Shown: positions 1 through 44,507 of the stretch, one piece after another
Layout: each line of letters opens with the position of its first letter
Numbering within the stretch: the stretch's first letter is position 1
Assembly: GCA_039815145.1 (NCBI GenBank)
Contig: JBCBZW010000035.1
Location: 1 to 44,507 of the forward strand
Reading direction: 5' to 3'
DNA: 44,507 nucleotides
Source of the DNA: Pseudomonadota bacterium
GTDB taxonomy: Bacteria > Pseudomonadota > Gammaproteobacteria > Steroidobacterales > JBCBZW01
The notes under the pieces: generated by a model
Seen by the model: only the letters and a program-made list of their open reading frames with translations
Told to the model about the DNA's origin: nothing
Database searches by the model: none
Translations under genes and position numbers: made by a program

Positions 1-139
1 CACGACAAGCCAGTCACAGGCAATCCAGCTGGCTGCGCAACTTTGCGGTCTTTTGTAACTTTCTCAACATAGAATAAAGCTATGGATAAAGCATCCAGCG
101 CCCTGCCGCCGACCCGTCCTGGAGGAGCTACTTGAGCGT

Positions 140-1570
140 TTAGCCCAGCAGACCCAGGACCGACTGGGGCGCCGCGTTGGCCTGCGACGTCACCGAGATG
201 CCGGCCTGCTGCAGGATCTGCGCGCGCGTTAGCTTGGCAGTTTCAGCAGCGAAGTCAGCGTCGGTGATTCGGCCGCGCGAAGCTTCCAGGTTCACCTGCA
301 CGTTGGACAGGTTGGCGATCGTCGACTCGAGACGGTTCTGCGTAGCACCGAGGTCCGAACGTACCGAGTTGATCTGGGCAAGGGCCGCATCAATTCGGGT
401 GATCGTGGTCTCGGAGTTCGTCACCGTGGTCACGTCCACGGAGTTCAACGTGGTGTTATCCAGGTTGACCACCGTGTCGCCGAAGCCCGTGCGGCTGTTC
501 GCGTCACCCACGGTGATGGCACCGGTGGGCGAGGTCAGCTGGATGCTGCCGCGAGCGACCGCCGCAGTACCGCCGTCATCGGTGAAGAACGTGGTGGAGT
601 TGGAGTTGGCGTCGGTCACGGACGCTTCCGTCTCGATGTTACGGCCGTCTTCCGCGGTGAGACGAATCGTGCCGCCGTTGTTTTCCGCCGTCACACCGGT
701 CTGGCTGGACACAGCGTTGATCTGCTCGACCACCTCATCTGCCGTCAGCGTGGTGTTGGTCTCGTTGAGCACGGTCACGCCGTTGATGTCGAGCTGGAAG
801 GTGTCAGCCGCGTCCGTCAGGGTGATGCCACCGGCCACGTCACCGTCGACCACAGCAGAGACCACGGTGGCCTCGACGCCCGTGATACCGCTGTTGTTGA
901 TCGCGTCAGCCTTGGCAAAGGCGCTGTCAGAGCCCTGACCAGTCTCGGTCCCAGCGAAGCCAGCGGAAGCCGCCACCTCAACGCCATTGATGGTGACGTC
1001 GCCCGCCGCGAGCGCGTTAGCGTCGACGGCGGATGCACCGGTAGCCTGAGCGATGGTGCCCAGGGAGTTGGTACGAGCACTGGTGCTCAGATCCAAGGTG
1101 ATCGTGTCGCCCACCTCGGAACCCACCTGGAAGGTGGCGGTACCGAAGGTGCCGTCGAGCACTGCCAGGCCGTTGAAGGTAGTCTGCGTGGCGATACGGT
1201 CGATCTCCGCCAGACGCTGCTGCACTTCTGCATCCAGCGCGCCGCGGTCGTCGTTCGAGTTAGTACCGTTAGCGGACTGCACGGCCAGCTCACGAATACG
1301 CTGCAAGTTGTTGACCACCTCGCCGAGGGCACCTTCCGTCGTCTGCGACAGGGAGATGCCGTCGTTGGCGTTTCGCACAGCCTGGTTGAGGCCGCGAATC
1401 TGCGTGGTCAGACGTTCTGCGATCGACAGACCAGCAGCGTCGTCTTTGGCGCTGTTGATGCGAAGGCCAGAACCGAGACGTTCCAGTGCCGAGCCCAGCA
1501 GCGACTCGGAGTTAGAGAGGTTGCGCTGGGCTGTCAGAGACAGAACGTTAGTGTTGACTGTCAAAGCCAT
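140..1570 (-). CDS. fliC: Flagellin, filament subunit
   Basis: Polymerises into the external flagellar filament after export through the flagellar type III apparatus. The 476-residue product has the conserved flagellin N-terminus ([18 protein letters not shown], then the [17 protein letters not shown] region) and a C-terminal helical D0/D1 segment ending [13 protein letters not shown]. The threonine/valine-rich middle (about residues 170-390) is the variable surface part. The start is the ATG at 1568-1570, preceded by CAGGAG; an in-frame upstream extension would add 18 residues that flagellins do not have. It follows flgL on the same strand and has its own sigma-28-like promoter. Only this flagellin gene is in the window. 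Identification is certain. Confidence 0.97.
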
Positions 1571-1662
1571 GTTTGAACTCCTGATGCGGTTGTAACGAAG
1601 TTTCTGGCTCAAGCGACGCACCACGAGTGGGTGGGGCGCTCACAGGCCAGCCTTCGAACCCC

Positions 1663-1689
1663 GTATCGGGAGTGGCCGTGCAAACCTTA
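1663..1689 (-). promoter_or_regulatory. Sigma-28 (FliA)-type promoter of fliC
   Basis: Read on the minus strand, TAAG, 15 bases, then CCCGATAC, against the consensus TAAA-N15-GCCGATAA (3/4 and 6/8 matches, exact spacing). It lies about 95 bases upstream of the fliC start. The rest of the 334-base gap between fliC and flgL (1571-1904) shows no gene and no clear terminator. Confidence 0.7.
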
Positions 1690-1904
1690 GGAATGCACGC
1701 TTCCCGTCGTCAGGATCGAGACGTTGCGCCGATTTCCGAGCACCGGCGCTAAAGTTCATGGCAAACCGGGCGGTTAGGGCGGCGATCTGCCCCCCTTTTG
1801 ACGTAACTTCGTCACTTTCGCCGACCAGTCGTGGCGGCGCGGTGACGGGCGCATGGTCCCGCTCACTGCATCGACCATCTGTTGCATTAGCTTAAGCGCC
1901 TGCA

Positions 1905-3101
1905 TCAGAGGAAGTTGAACAATGAGAGCCGCTGCACGGCCACGTAGGACTGTTGCGCGGCTTCGAGCGTGTTGATCTGGATTTCCAGGGAGCTGATCGT
2001 CTCGACCAGGTCCACGTCCTCCACCGCTGAGCGCGAGGCCTGCAGCAAGATCGCACTCTCATCGTTCAGTGTGCGCTGGCTCTCAACGGCGTTCAGGCGC
2101 GCGCCCGATCTCGCCCGTTGCACGGAGAAGTTCTCCTGGGCCTGGTCGAGATTGACGAGGGCGGAGTTGAGCGCGTTGTTGAGCGCGGCTCGATCGGCGG
2201 GGGTCGGTTGCGAGGTGTTCAGCACCTCCACCAACTGATCCAGGGTGGAGAAGACATCCTGATTGCGGCTCGGAGCGACTATGAAGGAATCACCCGCTAG
2301 CGGCGCGCCGCTAAGACCTACCCTCAGGCCCTCGAAGATGATGTCGCCACCGGCATCCGGGTCGTAGTCCCCGCTGGCGATGCGCGCGCCGCCCTCCCTC
2401 ACCTCGTACTCCGTCGGCGAGGTGAAGTTGATGGCATAGGTGCTATCCACCTCGACACTCAGATCGATCACGCTGCCGGCATCAATCACGCCCGTGCCGG
2501 TGTTGGTCGACTGGGCACTCGTCACGAACGAACCGTTGCCATCGGCAACTCGCATGAATACAGCATCGCCATCGGCCCCGTCGCTGACGGTCCGGCCGGG
2601 TCCGATCTGCAGCTGCCGCTCCACCTGATCGCCCAGGTAGCTCACGCCGTTCGCGGAATCCGCGAAGGGCTCGATGTTCGAACGCGTGCCAGAGAATAGG
2701 TAGCGCCCCTCGCCATCGACGGCGTTCGCCAAGGCGATCACTTCCTGGCGAATCTGCTCCACTTCAGCTCCAATCGCGCGGCGATCCGCGTCGGAGAGGA
2801 TGGCGTTGTTGGCCTGAATCGCCAGCTCACGCACTCGTCGGAACTGATCGCCGAGATCGCCGAGAGTCACCTCCTGCAGGATCAGGCGATCCTCCGCACG
2901 ACCCGCATTGACCTCGAACTGCTCGAGTTGCTCCAGGGCCCGGGTCAGCTGCAGGCTGCGGGTGGCCCCGAAGGGATCCTCGCTCGGCGACTGAAAAGCC
3001 TTGCCCGTGGCCGACTGACTTTGCAATCGGGTTAGCTCGGCTGATGCGCGACCGATCAGGTCGATCATCAGGGTGGGATTGGAAAGCTCCGCTACTCGCA
3101 T
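1905..3101 (-). CDS. flgL: Hook-filament junction protein FlgL (HAP3)
   Basis: Second hook-associated protein, forming the adaptor ring between hook and filament. The 398-residue product has the flagellin-like helical ends: an N-terminus with QSATGKAFQSPSEDPFGA and LQLTRALEQLEQF, and a C-terminus ending AAQQSYVAVQRLSLFNFL. The segment FRRVRELAIQANNAILSDAD is characteristic of FlgL/flagellin D1. The ATG start has GGAGTGA upstream. The gene is 32 bases downstream of flgK, the usual order. Length is typical for the family. Confidence 0.95.
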   Translation of the reverse strand: MRVAELSNPTLMIDLIGRASAELTRLQSQSATGKAFQSPSEDPFGATRSLQLTRALEQLEQFEVNAGRAEDRLILQEVTLGDLGDQFRRVRELAIQANNAILSDADRRAIGAEVEQIRQEVIALANAVDGEGRYLFSGTRSNIEPFADSANGVSYLGDQVERQLQIGPGRTVSDGADGDAVFMRVADGNGSFVTSAQSTNTGTGVIDAGSVIDLSVEVDSTYAINFTSPTEYEVREGGARIASGDYDPDAGGDIIFEGLRVGLSGAPLAGDSFIVAPSRNQDVFSTLDQLVEVLNTSQPTPADRAALNNALNSALVNLDQAQENFSVQRARSGARLNAVESQRTLNDESAILLQASRSAVEDVDLVETISSLEIQINTLEAAQQSYVAVQRLSLFNFL

Positions 3102-3133
3102 CGTCTCACTCCGTCAATCGAGGATCGCTGGCA

Positions 3134-5032
3134 CTACTGAACGATGCCGAGCAAGGTATTGAACAACTCGTCCGCCGCACGAATTACTTCCGCAGACGCT
3201 GAGTAGGCCTGTTGGAAGCGCAGGAGATTGGTAGCTTCCTCGTCGAGGTTCACCCCGGACAGCGCCAGACGCTCCTGCTCCGCATTCACGAGCAGAGAGG
3301 CGGCGGCGTCGAAGCTCAGATTGATCGCGCGATTCTCAGCGGCAAGCCCCGTCACCAGGTTGTCGAAGCCACCCTCCGTGGTGGTGGTGCCGCCGTTGAG
3401 CGTGCGCAAACTACGAATGTCCAACATCGCCAAGCCGTTGCGGTTATCGCCTATCCCGGATGCATTCGGCTCGAAGGTAAAGACGTCACCGGCCACCAGG
3501 TCACCATTCAGGGTGAATGAGTAGCCGTTGATGGATACGGGTTGGCCCAGGTTGTAGCCACGAACCTCAACGCCGTCCACGTCGAAGGTACGGTCGTCGA
3601 TGATGGTGATGGTCACCGGATTGAACAAGCCCGGAGCGTCCCGGTTGATCACGGTGAGGTCATCGATATAGCCATCGCCGATGTTATCCAGACTCGCGCT
3701 CGCGACCACGGGCGCAGCAATGGCAAGGTCCGCAGGGTCGTTGGTGAGCAATTGCAGACCGCTGATCACGTCGGTGGTCGGGCGCACGCGAATGCGATCG
3801 CCGGCGGCCGGCGTACCGGTCACCGTGATGGTCACGCCGTTCACCACCAGCGGATCTGCGGAGGCACCCGAACCCGTAAAGGGCACTTCACGCTGGGTCA
3901 CGGCGTCGCGGATCACCCACGCCGAACCGTCGTAGCGCAGATCGTAGTCCTGGCCGGTGAGTGCCAGCGTGTCGGTGACCGCGGCACTGGCGCCGAGCCC
4001 GGGACTCGCATCATCGCGGATGAAGGTGGTGGCGTCGCCGAAGGCGAAGAGTTCCTCACCGAGCTGACCGTCCAAGGTCAGGCCGTTGCGGTTTACCTCG
4101 TTGAGCTGGTCGAACAGGGCGTAGGCGACGGCGCCGAGCTCGTTGCGCGAGCCCACCAGTACGTCGCGGCGATAGTCGATCAAACCGCCGAGCTCACCGC
4201 CGCGCAGACGACTGCCGATGTCGATCGTGGTGGCCCCCGGGCCGCTACCGGTCTGCAGGGTCACGGTCAGCACCTGGGGATCGGAGGGATCGATGGCCAC
4301 CGCCAGCGTGTCCGCCTCCACACCGCGGATCAAGGTCAACCCCTCACCGATGACCACGGTGATCGAGCCGTCGCCATTCTCGGAGGTCTGCACGTTGGTG
4401 TAATTGCTCAGCTCCCGCAGCAACGCATCGCGCCTGTCAAGTAGATCATTAGGCCCGCGGCCGGCACTGCCACCCGCCCGAGATATCTCGTCGTTCAGAT
4501 CGGCGATCGACTTGGCCAGCGAGTTGATGTCGGACACGGCGATACTGAGCCGCTGATCGATCTGCGACTCGACCTCGCGGAAGCGCGTATCCAAGGCCCG
4601 GAACTGATCGATCATGGCCGCGGCCGCGCCCAAGGTGTCCTCGCGCGAGGCCAGGGACGAGGGATCGGTGGTAAGCGAGGAGAGGGACTCGAAGAAGCCC
4701 TGGATGCCGGCGGACACGCCTGACTCGGCGTTGATCAGCACGCTATCGACGCTCGCCCCCAGCTCGCTCATCGCACTCAGGCGCGCCGCGGACTCGGTGG
4801 CGTTGAAGAGAGACCGGGTCAGGAACTGATCGAAGACTCGTCGCACCCCGGCCAACTCGACGCCAGAGCCGATTCGCACCGCACCGCCGCCCTGCCCCGG
4901 CAGCGACTCGAACTCCGACACCTGGCGGCTGTAGTTCTCGTTGCTGGCGTTGGCAATGTTGTTGCTCACGGTGGCAAGCGCTGCCTGGTAGGACAGCAAG
5001 CCCGACACGCCGGTGTTGAAGATACTGCTCAT
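3134..5032 (-). CDS. flgK: Hook-filament junction protein FlgK (HAP1)
   Basis: First hook-associated protein, capping the completed hook and joining it to FlgL and the filament. The 632-residue product opens with SSIFNTGVSGLLSYQAALAT and the flagellar rod/hook signature SNNIANASNENYSRQ, and closes with the conserved helical tail (LDEEATNLLRFQQAYSASA, then ADELFNTLLGIVQ). The large middle region is surface-exposed and variable. Its start overlaps the flgJ stop by four bases (ATGA), so translation is probably coupled. Confidence 0.96.
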   Translation of the reverse strand: MSSIFNTGVSGLLSYQAALATVSNNIANASNENYSRQVSEFESLPGQGGGAVRIGSGVELAGVRRVFDQFLTRSLFNATESAARLSAMSELGASVDSVLINAESGVSAGIQGFFESLSSLTTDPSSLASREDTLGAAAAMIDQFRALDTRFREVESQIDQRLSIAVSDINSLAKSIADLNDEISRAGGSAGRGPNDLLDRRDALLRELSNYTNVQTSENGDGSITVVIGEGLTLIRGVEADTLAVAIDPSDPQVLTVTLQTGSGPGATTIDIGSRLRGGELGGLIDYRRDVLVGSRNELGAVAYALFDQLNEVNRNGLTLDGQLGEELFAFGDATTFIRDDASPGLGASAAVTDTLALTGQDYDLRYDGSAWVIRDAVTQREVPFTGSGASADPLVVNGVTITVTGTPAAGDRIRVRPTTDVISGLQLLTNDPADLAIAAPVVASASLDNIGDGYIDDLTVINRDAPGLFNPVTITIIDDRTFDVDGVEVRGYNLGQPVSINGYSFTLNGDLVAGDVFTFEPNASGIGDNRNGLAMLDIRSLRTLNGGTTTTEGGFDNLVTGLAAENRAINLSFDAAASLLVNAEQERLALSGVNLDEEATNLLRFQQAYSASAEVIRAADELFNTLLGIVQ

Positions 5033-6075
5033 GGGGTCACTCCTAGGTCATCCAACAGCGTGGAGAGCTTGCCGTTGGCGATGGATTCGATCTTCTGTGC
5101 GTAAGCTGGATCCGTGGCGTAGCCGCCGTGCTGCAGGCCGCGCGCAAAGGCGCCGATGTCCTCGCCCGTGCCGAGCGCTTCGGCGTAGCGCGGATTGCGC
5201 TCGAGCAAGCGCACGTAATCCTCGAGGCTCTGCGCCGGCGAGTCGTACACACGGAACTGGGCGATAGTCTTGCGCAGCACCCCGTCGTCCATTTCCAGGG
5301 TCGACAAGGTGGTGCGGCCGCCGGCCCAGTCGGTGCCTGCCTTGATGCCGAACAAGTTGTTGCTGCTGCTGCCGTTCGCCGTCGGCGGCACGTGGCGACC
5401 CCAACCGGTCTCCAAGGCCATCTGCGAAAGCAGGCCGCGAGCGCTGACGCCCAAGCGTCGCGCCGCCTGGCGCGCGAGGGGCAGCAGCGAGCTGACGAAT
5501 TCGCTGGCCGATTCGAAGGCCTGCCCAAGGCCCTGCGACTTCGCGGGGGCAACGGGTTCGACCTGGGACGCCTGACCTGGCGTCGTGCCGACGGGAGCGC
5601 GCAGGCCCGAGCGCGGAACCACCTGGTACTTCGCATCGGTCGGCGGCGGCATGGCCGGCTCGGCGAAGGCGCGCGGTGCCGGCAAGGGCTTGGCCGCGAC
5701 AGGGTCCGCCCCTCGCGCTGGCGTCCCGAGCCCCAGTTGCTCACGCAGGAGCTCGGCGAGGCCGAGTCCTCGCCCCTGCACGAGGCGCTGAGCGATCTGC
5801 CCGTCGAACATCTCCAGGTAGCTCGAGTTCGACCCGCTGCTGCCGCCGAGGGCGCCACCGCCCCCCAAACCGCCGTCGGCGCTCAGGGTCTGGGTGGCCG
5901 AGCGCATGCTCTTGAGCATCATGCGCACGAACATCTGTTCGAACTGCTCGATCACCGCCTGGGTCTGATCGGCGTCGAGGGCCTGACCGCTGTTGGCCGC
6001 CACGCGCGCGCTCTGCGCAGCACTCGACACGCCATCGAGCACGGCGGGGGTGAGATGTTGGGCGAGGGAGTTCAT
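5029..6075 (-). CDS. flgJ: Flagellar rod cap / peptidoglycan hydrolase FlgJ
   Basis: Two-domain periplasmic protein. The N-terminal rod-binding domain (about residues 35-115, with FEQMFVRMMLKSMRSA) caps the growing rod. The C-terminal GH73 glucosaminidase domain (about 190-345) opens the peptidoglycan for the rod. The catalytic glutamate is probably E222 in MALETGWG, followed by NNLFGIKAG. A proline/alanine-rich linker (about 117-180) joins the domains. At 348 residues it is the dual-domain form. Its start overlaps the flgI stop by one base, and its stop overlaps the flgK start. Confidence 0.96.
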   Translation of the reverse strand: MNSLAQHLTPAVLDGVSSAAQSARVAANSGQALDADQTQAVIEQFEQMFVRMMLKSMRSATQTLSADGGLGGGGALGGSSGSNSSYLEMFDGQIAQRLVQGRGLGLAELLREQLGLGTPARGADPVAAKPLPAPRAFAEPAMPPPTDAKYQVVPRSGLRAPVGTTPGQASQVEPVAPAKSQGLGQAFESASEFVSSLLPLARQAARRLGVSARGLLSQMALETGWGRHVPPTANGSSSNNLFGIKAGTDWAGGRTTLSTLEMDDGVLRKTIAQFRVYDSPAQSLEDYVRLLERNPRYAEALGTGEDIGAFARGLQHGGYATDPAYAQKIESIANGKLSTLLDDLGVTP

Positions 6076-7223
6076 CAGATCACCACCAGCTCCGCACGCA
6101 AGGCTCCGGCGTGCTTGAGGGCCTGCAGGATGGAGACGAGATCGCTGGGTCCGGCGCCTACCTGGTTGACCGCCGTGACGATGTCGCTGAGGGTGACGCC
6201 AGGCTCGAACAGGAACATCGCGTTCTCCTGCTCGGTGATCTCCACCGCGGACTGCTCGACCACCGCGGTGGCACCACCGCCGAAGGGCGATGGCTGGCTG
6301 ACTCCCGGCTGCTCGCTGATCGTGACCGTGAGCGTGCCGTGGGTCACGGCGGCGGGGTACACCCGCACGTGCGAACCGATCACCACGGTCCCCGTGCGCG
6401 AGTTGACGATGACCCGCGCTGGGGCCTCGCCAGGCTCCACCTCCAGGTTCTCGAGTTCGGCGACGAAGGCGACCCGCTGGGAAGGGTCCAAGGGTGCTCG
6501 CACCGAGAGGGTGCTCTGGTCCACGGCGACGGCCATCTCCGGCCCGAAGAAGGCGTTGACGGAGTCGATGACCCGTCGAATGGTCGTAAAATCCGGCGTG
6601 TGGAGGTTCAGGCGAATGCTGTCGCCGCTAGCGAAGGCGCTAGGCACCGTGCGTTCGATGGTGGCACCGTTCGGAATCCGGGCCACGGTCTTCACGCCCA
6701 CGTTCACGCTGGTCCCGGTGTTGCCGGAAGCGCCGAAGCCGCTCGCGATGAGGTTGCCCTGGGCGATCGCGTAGACACCGCCGTCGGCTCCCTTCAGGGG
6801 CGTCATGATCAGGCTACCGCCGCGCAAGCTGTCGGCGTTGCCCAAGGACGAGACGGTCACATCGATCTGCTGCCCCGGCTTGCCGAAGGGCGGCAGATCG
6901 GCGTGCACGATCACGGACGCTACGTTGGTCAGCTGCAGGTTCGTGTTCGGCGGAATGGTGATGCCGAAGCCCTGCAGCATGTTGATGATGGACTGCTGCG
7001 TGAAGCGCGCCTGCACCGTCTGATCGCCGGTGCCGTCGAGACCCACCACGAGACCGTAGCCAACGAGCTGATTGGTACGCACACCCTGAATCGAGGCGAT
7101 GTCCTTGATGCGCTCTGCACGCAACTCCCCGAGGGGCGCGATCAGACACACCAGCACCACGGCCAGCAACAGCGCCAAACGGCGGCGCGCCCGGGTGATC
7201 AGCAATGACTCAGCGGTTCGCAT
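6075..7223 (-). CDS. flgI: Flagellar P-ring protein FlgI
   Basis: Forms the periplasmic P ring, the bushing around the rod in the peptidoglycan layer. The 382-residue product has a cleavable signal peptide (hydrophobic [21 protein letters not shown]) followed by the conserved [21 protein letters not shown] and [14 protein letters not shown] chose the ATG at 7221-7223, which has AAGGA upstream. A TTG start nine codons earlier (7250) is possible but has no good ribosome site. It sits between flgH and flgJ. Confidence 0.95.
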
Positions 7224-7246
7224 ACTTGACGCAATCCTTAGGTTAT

Positions 7247-7951
7247 TCAAAGAGGGAAGAGCGGCGAATCGAACAGGCGCCCGAGCCAGCCCTGAGCATT
7301 GGCGCGAGCGACGGCGCCACGACCGCTGTAGGTGATCCGCGCGTTGGCCACCCGGAAGGACTCGACGGAGTTATCCGTTTGAATGTCCGCCGGCCGCACC
7401 AGACCACTGATGCGTAGCAGCTCCGAGCCCTGGTTGATCTCGATCCACTTCTCCCCGTGCACCAGCAGGTTCCCCGTCGGGGTGACGCCCACCACGGTGA
7501 CGGTGATGCTGCCGTTGAGACTGTTGCTCTGGGACGAGTCACCGGAGCCCGAGAAGGCCCGCGAGGTGTCGATGTCGTTTTGCAGGAACTGAGTCCCGGT
7601 GCGGGGCACGGGTCCCCCGGCGATGGTCGGCGCGGGGATATCCAACTCGCTCTCGCGACTGGTGGCCGTGCTCGCCGACTTTCTTGCATCGGTCCGCTCG
7701 GCCAGCGTGATCGTGATCATGTCGCCGACGCGACGCGCCTTCACGTCCTCGAAGAAGCGGATGTCCTGCCCTGAGGTGTAGATGGCGCCGGACTCGGCCA
7801 CCGCCGGGGCGACGATCTGCGTCGGCGGCGCCGACGGCCAGGCCGGCATATCGTCCGAGCTCGTGCTGGCGCAGCCCACCAGCCCCATCAGCGGCGCACC
7901 GAGCAGCCCTGCGCTGAGGAGCCTTGCCCCCTGTTGCCACCGATCACTCAT
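7247..7951 (-). CDS. flgH: Flagellar L-ring lipoprotein FlgH
   Basis: Outer-membrane lipoprotein forming the L ring. A signal peptide ends in the lipobox LVGC, so the cysteine after it should be lipidated. The mature part carries the conserved [35 protein letters not shown] and [20 protein letters not shown] segments. The ATG at 7949-7951 has a well-placed GAGG. An ATG 14 codons upstream (7993), overlapping the flgG stop as TGATG, is an alternative through coupling. Family and length (about 235-248 residues) are clear. Confidence 0.93.
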
Positions 7952-7992
7952 CGTCACGCCTCGACCCATTGATTTTGCTATGCGATAGCCCA

Positions 7993-8778
7993 TCAGAGGT
8001 TGTTGCTCAGGAACTGCAGCATCTGGTCGTTGGCGGAGATCACCCGGGAGTTGATCTCGTAGGCGCGCTGGGTCTCGATCATGCTCACCAGTTCCTCCAC
8101 CACGTTCACGTTCGAACCCTCCACGGCCTGCCCTCGCAGCTGCCCGGCGCCCGCCTGCCCAGGGACGGAAGGCGTGGCGGCACCCGAGGCCGCGGACTCG
8201 ACGAAGAGGTTCTCGCCCCGCGGCATCAGGCCGGACGGATTGGCGAAGGTGGTCACCTGGATGTTGCCCTGGTTGACCGCCGCCGGCTGGCCCTGCAATT
8301 GCACGGACACGGTGCCGTCGGTGCCGATGGTGATGGAGACCGCATCCTCGGGGATGTTCACCGGGGGATCGAGGAGGTAGCCGCTGGAGGTCACCATGTC
8401 GCCGTTGGCGTTGCGCTGGAAGGCGCCGTCGCGGGTGAAGGCCTGGGTGCCGTCGGGCAACTGCACGGAGAAGAAGCCCTGCCCTTCGATCGCCACATCG
8501 AGCGGGTTGCCCGTGGGCTGGATCGGCCCCTGCAGGAACATCTTCTGGGTGGCTACGACGCGCACGCCGCTGCCCAGCATCAACCCCGAGGGCAGCTCGG
8601 TCTGCTGCGAGGAAAGACCGCCCACCTGCTTGACGTTCTGGTAGAGCAGGTCCTCGAAGGCGACCCGGCCCGTCTTAAAGCCGGTGGTGGACGAGTTCGA
8701 TAGGTTGTTGGCGATGTTGCTCATGCGCGTTTGCTGCGCATCGAGCCCTGTCTGCGCGGCCCATAAAGCTGGCGTCAT
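7993..8778 (-). CDS. flgG: Flagellar distal rod protein FlgG
   Basis: Subunit of the distal rod that crosses the peptidoglycan and outer membrane. The 261-residue product begins MTPALWAAQTGLDAQQTRMS, followed by NIANNLSNSSTTGFKTGR. It has the core motif FTRDGAFQRNANGDMVTSSG and the C-terminal heptad region EELVSMIETQRAYEINSRVI. Its ATG is preceded by AGGAGA. Order between flgF and flgH is canonical. Confidence 0.96.
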   Translation of the reverse strand: MTPALWAAQTGLDAQQTRMSNIANNLSNSSTTGFKTGRVAFEDLLYQNVKQVGGLSSQQTELPSGLMLGSGVRVVATQKMFLQGPIQPTGNPLDVAIEGQGFFSVQLPDGTQAFTRDGAFQRNANGDMVTSSGYLLDPPVNIPEDAVSITIGTDGTVSVQLQGQPAAVNQGNIQVTTFANPSGLMPRGENLFVESAASGAATPSVPGQAGAGQLRGQAVEGSNVNVVEELVSMIETQRAYEINSRVISANDQMLQFLSNNL

Positions 8779-8797
8779 GCTGCTCGTCTCCTAAGAA

Positions 8798-9526
8798 TCA
8801 TCGTACGAAGGTTGCGACGGAGGCCGCGGCGCGCGCGTTCTCCTCGGCAGCCGTCATGGTCTTCACGTTCATCTCCCACAGGCGCGAGAGCTCGATCATG
8901 CGCACCATCTCGTGCACGGGATTGACGTTGCTCTGCTCGAGGGCGCCGGAACGCACTCGTACCTCCGGGTCGTCCTCGAAGGGCTCGGAAGCGTTGAGCA
9001 ATCCGTCCTCGCGGCGGTAGAGCGATTGAGCCGGTGGATTCACCAGCCGCAGGCGGCCGACGGCGGCACCTGCGCCCCCGTCCTGACTCACCAGCACCGA
9101 ACCGTCCGGCTCGATGAAGGGCTGGCCACCGGGTGGGATGGAGATAGGTCCACCTTCGCCCAGGACGAGACCGCCGTTGCTGGTAGACAGCAGACCGCCC
9201 GGACCGATGCTGAACTCGCCATTGCGGGTGAGGCCCTCGGCCCCGCTCGGATCCTGCACCACGAAGAAGCCATCGCCACTCAGGGCCACGTCGAGGCGGC
9301 GACCGGTCTCGCGGATGGCGCCGTAGGAGAGGTCGATGCTCTGCGAGGTGGCCGAGGGGTTGATGCGGCTGTGGAACCCGACCCCCTGACCCTCCTTCGC
9401 TTCGAAGCCGTGCAGATCGGCCCGAAAGCCGGTCGTCGAGGCGTTAGCAAGATTGTTCGCATTAACCGCCTGCGCCATCATCAGCTGGCGCGCGCCGTTC
9501 ATGCCTACGTAGAGAAAACGATCCAT
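8798..9526 (-). CDS. flgF: Flagellar proximal rod protein FlgF
   Basis: Minor proximal rod component. The 242-residue product starts MDRFLYVGMNGARQLMMAQ and has the rod signature NANNLANASTTGFRADL, the LTRNGEFSIGPGGLLSTSNG core and the C-terminal PVHEMVRMIELSRLWEMNVK. AAGGGG precedes the ATG. It lies 12 bases after the flgE stop, in the usual order. Confidence 0.95.
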   Translation of the reverse strand: MDRFLYVGMNGARQLMMAQAVNANNLANASTTGFRADLHGFEAKEGQGVGFHSRINPSATSQSIDLSYGAIRETGRRLDVALSGDGFFVVQDPSGAEGLTRNGEFSIGPGGLLSTSNGGLVLGEGGPISIPPGGQPFIEPDGSVLVSQDGGAGAAVGRLRLVNPPAQSLYRREDGLLNASEPFEDDPEVRVRSGALEQSNVNPVHEMVRMIELSRLWEMNVKTMTAAEENARAAASVATFVR

Positions 9527-9538
9527 CTGTCAGGCCCC

Positions 9539-10717
9539 TTACAGGTTGATGATGGTCTGCTGAATCTCATCCTGGGTGGAGATCATCTGCGCGTTGGCCT
9601 GGAAGAACTGCTGGGAGATGATCATGTCCACCAGCTGGGTGGTGAGGTCGACGTTGGACTGCTCGAGGGCGCCGGACTGGACGAGCCCGAAGCGACTGCT
9701 ACCGGCCACGCCCCGCACAGCCTCACCGGAGGCGGTGGTGTCGACCCAGGTGTTGTCACCGTCCACCCGCAGCCCCTGCGTATTGGTGAAGGCGCTCAGA
9801 GCGATCTGTCCCAGCGCCTGGGTGGTGCCGTTGCTGAAGCGCGCGGAGACCACGCCACTGGTATCGGTGTCGATCCCCGTCAGCAACCCCACGCCGAAGC
9901 CATCCTGGAACACCTGGGTGATGGTGAAGGCGTCACCGAACTGCGTGCTCGCGTCGAAGTCGAAGGTGAGATCGAGATCGTTCGCGCCGCCCGCAACGGC
10001 GTAGGGCGGGAAATCGAGTTCGCCGTTCGCGGGCGATGCGAGCTGTCCCTCGCTACTGAACTGCAAGGTCTGACCGGCGCCCACCGTGTCGCCGTCGATC
10101 GTGAGGTGGGTCGTCCATTGACCGTCAGCTGCCCCCTTAACGAAATAAAAGGTGGCCACGTGAGGTGCACCCAGCGAATCGAACACGGTGGTTGATGCCG
10201 AGTTGTTGAAGCTGTCGACATCGAGCGGGTCAAACACCGGGGAGACGGGTGGCTGCGCCGATGCCGGCACGTTAAGGCCGATGTCGCCGCCGGTGGTGGC
10301 CCGAGGCGGGGCTTCGCCCACGGCTAGTCGCAGGTCTACCAGGTTGCCGATGTCGAACACGCCCCGTCCCGCCTCGGGAAACACCTGCAGGCGCTGACCG
10401 AAGCTGTTCACGACGAACCCTTCGTTGTCCACCCCGAAGGCGCCGGAGCGCGAGTACACGAGCGAGCCTTCATCCTCGAGGGTGAAGAACCCCTCGCCTG
10501 AGATCGCCATGTCGAAGCTGTTGCCGGTGAACTCGATCGTGCCGGAACCGAACTGCTGGGTCTCCGCGGCCTGCTGCACACCCTTGGTGACGAGCTCGGA
10601 GAACTCCAGGCGCGACTCCTTGAATCCGAGCGTCGCGGAGTTAGCGATGTTGTTGGCAATGACGCTGAGATCGGTGGAGGCAGCGTTGATACCACTGAGA
10701 GCGATCTGAAATGACAT
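9539..10717 (-). CDS. flgE: Flagellar hook protein FlgE
   Basis: Structural subunit of the hook, the universal joint between rod and filament. The 392-residue product has MSFQIALSGINAASTDLSVI and IANNIANSATLGFKESR at the N-terminus, a YSRSGAFGVDNEGFVVNSFG core, and a C-terminus GALEQSNVDLTTQLVDMIIS. The ATG has AGAGGA upstream. A 74-base gap without features separates it from flgD. Confidence 0.96.
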   Translation of the reverse strand: MSFQIALSGINAASTDLSVIANNIANSATLGFKESRLEFSELVTKGVQQAAETQQFGSGTIEFTGNSFDMAISGEGFFTLEDEGSLVYSRSGAFGVDNEGFVVNSFGQRLQVFPEAGRGVFDIGNLVDLRLAVGEAPPRATTGGDIGLNVPASAQPPVSPVFDPLDVDSFNNSASTTVFDSLGAPHVATFYFVKGAADGQWTTHLTIDGDTVGAGQTLQFSSEGQLASPANGELDFPPYAVAGGANDLDLTFDFDASTQFGDAFTITQVFQDGFGVGLLTGIDTDTSGVVSARFSNGTTQALGQIALSAFTNTQGLRVDGDNTWVDTTASGEAVRGVAGSSRFGLVQSGALEQSNVDLTTQLVDMIISQQFFQANAQMISTQDEIQQTIINL

Positions 10718-10791
10718 AGTTGTTCCTCTTCGTAACTAGATGGTTCGCGGATCGGGTCGCTGCGCGAGCGCCACCGATGAGCCTGCGAACG

Positions 10792-11454
10792 TCAACTGAT
10801 TTCCTTCACCTGGGAGACGCCAACGGTGTCGCCGTTGGCCAGGGCGAGTTCCACCTCGCCTCCCAGGCCGCTCAGCAACACGCTGTCCACCCGGGTGGCG
10901 ATCTCCAGGGGAGCCGTAAAGGTCTCCTCGCCGGCGGTGCCGACGGCGTTCACGGTGTAGGTGCCTGCGGGCATTAGCGCGCCGGCATCGTCACGGCCGT
11001 CCCAAACGAAGTCCGTCACGCCATCCTGGGCACCGAGGGACAGGCGGCGAATCACGGCGCCGCCCGGGTCGGTGATCTCCACCGTCAGATCGTCCACGGA
11101 ACTCTCGAGGGGGACGCGACCGGTCACCGTGCCACCGTCTTCCAGCACCGCTGCATCGGTCTGCGCGATCACATCGCGCCCCACCAGGGAGGCGCTCTGC
11201 AGGGTCTGGTTGGCAGCGAGGGCGTCGGCGAGCACAGCGAAGGAGTCCTCGAGGTCGCGGATGCCGGATGCCGTCTCGAAGGCCGCGAGCTGGCTCAGGA
11301 ACTCGCCGTTGTCCATCGGTTCTGTGGGGTTCTGGTTTTGCAGCTGCGTGAGCATCAAGGTCAGAAAGCTGTCCTCCGCATCGTCGATGCCGGACGGGTT
11401 CGACGTGGACGGGGCCACATCGAAGGAGGGGGCGATGGGATCTGAGATGATCAT
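10792..11454 (-). CDS. flgD: Hook cap / assembly scaffold FlgD
   Basis: Caps the growing hook and promotes FlgE polymerisation; discarded once the hook is finished. The 220-residue product has the conserved N-terminal LTLMLTQLQNQNPTEPMDN with GEFLSQLAAFETASGIRDLE, and a C-terminal FlgD Ig-like and tudor-like region (TVEITDPGGAVIRRLSLGAQ through VNAVGTAGEE). AAGGAG lies about 13 bases before the ATG. Located between flgC and flgE as usual. Confidence 0.95.
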   Translation of the reverse strand: MIISDPIAPSFDVAPSTSNPSGIDDAEDSFLTLMLTQLQNQNPTEPMDNGEFLSQLAAFETASGIRDLEDSFAVLADALAANQTLQSASLVGRDVIAQTDAAVLEDGGTVTGRVPLESSVDDLTVEITDPGGAVIRRLSLGAQDGVTDFVWDGRDDAGALMPAGTYTVNAVGTAGEETFTAPLEIATRVDSVLLSGLGGEVELALANGDTVGVSQVKEIS

Positions 11455-11486
11455 GGTTTGGCTAAGGCTCCTTGAGGGGTCGCGAC

Positions 11487-11894
11487 TTACTGACCGATGG
11501 TCAGCGTGCGGGACATCATCTCTTTCGAGGTGTTGAGCACCTCGATGCTGTTCTGATAGGTGCGCGAGGCGGACATCATGTTCACCATCTCCGCGATGAC
11601 ATCGACGTTGCTGAGGTAGACGTAGCCCTCCTCATCAGCCATCGGATTGGTCGGCTCGAAGCGCTTTGGTCCCGGCGAGAAGTCCTCCACCACGCCGCGC
11701 ACCTGCACGCCGCCGCGGGCCCGCGAGTTCTGATCGAGGATGGTGGCGAACACCGGCGACCTCGCGTGGTACGTCGAGGCGGGGGAGTTGCCGGCGGATT
11801 CGGCGTTGGCGATGTTGCTCGCCGTCACGTTCATGCGCACGGACTGGGCAGCCATGGCGCTCGCGGACACATCGAAGATGTTGAACATGCTCAT
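11487..11894 (-). CDS. flgC: Flagellar proximal rod protein FlgC
   Basis: Proximal rod subunit. The 135-residue product has FNIFDVSASAMAAQSVRMNV, then TASNIANAESAG, and the conserved C-terminal YVYLSNVDVIAEMVNMMSAS with SRTYQNSIEVLN. Its ATG overlaps the flgB stop by one base (TGATG). Length and order are typical. Confidence 0.96.
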   Translation of the reverse strand: MSMFNIFDVSASAMAAQSVRMNVTASNIANAESAGNSPASTYHARSPVFATILDQNSRARGGVQVRGVVEDFSPGPKRFEPTNPMADEEGYVYLSNVDVIAEMVNMMSASRTYQNSIEVLNTSKEMMSRTLTIGQ

Positions 11895-12301
11895 CAGCGG
11901 CCTCCGGTGATCGCATCACGCAGGCCGGAGATGCGCCCGCTCAAAAAACGCAGGGTGGCCTGGTAGCGCAGGGAGTTTTCAGCGAACGCAGCGATCTCGA
12001 CGTCTGGCTCGACCGTGTTGCCGTCCAGGCTCGGCTGCATCGGCACCCGGTAGGACACCTCACCGCCGCTGCGCGTCACCGTCGGTTCACTGAAATGACC
12101 AGCGCGCGTACGATTGAGCGTCGGCTCCTGCGTCTTGCCGTCGACGTAGCCGCGCATCACCTCACGGAAATCCACATCCCGTGCCTGGAAGTTCGGTGTG
12201 TCCGCGTTAGCGATGTTGGCGGCTAACAGATTCGAACGGTCCGTGCGGACCTTCATCGCTTGGGCATGCAGCCCTAGGTAGTTGTCCAAGTCGAATATCA
12301 C
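11894..12301 (-). CDS. flgB: Flagellar proximal rod protein FlgB
   Basis: First rod subunit and first gene of the large hook-basal body operon. The protein starts VIFDLDNYLGLHAQAMKVRT, followed by LLAANIANADTPNFQARD, the typical FlgB beginning. I chose the GTG at 12299-12301 because GGAGG lies five bases upstream. A longer reading from 12364 would add 21 residues FlgB proteins lack and would cover the promoter. The product is 135 residues. A sigma-54 promoter lies about 60 bases upstream. Confidence 0.94.
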   Translation of the reverse strand: MIFDLDNYLGLHAQAMKVRTDRSNLLAANIANADTPNFQARDVDFREVMRGYVDGKTQEPTLNRTRAGHFSEPTVTRSGGEVSYRVPMQPSLDGNTVEPDVEIAAFAENSLRYQATLRFLSGRISGLRDAITGGR

Positions 12302-12359
12302 GTGTGCCTCCGAGCAAGATCTGGTTGAGCGCCTCGTGGGTTCGCTCCCGGGGGACAGG

Positions 12360-12376
12360 AGCAACTTGCGTGCCAG
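12360..12376 (-). promoter_or_regulatory. Sigma-54 promoter of the flgB operon
   Basis: On the minus strand this reads CTGGCACGCAAGTTGCT, matching the sigma-54 consensus YTGGCACGrNNNTTGCW at all but one defined position, with GG and GC correctly spaced. Transcription would begin about 45-50 bases before the flgB GTG. Confidence 0.85.
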
Positions 12377-12482
12377 TCCTGGAAAACACCGCTCATCCGA
12401 CGGCCTGTGAACCAGCGCTCACACGCCATGTGAACCAGCCCGCAGGGTGTGCCCGAAGCGGTGCTGCGCCGGCGCGGCGGGC

Positions 12483-12549
12483 TTGCCGTCAGGCGGCAAC
12501 AGGCGGCAAGGGTTTGCCCACCGTTCGCGAGCTGTCGAGCGCTCGGCAA
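12483..12549. promoter_or_regulatory. Cluster of CGGCAA half-sites, candidate enhancer
   Basis: Four exact copies of one hexamer: TTGCCG at 12483-12488 and CGGCAA at 12494-12499, 12504-12509 and 12544-12549. The first two form an inverted pair with a five-base spacer. They sit between the two divergent sigma-54 promoters in the 389-base flgB-flgA gap. Sigma-54 promoters need an upstream activator, so binding by an NtrC-family flagellar regulator (FleR/FlrC or FleQ class) is inferred, not shown. Confidence 0.45.
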
Positions 12550-12584
12550 GGCCTCTCGAGCGCGCAGCAGGCAGAGAAATCTGA

Positions 12585-12601
12585 TAGGCACGCGGCTTGC
12601 A
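12585..12601 (+). promoter_or_regulatory. Sigma-54 promoter of flgA
   Basis: Reads TAGGCACGCGGCTTGCA against YTGGCACGrNNNTTGCW. The GGCACG and TTGCA blocks are intact and the GG-to-GC spacing is correct. The predicted start lies about 80 bases before the flgA ATG. No other gene lies between 12302 and 12690. Confidence 0.82.
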
Positions 12602-12690
12602 TCACCTTTGTAGCTCGGACGCCGACAGGCTCCGGGGTCGGTGATCATCCTGCCCTTGCACACTCAAGGGCTTACGCGCGGAGAAGCACG

Positions 12691-13416
12691 ATGGGGAGAG
12701 CGATTCGGCCGACACTGTGGGCCGCCATCAGCGTCATGCTGTTGACACCCCACGCCGGAGCCACGACGCCCGACGTCGCCTGGCAACCGCTGGAGGCGCT
12801 GAGCCAGCTCGCGGAGCAAACGGTCCTGGCCGCCCAGCCGAGCGACGGTTACCGTCGCGTGGTCAGGGGCCATCGACTCGATCCGCGACTGAAGTTGAAG
12901 GCCTGCGCGGACACACCGTCCGCGTCGATACGCGATCCGGGCCGGCGTCCTGGCGCCTACCGCACGGTCTCCCTCCAATGCGAGGGGCCCGTGGCGTGGA
13001 CCGCTTATATACGTGTGGCCCTGGAGACCTACGCGGAGGTGGTGGTCGCGCGCCGTCCGGTGGCCCGGGGCCAACACCTGAGCGGAGAGGACCTGTACCT
13101 GGAGGAGCGGCGCATCGACCAGCTCCCCTACGGCTGGTTCCATCGTCGAGAGGAGCTCGTGGGTCGCCCGGCCCTGCGCCCGGTGGCGGCAGGCGCGGTG
13201 GTGACCCCGAGCAACGTGGGACGCAGCAACGACATCCTGGCTGGCCAGGAGGTGCTACTGAAGGCGAACACCAGCGGGATCGCCGTCGGCATGCCGGGCG
13301 AGGCACTCGAAGATGGCCGACGGGGCGAACTCATCCGGGTCCGCAATTTGCGATCCCAGGTGGTGGTGGAGGGGGTGATACGCAGCGCCAAGGTGGTCGA
13401 GGTGCTACTCGAATGA
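12691..13416 (+). CDS. flgA: P-ring assembly chaperone FlgA
   Basis: Periplasmic chaperone needed for FlgI to form the P ring. The 241-residue product has an N-terminal signal peptide (ending around TPHAGA), a middle region with the paired cysteines KACAD and SLQCEG, and a C-terminal SAF-type domain with VVARRPVARGQHLSGEDLYL and IRVRNLRSQVVVEGVI. The ATG has GGAGAAG upstream; the open frame continues further 5' but that part lies over the promoter. It is transcribed divergently from flgB, as in many gammaproteobacteria. Confidence 0.93.
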   Translation: MGRAIRPTLWAAISVMLLTPHAGATTPDVAWQPLEALSQLAEQTVLAAQPSDGYRRVVRGHRLDPRLKLKACADTPSASIRDPGRRPGAYRTVSLQCEGPVAWTAYIRVALETYAEVVVARRPVARGQHLSGEDLYLEERRIDQLPYGWFHRREELVGRPALRPVAAGAVVTPSNVGRSNDILAGQEVLLKANTSGIAVGMPGEALEDGRRGELIRVRNLRSQVVVEGVIRSAKVVEVLLE

Positions 13417-13488
13417 CAACGGCCGCCGCATCCCCTACCGTTTTTCTCGAATTTGCGACCTTTGCACGGACTCGCTTCACAGAATCCC

Positions 13489-13515
13489 TAAAGTCGGCCG
13501 CAGCGCTGCCGATAA
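13489..13515 (+). promoter_or_regulatory. Consensus sigma-28 promoter of flgM
   Basis: TAAA at 13489-13492, exactly 15 bases, then GCCGATAA at 13508-13515: a perfect match to the FliA consensus. It lies about 90 bases before the flgM start, between flgA and flgM, and would let sigma-28 drive synthesis of its own inhibitor. Confidence 0.93.
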
Positions 13516-13605
13516 CCAGGTCACAGGACGCGAGCATCGTCAGCAGTTGAGACGCGCTACACGTTCGAACGACCCCCTTTCCACCCACACGCATTGGAGA
13601 CTGAG

Positions 13606-13947
13606 GTGACGGACAAGATCACGGGCCCCAGCAGCGGCGGCGCCAGCGGCAGCTACCCGGGGATCATCGGTCCCGACCGTAGCCCCCCATCCACGAACGC
13701 GACCGCCGGTACGACCGCCACGCGCTCGACGCCAGCGAACACCGAGACCGTGTCGCTCACCGAGGACGCCGCGCTGTTGCAGGCCCTCGACGAGCAGATC
13801 GCCGCCACCCCCGCGGTCAACGCGGCACGGGTGGAGGAGGTACGCACGGCCCTGGCCAACGGGGAGTACCGCATCGATCCCGAACGAGTGGCCGAGAAGC
13901 TGCTCGCCGCCGAGGGCGGTATCGCCTCTCTCCTGTTCCGTAACTAG
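13606..13947 (+). CDS. flgM: Anti-sigma-28 factor FlgM
   Basis: Binds and inhibits sigma-28 (FliA) until it is exported through the completed hook. The 113-residue product has a disordered serine/threonine/proline-rich N-terminus and a C-terminal helical inhibitory region: VNAARVEEVRTALANGEYRI followed by DPERVAEKLL. I chose the GTG at 13606-13608, which has GGAG six bases upstream; a TTG four codons earlier overlaps that ribosome site. Eight bases separate it from flgN. Confidence 0.9.
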   Translation: MTDKITGPSSGGASGSYPGIIGPDRSPPSTNATAGTTATRSTPANTETVSLTEDAALLQALDEQIAATPAVNAARVEEVRTALANGEYRIDPERVAEKLLAAEGGIASLLFRN

Positions 13948-13955
13948 CCGATAGC

Positions 13956-14459
13956 GTGGCGATGCCCGAGACACCTGACGCCGAGAACTCACACGCCCTT
14001 GCCGAGCGCTGCCTGCGCGAGTGTGCCGCATTGACGGACGCCCTCAAGCGCACGCTGCAGGCCGAACGCCAGGCGTTGGAACAACGCGATCAGGACGGCC
14101 TGGACAATGCCCTCGAGGGCAAACGCGACTGCATCGCCCGGCTGCAGGAGGCGGATCCACGCAAGCGGCTAGCGGCCGACGCGGGCGCTCGTCATCCGTC
14201 GCCACAACGGCTGGAAGCCCACCTGCGCACACTCGACCAGGACGGCAGCCTCGCCAAGGCCTGGCAAGCCCTGCAGACCCTCACCGGGGAGTGTAAGGAG
14301 CTCAACGAGCGCAACGGGATACTGAGCACGCGCCTGCGAAATCGGGCCGAACAAACCCTCCTATTGCTCCACACCGCGGCCGGCCAGGAGACGCCTACCC
14401 CTGTCTACGGCCCCGACGGCGCCCTCTCCAGCACCATCGGACGCCTCCCCCGAAGCTGA
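13956..14459 (+). CDS. flgN: FlgK/FlgL export chaperone FlgN
   Basis: Cytoplasmic chaperone for the hook-associated proteins FlgK and FlgL. The roughly 167-residue product is largely helical, with ALKRTLQAERQALEQRDQDG and the C-terminal LTGECKELNERNGILSTRLR typical of the FlgN family. It starts at GTG 13956 or ATG 13962, neither with a strong ribosome site, so coupling to flgM is likely. Placement right after flgM supports the call. Confidence 0.88.
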   Translation: MAMPETPDAENSHALAERCLRECAALTDALKRTLQAERQALEQRDQDGLDNALEGKRDCIARLQEADPRKRLAADAGARHPSPQRLEAHLRTLDQDGSLAKAWQALQTLTGECKELNERNGILSTRLRNRAEQTLLLLHTAAGQETPTPVYGPDGALSSTIGRLPRS

Positions 14460-14478
14460 TCCCCCCGGAAGGGGAACG

Positions 14479-14530
14479 GGCTCGCAAAGCTACCATCACC
14501 TGACGGTGCGCCGTCTCACTTCTGCGAGCC
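14479..14530. repeat. Nested inverted repeats between flgN and motA
   Basis: An outer perfect 8-base pair, GGCTCGCA (14479-14486) and TGCGAGCC (14523-14530), encloses an inner hairpin GACGG-TGCG-CCGTC (14502-14515). There is no T-run, so an intrinsic terminator is doubtful. It ends six bases before the motA sigma-28 promoter. Confidence 0.4.
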
Positions 14531-14535
14531 GTCCG

Positions 14536-14562
14536 TCAAGTCTGTGTCCCCCCCGCCGACTA
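14536..14562 (+). promoter_or_regulatory. Sigma-28 promoter of motAB
   Basis: TCAA at 14536-14539, 15 bases, then GCCGACTA at 14555-14562 (consensus TAAA-N15-GCCGATAA). The predicted start is about 35 bases before motA. Stator genes are classic late, sigma-28-dependent genes. Confidence 0.78.
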
Positions 14563-14602
14563 AGCTAGCAGTCGTTCTCACTGAATCTCTTGGGGGACTG
14601 GG

Positions 14603-15361
14603 TTGGATCTCGCCACCATAGTAGGCTTCGTCGGCGCCTTTGCCGTCATGACGCTCGCCGTCATGTTGGGCGGCTCCGCGCTCGTCTTCATTAACCCGCC
14701 TTCCATCCTCGTCGTCTTCGGCGGTACGTTGATGGTGGTGCTATCGAAGTTCACCATCGGCCAGTTCCTCGCCGCCGCCGGCGTGGCGATGAAGGCGATC
14801 ATGGTGAAGGTCAGCGAGCCCCGCGCGCTCGTCGACAAGGCCGTGGAGCTAGCGCAGATGTCGCGCCAGGGCGGTCTGCTCGCCCTCGAGAGCGCCGAGA
14901 TTCCCGATGATTTCATGCAAAAGGGCATCGGCTACCTGGTCGACGGCCACGATGCAGCGACGGTGAAGACGCTCCTTAACAAGGACCTCGCCCTGACCAT
15001 CGATCGACACTCCCAGGGACAGGCCGTGTTCAAAGCGATCGGCGATGTCGCCCCCGCCATGGGGATGATCGGCACCCTGATCGGCCTCGTGCAGATGCTC
15101 TCGAACATGGACGATCCCAAGCAGATCGGTCCTGCCATGGCCGTCGCCCTGCTCACCACTCTCTACGGCGCCGTTCTCGCCAACGTGGTGGCCTTCCCCA
15201 TCGCGGACAAGCTCCTCCTGCGCTCGAAGGAAGAGAAGCACTCGAAGTCGCTCATCATCGACGCCCTGATCGCCATCCAGGATGGCCAGAACCCGCGGGT
15301 CATCGAGGGCATGCTCGAAAACTACCTGCCGGTGAAACAACGCGGTAGTAAGGACAGCTAG
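14603..15361 (+). CDS. motA: Flagellar stator subunit MotA (PomA type)
   Basis: Inner-membrane stator channel subunit that converts ion flow into rotor torque. The 252-residue product has four transmembrane helices, starting DLATIVGFVGAFAVMTLAVM. The channel-lining helices are GDVAPAMGMIGTLIGLVQML and MAVALLTTLYGAVLANVVAF. The N-terminus and compact length resemble PomA of sodium-driven polar motors rather than E. coli MotA. The start is a TTG at 14603 with GGGGGA upstream; PomA proteins begin MDLAT, which supports it. motB follows after 15 bases. Confidence 0.93.
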   Translation: MDLATIVGFVGAFAVMTLAVMLGGSALVFINPPSILVVFGGTLMVVLSKFTIGQFLAAAGVAMKAIMVKVSEPRALVDKAVELAQMSRQGGLLALESAEIPDDFMQKGIGYLVDGHDAATVKTLLNKDLALTIDRHSQGQAVFKAIGDVAPAMGMIGTLIGLVQMLSNMDDPKQIGPAMAVALLTTLYGAVLANVVAFPIADKLLLRSKEEKHSKSLIIDALIAIQDGQNPRVIEGMLENYLPVKQRGSKDS

Positions 15362-15376
15362 TGCTGGGCAACGCGC

Positions 15377-16414
15377 ATGGATGAGGAAGACGACCACGAG
15401 TGCGAATGCGAACCGGGTGCCCCCCTGTGGATGTCCACCTTCGCCGATCTGAGTACGCTGCTGATGAGCTTCTTCGTGCTCCTACTGGCGTTCTCGGAGA
15501 TGGACATCAACAAGTTCAAGGAGCTCGCCGGCGAGATCAAGAACGCCTTCGGCGTGCAGGCCGATGTGGAGACCCGCATCATGCCGCGCGGCACCAGCAT
15601 CATCGCGCGTGAGTTTCGCCCGGGAAAACCGGAGCCGACGCCGATCAAGTCAGTGCGTCAGTTCACCATCCAAACCAATAAGAACTCGCTCAAGTGGCTC
15701 GAGAAGCAGGGGGCGGACTTCGAGGACGTCGCGAAGGTGGTGGAGGCCCTTGAGGAGCAGCTGAAGGACGGCGAGCTGGAGCTGGAATGGGATCGCGACA
15801 CGATCACCATCCACATTCAGGAGAAGGCCTCCTTCGACAGCGGCTCGGCAGATCTCAAGCAGGACTTCGTGCCCGTCATCCATCGCATTCGCGATCTGCT
15901 GGCAGAGTTGTCAGGTCAGATCAGCATCGAGGGGCATACGGACAACGTGCCTATCGCCACCGCGCGTTTCCGCTCCAACTGGGAGCTGTCCGCCTCGCGC
16001 GCCGTCTCCGTGACCCAGGAGATGTTGGGCAATAAGGTGCTCGAACCGGAGCGCTTCCTGGTGATCGGCCATGCGGACACGGATCCGGTCGAGAGCAACG
16101 ACTCGCGCGAGGGCCGCGCGGCCAACCGACGGGTCGACGTGCTGATCGATCGCAACAAGGATGCCGAAGACGACATGTCGGAGGTGGTGGAACGCCTCGG
16201 CAGCGTGGTCGGCAAGGTCGAGGGCGGCCTGATGACCCTCACGCTACCGACGGATGAGCCGCTGCCTGAAGGTGAGGCCGCCGAGCCGATCCTGATCAAC
16301 GACGTGCGCGAACTGGCACCGTTCCTCCAGCGCCGAGCGGCGCCGGATCGGGTCAACGTGCCCCAAGCGCCAGCCGGGCCGGCCCCGACGGCCGTCTACG
16401 ACGAGGACATCTAG
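15377..16414 (+). CDS. motB: Flagellar stator subunit MotB (PomB type)
   Basis: Anchors the stator to peptidoglycan and carries the ion-binding aspartate. The 345-residue product has a short acidic, cysteine-containing N-tail (DEEDDHECECEPGAPLW), one transmembrane helix WMSTFADLSTLLMSFFVLLL with the key aspartate at D24, the plug region, and a C-terminal OmpA-like domain (IEGHTDNVPIATARFRSNWE, NRRVDVLID). FSEMDINKFKELAGEIKNAF and GTSIIAREFRPGKPEPTPI closely resemble PomB, implying sodium coupling (inference). No strong ribosome site is visible; translation may be coupled to motA. Confidence 0.93.
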   Translation: MDEEDDHECECEPGAPLWMSTFADLSTLLMSFFVLLLAFSEMDINKFKELAGEIKNAFGVQADVETRIMPRGTSIIAREFRPGKPEPTPIKSVRQFTIQTNKNSLKWLEKQGADFEDVAKVVEALEEQLKDGELELEWDRDTITIHIQEKASFDSGSADLKQDFVPVIHRIRDLLAELSGQISIEGHTDNVPIATARFRSNWELSASRAVSVTQEMLGNKVLEPERFLVIGHADTDPVESNDSREGRAANRRVDVLIDRNKDAEDDMSEVVERLGSVVGKVEGGLMTLTLPTDEPLPEGEAAEPILINDVRELAPFLQRRAAPDRVNVPQAPAGPAPTAVYDEDI

Positions 16415-16423
16415 GGTCTAGGA

Positions 16424-16909
16424 TCAGTGCGTGCGGACCTCCACCCGCACGCGCACCTCATCGCCCGGGTCGCGCGTCATGACGCGACGGTATTGCTCAC
16501 CGCGATAGCGGTAGGTGACCTCGTACCCGCTGACCCTCGGCTCCATCCGCTCGCGCTCACAGGCCTCACGGCGCTCCCGTGCCTGCTCGCGAGCGTGCGC
16601 TGCGGCCTCCGCTTCCTGCACGATCGCACTCGCGATCGACGCGGCAAACTCGCGCACCACCCCGAGCTCGGGCAGGCCCTGCGGATCCGTCTGCGTCGCC
16701 GGCAGGCACGCAGCGGGGAGCGGCGCCGCCTCGCGCAGGGCACGTACGTCGACCACCGGTGCGTAGTCGTAGTAGACCCGCGAGCGTGACTCGTGGCGCT
16801 GCGCGTCGCGATACCGAGTGTCTGCCTCGGCCGGCGATGCCAGCGGCAGCGCGGCTAGCGCCATCGCGAACACCACGAAGCAGGCCAAGCGGTGACTTAA
16901 GCCGAACAT
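16424..16909 (-). CDS. Small exported protein of unknown function
   Basis: I do not recognise a named family. The 161-residue product has a clear signal peptide (MFGLSHRLACFVVFAMALAA to SPAEA). The middle is charged, with a helix rich in alanine, arginine and glutamate (about 95-130). The C-terminal strand pair (YEVTYRYRGEQYRRVMTRDP then DEVRVRVEV) resembles the tail found after glycine-zipper domains of 17-kDa surface-antigen-like proteins, but no glycine zipper is present. The ATG at 16907-16909 has AAGGAG. It is the last gene of the 23317-to-16424 operon, 29 bases after the transglycosylase, and converges with motB. Confidence 0.7.
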   Translation of the reverse strand: MFGLSHRLACFVVFAMALAALPLASPAEADTRYRDAQRHESRSRVYYDYAPVVDVRALREAAPLPAACLPATQTDPQGLPELGVVREFAASIASAIVQEAEAAAHAREQARERREACERERMEPRVSGYEVTYRYRGEQYRRVMTRDPGDEVRVRVEVRTH

Positions 16910-16938
16910 GGGGTGGCTCCTTCGTTCATCGAATCTGC

Positions 16939-17772
16939 TCAAGGTAAGGCGAAGCCGGCACGACGCAGGGCTTCGCGACTCGCGCGAGAGTCCGCCTCGC
17001 TCTCCAGCACCACCGTAACGGCGAAGTTCCGTGCGTCGAGGCGCTGTGCGGAGAGCCTCAGCTGCGGATAGCGTCGCGACAAGGCGTGGGTCAGCGAATG
17101 CGCTCGCACCGGACTATCGAAGACGACCAGGTGATGGGTCTGCGGATAGGTTGCAGCAGGCGGTGCTGTGCTCGCCGATGCGCTCGCCGCTGGCTTGGCA
17201 GGTGGGACCGCGGGCGAAGCACCGCGATCGCCGCCCTTTGCCAGCTGTCGATAGATGTAGCGACTGTATCGCTGACCGGCGTTTGGAAGCGGCACATCGG
17301 CCTGCGTCGCCACACGGCCCGGACCCACGTTGTAGGCCGCCAGCGCGCGTTCCAGGTTTCCGTACCTACCGATCAACTCCTTCAGATAGCGGGCGCCCGC
17401 ATCGACGTTCCGACAGGGGTTCAGCAGCGTGCGAAGGTTGTGAATCCCGAGGTGCTTGGCCGTGCCTGGCCACTGAATCTGCATCAGCCCGTAGGCGTTC
17501 GCATGCGATCGGGCCAAAGGATCCAAACCGCTCTCACCTCGCCCCACAGCCAGGAGCAGCGCCTCGGGCAGCTCATAGCGTCGCGCGGACTCGGCGAAGC
17601 AGTGCTGGTAGGGGTAACCGGACGCTGGCAGGTGACGGGTCTGATCGGCGAAGAACTGCTGCCACGCCTGATCCGAGGTCAGCGCCTGTGCCGACGCCAT
17701 CCCAAGCATGGCGGCCGCGCAACAGGCGATCGCCAGCAGGGATCGTTTCGACGGGGCGCCTCGAGAGCTCAC
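16939..17772 (-). CDS. Lytic transglycosylase (SLT family) with SPOR-like tail
   Basis: Periplasmic enzyme expected to cleave glycan strands of peptidoglycan, forming 1,6-anhydro ends. The 277-residue product has a signal peptide (to about residue 30) and an SLT domain (about 55-175). The catalytic glutamate E80 is in GRGESGLDP, followed by AYGLMQIQWPGTAKHLGI and ALAAYNVGPGRV. The C-terminal ~70 residues (from HHLVVFDSPVRAHSLTHALS) have the pattern of a small alpha/beta SPOR-like domain, which would bind denuded glycans (inference). Its ATG overlaps the stop of the upstream gene by four bases (ATGA). Confidence 0.88.
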   Translation of the reverse strand: MSSRGAPSKRSLLAIACCAAAMLGMASAQALTSDQAWQQFFADQTRHLPASGYPYQHCFAESARRYELPEALLLAVGRGESGLDPLARSHANAYGLMQIQWPGTAKHLGIHNLRTLLNPCRNVDAGARYLKELIGRYGNLERALAAYNVGPGRVATQADVPLPNAGQRYSRYIYRQLAKGGDRGASPAVPPAKPAASASASTAPPAATYPQTHHLVVFDSPVRAHSLTHALSRRYPQLRLSAQRLDARNFAVTVVLESEADSRASREALRRAGFALP

Positions 17773-18536
17773 GGCGAGACCATCGCGAGGCCGCTACGGT
17801 CGGCGATCTGCTGCAGCATCTGCTGCGCTTCGTAGCCGGGCAGCGGCAGTACGGCCACCTGATGAAGACCATCGCCTGGCCGGCGCTCGACCCGGAAGGT
17901 AAACCCGGTCAGCAGCTCGAGGCGATCGGCGAAGCCTCGCGCGGAGACGGGGCTCGTGAAGGGCTGCCATACGTCGATCCACTGGCCAGCAGGTAAGGCG
18001 CTCTCGCCGAGGCCGTCTTCAACGCCGGGCATGGCAGCGGACGGCAGCCCATCGGCAGGCCCCTCCGCCAGCATCGCTTCGCTGAGCGAGTCGAAGCGGT
18101 CGCGCAGGCGCACGGCATCCTCTTCCTCTTCCTCTTCCAGAGGCGTCTCTTGCGCTGCGGGCAGCACGGCGCGGTCAGGCGCGTCGTTCTCGGGCATCGT
18201 CGCGGCGATGACTTCGGGCGCCGGTTCCACCTCATCGGGGGCACCCTCGCGCGCTTGGCTTGAGGTCGCTTCGCCCCCCTCGTCAGGCGCAGGAGCCACG
18301 GGCAGCACCGGATCGGCCTCAGCGGCCACCTGTTCGGGCTCTGCGGCGAACTGCGGTACCGGGTCCGGCGCGGTAGGTGAGGAAGGCTGCACCGGCGTCG
18401 CGGCCGGCGGCGGTGCCGCAGCGGGGGAAGGATCCTCGCTGAGCCACCATCCCAGGCCTAGCATTATCGCTAACCCCATGGCAGCGCCCAGCCAGGCCCC
18501 ACTCCAGAAGCGTCCTGCTTGCGTAGGTCGGGTCAT
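17769..18536 (-). CDS. Single-pass membrane protein with SPOR-like domain
   Basis: The 255-residue product starts at the ATG 18534-18536, overlapping the previous stop as ATGA. It has a short cytoplasmic tail, one transmembrane helix (about 12-32, GAWLGAAMGLAIMLGLGWWL), a long alanine/proline/glutamate-rich linker with a run of six glutamates (about 140), and a C-terminal ~70-residue domain. That domain (QWIDVWQPFTSPVSARGFAD to LPGYEAQQMLQQIADRSGLA) follows the SPOR layout: strand, helix, two strands, helix. This is the topology of FtsN/DamX-like proteins. Function is unknown. Confidence 0.75.
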   Translation of the reverse strand: MTRPTQAGRFWSGAWLGAAMGLAIMLGLGWWLSEDPSPAAAPPPAATPVQPSSPTAPDPVPQFAAEPEQVAAEADPVLPVAPAPDEGGEATSSQAREGAPDEVEPAPEVIAATMPENDAPDRAVLPAAQETPLEEEEEEDAVRLRDRFDSLSEAMLAEGPADGLPSAAMPGVEDGLGESALPAGQWIDVWQPFTSPVSARGFADRLELLTGFTFRVERRPGDGLHQVAVLPLPGYEAQQMLQQIADRSGLAMVSP

Positions 18537-20119
18537 CGCCCACCCTCCGAACTCACCATGCGCGTGGCGCGCCGCGGGGCGCGCACGGCCTGCCAATCCG
18601 CGCCCTCACCGAGGCGCAGGAGCGTCGATTCGAGGGCCAGCGCCCAACGCCGCAGATCACGCTCCCACTGAGGGGCATCGCAGCCGCGGCCGCCGGGGTG
18701 GCGTTCGAGTACCTCTCGTACCTGCTCCGCGTCCTGGCGCTCATCCACGGCGATGACGTACACGCTGTCGTAGGCCGTATCAGCTGCCGACTGCAGGCGC
18801 GCCGTGAGGATACCGGCAGCATCCGTCCGACGGCTCACCACCCGCGACCGTTCACTCACCCGACTCGCCTGCTGCAGCTGGCAACTGGCCGGCTGCCAAA
18901 GCCAGAAGACGGTGGCGGGGCGCGTCACCGCCACCTCCACCACGGCGCACTGGTCGTCTGCGCGACCACCGACCATGCTGCCCGCCGCCTGCGCGCAGGC
19001 GCGCGCGGAGCGCTGGGTCAGCATTCGCGGGCGCGAAAGCAGGGCCGTCGCCACCGTCGGCACACTCACCACCTCAGGCGGTGCCGGCACCACCACGGGT
19101 GCCCGCGGGGGCGCGAGGGGCTCGCCTCGTCGCGCGACGCGCGACGCCCTCACCTCACCGTTCACATAGGTGCTGGCGCTTGCCAAGAGGCCATCCTGGC
19201 GCTCCGATCGCGCCGACGATGGGGCCCGATTCAAGGTCACCCAGAACACGCTGAGATCGCCATCCAGCCCCTGGGTATGCAGTTCCAGGAGCAGATCGGC
19301 CTCTTCCCGGGTGGTGACTTGATGCCAGCCGTGATTGGCGCGCAAGGCGTGCATCAACAGCAAGCCCGCCTTCTGCAGGTGGGCATCGAGTTCAGCGGCG
19401 GGCTGCAGGTAGAGCGACGCCCCACGAGGCTCGCGCTGGCGTGCACCGGCCAGAATGCAGTCGATCTGGGCGGAGAGGTCCTTGGCGACCAGATCCGCCT
19501 GCCCCACCTCAAAGGGCAACTCACGGGCACCACGCGCCGATTCGGCCACCACATCGCGATCATGTGCATCCCGCTCCCGCGCGGTGAGCGCACCGGTCCA
19601 GCTGCCGCCGAAGCCGCCCACCCAGGTGCCCTCCGCGACGTCGAAGACCCGCACGTCCACCTGGGCACCGCCGCCGCCAACGGCGCGCACGTCGACGCCG
19701 ATTCGGTACTCCACCGCCGCCTGCGCCATGCAGGCCTGGGCCGACGGCGCCCCGCCCACCGGCACCACGCGCGTGCCGGCCTGGTCGGCCAGGGCCTTAC
19801 CCAGGTGGCGAACGATGGACTCGGTCAGCGCGTCGCTGCGCACGCGAGCTTGCGTGCCGCGCATGGCCACCACCTGCACCGCCTGCCCGCGCAGACGCGG
19901 ATGTTCGGTAAAGCGCTGGCTCAGGGTTGGCTCGAGATCCTCGGTGAGCCAGGCCATGAGCGAGGTTTGCGGCGATTGTGCGAACACCGATGACGCTGCA
20001 CCGAGCACGAGTAACAGCCCAAGCGCCAACGCCACCGTCAACGGCAGTCGGTTGTCCCTGTGGGCGACCCTAACCCCAGAGCGCAAGGGGCGTCTGCGTC
20101 GAAGATTGATCCGGGCCAT
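18533..20119 (-). CDS. Large exported protein of unknown function
   Basis: Unrecognised. The 528-residue product has an arginine-rich N-terminus and a hydrophobic signal or anchor (about 26-48, LTVALALGLLLVLGAASSVFAQ). An N-terminal region (about 50-225) begins SLMAWLTEDLEPTLSQRFTE and continues with helix/strand alternation faintly reminiscent of FlgO or CsgG/LpoB-like periplasmic domains; that likeness is weak. A second region follows (about 235-320, LLLELHTQGLDGDLSVFWVT), then a proline-rich stretch and a C-terminal domain with several cysteines. Its ATG overlaps the stop of the upstream gene by one base (TGATG), tying it to the channel pair. Confidence 0.72.
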   Translation of the reverse strand: MARINLRRRRPLRSGVRVAHRDNRLPLTVALALGLLLVLGAASSVFAQSPQTSLMAWLTEDLEPTLSQRFTEHPRLRGQAVQVVAMRGTQARVRSDALTESIVRHLGKALADQAGTRVVPVGGAPSAQACMAQAAVEYRIGVDVRAVGGGGAQVDVRVFDVAEGTWVGGFGGSWTGALTARERDAHDRDVVAESARGARELPFEVGQADLVAKDLSAQIDCILAGARQREPRGASLYLQPAAELDAHLQKAGLLLMHALRANHGWHQVTTREEADLLLELHTQGLDGDLSVFWVTLNRAPSSARSERQDGLLASASTYVNGEVRASRVARRGEPLAPPRAPVVVPAPPEVVSVPTVATALLSRPRMLTQRSARACAQAAGSMVGGRADDQCAVVEVAVTRPATVFWLWQPASCQLQQASRVSERSRVVSRRTDAAGILTARLQSAADTAYDSVYVIAVDERQDAEQVREVLERHPGGRGCDAPQWERDLRRWALALESTLLRLGEGADWQAVRAPRRATRMVSSEGGR

Positions 20120-21147
20120 CAGGAAGCTCTCCTTGCCAATGGTTTCATCAGGTAAGCGGCGACGGGTTGGGCTGCGAGGGTGGGCACCAGGCGCACCTGG
20201 CCGTCGGCGGCGATCTGCAACTCCCCGCCCCGGGGATCGCGTAGCAGCTGATCGATCGAGCGCCGCGTGCTCGCCGGCAGCACCACCCCCCAGCGGCGCA
20301 CGGTGCCGGCGCTTCGCCCGCGGCTTCGGGTGTAGGCAGCGCGCACTTGTGCCGGAACGCTGGCGGGATCCATGTCGTGCATCTGCGAGGGCGCGGGCGC
20401 CGTGTCGAAGGCGTAGCGCCCCGCCGCGCTGGAGAGGCGGCTCGTGCCCTGCCCATCGACCGCGAACAGGCTCACCACATCGCGCTGCACGAGGGCGAGC
20501 AAGGCCTGGGCATCGACGAAGCGCAGGGTGAACACCGGCGTACGGTCAGGCGGCGGCGAAGGTGTGACAGGCCTCGGCGGCGGCGACGCGTCCAGAGGCT
20601 TCGGCGGCGGCACCACCTCCTCGACCACGGTGGGGGTCGGAATCGGCACGGGCGCTCGCTCAGCTCGCATGGGCGGCGGCTCCTGGGGAGGCGGAGGCAG
20701 CGCTCGAACGACACGGGCCGGCAACGGCGCCACGGGCGCCTCAACCTTGCGCTCGATGCGCTCGGGTGGCGGCGCCGGTTCGACGACAGGGGCGAGCGGC
20801 GCCACCTTCGCAGGCGCCGGCGTCGGTCGCGCCACCACGGGCGGCGCAGGTGGCGTCGGCGTTGGCTCTGGTGCCTGCATTTCTTTTACGGGTGGCGCAG
20901 GCACCGATGGCTCAGGCGCGCGCGTCGGGCCTGCGACGACCGGCGCTTGCGCGACGGTGACCGGCTCCGCAGGCGCCTCGCTGGCCGTCGGCGTCGCGGG
21001 CAGCGACTGCACCAGCGCGAAGATCGCCACCAGGCACAGGCCCAGCATCGCCATGAAACGCATCACGTCCGTCTGCAGGTCTTCCGCACCACCGCCGCCT
21101 TCGGCGCCAGCGGCACCTTGGTAGGGATACGAATGCCAGGGGAGCAT
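20119..21147 (-). CDS. TolR/MotB-like one-helix partner with proline-rich linker
   Basis: The 342-residue product has a glycine-rich cytoplasmic tail, then LQTDVMRFMAMLGLCLVAIF, a single transmembrane helix (about 28-48) with an aspartate, D27, at its cytoplasmic edge. About 170 residues of proline/alanine-rich periplasmic linker follow, then a C-terminal domain (about 205-342). The layout matches ion-channel partners such as ExbD, TolR, TonB and MotB, although the aspartate is at the helix end rather than inside it. It lies six bases after the channel-like gene; GAGGAG precedes its ATG. The partner role is inferred. Confidence 0.72.
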   Translation of the reverse strand: MLPWHSYPYQGAAGAEGGGGAEDLQTDVMRFMAMLGLCLVAIFALVQSLPATPTASEAPAEPVTVAQAPVVAGPTRAPEPSVPAPPVKEMQAPEPTPTPPAPPVVARPTPAPAKVAPLAPVVEPAPPPERIERKVEAPVAPLPARVVRALPPPPQEPPPMRAERAPVPIPTPTVVEEVVPPPKPLDASPPPRPVTPSPPPDRTPVFTLRFVDAQALLALVQRDVVSLFAVDGQGTSRLSSAAGRYAFDTAPAPSQMHDMDPASVPAQVRAAYTRSRGRSAGTVRRWGVVLPASTRRSIDQLLRDPRGGELQIAADGQVRLVPTLAAQPVAAYLMKPLARRAS

Positions 21148-21153
21148 GGCGAT

Positions 21154-21876
21154 CTACTCCTCTCGCATCGCCGCCAGGGCGTGGCGGGCAGGGGCGGACG
21201 CGGGTGAGGGTTCGCTAGGCGACGGCGCAGCGCGCAACTTGCGCTCGATGTTGCCGAGGGTGGTCTGCACATGCTCCGCGGAGCGGCGCGCCTGGCCGGC
21301 GTACGCTCGCTTCAGCGCGTGACCGAACAACAGGGTCTTGGCCGTGCGCAGGAGATAGCCGCCGACGCCGCCGACGATGGTGCTCGACAGGGCCAGAAGA
21401 ATCCCCCCATCGACCATCCGCTGCAGCACGGCGAAGGCTCCCGCGCTGGTGATCTCGTCCGGATCACCTAGGGCGAACAATAGGGCACCACGCATGCCGA
21501 TGGCGGTCCAGATCACCCCGGCGCCGAAGTAGAGGCTCGTCCACAGGTCGCTCAGGTGGTCAGCCTGAGCGATCGCATCGATATCTTGCGGTTGGGCCGC
21601 GAGCACGCGCCGAAGGCGCACGAGGGTGGCGGCGAAGAGGAGCGACAGCGCAGCGAAGACCGGCACCGAGCTGCCGAGATTACGCTCCAACCACCCCAGC
21701 ACCGCCGGCGCGGGCTCGCGGGTCAGGGTCAGCCACGCGGTGTCGTGCAGCAGGTAGGCCGCCGTCACCGCGCTCACCAGCGCCACGAACACGCCGAAGA
21801 GCAGACCGTCGCGAAAAGCCGCGCCCTCCCCCATCGTCGGGTTGGCGGGCGCAGTGCTGGTGCCGACGTGGTTCAC
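21154..21876 (-). CDS. MotA/TolQ/ExbB-like membrane channel protein
   Basis: The 240-residue product has four predicted helices (about 24-43, 70-88, 115-136, 157-176) with a cytoplasmic segment between the second and third. Helix 3, YFGAGVIWTAIGMRGALLFA, and helix 4, DGGILLALSSTIVGGVGGYL, keep the small-residue/threonine pattern of the last two pore helices of MotA/TolQ/ExbB proteins. A charged C-terminal tail follows. I recognise the superfamily pattern but not the exact family. Its ATG overlaps the lipoprotein stop by four bases. Confidence 0.72.
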   Translation of the reverse strand: MNHVGTSTAPANPTMGEGAAFRDGLLFGVFVALVSAVTAAYLLHDTAWLTLTREPAPAVLGWLERNLGSSVPVFAALSLLFAATLVRLRRVLAAQPQDIDAIAQADHLSDLWTSLYFGAGVIWTAIGMRGALLFALGDPDEITSAGAFAVLQRMVDGGILLALSSTIVGGVGGYLLRTAKTLLFGHALKRAYAGQARRSAEHVQTTLGNIERKLRAAPSPSEPSPASAPARHALAAMREE

Positions 21877-22430
21877 GGTGCGCCGCCCTCGCAGGCCTCA
21901 CAGGTGGCTGCGATGACCAATTCCGCCTGTTGCATCAGGCGATCGGCGCGGTAGTAGGAGTCCTTGTCGGCGCTCACCTTGAGTAAGCCGCGCTCCTTGT
22001 CGGTGAGCTCGGCCTGCAAGGCGTCCATGAACACGTCCTGGCGCGGGCAGGTGTAGGCGCAGTTGTTGTAGTCACCGAGCAAGGAGACGAACTTGATGTT
22101 GAAGTAGCGGTTGTAGAGCTGCTCCGCCTGGCGTCGACTGAGCACGCCGTTGTCCGCCGACCACATGAGGAAGTTCGAGAACTGGCGCTTGTTATCGGTG
22201 CCGGGATCGCCCTCGGCAATCGCCAGCAGGTGATCCAAGTAAGCATCGAAGCTCGCCTCACAGCCAGCGTCCAGCTGATCCTTGGTGAAGGCGATCGCAG
22301 CGTCGAGATCGCGGGTTCCAGGCATGCTGCACACCTGAGGCTCCGGCGTGGTCATACAGCCGCCGAGGGCGGCCAGGGCGCCCAGCGCCGTCACGGCGCG
22401 AGCGAGGGAGAAGAAGCTAATACGGTTCAT
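21873..22430 (-). CDS. Putative outer-membrane lipoprotein
   Basis: Unrecognised 185-residue protein. The signal peptide ends in the lipobox ALGGC (cysteine at residue 25); the following residue is methionine, so outer-membrane sorting is expected. The mature part is helical and contains several cysteines, including CAYTCPRQD and ATCEACEGG. TTKDQ-like charged helices and NFLMWSADNGVLSRRQAEQL give no family match. AGGAG precedes the ATG. Encoded between the periplasmic helical protein and the channel protein. Confidence 0.75.
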   Translation of the reverse strand: MNRISFFSLARAVTALGALAALGGCMTTPEPQVCSMPGTRDLDAAIAFTKDQLDAGCEASFDAYLDHLLAIAEGDPGTDNKRQFSNFLMWSADNGVLSRRQAEQLYNRYFNIKFVSLLGDYNNCAYTCPRQDVFMDALQAELTDKERGLLKVSADKDSYYRADRLMQQAELVIAATCEACEGGAP

Positions 22431-22447
22431 CGGTTCGATCTCCTGAG

Positions 22448-23317
22448 CTACATTTCCAGGGGACTGCGCCAGGGAGCGTCATCGCCGCTCGGGCGCGGCC
22501 CGGGTATCGGTTGGGCGTCCTGCTCGCCGAACAGGATGGCCTTCACGCCGCCCACCACCTGCTGCATCTCGGGGGTGATCTGGCCGAAGGACTGATTGAG
22601 TTGCTCGAGCAGGGTGGCGCGGGCGATTTCCTGGCGCGTCTGGGCGATCAGCTCGCTGGCCTCCTGCATGTCCAGGTAGATGTCCGCAGCGACCACGGCC
22701 AGAGACTCGTCCGCCCCGCCGGTGCTGGTGGCGACCAGCTGGTGGTACTGGCGGAAACGCTGGGAGAGGCGCAGGCCGGACTTACCGCGCATGGCAGGAC
22801 GCTCGCGCGTGTTCGCACTACCGCTGCCGTCGCCGCCGAGGAGCGTGTCCTGCAGGGCCCAGGGCGAGAGCTTGTGCCCAAGCTCGTTGCGCAGGCGCTT
22901 CTCAAGGCCCAGGCGGGTGGCGTTCACGGCGCGCTCCATCTCCGGGAGCTGCGTCTCCATGACGTTCAGCATCTCGAGGTAGGTGGCCCCCAGGTTGCGC
23001 GCGATGCTGCTACAGCCCGGATCCCCCTCGGCGCCCTCACAGCGCGCTTCGCGGTAGAGCGACTCCTGCTCTTCGAGACGGGCGATCACCCCCTGCAAGC
23101 CAGACTCCATCTGCTCGGCGACTTGCCCGGTCAGGCGAATCTCCTCGATCACGGTGGTGGGGAACAGACGGATGGTGGGCGCGGTCCCATCGGCAGATTG
23201 GGCGACACCGCCGAGCAGGAGCAAGGCGGTGAGGGATACGGCCGCAAGGGCGGATCCCTGGCGAGATGGACGTCCCGGTGGGGCGTCCCCGGTGTGCGGT
23301 AAGGCTGGCTGAGGCAT
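22448..23317 (-). CDS. Periplasmic helical protein of unknown function
   Basis: First gene of the operon. The 289-residue product has a long N-region and a signal peptide (hydrophobic AAVSLTALLLLGGVAQSA). The rest is almost entirely helical and probably coiled-coil (LTGQVAEQMESGLQGVIARL, LNVMETQLPEMERAVNATRL, DIYLDMQEASELIAQTRQEI), with a cysteine pair around residues 93 and 101. No enzyme motif is visible. GGAG lies upstream of the ATG. It resembles a structural or adaptor protein; function is unknown. Confidence 0.72.
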   Translation of the reverse strand: MPQPALPHTGDAPPGRPSRQGSALAAVSLTALLLLGGVAQSADGTAPTIRLFPTTVIEEIRLTGQVAEQMESGLQGVIARLEEQESLYREARCEGAEGDPGCSSIARNLGATYLEMLNVMETQLPEMERAVNATRLGLEKRLRNELGHKLSPWALQDTLLGGDGSGSANTRERPAMRGKSGLRLSQRFRQYHQLVATSTGGADESLAVVAADIYLDMQEASELIAQTRQEIARATLLEQLNQSFGQITPEMQQVVGGVKAILFGEQDAQPIPGPRPSGDDAPWRSPLEM

Positions 23318-23368
23318 GGTCTTGGCTCCGTCGCTCGGCAGAAGATGACTGGAGAAAAGACGCTACCG

Positions 23369-23385
23369 CTGGCACGCTGAACGCT
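23369..23385 (+). promoter_or_regulatory. Weak candidate sigma-54 promoter
   Basis: CTGGCACGCTGAACGCT matches YTGGCACGrNNNTTGCW except at the r position and the two Ts of the -12 block; the GG and GC are spaced correctly. It would serve the SRPBCC gene at 23490. A chance match is quite possible. Confidence 0.25.
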
Positions 23386-23389
23386 ACCT

Positions 23390-23409
23390 GAACCCGTCTG
23401 AACGGGTTC
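23390..23409. promoter_or_regulatory. Perfect palindrome in divergent promoter region
   Basis: GAACCCGT and ACGGGTTC form an 8-base inverted repeat around CTGA. It lies midway between the divergent gene starts at 23317 and 23490, the place where a repressor or activator operator would sit. There is no T-run, so it is not an obvious terminator. Confidence 0.45.
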
Positions 23410-23489
23410 TTAACGCAATCTTTAGAAGAGGGGTCGCGCGACCCACTACGTTGCGACGCCGCAAGCCTGCCGGGCGTCAGGGAGAACGC

Positions 23490-24038
23490 ATGCTGAACTG
23501 GACCGTTCGCATCACCACCTTTGTGATGCTGCTTGCCGTGGGCATCTACGCCGTGGGGGCGCTGGTCTTACCGGATGAGAAACGGGTGAGCCGCAGTATC
23601 GATGTGGCGGCCAGCGAGGCGGCGGTCTTTAACGTGGTGAACGACATGCGCGCCTTCAATCGCTGGTCGCCCTGGGCGGAGCTCGACCCGAACACGCGCT
23701 ACGAATACCAGGGCCCGCGCCAGGGCGTCGGCGCCGCGATGAGCTGGACCAGCCAAAGCCCTCAGGTAGGGTCCGGCTCCCAGCTGATCGTCGCCAGCGA
23801 GCCGAATGATCTCGTGCGTCTACGCCTGCAATTCGGTGCTGACCAAACAGCGATGGCCGAGCTGGAACTCGCCTCCAGCCCCAACGGCGGCACGCGCGTC
23901 ACCTGGCACCTCGACATGGACTTCGACGGCGACATCCTGCAGCGCTACGTGGGGGCGTTCGTGCTCGAAGGGGCGATCGGCCGCGACTACGAGCGCGGCC
24001 TCACGAATCTGAAGAACTTGCTGGAACGCGGGTCCTGA
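23490..24038 (+). CDS. SRPBCC (polyketide cyclase/START-like) family protein
   Basis: The 182-residue product has an N-terminal hydrophobic helix (about 3-27, TVRITTFVMLLAVGIYAVGA), so it is membrane-anchored or exported. The SRPBCC fold follows: SRSIDVAASEAAVFNVVNDM, FNRWSPWAELDPNTRYEY, and a C-terminal helix DYERGLTNLKNLLER. Such domains bind hydrophobic ligands in a deep pocket; the ligand here is unknown. The ATG at 23490 has GGAG five bases upstream. It stands alone, diverging from the envelope operon and converging with the FimV-like gene. Confidence 0.82.
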   Translation: MLNWTVRITTFVMLLAVGIYAVGALVLPDEKRVSRSIDVAASEAAVFNVVNDMRAFNRWSPWAELDPNTRYEYQGPRQGVGAAMSWTSQSPQVGSGSQLIVASEPNDLVRLRLQFGADQTAMAELELASSPNGGTRVTWHLDMDFDGDILQRYVGAFVLEGAIGRDYERGLTNLKNLLERGS

Positions 24039-24071
24039 CCCGGCCGCCTGGGGGCTGAATCCGCCCGCCCG

Positions 24072-26468
24072 TTACTCGCTGGAAGCGCGCTTCGGGCGAG
24101 CGTCGTGCGCGTCGTCGTCGGAGGCGACGGAACGGTCGGACCGTGAGCTGGCATCGAAGGCCTCTTCGACGGCGCCACGACCCAGCATGTCCATGGTGAT
24201 ACGCAGCGTCGTCGCGTCCGTGGAGCCAGCCGCCGTCGTCGCGCGCGCCGTCTCCTTCTCTGCGGCATCCTCGAAGGCCTGACCCGCGGGCACGCCGCGC
24301 AGGGGATCATCCACGCCGTGCAGGATGTCGGTGGCAGCGATCGCCGCATCGATGCTGTCGGTGTCCTGCGCCTGCGCCATCTCGGCTGCCAGGTGCGCCG
24401 TGTCCATCGCCAGTGTGCGCGAGCGAACCGTCGGGTCGTCGATCTCCTCTTCCGGCAAGGTGTCGACGCCGTCCAGGGTGAACTCCGGCCCTTCCACGCG
24501 GGCCGTGAGTTCCTCTTCGCCCGCACCTTGGCTAGCCGCCGCAGCCTGCGCCGCCGCAGCCTCTTCGTCGCTCACGATCTTGGCGCGGACGGTGGGGAAG
24601 TCATCGGTGAACGGCAACTCGTCCGGTTCCCCCAGATCGAAGTCCACCAGGGGATCGGCAGCCTGTGCAGCGGCGGGAGCCGGTGAGCCGCCGGTGGCGC
24701 TCGCGAACAGCGCCTCGTCGGGGCACAACTGACGCCCCATCGCCAAGGCACCCCGCCAGAAGGTGGCGTGCTCGCGCAGCGACGCTTGGTAGGCCCGTGC
24801 TGCCTCAGCGAAGGCGTCGGGCTTGTTGGCAGCAAAGTACACCTCCAGCAGCTTGGCCTTGAGAGCGAGGCTGCGCGGTTCGCGCAGGAGGGCAGCTTGC
24901 ACCAGTTCGCTCGCCTGCCCGTGATGGCCGTAGGCCAGCAGGATATCGGCCTCCGCGACCGCATCGACCGGCCCGTCTTCCTCGTCGCTTCGCAGTTCCG
25001 ACGGAGTCGCCTGCGCGGCGTAGGGAATGTTCGTGCGAGGCGGCGGCGGGGGTAGCTCGGCGGCGAAGGGCACCGCGTCATCCGCGGTATCCGGTGCGGG
25101 CGGTATCGCCGCAGCGGGCGGCGCGGTGAGTTCCTCGTGCAACGGCCGTGGCTGGACGCGCCCCTCGCTTGCCTGCGCAGTGCCAGGCGCCGCCCGGCGA
25201 CGCAGGCGCGTGAGCCCAACCGCGAGCGCTCCCAAGGTAAACCAGAGCACCGCACCGGCGATGCTGCCCACCAAACCCGAGCGTTGGGCTTGCGCGGTGT
25301 CGCCCACCGGCGCTGTCTCGGCGCTCGCCGCCTGGGCCGTGTCCACGAGCGACGGGACGCCGGCGGTCAATTGAGGCTGTGGATCTACCACCGCCCCGTC
25401 TTGCAGGTTGGACAGCTCCGCCCGCAGCCGATCGAGTTCGGCTTCGCGCGCTGCTAACAGTTGAGCGGTCGAGTCGAAGCGGGAGTTGAGCGCCTCCAGC
25501 TCTTCGTTGAGCTCCGCGTTGCTGGCCCGGGTGCTGGCGATTTGGCGCCGCACGGCCGACAGCAATTCCTGGTCGGCCGCAGCAGCAGGGGGCGGCGCGG
25601 AGGAGGCGAGCTGAGACTGGGCCGCTTCGAACAGGGCGGACTGCTCGGCAGCACTCACCGCCGGAGCGACGCTTGGCGCGGGCGCGGTGGGCGACGCCGC
25701 GAGAGCCTCCGCGTCGCCGATCGCGACGGCGGCCGGAATGCTCAAGACCGCACCTGCTTCGAGGCGATCCATGCTCCCGGCGAAGGCTTGCGGATTTGCT
25801 TGGTAGATGGCTTCCATCGTTCGTTCGAGGCTGACACCACTGTCGCGCACACGGACGGCGATCTTCCACAGCGACTCGCCACGCACGACAGGCCCGTACT
25901 CCATGCCGGGCTCGATCGGTGTACGCGGCTGGGCGGCGGCCACGGGTTCGCGTGAGGTGCGTGCGACCGGTGCCGGGCTCGACACTAATTGCGGGTCCCG
26001 CTGGGGGGCAGCGACCACGGCGCTGGGGGTGACGGCAGCGGTGAGGGGCGGCGCCGGCGCGCGCTCGCCACCCAAGCCGGGCGGGTCGAGCAGGATAGTG
26101 TAGGCGCGCTGCATGCGCCCTCGGCTCCAGTCCGCCTGCACGACGAGCGTAGCGATAGGCTCGACGATGCTCTGGCGAGAGGTGAGGTGGAGCACGGCTC
26201 GGCCGCTGGCGTCACGGCGAGCACTGATATCGATGGTGGCGAAGGCGGACGGGTAGTCGACGCCCTGGGAGGCGAACACCTCGCGTGATGCGAGGGTGGC
26301 GGTTAGCTGCTCGAGATCAGCAGCGGTGGCCCCGACCAGCTCGATCTGCGCGTCTAGGCGCTGATTGAGTCGCGAGTTGACCTCGATGTTGCCCAAGCCC
26401 AGTGCCCACGAGGCGCTCGGCAGGCAGGTTGCTGCGGCGACCAGCGCCCTGATGCCTACCCGGTCCAT
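24072..26468 (-). CDS. FimV-like polar hub / pilus assembly protein
   Basis: FimV-family proteins (HubP in Vibrio) bind peptidoglycan and organise the cell pole, including flagellar and chemotaxis proteins. The 798-residue product has a signal peptide, the N-terminal FimV domain (about 22-150, starting ALGLGNIEVNSRLNQRLDAQ), a LysM-type domain (about 190-245, GPVVRGESLWKIAVRVRDSG), a coiled coil (about 303-355), one transmembrane helix (about 398-420), and a cytoplasmic acidic region with TPR-like helices (about 490-580). The usual short FimV C-terminal motif (LDLARAYIDMGD-like) is not visible at the end, which instead reads TLRITMDMLGRGAVEEAFDA plus a charged tail. AGGAAG precedes the ATG. 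Confidence 0.87.
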   Translation of the reverse strand: MDRVGIRALVAAATCLPSASWALGLGNIEVNSRLNQRLDAQIELVGATAADLEQLTATLASREVFASQGVDYPSAFATIDISARRDASGRAVLHLTSRQSIVEPIATLVVQADWSRGRMQRAYTILLDPPGLGGERAPAPPLTAAVTPSAVVAAPQRDPQLVSSPAPVARTSREPVAAAQPRTPIEPGMEYGPVVRGESLWKIAVRVRDSGVSLERTMEAIYQANPQAFAGSMDRLEAGAVLSIPAAVAIGDAEALAASPTAPAPSVAPAVSAAEQSALFEAAQSQLASSAPPPAAAADQELLSAVRRQIASTRASNAELNEELEALNSRFDSTAQLLAAREAELDRLRAELSNLQDGAVVDPQPQLTAGVPSLVDTAQAASAETAPVGDTAQAQRSGLVGSIAGAVLWFTLGALAVGLTRLRRRAAPGTAQASEGRVQPRPLHEELTAPPAAAIPPAPDTADDAVPFAAELPPPPPRTNIPYAAQATPSELRSDEEDGPVDAVAEADILLAYGHHGQASELVQAALLREPRSLALKAKLLEVYFAANKPDAFAEAARAYQASLREHATFWRGALAMGRQLCPDEALFASATGGSPAPAAAQAADPLVDFDLGEPDELPFTDDFPTVRAKIVSDEEAAAAQAAAASQGAGEEELTARVEGPEFTLDGVDTLPEEEIDDPTVRSRTLAMDTAHLAAEMAQAQDTDSIDAAIAATDILHGVDDPLRGVPAGQAFEDAAEKETARATTAAGSTDATTLRITMDMLGRGAVEEAFDASSRSDRSVASDDDAHDARPKRASSE

Positions 26469-26748
26469 GATCGCTTCCTGCGTTTCCTTTTCCCTAGGAT
26501 CCTAAGGGGACCGGTGCGCCGTCAACCTCGACTTTCTTATGTGCACCCCGGGATTTCCGCGCACGCCGGCCAATGGTTCACGGGTGATCGGCGTGAATCG
26601 CGTGAAAAACGCTACTTTATTAGCCTGAACAGAGGCTTAGAGCAGCTGACGCAGGACCGCTCGTGTGACAAATTTCCACGCGAGGCAACACGGACGCGAA
26701 CCTGCGTGGTCGGCCCCAAGGCCCCTACCCCGCCGAGCGAGGGGTGCC

Positions 26749-27405
26749 CTACCAGTCCAGTTCCTCGCCGTTGGCGTGCCAGAACTCCCCGCTGGCGTCC
26801 AGGCTCAGGACGTCGATGCGCTCGAGCAGGCCGCCCGCCGCCTCCTCGGGCGAGATGCCCTGGTAGCCCGTCATCTCCGTGGCCACCATGCCGGGATGCA
26901 GCAACGCCACGGCGATGCCCCGCGAGCGCAGGTCGGCGGCGAGACTCGCCCCCGCCATGTTCACGGCGGCCTTGGACATGCGGTACCCGTAGTAGCTGCC
27001 GGAGCTCTCGCTGATCGAGCCCATGCGGCTGGTCACGATCGCCACCTTCGCGCCGTGCTGCAGCTGTTCCAGCAGGGCGTGGGTCACGCGCAGGGGGCCG
27101 AGCGAGTTGACCTCGAACTGCTGGCGCATGCGATCCCAATCGAGATCGTCCAGGGACTCCCGCGAGAGCACGCCTGCGTTGTTGATCAGCACATCGATCT
27201 GCACATCGGCAAGGGCCTTGCGCAAGGCCGACATCGATGCATCCTCGGTGACGTCGATCGACTCGACCACTTCCACGCCCAGGTCCACCAGTGCGCTCGA
27301 TGCATGGCGACACAAGCCGATGACCCGTTGGTCACGCGCTCGGAGCTGACGACACAGCTCCAAGCCGATACCGCGATTGCACCCGCTCACCACGTAAGTT
27401 GCCAT
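26749..27405 (-). CDS. Short-chain dehydrogenase/reductase
   Basis: NAD(P)-dependent oxidoreductase of the classical SDR type. The 218-residue product has the cofactor motif GCNRGIG (8-14), NNAG (75-78), an active-site serine region (TSRMGSIS) and catalytic Y141-x3-K145 in YRMSKAAVNMAG. It resembles the small C-factor-like SDRs; the substrate cannot be read from sequence. AGGAGCG lies about ten bases before the ATG. It is 52 bases downstream of the hydrolase gene and may be co-transcribed with it. The 280 bases up to the FimV-like gene hold no gene. Confidence 0.9.
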   Translation of the reverse strand: MATYVVSGCNRGIGLELCRQLRARDQRVIGLCRHASSALVDLGVEVVESIDVTEDASMSALRKALADVQIDVLINNAGVLSRESLDDLDWDRMRQQFEVNSLGPLRVTHALLEQLQHGAKVAIVTSRMGSISESSGSYYGYRMSKAAVNMAGASLAADLRSRGIAVALLHPGMVATEMTGYQGISPEEAAGGLLERIDVLSLDASGEFWHANGEELDW

Positions 27406-27457
27406 CGTGATCTACTCGCTCCTGTGGAGAAGTGCGCCCACCTGGGCGCGGGGAGGT

Positions 27458-28210
27458 TCAGTCGGTAGCAGAGGATTGCGCCGATCGACGATCGGTCGCA
27501 GCGGTGGTGACGAATTCGTCATCCAGATCGGCAGCGAGCCGATCGGCGATTACCTCGAGCACAGCCGGCGCGTAGCACAGGCCGAGGTGCGTGGCCTTGA
27601 CCGCAACGTGCTCGGTCACGGACTCCACCTCATCGATGCAGGCGCGCCAGGCGACGATACCGTCACGCTTGGAGTAGACCGCCGTGACGGGCACCTGCAG
27701 AGGCCGTTCCTGTTGACGCGCCTGAATCTGCGCATCCAGGTGATCGAGATCGTAGCCGAGACTCTCATAGACGCTACGTACCACCGTGTATCTGGGCCCA
27801 CCACGCAGGGGACTGCCGAGGGTGATCACCCGGCTGACCAGGGCTGGCTGATCGCGCGCCACCTCACGCGCGAGATAGCCACCGAGGCTCCATCCGATCA
27901 GGGCGACGGGGCCACCGGCCGCCCCTGCAGCCTCGCGCACGCGGGCACTCACCCGCGGCAGTAGCTTCCCCACCTGGCCGAAGTTGATGCCGAGGCCCCA
28001 CCCAGTGGCCTCAGCGCCCAGGGCGCGAAGCTGCACCCGCAGGGCGAGCAAAGAGACGTCGTCGAAACCGTAGCCAGGGAGGGTAAGCACCCGCTGGCCA
28101 TCGCAGCGGGGTAAGCGCTGCAGCCTCAGAGCCGAGGCTGCAGCGCCAGCCACGTCCAGGACGGTGAAGACCTCCTTGAGGGTCGACGACGGTCCTGGGG
28201 CGTGGATCAA
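27458..28210 (-). CDS. Alpha/beta hydrolase, lipase-like
   Basis: Serine hydrolase with nucleophile S108 in GWSLGGY, a probable acid at D183 (SKRDGIV) and histidine H208 (KATHLGL), the order and spacing of an alpha/beta-hydrolase triad. The 250-residue product has no signal peptide. The ITLGSPLRGG segment after the elbow is common in esterases and lipases. The start is a TTG at 28208-28210 overlapping the upstream stop as TTGA, so translation is probably coupled; no better start is visible. Substrate unknown. Confidence 0.83.
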   Translation of the reverse strand: MIHAPGPSSTLKEVFTVLDVAGAAASALRLQRLPRCDGQRVLTLPGYGFDDVSLLALRVQLRALGAEATGWGLGINFGQVGKLLPRVSARVREAAGAAGGPVALIGWSLGGYLAREVARDQPALVSRVITLGSPLRGGPRYTVVRSVYESLGYDLDHLDAQIQARQQERPLQVPVTAVYSKRDGIVAWRACIDEVESVTEHVAVKATHLGLCYAPAVLEVIADRLAADLDDEFVTTAATDRRSAQSSATD

Positions 28211-29892
28211 TTGCCGCTGGTCACCGGCGAGCCACCGATAGCGCCACCGCCACCGTCCGCCTCGTTGAGGATCACCAGACCGCGTTCGATGTCGCTGACG
28301 ATCAAACGACCACTCGGCAGGTAGGGGAACACACCCCAGGCGCCGTTGAAGGACGAGCTGTTGCTGTCCGGGTAGGTGTCGAAGAACCCGATCTCAGTCG
28401 GCTCAGCAGGGTTGCTGATGTCGAGAATGGTCAAGCCACGACGGTAGTTGGACATGTAGTAGCGATCGCCCTTGACGAACCCGTTGTGATCGATGGCGCG
28501 GGTGGGACCCACCCACTCACCGGCCAGCGTCGGGTTGCTGAGGTCGCGAATGTCGAGCACCCGCAGGGTGGTGTTGAGACCGAAGAAGCTCTCGTCGAGC
28601 TCGTCCTGAATCAGCACGAAGTCTGCGTTCTTCGACCACCAACCGGAGTGCGTGTAGCCCACCTGCGGATAGGAGGTCGAGCTCAGCAGCACGGGGTTGG
28701 CCTTGTCGGTGGTGTCCCACAGGTCCACGGTGCTCTCGTTGTAGTCGATGTACACCTCGCACAGGGTGCGACCGGCGCCGCAACGCTGGGCGTCTTCACC
28801 CTGCAGGGTCACGCTCGAGGCATCGTGCACGTAGCGCGAACCTGCCGGCGGCGCCGTGACTTCCACGGGGTTCACGGGATCGCTCAGATCCAGCGTGCGG
28901 AAGGCACCGCCGTTGCGGTTGGAGCCGAGGATGTAGGCGTAGGGCGTCTGGCCCTCGAAGACCTCACCCGTGCTGTAGTCCACGTTGCTGATGTAGATGT
29001 TGTGGGCGCTGTTGAAGTCACGGTAGGTGTTCGCCAGCGAGATGCTGAAGGGCAGACCGGACAGATCGATGATCTGCAGGCCATCGCTGGTCGCGTCGGA
29101 CACGACGTAGGCGTAGCCCTTCCAACGGCCTTCGTTCTCATCGAAGGTCTGCACCACCTTGATGTCGCGCCAGGTCGTGCTGGCACCGGAGATGCTACCC
29201 ACCTCACGCGGACGGCGCGGTCGGGTGATGTCCACCACGGCCGTCGCGTTGCGCAGGCCGATCAGGGCGTACTCACGACCGTTGTTTAGATCAACGAAAC
29301 CCCAGATGTCGTTGGCCGCGCTCGGGTTGGTGCTGAAGGTGCTGAGCTGCTTCAGGCCGAGCAGGTTGATGTTGCTGCACTCGAAGGGGCCGACCTGGCC
29401 ACCGACGCAGTCCACGCGCGCAGGCGCGTTGGCCACGGCGTTGATCTGCGCCTCGAACTTCGAGAACTTCGGCGACAGGCCCTTGCGGTCAGCGATCAAC
29501 GTGATGCCGCGCTCGGCGAGGCGCTCACGCATACGCGGCGGTGCGCCGATCACGTAGGTGTCCGGGCTTGCCACGTCGCGGTTGAGGAAGCCGTCGGCCT
29601 GGCGGTAACCACCGACCACGGGCACCACATCGCTGACCAGAAGGATCGCTTCCTTCGGGTCGAACTCGTAGGTGCCTTTGGCGAGCGCGACGAAGTCGCC
29701 CTTACCAGCGTTTTGGATGGCGTACATGATGGAGCCACAAGGAGCGTTTGCATCCGTGCAATCGCCACTGTCGGCACCACCGACCGCGACGAAGCGCGGC
29801 TTCACTTCACCGTGCGCGAACGCGGTCGATGCCGACAGCGTCAACGCAAGGGCGGCACACAGGCCGGCTGCGAGAGAGTTGGAACGAGTCAT
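28207..29892 (-). CDS. Secreted choice-of-anchor B / LVIVD-repeat protein
   Basis: Exported beta-propeller-like protein. The preferred ATG (29890-29892) gives a 561-residue product with a standard signal peptide (MTRSNSLAAGLCAALALTLS to AFAHG). An N-terminal parallel-beta-like stretch (about 30-115) is followed by repeated LVIVD-type units, for example LRVLDIRDLSNPTLAGEWVG, LTILDISNPAEPTEIGFFDT and LRNATAVVDITRPRRPREVG. Such proteins are annotated as choice-of-anchor B proteins; the molecular role is unknown. An ATG 13 codons upstream (29931) is less likely because it spoils the signal peptide. Confidence 0.86.
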   Translation of the reverse strand: MTRSNSLAAGLCAALALTLSASTAFAHGEVKPRFVAVGGADSGDCTDANAPCGSIMYAIQNAGKGDFVALAKGTYEFDPKEAILLVSDVVPVVGGYRQADGFLNRDVASPDTYVIGAPPRMRERLAERGITLIADRKGLSPKFSKFEAQINAVANAPARVDCVGGQVGPFECSNINLLGLKQLSTFSTNPSAANDIWGFVDLNNGREYALIGLRNATAVVDITRPRRPREVGSISGASTTWRDIKVVQTFDENEGRWKGYAYVVSDATSDGLQIIDLSGLPFSISLANTYRDFNSAHNIYISNVDYSTGEVFEGQTPYAYILGSNRNGGAFRTLDLSDPVNPVEVTAPPAGSRYVHDASSVTLQGEDAQRCGAGRTLCEVYIDYNESTVDLWDTTDKANPVLLSSTSYPQVGYTHSGWWSKNADFVLIQDELDESFFGLNTTLRVLDIRDLSNPTLAGEWVGPTRAIDHNGFVKGDRYYMSNYRRGLTILDISNPAEPTEIGFFDTYPDSNSSSFNGAWGVFPYLPSGRLIVSDIERGLVILNEADGGGGAIGGSPVTSGN

Positions 29893-29935
29893 TATTTCGG
29901 CTACCCCGATATAGTTGTATGTCTCTGGCATTGGA

Positions 29936-29959
29936 TGAGCGAGGAGCAGTCCTCGCTCA
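29936..29959. repeat. Perfect 10-base hairpin upstream of the LVIVD gene
   Basis: The arm TGAGCGAGGA (29936-29945) and its exact complement (29950-29959) flank the four-base loop GCAG. It lies 44 bases before the chosen start of the LVIVD-repeat gene, in its likely 5' leader. There is no adjacent T-run on either strand. An RNA structure or operator is possible. Confidence 0.5.
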
Positions 29960-30571
29960 CCCCGCCACGGTCATTCTCCGACCCGCGACGGACACACCAG
30001 GCCGCCGATAGTAACTCAGCCGTTTGCCCACTGCCGCGGGTGAACGGCGTCGCCGCGACACCACATAACGATCGCCGCCCGATCCCCGCCGCCGCGGCCC
30101 TCGCCCGACCGTCGAACGTTGTGGTGCGACTAGGCGCGAGCGTGCCGCACGGTATTGGCTGACAGCCCTCGGAGCCCCTGCGACGACTCACCTGTCTCGG
30201 TGACCGTTCGGGATGCGCAGTGTGCGGCGCTGATCGTTGCCGACGACGATTCTCCTGTAACGGGGGCCGTACTGGCGGGCATCGTCGCCGAAAGTGCGGC
30301 CCCGAAAGACACACGCCGTCCTCGTCAGGCGCCGCAGATCTTCGCCCCCGCGGCCGCGGCAAGGGTCTGCGTCGCGCGCGCCACGCTCGCGACCCGCAGA
30401 CCGCCGACGCCCGGCACGCATCGAACCTCATCGAATTGGTGATCATCTCGTGGATCTCGGTTTTTTTCCGCGCCATCGCGGCGACCGCTGTTGCTCGAGT
30501 GGGTTGCGACCCGCCCGAGCCGAGATCCGCGCGGGATGCTGCGCGGTGTGACCCGGGTCCCGCGCATGGGA
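29960..30571. other. Noncoding stretch, nothing recognised
   Basis: About 600 bases of GC-rich sequence between the LVIVD-repeat gene and the SAM riboswitch promoter. Several short open frames exist on both strands, but none has a ribosome site plus a protein-like composition. I see no RNA gene or repeat. It should contain the promoter of the leftward gene, which I cannot place. Confidence 0.5.
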
Positions 30572-30599
30572 TTGACGCGCGGCACAAGCTGCGCTTACT
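30572..30599 (+). promoter_or_regulatory. Candidate sigma-70 promoter of the riboswitch-metB unit
   Basis: TTGACG (5/6 of the -35 consensus) at 30572-30577, 16 bases, then CTTACT (3/6) at 30594-30599. The predicted start falls at about 30606, right where the riboswitch stem begins, which supports it despite the poor -10. Confidence 0.5.
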
Positions 30600-30604
30600 C
30601 TGAG

Positions 30605-30718
30605 ATCACTCATCGAGACCGGCTGAGGGATAGGCCCGAAGACGCCGGGGCAACCATCGGATGCAAATCCGACACGGTGCCAAATCCTACGGGGGTTCGT
30701 CCCACCGAGAGATGAGGG
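30605..30718 (+). promoter_or_regulatory. SAM-I (S-box) riboswitch
   Basis: Binds S-adenosylmethionine and normally lowers expression of methionine genes. The closing stem is CTCATC (30609-30614) with GATGAG (30711-30716). Between them lie the conserved core blocks GAGGGATAGGCCCGAAGACG, CCGGGGCAACC, GGTGCCAAATCCTAC and a final GAGAGATGAGGG. A three-arm junction can be drawn: CCGG/CCGG region, ATCGGAT/ATCCGA, and GGGGGTTCGTCCC. It precedes a leader ORF and metB, a typical target. A SAM-I/IV variant cannot be excluded without a covariance search. Confidence 0.9.
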
Positions 30719-30769
30719 AAGTCCTGCACCGGCGTCCGCCCCGCAGGCACGCTCCCAACCTCTCAGTGT

Positions 30770-30800
30770 CCTCACGAATCCGCAGCGGATCTCGTGCAGG
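30770..30800 (+). promoter_or_regulatory. Possible riboswitch expression-platform hairpin
   Basis: CACGAATCCG (30773-30782) pairs with CGGAT-C-TCGTG (30786-30796) with one bulged base, extended by CCT (30770-30772) and AGG (30798-30800). Its 3' arm could instead pair with an upstream segment: CCTGCAC (30723-30729) is the exact complement of GTGCAGG (30794-30800). Two exclusive pairings are what a switch needs. The U-run after it is only TTT, so termination is uncertain; it ends about ten bases before the leader ORF ribosome site. Confidence 0.4.
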
Positions 30801-30821
30801 TTTGACTGTAAGGAGCGGTGC

Positions 30822-31088
30822 GTGAGCCATCCTGACGATCCTTCTAGCAGCCGCGAGGCGCGCCCCGTCGGTCGCACGTCCTGGCGTCGGTTCCTATGGC
30901 GTGTCGCGCAGACTTCGCGCCACGCCGGGCAAGAACCCGAAGCCCTCAAGGACTCCCTGGCTGCACCGCGCCTCGCCCTGTGGCAACGCCGCCAGCGCGA
31001 ACGCCCCCTTACCCCCCTGGTTTCCGACCCCTCGACCGAGGCGCGCGGCCTGCGCGCCCAAGGCCCTGTTTCGAAGGAGCGATCATGA
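30822..31088 (+). CDS. Small leader ORF coupled to metB, unknown product
   Basis: Starts with GTG preceded by TAAGGAGCG at a good distance, and its TGA overlaps the metB ATG (ATGA). The 88-residue product is arginine/serine/proline-rich, without a signal peptide, helix or known motif; it contains TSWRRFLWRVAQTSR near the N-terminus. The metB ribosome site lies inside its last codons. It could be a real small protein, or a translated leader that couples riboswitch output to metB. It could also be chance in GC-rich DNA. Confidence 0.45.
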   Translation: MSHPDDPSSSREARPVGRTSWRRFLWRVAQTSRHAGQEPEALKDSLAAPRLALWQRRQRERPLTPLVSDPSTEARGLRAQGPVSKERS

Positions 31089-32314
31089 ACGCTAGGCCCA
31101 GCACCGCCGCCGTCCGCACAGGCATTTGCGAAGACACTGCCCACGGCGCGGTGATTCCCCCGCTATACCTGTCCTCGAACTACACCTTCGAGGGCTACGA
31201 TCGTAAGCGCGAGTACGACTACACCCGTTCCGGCAACCCCACGCGGGATCAGCTAGCGACCGCGCTCGCTCGCCTGGAGCACGGGGCGGGCGCCACGATC
31301 ACCAGCTCGGGCATGGCCGCCATCCACCTGGTGTGCAGCTTGCTGGAACCCGGTGATCTGCTGCTCGCTCCCGTCGACTGTTACGGGGGTACCTATCGCC
31401 TCCTCGACACACTCAGCCGCAAGGGGCACTTCGAAGTCGCCTTCATCGATCAGGGCAATCCGGACGCCCTCGGGAGCGCCCTCGCCCGCAAGCCGCGCAT
31501 GGTCATGGTCGAGACGCCGAGCAACCCGCTGCTGCGCATCGTCGATATCGAGCGCATCTGCCAGCAGGCCCACGCCGCCTGCGATGCACTGGTGGTGGCG
31601 GACAACACATTCCTCTCACCCGCGCTGCAGAACCCGATCCTGCTCGGCGCCGACATCGTCGTGCACTCCACGACGAAGTACATCAACGGCCACAGCGATG
31701 TGGTGGGCGGCGCCGCGATCGCTGCCAACGACGAACTCCACCAGCAATTGAACTGGTGGGCCAACTGCCTGGGGCTGACCGGCTCTCCCTTCGACGGCTA
31801 CCTGACCTTGCGCGGCCTGCGCACCCTCAACGCGCGTATGCGCTTGCACGTGGAGAACGCCACGGCGATCGCCGAGCACCTGGTCGGCCACCGCGCCGTG
31901 CAGGCGGTGTACTACCCCGGCCTCGGCACCCATCCGGGCCACGATATCGCGGCGCGCCAACAGCGCGCGGGCGGCGGCATGCTGAGCGTGGAACTCGTGG
32001 GCGGCACCGAGGAGGTGCGCGCCTTCCTGGACGACCTGGAGTACTTCTCCCTCGCCGAGTCCCTCGGCGGCGTGGAGAGTCTGGTGGCGCATCCGGCCAC
32101 CATGACTCACGCGGCAATGGCGCCGCAGGCACGCCGGGCCGCCGGTATCGGTGACTCCCTGCTGCGCCTCTCGGCGGGCATCGAAGACGCCCAGGATCTC
32201 CTGCGCGACATCGATGCCGCCCTGGAGCGTGTGCTCGCCGTACATGAGCCGCAAGCCCGCCAACACACTCCGGAGAACGCCTTCCCCGCCGCGTCCGCCA
32301 TCGCTATCTGCTAG
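31085..32314 (+). CDS. metB: Cystathionine gamma-synthase MetB
   Basis: PLP enzyme joining an activated homoserine (O-succinyl in the E. coli type) to cysteine to make cystathionine in methionine synthesis. The 409-residue product matches E. coli MetB throughout: TAAVRTGICEDTAHGAVIPP, YTRSGNPTRDQLATALARLE, DCYGGTYRLLDTL, ETPSNPLLRIVDI, and the PLP lysine K198 in HSTTKYINGHSDVVGG. AESLGGVESLVAHPATMTHA marks the C-terminal domain. The ATG at 31085 has AAGGAG; the frame is open further upstream but lacks MetB similarity there. A SAM-I riboswitch upstream fits feedback by SAM. Confidence 0.94.
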   Translation: MNARPSTAAVRTGICEDTAHGAVIPPLYLSSNYTFEGYDRKREYDYTRSGNPTRDQLATALARLEHGAGATITSSGMAAIHLVCSLLEPGDLLLAPVDCYGGTYRLLDTLSRKGHFEVAFIDQGNPDALGSALARKPRMVMVETPSNPLLRIVDIERICQQAHAACDALVVADNTFLSPALQNPILLGADIVVHSTTKYINGHSDVVGGAAIAANDELHQQLNWWANCLGLTGSPFDGYLTLRGLRTLNARMRLHVENATAIAEHLVGHRAVQAVYYPGLGTHPGHDIAARQQRAGGGMLSVELVGGTEEVRAFLDDLEYFSLAESLGGVESLVAHPATMTHAAMAPQARRAAGIGDSLLRLSAGIEDAQDLLRDIDAALERVLAVHEPQARQHTPENAFPAASAIAIC

Positions 32315-32352
32315 GGTCGAGGTCGCCATGACCACCTAGTGTCCTAAGGAAA

Positions 32353-34785
32353 GTGATGCTGTACCCGTCGTTCCTCGCCCCGCAGCAGCAGCTGCTGCGG
32401 TGGCGCCCCCTGCTTGCCGCCGCACTCACCCTGTCACTGATGTCCGCCGTGCCGGCGCGTGCGGACGATCCGCCGACGATCGCCGAGCTCACGGCGGACT
32501 TCGCCCATCACCCGGGCTTTCTCGATCTCTACTTCTCCGCCCAGGAGCACAGCTTGTACGTCGCCGTGCCGGCTGAGGGCACCGATGCGCTGTACGTGAA
32601 CTACCTGGCGGCGGGGGTCGGCTCTAACGACATCGGGCTCGATCGCGGTCAGATCGGCAATACGCGCTACGTGCAACTCCAGGTGCACGGGGATCGGGTG
32701 CTGGTGGTGCAGCCTAACCTCGCCTATCGCGCTCGCTCCGAGAACGCCGACGAGCGCCGTGCGGTGACCGAAGCCTTCGCCAGTTCCGTGCTCGCATCCC
32801 TGCCCATCAAGGCGCGCGACGACCAGCACGTACTGGCGGATCTCACCGCGTTTGCCACCACCGACGTGCACGGCATCGTCGGCCGCCTGCGCGGCACCAA
32901 GCAGGGCAACTACAAGCTCGACGGCGCCCGCAGCCTGGTGCTCGGCGATGCGCTGGAGTCCTTCCCCAAGAACACGGTGGTGGAGGCCCTGCTCACGTTC
33001 TCCGGCAGCGATCCAGGGAACTACCTGAGCGATGTCACGCCGACGCCCCAGGCCCTGAGCGTCCGCATCCGCCACGACTTCATCGCTGCCCCCGACGCAG
33101 GCTATCGCCCGCGCACCTATCATCCACGTTCGGGAGGTTACTCGCGGGAGTTCTACGACTTCGCGGCGCCCTTGGACAGCCCCCTGCGCAAGCAGATCGT
33201 CGCCCGCCATCGCCTGCAACGGGACGCCGAGAGCGGTCAGACCCTCGACCCCATCGTCTACTACGTTGATCGCGGCGCCCCAGAGCCCATCCGCTCCGCC
33301 CTGATGGAAGGGGCGAGCTGGTGGGCGCAAGCCTTCGCCCACGCCGGCTACCCGGACGGCTTTCGCGTCGAGCTGCTGCCCGAGGGCGCCAGCCCCCTGG
33401 ATATTCGCTACAACGTGATCCAATGGGTGCACCGCGCGACCCGCGGCTGGTCCTACGGCTGGGGCGTCATCGACCCGCGCACGGGAGAGATTCTGAAGGG
33501 CCACGTCACCCTGGGCTCCCAGCGCGTACGCCAGGACCAACTGATCGCCGAGGCCCTAACAGGCCCCTTCGGTGAAGGGGGTGACGGCGGCGCCGCAGCG
33601 CGTGAGATGGCCTTGGCACGCCTACGCCAGCTTGCCGCCCACGAGGTGGGCCATACGCTCGGCCTCGCCCACAACTTCGCGGCCAGCGGCCAGGGTGATG
33701 CGTCGGTGATGGACTACCCGCATCCCTACATCCGCCTCGATGGACGCGGCAAGATCGATATCACCAAGGCCTACTCGGTCGGCGCCGGTCGCTGGGATCT
33801 GCACGCCATCGATTATCTCTACCGCGGGTTCGCGCAGGCTGAAGAAGCGCCCGGCCTGCGTCAGATCATCGCGGCCGGCGCCGACCTCGCGTACCTGTCG
33901 GACGCCGACGCCCGAAGCCCCTCGACCGCTGCCCCTGGCGCCCACCTCTGGGACAATGGGGCAGACCCGCTGGCGCGGCTCGAGGAGCTGATGCGTATCC
34001 GTGCTCTGGCCCTGAAGAAGTTCTCGGCGGCAGTGCTGCGCCCGGGCCGGCCCCTCTACGAAGCCGAAGCGCGCCTGGTGCCCGTCTACCTGGTGCATCG
34101 CTATCAGCTGGAAGCGGCCGCCAAGCTCATCGGCGGCACCCATTACCGCTACGGCCTGCGCCGCGAAGCGGTGCCTGACCCTGCGCCGGTGAGTGCGAAG
34201 CGACAGCTACGGGCGATCGATGCCGTGCTCGGGGCCAGTGCAGTCGACACGCTCCTGGTTCGCCCCCACATACGTGCCCTGATGCATCCGCCGGAGAGCG
34301 AGTCGGCACGCACGCGCGAATACTTCACCCACCGGACGGGGCGGGTCTTCGACCCCAACGCCCCGGTGCGCGCCGGCGCCCAACTCACCGCGAGCCTGCT
34401 GCTGGATTCCCAACGCGCAGAACGCCTGCTGGCGCAGCAGGCACAGGACCCCGCACTACCGAGCCTCGATGTGCTGCTCGAGCGCATCGCGACCGATCGC
34501 ATCCAGCTGAGCGAAGGGGGAACGTCGGCCAAGGCCGTGGCCGCGCGGGAGATCGCCTGGACCTTCCTACGGGAGCTGCAGCGCCTGAGCATCGACGCCA
34601 ACGCGTCTCAAGGCGTGCGCACCACCGTGATGGGCACGCTGCGTGACATCCAAGGGTGGGCATCGGAGCAGGCGGCATCGTCTTACCACCAGGAACTCGC
34701 GGCCGAACTCACTCGCTTCCTCGAGCGGCCATCGGAAGCGTCGCTGGGGCCCCGGCATCCGATCCCGCCGGGCTCACCGATCTGA
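32353..34785 (+). CDS. Secreted zinc-dependent metalloprotease (DUF5117/DUF4953 type)
   Basis: The 810-residue product has an N-terminal signal peptide (to about ARADDPP). A beta-rich N-terminal region precedes the metzincin-like zinc site HEVGHTLGLAHN, with H430, E431, H434 and H440. Downstream are SVMDYPHPYIRLDGRGKIDI, with a Met-turn-like MDYP, and a helical C-terminal domain. This arrangement is that of large secreted zinc-dependent metalloproteases of bacteria; substrates are unknown. It starts at GTG 32353 (or the adjoining ATG 32356) after TAAGGAAA. It may share the metB transcript, 38 bases away. It converges with cheR with only eight bases between stop codons. Confidence 0.87.
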   Translation: MMLYPSFLAPQQQLLRWRPLLAAALTLSLMSAVPARADDPPTIAELTADFAHHPGFLDLYFSAQEHSLYVAVPAEGTDALYVNYLAAGVGSNDIGLDRGQIGNTRYVQLQVHGDRVLVVQPNLAYRARSENADERRAVTEAFASSVLASLPIKARDDQHVLADLTAFATTDVHGIVGRLRGTKQGNYKLDGARSLVLGDALESFPKNTVVEALLTFSGSDPGNYLSDVTPTPQALSVRIRHDFIAAPDAGYRPRTYHPRSGGYSREFYDFAAPLDSPLRKQIVARHRLQRDAESGQTLDPIVYYVDRGAPEPIRSALMEGASWWAQAFAHAGYPDGFRVELLPEGASPLDIRYNVIQWVHRATRGWSYGWGVIDPRTGEILKGHVTLGSQRVRQDQLIAEALTGPFGEGGDGGAAAREMALARLRQLAAHEVGHTLGLAHNFAASGQGDASVMDYPHPYIRLDGRGKIDITKAYSVGAGRWDLHAIDYLYRGFAQAEEAPGLRQIIAAGADLAYLSDADARSPSTAAPGAHLWDNGADPLARLEELMRIRALALKKFSAAVLRPGRPLYEAEARLVPVYLVHRYQLEAAAKLIGGTHYRYGLRREAVPDPAPVSAKRQLRAIDAVLGASAVDTLLVRPHIRALMHPPESESARTREYFTHRTGRVFDPNAPVRAGAQLTASLLLDSQRAERLLAQQAQDPALPSLDVLLERIATDRIQLSEGGTSAKAVAAREIAWTFLRELQRLSIDANASQGVRTTVMGTLRDIQGWASEQAASSYHQELAAELTRFLERPSEASLGPRHPIPPGSPI

Positions 34786-34798
34786 CCGGACCGTCAGA
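34781..34798. repeat. Short inverted repeat over two convergent stop codons
   Basis: TCTGAC (34781-34786) and GTCAGA (34793-34798) pair perfectly around a six-base loop. The repeat contains the stop codons of both the metalloprotease (34783-34785) and cheR (34794-34796). It lacks T-runs, so it is at best a weak bidirectional transcription or mRNA-stability element. Confidence 0.35.
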
Positions 34799-35630
34799 GG
34801 CGCTTGTAGATGGTGTGCCCCAGGCGTTCGTAGCGATCGGCGGGGCCCGTCAGCTGCTCGGAATGGCCGATCATCAGCGTGTCGCCGGGTCGCTGGAGAT
34901 CCGACTGACGCTGGAAGATCCGCGACTTCGTCTCGAGGTCGAAGTAGATGACGACGTTGCGATTGAAGATTACGTCGAAGGGGCCCTTCATCGGCCAATC
35001 GCCGAGCAGGTTCAGGCGCTTGAAGGTGAGCAGCTGACGCAATTCCGGCACGATCTCGTAGCTGCCGTCGGGGCGCTTCTGCGTCCAGCGGCTGCGGAAG
35101 TCTGCGGGCACCTTGGCTTCCTGGTAGATGCCCGCCTTGGCGTGGTCCAGCACCTGCGTGTCGATGTCGGTGGCGAGGATCTTGACGTCGTTGCGAATCG
35201 TGCGCGACGGGCCACCGAGCACGTCCATCACCACACTCGCGATCGAGTAGGGCTCCTCTCCGGTGGAGGATGCACAACACCAGATGCGAATGCGCTTCTG
35301 GTCGCGCAACGCCGGCAGCACGGTCTGCGCGAGGTAATCGAAGTGATGCCGCTCGCGAAAGAACGAGGTCATGTTGGTGGTGATGATGCTCGGTAGCGCA
35401 TCCATCTCACCGCTGGTGGGGTCCTTCAGCAGCGCGATGTACTGATCGAAGTTACTGACCCCGATCTTGCGCATACGCTTGGCGAAGCGCGAGTACGCCA
35501 GCTGCCGCTTGATGTCCGGCAGCTGCACGCCGATCGTCGACGTGACCACCTCGCGGATGGTCTCGAAGTGTTGATCGGTGAACTCGAAGTTCTCGTCTTG
35601 GCCTTCGGCCGAGGGGGAGGAAGCAACCAT
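34794..35630 (-). CDS. cheR: Chemoreceptor methyltransferase CheR
   Basis: Transfers methyl groups from SAM to glutamates of chemoreceptors for adaptation. The 278-residue product has the N-terminal helical domain (FTDQHFETIREVVTSTIGVQ) and the SAM-binding domain: IRIWCCASSTGEEPYSIAS, KILATDIDTQVLDHAKAGIY and PFDVIFNRNVVIYFD. The C-terminus DTLMIGHSEQLTG is conserved. GGAG precedes the ATG. It is the last gene of the minus-strand chemotaxis operon, three bases after cheB. Confidence 0.96.
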   Translation of the reverse strand: MVASSPSAEGQDENFEFTDQHFETIREVVTSTIGVQLPDIKRQLAYSRFAKRMRKIGVSNFDQYIALLKDPTSGEMDALPSIITTNMTSFFRERHHFDYLAQTVLPALRDQKRIRIWCCASSTGEEPYSIASVVMDVLGGPSRTIRNDVKILATDIDTQVLDHAKAGIYQEAKVPADFRSRWTQKRPDGSYEIVPELRQLLTFKRLNLLGDWPMKGPFDVIFNRNVVIYFDLETKSRIFQRQSDLQRPGDTLMIGHSEQLTGPADRYERLGHTIYKRL

Positions 35631-35633
35631 TCT

Positions 35634-36719
35634 CTACGCTCCGTTAGCGGCCAACTTGGCCTCTTGGGCCTTGCCCAAGGGTCGATCACACCAGGAGACG
35701 ACGGCGGCTGCGATCTCAGACAGCGGCAGCGTCTCGCAAGCGCCGCCGAGCTTGTGTGCCTCGCCCGGCATGCCCCACACCACGCTACTCGCCTCGTCCT
35801 GCGCAACCGTGAAAGCGCCGGCCTCGCGTTGGCGCACCATCGCGTGTGCGCCGTCGTTACCCATACCGGTCAAGATAACGCCTAGCTGGCGGCGCCCCAT
35901 GAGTTCGGTGACAGAGTCGAACATCACCTCTACCGAGGGCCGGTGACCGTTGACACGATCTCCGGAGACCACCCGGCAAACGTAGCCTGTCCCCTCGCGA
36001 GCGAGGGTCAGGTGAAAGCCGCCCGGGGCCACGTACACATGGCCACGCTTGACCGTGTCGCCATCCTGCGCTTCTACCACCGTGAGCGCCGTCAGGCGAT
36101 CGGCACTGTCCGCGAAGGCTTTGGAGAATTTTTCGGGAATGTGTTGGGAGATCATGATCGGCGGCAGATCCCCGGGCAGCTCACGCAGGATCTCCTTCAC
36201 CGCCGAGGTGCCGCCGGTCGAGGAGCCGATCGCGATCACCCGATCCACCACCCCACTGGCCGCTTCACTCGACTTGGCAGATCTCAGCGGCGCCGCCTTC
36301 GGCGACGCCACCGCACCGCACTTGAGCTGATCCACCGTGCGGCTGCCGGCGATACGTAGCTTCTCACGGAGCTGCTCACCGAACTGAGGCATCGTGTCGG
36401 CGGTCGGCTTGGTCAAGACGTCTACGGCCCCGATCTCAAGCGCCTCCACGGCAACCTGAATGTTGCGCCCGACCAGGGAGCTCACCAGCACCACCGGCAT
36501 CGGCCTCAGCCGCATGATGTTGCGCAGGAAACTGAGCCCGTCCATCTTCGGCATTTCCACATCCAGCGTAATCACGTCGGGATTGGTGGCCTTGATGAGA
36601 TCACGAGCTTCGTAGGGATCCTCGGCCATGCCGACCACTTCCAGGTCGCTGTCCTGGGAGATCAACTGGTTGAGCAGCTGACGCATGCTCTGGCTGTCAT
36701 CGACGATTACGACGCGCAT
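35634..36719 (-). CDS. cheB: Chemotaxis response regulator methylesterase CheB
   Basis: Removes methyl groups, and deamidates glutamines, on chemoreceptors when phosphorylated by CheA. The 361-residue product has a receiver domain with phospho-acceptor D53 (ITLDVEMPKMDG) and a C-terminal esterase domain with S167 (IGSSTGG), H193 (SQHIPEKFS) and D289 (GMGNDGAHAM), matching the known catalytic triad. The ATG at 36717-36719 has AGGGAG; an upstream in-frame extension lacks support. It follows cheD by ten bases. Confidence 0.97.
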   Translation of the reverse strand: MRVVIVDDSQSMRQLLNQLISQDSDLEVVGMAEDPYEARDLIKATNPDVITLDVEMPKMDGLSFLRNIMRLRPMPVVLVSSLVGRNIQVAVEALEIGAVDVLTKPTADTMPQFGEQLREKLRIAGSRTVDQLKCGAVASPKAAPLRSAKSSEAASGVVDRVIAIGSSTGGTSAVKEILRELPGDLPPIMISQHIPEKFSKAFADSADRLTALTVVEAQDGDTVKRGHVYVAPGGFHLTLAREGTGYVCRVVSGDRVNGHRPSVEVMFDSVTELMGRRQLGVILTGMGNDGAHAMVRQREAGAFTVAQDEASSVVWGMPGEAHKLGGACETLPLSEIAAAVVSWCDRPLGKAQEAKLAANGA

Positions 36720-36729
36720 CGGGTTCTCC

Positions 36730-37359
36730 CTAGAACAATTCAATGTCGGGTGCGCTCTCTTGCTTCGGAGGACTTGCGATCGCCCGCATGTGCTCCTGCT
36801 CGCGAGAGGCGATCTCGGTGGTGGAGACCTCCTGGAGCCGCTTGACCATCGCCTTGCCGGTGGCCGGGAAATACATCACTCGACGCGGATTAACGTCGCC
36901 CAGATCCTCCGAACTGATCTTGAAGCCCTCGGTCTTCAGGAACTCGCGAACGAATGCGATGTTGCGCTCGCCGACATCCGACAGAGACGCCATCACACTG
37001 GCACCGCCGAACAACTTCACCTCGAGGCCAGCCCGATCTCCCCCTCGACGAATGATTTCATTGATTAGATACTCCATCGCGTAGGCACCATAGCGCATGG
37101 CGAAGCCCGGATCCTGCGCCTGGCCACCGCTGTTGGATGCGGGCAGCATAAAGTGATTCATCCCCCCGACTCCGAGGCTCGGCGAACGCACGCAGGCGGC
37201 GATGCAGGAACCCAAGACCGTGGTGATGCCCTCGTCGTGATCGGTCACGTAGCAGTCACCGGCCTGGATGTTGACCACCTCGCGATCGTGCTTCGGCGAA
37301 TAGTGGCGGCGGACGGACGAACGATCCTCCGCAAGGTTTCCCATTGATTTCGCGCTCAA
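36730..37359 (-). CDS. cheD: Chemoreceptor glutamine deamidase CheD
   Basis: Deamidates receptor glutamines and, in many species, is regulated by binding the phosphatase CheC. The 209-residue product has the triad T46, C52 (LGSCIAACV) and H69 (GGMNHFMLP), spaced exactly as in the characterised enzyme, and KLFGGASVMASL. I keep the TTG start (37357-37359) because GGGGAG lies just upstream; the ATG five codons later has none. The C-terminal tail ends APDIELF, beyond the usual domain. The neighbouring 37421 gene product also ends in IELF. Confidence 0.95.
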   Translation of the reverse strand: MSAKSMGNLAEDRSSVRRHYSPKHDREVVNIQAGDCYVTDHDEGITTVLGSCIAACVRSPSLGVGGMNHFMLPASNSGGQAQDPGFAMRYGAYAMEYLINEIIRRGGDRAGLEVKLFGGASVMASLSDVGERNIAFVREFLKTEGFKISSEDLGDVNPRRVMYFPATGKAMVKRLQEVSTTEIASREQEHMRAIASPPKQESAPDIELF

Positions 37360-37420
37360 GCCTCTCCCCTCTCACCCTGACCAGGGCGACCGCGCCCAGC
37401 GGGCGCAGCGCGCTCCTGCG

Positions 37421-37930
37421 CTAAAACAATTCGATGCTGGACTCGCCAGATGACGACGGCGGCGGTGCGGCGAGTGCGTCCGGTGGCGAACCGAACAAAC
37501 TGTCGAACACCTCGCACTCGCGCACCATCGTGTAGTCCGACCGCATGCCCGATCGCAGAGCAGCCCACGCGTCAGTGGACTCGGCGCTCGGCGAGGCGAC
37601 TAGCGAACCCATCTGATCCATGGCGCGAATCAGGTGTTCGAGGCGCTGGGCCTGGTTGTCAGCGAACTGCAGCGTCTGCACGATGACATCGGAGCTGAGC
37701 TTGACCTCGCCCTCGGCGCCACCGCTGGCCTTCAGAGCGGCACCCATCACCTTGAAGGCGTCGGCCAGCTCATCCAACCGTTCCTGGGCATCCGAGCGCA
37801 GCGCTTCGAGCTGCGCACGCTGCAGATCCAGGAGCGCTTGAAGCGCCCGTTGATGGCCCCCGTCATGATCGTCAGCATCCTCGCAAACGCTGACCCCATT
37901 CGGATCGCCCGTGTTGGTCGTCTGAGTCAC
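37421..37930 (-). CDS. Unknown chemotaxis-operon protein, CheZ-like candidate
   Basis: The 169-residue product is mostly helical, likely coiled-coil (RALQALLDLQRAQLEALRSD; QERLDELADAFKVMGAALKA), followed by VQTLQFADNQAQRLEHLIRA. D91 and Q95 reproduce the D-x3-Q spacing of the CheZ phosphatase active site, within an LQF-D-x3-Q-x3-H pattern. The C-terminus, after a proline/serine linker, ends SSIELF, like CheD. It starts at GTG 37928-37930 with a weak ribosome site. No standard CheZ is in this window, so it may be a CheY phosphatase or adaptor. That is inference from one motif and location. Confidence 0.72.
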   Translation of the reverse strand: MTQTTNTGDPNGVSVCEDADDHDGGHQRALQALLDLQRAQLEALRSDAQERLDELADAFKVMGAALKASGGAEGEVKLSSDVIVQTLQFADNQAQRLEHLIRAMDQMGSLVASPSAESTDAWAALRSGMRSDYTMVRECEVFDSLFGSPPDALAAPPPSSSGESSIELF

Positions 37931-37942
37931 ACAGCCGCCCGC

Positions 37943-38248
37943 TTAGGAAAAGACGGTCGTGAGCCCTAGCATCGCTAGCGCTTCCGTCAATCGATCGGAA
38001 CGGTGACGTAGTTCGGTGATCAACGATTGATCGCCCCTCTCATGGGCGAAGGCGGCGATCAGCTGCAGGCCCGCCGTGTCGACCTTCTCCACCTGACTCG
38101 CGTTGAGGGTGACCACATCCGTGCTCTCGACGATGCGCGCGAGCTCTTCATGTAGGGCCGAGCTACCGGCGATCGTCAGCTGCCCAGGGAGATTCACCTG
38201 GATCGCATCACCTTCCAATTTCTCGACCACCGCTGCTTGTTCTGCCAT
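37943..38248 (-). CDS. STAS-domain protein (anti-sigma antagonist-like)
   Basis: The 101-residue single STAS domain has VNLPGQLTIAGSSALHEELA, then VVTLNASQVEKVDTAGLQLI. T58 in DTAG is at the position phosphorylated in SpoIIAA-type proteins (DSSG). STAS proteins of this size occur in chemotaxis operons next to cheA in several proteobacteria; a partner kinase or phosphatase is not visible here. GGAG precedes the ATG. It sits between cheA and the CheZ-like candidate. Confidence 0.87.
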   Translation of the reverse strand: MAEQAAVVEKLEGDAIQVNLPGQLTIAGSSALHEELARIVESTDVVTLNASQVEKVDTAGLQLIAAFAHERGDQSLITELRHRSDRLTEALAMLGLTTVFS

Positions 38249-38307
38249 TGCTCTAACTCCTTCTCCCCGCCAACGTGTTTCGGCCCACCGCGCTGCGCAC
38301 TACGCCC

Positions 38308-40620
38308 TTAGGCTGCTGCCCGCCCGCCGCGAGCCTCGCCGCGGTTGTAGAACCGGTGCACGAAGCCTGGCACGTCGAGAATCAGGGCGACGGTGCCGTC
38401 GCCGAGAATCGTTGCCCCGGAGAGGCCTTCAACCTGGCGGTAGTTTTCCTCGAGGCTCTTGATCACGACCTGCTGCTGCTCCAGCAGCTCGTCCACGAAT
38501 AGCCCGACCCGCTGGCCGTCCGCCTCGACGATGACCAGCAGGCCCTGATCGGGCACGTCGGAGCGCGTGCGGTAGAAGGCATCGTAAAAGCTGGTAACGG
38601 GTATGAACTCACCCCGCGTCTGGTACACGCGCCGCTTACCCGCGAACTCGTTGATCTCGTTGGAGCGAACCTGGACGGTCTCGACGATGGAGAGCAGCGA
38701 CAGCACGAAGGTCTCCTCGCCGATACGCACCAGCTGACCGTCGAGGATGGCGAGCGTGAGCGGCAGGCGGATAGTGAAGACCGTGCCGACACCAACCTCC
38801 GAGGTCACCTCTACGCGGCCACCGAGGTCCTTGATGTTCCGGCGCACCACGTCCATACCCACGCCACGGCCGGAGACGTCGCTGACCGTTTCGGCGGTCG
38901 AGAACCCGGGCTGGAAGATCATCTGGATCGCACGCTCGTCGGAGACCTGCTCGTCCGGTCCCACCAGGCCACGCGAGCGCGCCTTGTCGAGGATCTTCTC
39001 AGGGTTGAGGCCCTGGCCGTCGTCGGAGATGCGGATAACGATGTTCCCGCCCTCGTGGAAAGCGCTGAGTTCGATCGTGCCCGTCTCGGACTTGCCGGCC
39101 TCCCTACGCTTCTCCACAGGCTCGATGCCATGGTCGAGGGAATTGCGCACCAGGTGCACGAGGGGGTCACCGATCTTCTCGAGTACGGTCTTGTCGAGCT
39201 CCGTCTGCTGCCCGGTGAGCTTGAGATCGATCTTCTTGCCGAGCTGAGCGCTCAGGTCGCGTACCAGACGCGGGAAGCGGCTGAAGCAGAAGCGGATCGG
39301 CAGCATGCGGATCTGCATGACGCTCTCCTGGAGCTCGCGCGTATGCCGCTCGAGCTGAGCGAGACTGTCCTTCAGACCGCCGAGCGAGTCATCAGCGTCC
39401 GCGCCGTAGCGCCTCAGCATCGACTGGGTGATGACGAGCTCACCTACCAGGTTGAGCAGGTTGTCGATCTTGTCGATGCTGACGCGGATCGACGTGGACT
39501 CACTGCCACCGCCACCGCCACCGCCAGACTTCTTCGGCGGATCAGCAGGGGGCTTAGCACCGCCCGCGGATGCCGGCGCACTCGCGGGCGGCGGAGCGGC
39601 CTTAGCGGGCGCGGCCTCGGCCTTACCAGGCGCACTCGGCGCGGCTGCTGGCGCAGGCGCGGCTGCAGGCGACGCGGCAGGGGATGCTTGCGCAGCGCTG
39701 GCGGCGGCCTGTGGTGCTGCCGCCTGCGCCTGGCCCGGGGTGGCGCCTGATTCGTCGCCTGTCTCACCCGCCACTGCTGCAGCAGCTTCGCTGATGGCGA
39801 TATCGGCGCTGAGCTCCACCCAGTCGAATACGTCGCGCACACTCTGAAGGCTCTCAGCCGTGCGCACCACGAAGGTCCAGTCCAGGTAGCAAGCTTCGGG
39901 ATTGAGTTCACCGAAGGCCGGCAACTTGTCGAGGGCGACGCTGGGGGTGACCGCCCCGAGGGCAGCGAGATCGCGCGTGAGGCTGAGGACGCAGTTCCCC
40001 GTCGCCATCATGTTCGGATGAGGAGCGAACTTGACGGTCACGTCGCGCTGCCCATCGTCCGCTGCCTCCCCGGCAGCCTGCGTCGCGCCGGCAGCCGGTT
40101 GTTCGGCTGCGCCCGCGTCTCCCGGTGCGCCCTGCGCAGCTTCGGCGGAGGCCTTCCCAGTGGCGGTGGCTGCATCGCCGGCGGCACTCTGCCCGCCCGC
40201 GGCGGCATCCGCCGGACCGCCCTGCCCCAGGGCAGCCACTTCGGTCTCGAGCTTCTGCTGCAAATCGGCAACTCGGGCCGTATCGTGGGCAGAGCCCTCT
40301 TTGGCCGCTCCTAGCATATCTCGTAGGCAATCGACGGACTTCAACAGAAGCGCGACGACCGGCTCGGTCACGTTGCGCTCACCCGAACGCATCTGATCGA
40401 GCAGCGTCTCCATATGATGGGTGAACTCAGCGATCGCCTCGAAGCCGAAGGTACCGGAGCCACCCTTGATGGAGTGCGCAGCGCGGAACACCTCGTTGAC
40501 CGTATCGGCGTCGGGCTCACCTGGTTCTAGGCGTAGGAGTCCGGCTTCGAGTACCTCGAGCCCTTCCACACTTTCTTCGAAGAAAATGTCCGTGATTTCG
40601 GACATGTCGAAGTCGGACAT
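38308..40620 (-). CDS. cheA: Chemotaxis sensor kinase CheA
   Basis: Histidine kinase that phosphorylates CheY and CheB under receptor control. The 770-residue product has an N-terminal HPt domain with phospho-acceptor H49 (AHSIKGGSGTFGF), alanine/proline-rich linkers, a middle domain (about 190-275, VKFAPHPNMMATGNCVLSLT), the P3 dimerisation helix pair (IRVSIDKIDNLLNLVGELVI), the ATP-binding domain (HLVRNSLDHGIEP, ISDDGQGL, VSGRGVGMDVV) and a C-terminal CheW-like domain. GAGGAG precedes the ATG. It follows cheY by 19 bases. Confidence 0.97.
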   Translation of the reverse strand: MSDFDMSEITDIFFEESVEGLEVLEAGLLRLEPGEPDADTVNEVFRAAHSIKGGSGTFGFEAIAEFTHHMETLLDQMRSGERNVTEPVVALLLKSVDCLRDMLGAAKEGSAHDTARVADLQQKLETEVAALGQGGPADAAAGGQSAAGDAATATGKASAEAAQGAPGDAGAAEQPAAGATQAAGEAADDGQRDVTVKFAPHPNMMATGNCVLSLTRDLAALGAVTPSVALDKLPAFGELNPEACYLDWTFVVRTAESLQSVRDVFDWVELSADIAISEAAAAVAGETGDESGATPGQAQAAAPQAAASAAQASPAASPAAAPAPAAAPSAPGKAEAAPAKAAPPPASAPASAGGAKPPADPPKKSGGGGGGGSESTSIRVSIDKIDNLLNLVGELVITQSMLRRYGADADDSLGGLKDSLAQLERHTRELQESVMQIRMLPIRFCFSRFPRLVRDLSAQLGKKIDLKLTGQQTELDKTVLEKIGDPLVHLVRNSLDHGIEPVEKRREAGKSETGTIELSAFHEGGNIVIRISDDGQGLNPEKILDKARSRGLVGPDEQVSDERAIQMIFQPGFSTAETVSDVSGRGVGMDVVRRNIKDLGGRVEVTSEVGVGTVFTIRLPLTLAILDGQLVRIGEETFVLSLLSIVETVQVRSNEINEFAGKRRVYQTRGEFIPVTSFYDAFYRTRSDVPDQGLLVIVEADGQRVGLFVDELLEQQQVVIKSLEENYRQVEGLSGATILGDGTVALILDVPGFVHRFYNRGEARGGRAAA

Positions 40621-40639
40621 GCGACGTATCTCCTCGGGG

Positions 40640-41002
40640 TCAGGACAGCACTTTGTCGACCGTTGCGAGCAACGAGTCGGGACTGAAGGGCTTTACGATC
40701 CAACCGGTGGCACCGGCGGACTTCCCCTTGGCTTTCATCTCAGCGCTCGACTCGGTGGTCAGCACCAGGATGGGAGTGAATCGGTAACCACCGAGTTCTC
40801 GCAGGCGCGAGATCAACGTGATCCCATTCATTTCCGGCATGTGGACGTCGGTCACGACGAGGTTCACATCCTCGTCCTGGGCGAACTCGAGCGCCTCGAC
40901 GCCGTTTTCGGCGGTCACGACATCGTGTCCGCCAGACTTCAACACCAACGTCACCATCTGCCGAATCGAGGGCGAGTCGTCAACCGCAAGAATCTTAGCC
41001 AC
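40640..41002 (-). CDS. cheY: CheY-like response regulator
   Basis: Single receiver domain (120 residues) expected to take phosphate from CheA and signal to the motor switch. Acidic pocket D8/D9, phospho-acceptor D52 (VVTDVHMPEMNG), T82/T83 and K104 (KPFSPDSL) are all present. The start is GTG 41000-41002 with AGGA upstream. Located between cheW and cheA. The 120-base gap to cheW contains a direct repeat of GGCGCTCT but no clear promoter or terminator. Confidence 0.93.
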   Translation of the reverse strand: MAKILAVDDSPSIRQMVTLVLKSGGHDVVTAENGVEALEFAQDEDVNLVVTDVHMPEMNGITLISRLRELGGYRFTPILVLTTESSAEMKAKGKSAGATGWIVKPFSPDSLLATVDKVLS

Positions 41003-41122
41003 GTCGTCTAGTTCCTGTGCCTGCGTATGTCGTGTAAGAGGACTGGGAAGGAGGCGCTCTCGGGCGCTCTTATGACCAATCCTCTACCTAACTAGCGTAG
41101 TGTTCTTAATCGGAGCGCAGTC

Positions 41123-41635
41123 CTAGTGGACTGCCTCTTCTTCATCCATCTGCATGTGCGAATCGACCAGGTTGTCGATGTCCAGCAGGATCAACATCTT
41201 CTCGTCAACGGTCACCAGGCCCTTCACGAAGTCGATGTTCACGGACGTGCCGACTTCGGGCGGTGGCTTGATGTTCTCGTGAGGCACCGAGTACACCTCG
41301 GACACGGCGTCCACGACGAACCCGAAGGTGTGCTCGCGCTTAGCATCCGACTGCACCTTCACGATCACCACCACCGTCGTGTTGCTGTACTCGAGGGGGT
41401 CGAGCTCAAAGCGGCGGCGTAGATCGATGACCGGCACCACGGTGCCGCGGAGGTTGATGACCCCCATGACGAACTCGGGCGTGTTGGGAATGCGGGTTGC
41501 CGTGTCCCACCCCTTAATCTCCTGCACACGCAATATGTCGACCCCGTATTCGGCGCCGTCGAGCATGAAGGTGAGATACTGGTTGGTGGTCGACTCGGTG
41601 GCAGACTCCGTCGCTGTTTCGTTGGTGATGGCCAT
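41123..41635 (-). CDS. cheW: Chemotaxis coupling protein CheW
   Basis: Scaffold linking receptors to CheA. The 170-residue product has the CheW fold: YLTFMLDGAEYGVDILRVQE, IPNTPEFVMGVINLRGTVVP, VIDLRRRF and GFVVDAVSEVYSVP. The C-terminus is acidic. GAGGA precedes the ATG. It is the first gene of the minus-strand chemotaxis operon. The divergent 355-base gap to the second cheY (41636-41990) holds the sigma-28 promoter listed below; a cheW promoter could not be placed. Confidence 0.96.
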   Translation of the reverse strand: MAITNETATESATESTTNQYLTFMLDGAEYGVDILRVQEIKGWDTATRIPNTPEFVMGVINLRGTVVPVIDLRRRFELDPLEYSNTTVVVIVKVQSDAKREHTFGFVVDAVSEVYSVPHENIKPPPEVGTSVNIDFVKGLVTVDEKMLILLDIDNLVDSHMQMDEEEAVH

Positions 41636-41862
41636 CGGTCCTCGTTTCCTGGGTAGCTGTCGGGGGCACCTGCTGCTCGCTCTCTCATCGAGCAGCCGCG
41701 CGTTCTCGGATCGCTGAGACTGCTATCGACCCGTTTGCGCGTAATTGGAGGCACGACCGTATGGAATCCTCTGGCGCGTAAGGAATCTGTGCGCCATTCG
41801 GCATTCCCGATGCCACCGCTGCAGGGCCCCCTCAGTTCCTCGACCCGATCGACTGTCTGCTC

Positions 41863-41889
41863 TCAAGTTACTGCGCACGCAGCCGACAC
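41863..41889 (+). promoter_or_regulatory. Sigma-28 promoter of the second cheY
   Basis: TCAA at 41863-41866, 15 bases, then GCCGACAC at 41882-41889, nearly the same as the motA promoter (TCAA-N15-GCCGACTA). The predicted start lies about 95 bases before the cheY gene at 41991. Confidence 0.65.
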
Positions 41890-41990
41890 CCTTCGAGATG
41901 GTGATGCGCTAGCAAGGCTCGCTAGGCGTCCGAACGCTTTGCTCGTGCGGCGAAGGCCAAACGATATCTACCCCGATAGGAGACTTAACA

Positions 41991-42374
41991 ATGAAGATCC
42001 TGGTTGTGGACGACAGCATCGCGATGCGACTGATGGTCGTTCGATGCCTGCGCCAGGCCGGCTTTGGCGGTCACGACATCGTGCAGGCCGAAGACGGCGC
42101 CAAGGGCTACGACGCGATCGGCGAAGAGAGGCCCGACGTGGTGCTCTCGGACTGGAACATGCCCAACATGACTGGAATCGAACTACTGGAGAAGCTCAAG
42201 GAAGAGAGCGAAGAGCATGGCGACAAGGGCCTGGGTCTGACCTTCGGGTTCGTCACTACAGAGGCGAGTGCAGAGATGCGCGCCCGTGCCAGCGAGGCTG
42301 GCGCCAAGTTCCTGATCGCCAAGCCGTTCACTCCGGATAGCTTCAAAGATGCCCTAACGGACATCATCGCCTGA
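41991..42374 (+). CDS. Second CheY-like response regulator
   Basis: Single receiver domain, 127 residues. D7/D8, phospho-acceptor D54 (VLSDWNMPNMTG), T89/T90 and K111 (IAKPFTPDSF) are intact, so it should be phosphorylatable. The WNMP loop is common in motor-binding CheY proteins; this copy may be the one acting on the flagellar switch (inference). TAGGAG precedes the ATG. It is followed after 20 bases by a CheC/CheX-like gene. Confidence 0.93.
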   Translation: MKILVVDDSIAMRLMVVRCLRQAGFGGHDIVQAEDGAKGYDAIGEERPDVVLSDWNMPNMTGIELLEKLKEESEEHGDKGLGLTFGFVTTEASAEMRARASEAGAKFLIAKPFTPDSFKDALTDIIA

Positions 42375-42394
42375 CGTCAACGAGGATAAGTAAC

Positions 42395-42865
42395 GTGCCA
42401 AACTTCCTAGTTCCTACTCATGAGTCCACCACCGAGATGCTCGGCATGGTGTTCGGCGAGGACACGGAGATCTTCGAGGGATCGCCCGTGGACCCCAACG
42501 CCGGCTACCTGGCCACCTTCGTCGACGACGAGGGCAAGCTGGTGGCCGTCAGCGCCTGCGACACCAAGTTCGGCGCCTTCGCGGGCTCGGCCCTGTCGTT
42601 GATCCCCAAGGCTGGCGCCGAGGATGCGATCGCCGACGGCAGCCTGAGCAAGCCCATGGTGGACAACCTGTACGAGGTGATGAACCTCTGCACGCGTCTG
42701 CTGATGGATGAGAAGACGCCCCACCTGAAGCTCGGCGGCATCCACGCACCCGGCGAGGCGCTCGACGATGCGGCCAACGAGATCGTGAGTGCTGGCAACG
42801 CCGCCCACCTCAAGGTGGACGTGCCCCGCTACGGCATGGGTAACGTGTCCTTCTTTGTGAGCTGA
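42395..42865 (+). CDS. CheC/CheX-like protein, candidate CheY phosphatase
   Basis: The 156-residue product is not a standard CheC or CheX by eye. Its central helix NLYEVMNLCTRLLMDE carries E94-x2-N97, the two-residue phosphatase signature of the CheC/CheX/FliY family, followed by a strand TPHLKL. The alpha/beta alternation fits that fold. Only one such helix is present, as in CheX. It starts with GTG 42395 after GAGGA and is coupled closely to a cheY gene. Dephosphorylation of that CheY is the natural hypothesis. An intrinsic terminator follows. Confidence 0.75.
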   Translation: MPNFLVPTHESTTEMLGMVFGEDTEIFEGSPVDPNAGYLATFVDDEGKLVAVSACDTKFGAFAGSALSLIPKAGAEDAIADGSLSKPMVDNLYEVMNLCTRLLMDEKTPHLKLGGIHAPGEALDDAANEIVSAGNAAHLKVDVPRYGMGNVSFFVS

Positions 42866-42886
42866 CACCCCCACGCTAACGCTGGC

Positions 42887-42920
42887 AAACGCCGAGGGCC
42901 GTCGGGGACCTCGGCGTTTT
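42887..42920 (+). terminator. Intrinsic terminator after the CheC/CheX-like gene
   Basis: AAACGCCGAGG (42887-42897) pairs with CCTCGGCGTTT (42909-42919) around an 11-base loop, ending in TTTT and a T-rich GCTTTTG. It lies 22 bases after the stop codon. Confidence 0.88.
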
Positions 42921-42965
42921 GCTTTTGCGCGTCTCGCTCGACGGACACGTACCATCGACGGACAC

Positions 42966-43002
42966 AAAAAACCCCCTGCGGCGAATAGCCGCAGGGGGTT
43001 TT
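42966..43002. terminator. Bidirectional intrinsic terminator
   Basis: An 11-base perfect stem, CCCCCTGCGGC (42972-42982) with GCCGCAGGGGG (42988-42998), has a GAATA loop, an A-run before it and TTTT after it. It serves the leftward MCP gene (36 bases from its stop) and can back up the rightward cheY unit. Confidence 0.93.
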
Positions 43003-43038
43003 CTTCAGTCTCGAAACAGGCGTGCGGCGCGCGGGCCC

Positions 43039-44298
43039 CTAGGCGCCACCGCCACGAATCGCGGCCAGGAAGTTCTCCACCTGCGAGCGCAGGCGCTCCG
43101 ACACCTCCCGTAGATCGCCCACATCCACATGCAAGCTCTCGGACGCCTGGCCAGCGCTCGAGATGCGCTGCGTGGCGCCCTGCGTATGGCGGGCCACATC
43201 CTGCATCAAACGCCGAATCTCGCTGATCAGAGACTGGATCTGATCCGTCGCGTGACTCTGCTCGTCCACTGCCGAGCCGATCTGCTCACCGGTGTCGGTG
43301 ACCGAGCCGATGGACTCGCGGATCTCCGCCAGGGCCGCCACGGCACCCGAGGTGGCCGTCTCGATCGCGCGGATCTGATGCTCGATGTTCGAGATCGCCT
43401 CGGAGGTCTTGTTCGAGAGTGACTTCACTTCCTTCGCCACCACGGCAAACCCCCGACCGGCCTCACCGGCCCGCGCCGCCTCGATCGTGGCGTTCAGGGC
43501 GAGCAGGTTGGTCTGGTTAGCTATCTCCGTAATCAGCCGCAGCACTTCGCCGATCTGCGAGGTGCCCTCCGCGAGCACTTTGACCTTCTCGTCCGCGTTG
43601 CCCGCCTGCTGGGCGATGAGCTGGGAGGCATCGCTCGACTCCTTGCCACGCTTACCGATCTCAGCCACGGCGGTGACCAGCGTTTCGCCGGCGGACGCCA
43701 GGTCATTGAGGTTGGCGCTTACGGAGTTGATACCACCCGACACCTGCTCTGCGCCTTGCGCCGACTCGCGCGAGCCGCTGCGAACGATTTCTGCACTCGA
43801 CATGAGCTGGTCGGCCGAGCGGCCGATCTCGTTGGCGACGCCGTAGACGTCATCCTCGAAGCTCTGGATGAGATTCACCCGATCGGTGACATCGGACCAC
43901 GTGATCATGGCGCCGCAATACTGTTCCTTGCGGTCGAGGATCGCGCGAATCTGAAAATCCAGGGTTTGGGTGCCAAACACCACCCGCGATTGCCACGGCA
44001 ACTGACTCGAGTCACTCAGGTTCGGCAGGGTGGAGGCCTGAGCGCCGAACAGACGTCCGAGCGGTGCGCCATCCATGTCCTTCGGCGACACGCCCGTGTG
44101 GTCGCTCAGGGCCTTCAGGCTCTTGCGACCCGCCGTGTTCATATAGGAAATGCAGAAGTCTTGCTCCGCGTTAGCCCACATGAGGGGGGCTGGCGTGTTA
44201 TCCACCATCATCATGGCGGACTCGAACCAAACTCGAAACCGCTTCTTCTCCTCTTGTGCCTTGGCCAATTCGGCTACGTGGTCAACTGCGGTGCTCAT
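43039..44298 (-). CDS. Soluble PAS-domain methyl-accepting chemotaxis protein
   Basis: Cytoplasmic chemoreceptor, 419 residues, without any transmembrane helix. An N-terminal PAS domain (about 20-140, [20 protein letters not shown], ending [15 protein letters not shown]) is joined to a short MCP signalling domain whose hairpin tip is [20 protein letters not shown] then [18 protein letters not shown]. It has no C-terminal CheR-binding pentapeptide (ends [10 protein letters not shown]). The ATG at 44296-44298 gives a normal [11 protein letters not shown] start; an upstream in-frame ATG adds 17 residues without support. What the PAS domain senses (redox, haem, ligand) cannot be read. Confidence 0.93.
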
Positions 44299-44402
44299 AG
44301 GCTCTCTCTGTTGTTCGAGAACGAATAGGGGTTCGGCGAACTCTACCAACAGCTACGACCGCCGAGCGGCGACCCGGTACCGGATATGTATATATGCGGG
44401 GC

Positions 44403-44507
44403 GAAAGTGTGAACCAGTAGCCGTTGGGGGGGCGGGGGGGGTTGGACCCCGCCCCCACCGAGGGGCCAAACGCCCCCCCCCCCCGCCCCAAAAAAAGAAA
44501 AAACACC
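44403..44507. other. Homopolymer-rich contig end, nothing coding
   Basis: Runs of G, C and A (for example G8 around 44432 and a long C run near 44474-44487) replace normal sequence. This looks like low-quality assembly at a contig end. The 150 bases upstream of the MCP gene otherwise hold only its likely leader. Confidence 0.6.

Follow-up and report, generated by a model that had tools for sequence, protein, structure and literature searches.

The question raised by this locus is whether a run of eight unnamed genes, all on the minus strand of a 44,507-nucleotide stretch of DNA (the window), codes for an additional ion-driven envelope machine, as the original prediction proposed. Recognised families offer little guidance: among the eight window proteins only p7 passes a Pfam cut-off, PDB sequence profiles gave nothing meaningful for p1 to p5 (best E 0.026), and none of the titles and abstract openings listed from the open-licence literature describes this gene set.

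Gene order and distribution of the operon

All eight open reading frames and their joints are present in the window as first described, with overlaps or short gaps throughout. From p1 onwards, p1 and p2 are separated by 17 bp, p2 and p3 share a 4-bp GTGA, p3 and p4 lie 6 bp apart, p4 and p5 overlap by 1 bp in TGATG, p5 and p6 by 4 bp in ATGA, and p6 and p7 by 4 bp in GTGA. At the far end, p8 (16424..16909, minus strand) encodes a small exported protein; its frame is open from a TTG at 16942, on which a 4-bp overlap with p7 depends, and the ATG at 16909, with GGAG just upstream, looks the better start.

The prediction hinged on these genes being neighbours in other genomes, and they are. A scan whose patterns include p3 motifs yielded 129 relatives of p3, of which 80 were kept, and 50 of these loci have enough unbroken sequence to be judged. 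The order and strand of p1 to p7 are kept in 47, and in the remaining 3 p6 alone is absent; the median gaps or overlaps between neighbours range from -4 to 24 bp. Because this order is kept at so many testable loci elsewhere, the gene set is more than chance, and the operon is real and conserved. The eight-gene unit, on the other hand, has to be redrawn: the conserved set stands, but its core has seven members, numbering six in three loci of the Desulfobacterales type, and p8, which finds matches on either strand in only 13 of the 80 loci, is an accessory outside that core.

In the p3-relative scan the hosts fall in Gammaproteobacteria and Desulfobacterales, and the carriers include many Woeseiaceae metagenome-assembled genomes (MAGs) as well as genomes of tubeworm endosymbionts; on one MAG contig, p3 and p4 are fused in one frame. 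When 369 genomes of a class-wide sample were searched with a p1-anchored profile, 6 of them gave hits, at 7 places in total, and p2, p3 and p4 lie downstream of p1 at every one. Five of these places coincide in DNA with loci already among the 80, a sixth is the window itself, and only L182 is new; it lacks both patterns of the p3-relative scan, yet keeps both Thr-x-x-Gly motifs of p3 and the p4 aspartate. Likewise, 14 of the 17 near relatives found by tblastn duplicate DNA of the 80 loci, and the sets are therefore not independent. The p3 profile matched 1 of 398 genomes in a phylum-wide sample, the window's own, and p1 had no match among 72,556 plasmid records.

The counts given below refer to alignments of differing depth. 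Alignment A5 leaves out L094, which is cut by a contig end, and L103, where the frame is fused; A6 leaves out L039 (over-long start), cut loci and loci with N; A7 leaves out L087. The others join the window to a share of the usable loci, namely 40 of 70 in A8, 30 of 60 in A10 (p6, beginning three residues inside the protein), 29 of 58 in A11 and 25 of 78 in A12. The tree has 70 rows, without L103 and loci with incomplete p1, p2 or p3, and the family listing covers 25 of 132 families.

The channel-like protein p3 and its one-helix partner p4

The case for a motor begins with p3 (21154..21876, minus strand), a protein of 240 residues with a GTG start and a predicted channel subunit of the MotA/TolQ/ExbB kind. 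Its AlphaFold2 model (pLDDT 85.9) has helices at residues 17-45, 58-67, 70-93, 99-136 and 139-216. The outcome named beforehand as refuting, a structure prediction unrelated to MotA, TolQ and ExbB, did not come about: when the model was compared with the PDB, ExbB, TolQ or Zorya entries took 17 of the 20 best VIA places, with Zorya at ranks 4, 5 and 14, at Z scores of 8.7-10.0, values below about 13 being common for helical bundles. Foldseek gave no match at E 0.001 or better for the same model; its ranks 1 and 2 were TolQ and ExbB, not significant, and rank 3 was an unrelated BAR domain.

At the sequence level, the two motifs of p3, T124-x-x-G127 and T166-x-x-G169, fall in register with those of all three channel families, a concordance that is not independent, since the MotA, TolQ and ExbB profiles share members. 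The alignment with MotA (hhalign 29.5%) was equalled by none of 60 block shuffles and its score exceeds every control profile, whereas TolQ (2.65%) and ExbB (2.55%) were equalled by 3 and 2 of 60 shuffles, respectively. Against these two, moreover, membrane-protein controls were not beaten: an SSF transporter reached 7.6-9.7% against TolQ and ExbB, with raw scores of 28.3-29.2 against 22.6 and 22.1 for p3, and FeoB against ExbB reached a raw score of 23.8, also above p3. Both threonines and both glycines occur in 79 of 79 rows, a count to which the scan patterns themselves contribute; they also occur in all 18 tblastn-found rows and at all 7 p1-anchored places. Pfam is nearly blind to the family: for PF01618 the window copy has no match and 0 of 79 members pass the cut-off, with MotA_ExbB matched by a single member of the 79 at E 0.43. 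Taken together, p3 appears to be related, at great divergence, to MotA, TolQ and ExbB, and this homology is probable and well supported.

The adjacent p4 (20119..21147, minus strand; 342 residues) is a putative MotB/ExbD-like partner, with one transmembrane helix, a proline-rich spacer and a C-terminal domain. Asp27 stands at the start of the sole helix in 71 of 71 rows, and the aspartate is also present at all 7 p1-anchored places. The helix and its juxtamembrane aspartate are thus as first read, but the linker, put at about 170 residues, is 148 residues long in the window between the helix and the end domain when the alignment's domain boundaries are used. The spacer is exchangeable, running from 35 to 210 residues among the 71 rows, and is proline-poor and charged in 14 of them. 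The C-terminal domain (20119..20553, minus strand) is an alpha/beta domain with a confident model (pLDDT 89.7, pTM 0.77), for which neither the PDB nor viral models supplied a match at E 0.001 or better (best Foldseek E 0.32, VIA Z 2.5), and ExbD, OmpA and TonB rows are absent among the matches listed. Against the ExbD profile, the end domain aligns at 32.4% with 0 of 60 shuffles as high; the transmembrane helix gives no profile signal, 55 of 60 shuffles scoring as high. Window p4 has no Pfam match, with PF02472, OmpA and MotB_plug all absent, whereas the true MotB of the window matches both MotB_plug and OmpA.

Predicted proteins of the periplasm and the peptidoglycan side

The first gene, p1 (22448..23317, minus strand), encodes an exported and probably helical periplasmic protein of 289 residues. 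Conservation among the aligned proteins is highest here, with 40 relatives 45-60% identical to the window copy, and p1 belongs to no known family: nothing passes the Pfam cut-off (best E 0.052) and NCBIfam gave nothing. The predicted lipoprotein is borne out in p2 (21873..22430, minus strand; 185 residues), whose lipobox Cys25 is present in 26 of 26 rows; the residue that follows it is Asp in 3 of the 26 and Met in the window. Cysteines 34, 57, 124, 177 and 180 are each likewise found in 26 of 26 rows and are perhaps disulfide-bonded. The large exported protein p5 (18533..20119, minus strand; 528 residues) has a C-terminal part that is DUF4384-like in some relatives, the Pfam model matching 5 of 65 members (best E 6.8e-11) and not the window's own copy. 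A relationship of the p5 N-terminus to TolB_N was considered and is not supported, 5 of 40 shuffles scoring as high.

The enzyme predicted for the operon is p7 (16939..17772, minus strand), an exported lytic transglycosylase of the SLT family: PF01464 matches the window copy at 91.1 bits against a cut-off of 21.3 (E 4.6e-26) and is found in 30 of 30 members. Residues E80 and S81, invariant in 30 rows, are presumably the catalytic Glu-Ser pair of SLT lytic transglycosylases. Its neighbour p6 (17769..18536, minus strand) has one N-terminal transmembrane helix, an acidic and proline-rich middle and a C-terminal domain common to p7, the two domains aligning at 94.6% in hhalign with 0 of 40 shuffles as high. 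Both proteins had been called SPOR-like. They do end in one common domain, but its link to SPOR is weak in p6 (PF05036 in 6 of 31 members, best E 0.028; hhalign 23.8%, 0 of 40 shuffles as high) and not above shuffles in p7 (1 of 30 members, E 0.032; 7.6%, 2 of 40 shuffles as high). In L091, L106 and L107 p6 was not found and there is little or no room for it, and since these three loci lack it, the pairing of p6 with p7 is not essential.

A proposed envelope machine and its rivals

As in ExbB-ExbD and TolQ-TolR, a channel-like subunit whose two predicted pore helices each carry a Thr-x-x-Gly motif accompanies a one-helix partner with a conserved aspartate, and ExbB and TolQ entries head the PDB rows for the p3 model. 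Unlike those systems, the p3 model begins with an additional helix (17-45) and leaves hardly any insert from helix 70-93 to helix 99-136, p4 combines a long spacer with an end domain of its own, and PF01618 and PF02472 find no match among the window proteins. With MotA-MotB the operon shares four long helices, MotA as the best profile match of p3 and a partner with a long periplasmic part, but p4 lacks the OmpA and MotB_plug matches, and the torque-generating cytoplasmic domain has no room in the p3 model. PMC12204202 proposes TolQ-like motors whose force-transducing domain is carried by the in-pore helix, and says that more trans-envelope systems of this kind await discovery. In the TPH-vWA motors described there (PMC12204202), a single protein is likewise proposed to supply both the helix inside the pore and the end domain that transmits force, and a distinct TolR or ExbD is lacking. 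Their transducers, however, end in a vWA fold and mostly form heterologous pairs, whereas p4 occurs alone, its end domain is a different one, and its set includes SLT, lipoprotein and DUF4384-like genes. Despite the ranking of Zorya entries for p3, the eight window proteins had no PADLOC match at E 1 or better, and a role in anti-phage defence was rejected. Tol-Pal would be similar in being a motor of the envelope that works with a lipoprotein and periplasmic proteins and probably has a tie to peptidoglycan; however, the operon, as first stated, has no Tol-Pal hallmark, TolA, TolB and Pal matches being absent from it in Pfam and NCBIfam, and the genome has separate TolQ, TolR and TolB-like genes, with a TolB_N match, close together on another contig (C45).

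Three other explanations have to be weighed. The motor could be real and yet power export or gliding, as GldLM, AglRQS and SiiAB do, with p7 merely opening a hole for assembly. Dedicated lytic transglycosylases are common in trans-envelope assemblies, and the p4 spacer could carry force to the outer membrane; the proline-rich part of p6 also matches GltJ (E 0.0042), but weakly, at 16.2 bits against an NCBIfam cut-off of 450. Moreover, Pfam and NCBIfam models for secretins, outer-membrane barrels, ushers, adhesins and secretion ATPases match none of the eight window proteins, though p1, p2 and p5 could hide such a role. Among the genes that recur beside the operon, those that could be identified encode FeoB, phosphoribosyltransferase, cation efflux and aminotransferase proteins, but for 11 of the 20 representatives Pfam gave no match. 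On this evidence we regard export or gliding as unlikely.

That p3 and p4 form a static membrane scaffold, the ExbB likeness being due to helix composition, would fit the silence of Pfam and the PDB sequence profiles, the insignificant Foldseek matches and the controls that p3 does not beat against TolQ and ExbB. It sits poorly with motifs in register with three (overlapping) channel profiles, with a MotA score above all shuffles and controls, with the structural ranking of the p3 model and with an invariant aspartate where the only helix of p4 begins, and we judge it quite improbable. A flagellar or chemotaxis accessory system is suggested by the place of the operon between motAB, fimV and che genes: in the window motAB lies at 14603-16414, with flagellar genes on its far side, and CheA/B/D/R-type genes occupy 34794-40620. 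The adjacency to motAB, part of the original prediction, holds in the window and in a genus mate but is not general: of 98 loci searched (84 distinct), 2 have relatives of motA, motB and fimV close to the operon, many loci being short enough to miss distant flagellar genes. Flagellin is absent from 8 of 18 carriers, and the flagellar link was rejected as scarcely credible.

Since the ranking of the p3 model and the gene neighbourhood elsewhere both hold, an unnamed machine of the MotA/TolQ/ExbB kind is the best reading of the operon, even though the eight-gene unit has to be redrawn, the motAB neighbourhood is not general and SPOR membership is unproven. We put at about 0.6 the probability that this is a further ion-driven envelope machine in which p3 and p4 form a motor driving or positioning peptidoglycan-side parts. 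Most likely it is a 5:2 ion motor with an axle that would span the periplasm on its own and be coupled to a lipoprotein and to peptidoglycan cutting; the stoichiometry of ring and axle, the passage of ions, the proteins that p4 contacts and the part played in remodelling are all inferred. In such a machine p3 would form a multimeric channel ring in the inner membrane, and p4 would be both axle and transducer, its helix with the ion-binding aspartate seated in the ring, its exchangeable spacer crossing periplasm and peptidoglycan, and its end domain gripping periplasmic or outer-membrane parts (the lipoprotein p2, p1 and p5). Ion flow through p3 and p4 would move p4, and this movement would drive or position the membrane-anchored p6 and the transglycosylase p7. 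The outcome would be local remodelling of peptidoglycan and its outer-membrane link, separate from the Tol-Pal genes of the same genome.

More tentatively, the operon may represent a new lineage of ion motors, on a par with Tol-Pal and TonB, in which p4 is at once axle, periplasm-spanning lever and grip, with an end fold that has no solved relative, and which would remodel the wall through its own lytic transglycosylase and lipoprotein. Such a lineage would have been overlooked because its motor scores under the family models, and surveys that take recognised homologs as their starting point can readily pass over a conserved set when Pfam-level models do not see its motor. Since the p3 model has hardly any cytoplasmic insert where its second long helix gives way to the third, p3 may serve as a natural test of how much channel is needed. 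If confirmed, the operon would add one more ion-powered machine to the envelope, equipped with its own wall-cutting enzyme.

Layout and distribution of the gene set

The original prediction placed an operon of eight minus-strand genes at 16424-23317, and all eight frames are present, running in transcription order from p1, an exported protein (22448-23317), through the lipoprotein p2, the channel-like p3, its one-helix partner p4, the large exported protein p5, the one-helix protein p6 and the lytic transglycosylase p7 to p8, a small exported protein (16424-16909). The tight spacing also claimed holds down to p7 (1-4 bp overlaps or 6-17 bp gaps), but the p8-p7 overlap requires a TTG start, and GGAG closely precedes the ATG at 16909, which looks like the better start. 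Among the eight proteins, only p7 exceeded the Pfam cut-off (SLT lytic transglycosylase, E 4.6e-26); an NCBIfam search returned none over cut-off, and a PF01618 search of the window's genome gave nine hits, p3 not among them. Since the gene set fails family models, it is not assigned to any named system.

By tblastn, p3 relatives occur in 18 of 97 genomes of the order Steroidobacterales, the window's own included. In all 17 other carriers p1-p4 adjoin in the same order, and in 16 p5 comes next after p4, the contig of the seventeenth stopping past p4. Named genomes scanned with a p3 profile gave 129 relatives, of which 80 were kept (this set includes the same DNA as 14 of the 17 near relatives); record titles of the profile relatives include Woeseiaceae, Chromatiales, Ectothiorhodospiraceae, Motiliproteus, Marinobacterium, tubeworm endosymbionts and Desulfobacterales. 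Fifty of the 80 loci were testable, with at least 1.7 kb before and at least 5.2 kb after the p3 frame start and no N-gap nearby, and in 47 of these p1-p7 all occur, same order and same strand. The remaining three (L091, L106 and L107, of the Desulfobacterales type) lack only p6, with a p5-p7 distance of at most 189 bp. In a p1+p2+p3 tree of 70 rows four desulfobacterial-type rows group together. For the 30 other loci, most missing genes fit contig ends; the exceptions are L073 and L100, which have N-gaps within p4 and lack p5-p7 past it, and L115, where a p2-like gene lies after p3 rather than before.

As a search control, the p1 profile alone, run on a class-wide sample of 369 genomes, found seven places in six genomes, one of which (G817) holds two copies, L071 and L102. 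Five of the places are among the 80 loci, one is the window and one (L182) is new, and at all seven p1 is followed by p2, p3 and p4. The p3 profile in a phylum-wide sample found 1 of 398 genomes, the window's own, and thus the gene set is uncommon. L071 and L102 (both JASJBY) are rather diverged and lie on different contigs of one MAG, as L054 and L069 (both JASJBB) lie on separate contigs of another; such pairs could be paralogous operons or mixed bins. Matches to p8 occur in 13 of the 80 loci, on either strand. A p8 profile (16424-16942) also matches opposite-strand neighbours in some relatives (L035, L060, L076), and the L035 match has a glycine-rich stretch absent from p8.

Relatives of motA, motB and fimV are near the operon in only 2 of 98 loci (84 distinct), the window and its genus mate. 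Of the 18 carriers 10 have flagellin, compared with 28 of the 79 non-carriers (Fisher p 0.18). In the window, a Polyketide_cyc2-type gene (23451-24038) separates the operon's upstream end from a gene encoding a FimV N-terminal domain (24072-26468, E 5.6e-33), and a Met-zincin-type protein (DUF5117/DUF4953, 32353-34785) lies between operon and che genes. Pfam matched 9 of 20 representatives of recurrent flanking families, including FeoB (25 loci), phosphoribosyltransferase (27), cation efflux (25), aminotransferase (20) and response regulator (16); the other 11 had no Pfam match, and some may be antisense frames. TolQ-, TolR- and TolB-type matches lie within about 2.5 kb on another contig of the window's genome.

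Pore motifs and predicted fold of p3

In profile comparison p3 reached 29.5% with MotA, 2.65% with TolQ and 2.55% with ExbB. None of 60 block shuffles came up to its MotA score of 32.7 (maximum 24.1), 3 and 2 of 60 reached its TolQ and ExbB scores, and reversed p3 gave 0.1-0.6%. Eight flanking-gene families served as further controls: the SSF transporter (7.6-9.7%, raw 28.3-29.2) and FeoB against ExbB (raw 23.8) both exceeded p3's 22.1-22.6 for TolQ/ExbB but fell below its 32.7 for MotA. Hence the MotA score alone is distinctive. The register agrees across all three alignments, T124-x-x-G127 aligning with GT-x-x-G in the first pore helix and GGILLAL(S/T)T-x-x-G with GI-x-x-AL-x-TT-x-x-G in the second, although the three profiles share members and this agreement is therefore not three independent results. 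All 79 rows have both threonines and both glycines, an invariance that is partly built in, since the scan patterns contain them. L182 lacks an exact match to either pattern but retains the two Thr-x-x-Gly motifs as well as the p4 aspartate, and is the clearest motif check outside that selection.

The AlphaFold2 model of p3 (79 rows; pLDDT 85.9, pTM 0.68) has helices at 17-45, 58-67, 70-93, 99-136 and 139-216. Foldseek against the PDB gave no match at E 0.001 or better; TolQ (E 0.075) and ExbB (E 0.17) ranked first and second, and an unrelated BAR domain third (E 0.21). With VIA-align, rows 1-7 and 17 of the first 20 are ExbB, TolQ and Zorya entries at Z 8.7-10.0 (5sv0_C: Z 10.0, 150 residues, 4.9 A), the aligned ranges starting at residue 58-64. 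The tool itself warns that helical bundles can often give Z values of this size; weight is therefore placed on the concentration in one superfamily rather than on Z. Unlike known members, p3 has an extra N-terminal helix and almost no insert between the second and third long helices; PMC12505986 describes cytoplasmic domains of two and three helices in non-flagellar relatives.

The partner p4 and the envelope proteins

The single transmembrane helix of p4 begins LQTDVMRF in the window, and all 71 rows have Asp27. Its spacer spans 35-210 residues (median 93; 148 in the window) and is mostly proline-rich, with a charged version of less than 8% proline in 14 of 71 rows. Three loci (L092, L096, L102) have spacers of 181-210 residues with less than 8% proline. 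Across loci the spacers may form a natural series of lever lengths, and fixed ends with an exchangeable middle would suit a distance-bridging part. The end domain model (pLDDT 89.7, pTM 0.77) has no match in the PDB (best Foldseek E 0.32, best VIA Z 2.5); its profile scores 32.4% with ExbD (0 of 60 shuffles as high), a suggestive link, whereas for the transmembrane helix there is no signal, 55 of 60 shuffles scoring as high. Whereas the window's own MotB has an OmpA match, p4 has none. On the metagenome contig L103, labelled Desulfobacterales, p3 and p4 share one open frame of 546 codons (1113-2753), which could be a natural fusion, a frame or sequencing error, or contamination; by eye its p3 is like the gammaproteobacterial type (L073) despite the label.

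In p2 the lipobox cysteine and five further cysteines are invariant in 26 of 26 rows, and the residue following the lipobox cysteine is Asp in three, so sorting to the outer membrane may not hold for all of them. DUF4384 matches 5 of 65 p5 members (best E 6.8e-11). Proteins p6 and p7 share a C-terminal domain (hhalign 94.6%, E 7e-8, 0 of 40 shuffles), linked weakly to SPOR from p6 (23.8%, 0 of 40 as high) and not appreciably from p7 (7.6%, 2 of 40); p7 Glu80-Ser81 is kept in 30 of 30 rows.

A candidate envelope motor

In the conserved gene set, a channel-like protein bearing MotA/TolQ/ExbB pore motifs is accompanied by a partner whose bridging spacer follows a helix with the hallmark aspartate, by a lipoprotein and by an enzyme that cuts the wall. 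In the proposed mechanism p3 and p4 would assemble as ring and axle, ion flow through them would drive the motor, and force would pass across the periplasm, presumably for peptidoglycan remodelling. The added counter-controls leave the odds of this motor reading unchanged, because the MotA score, structural ranking and gene order are unaffected. PMC12204202 proposes motors whose transducer domain is borne by the in-pore helix itself, with vWA end domains; the gene set may work like a member of that type and would then add a further design of this sort, ending in a domain other than vWA.
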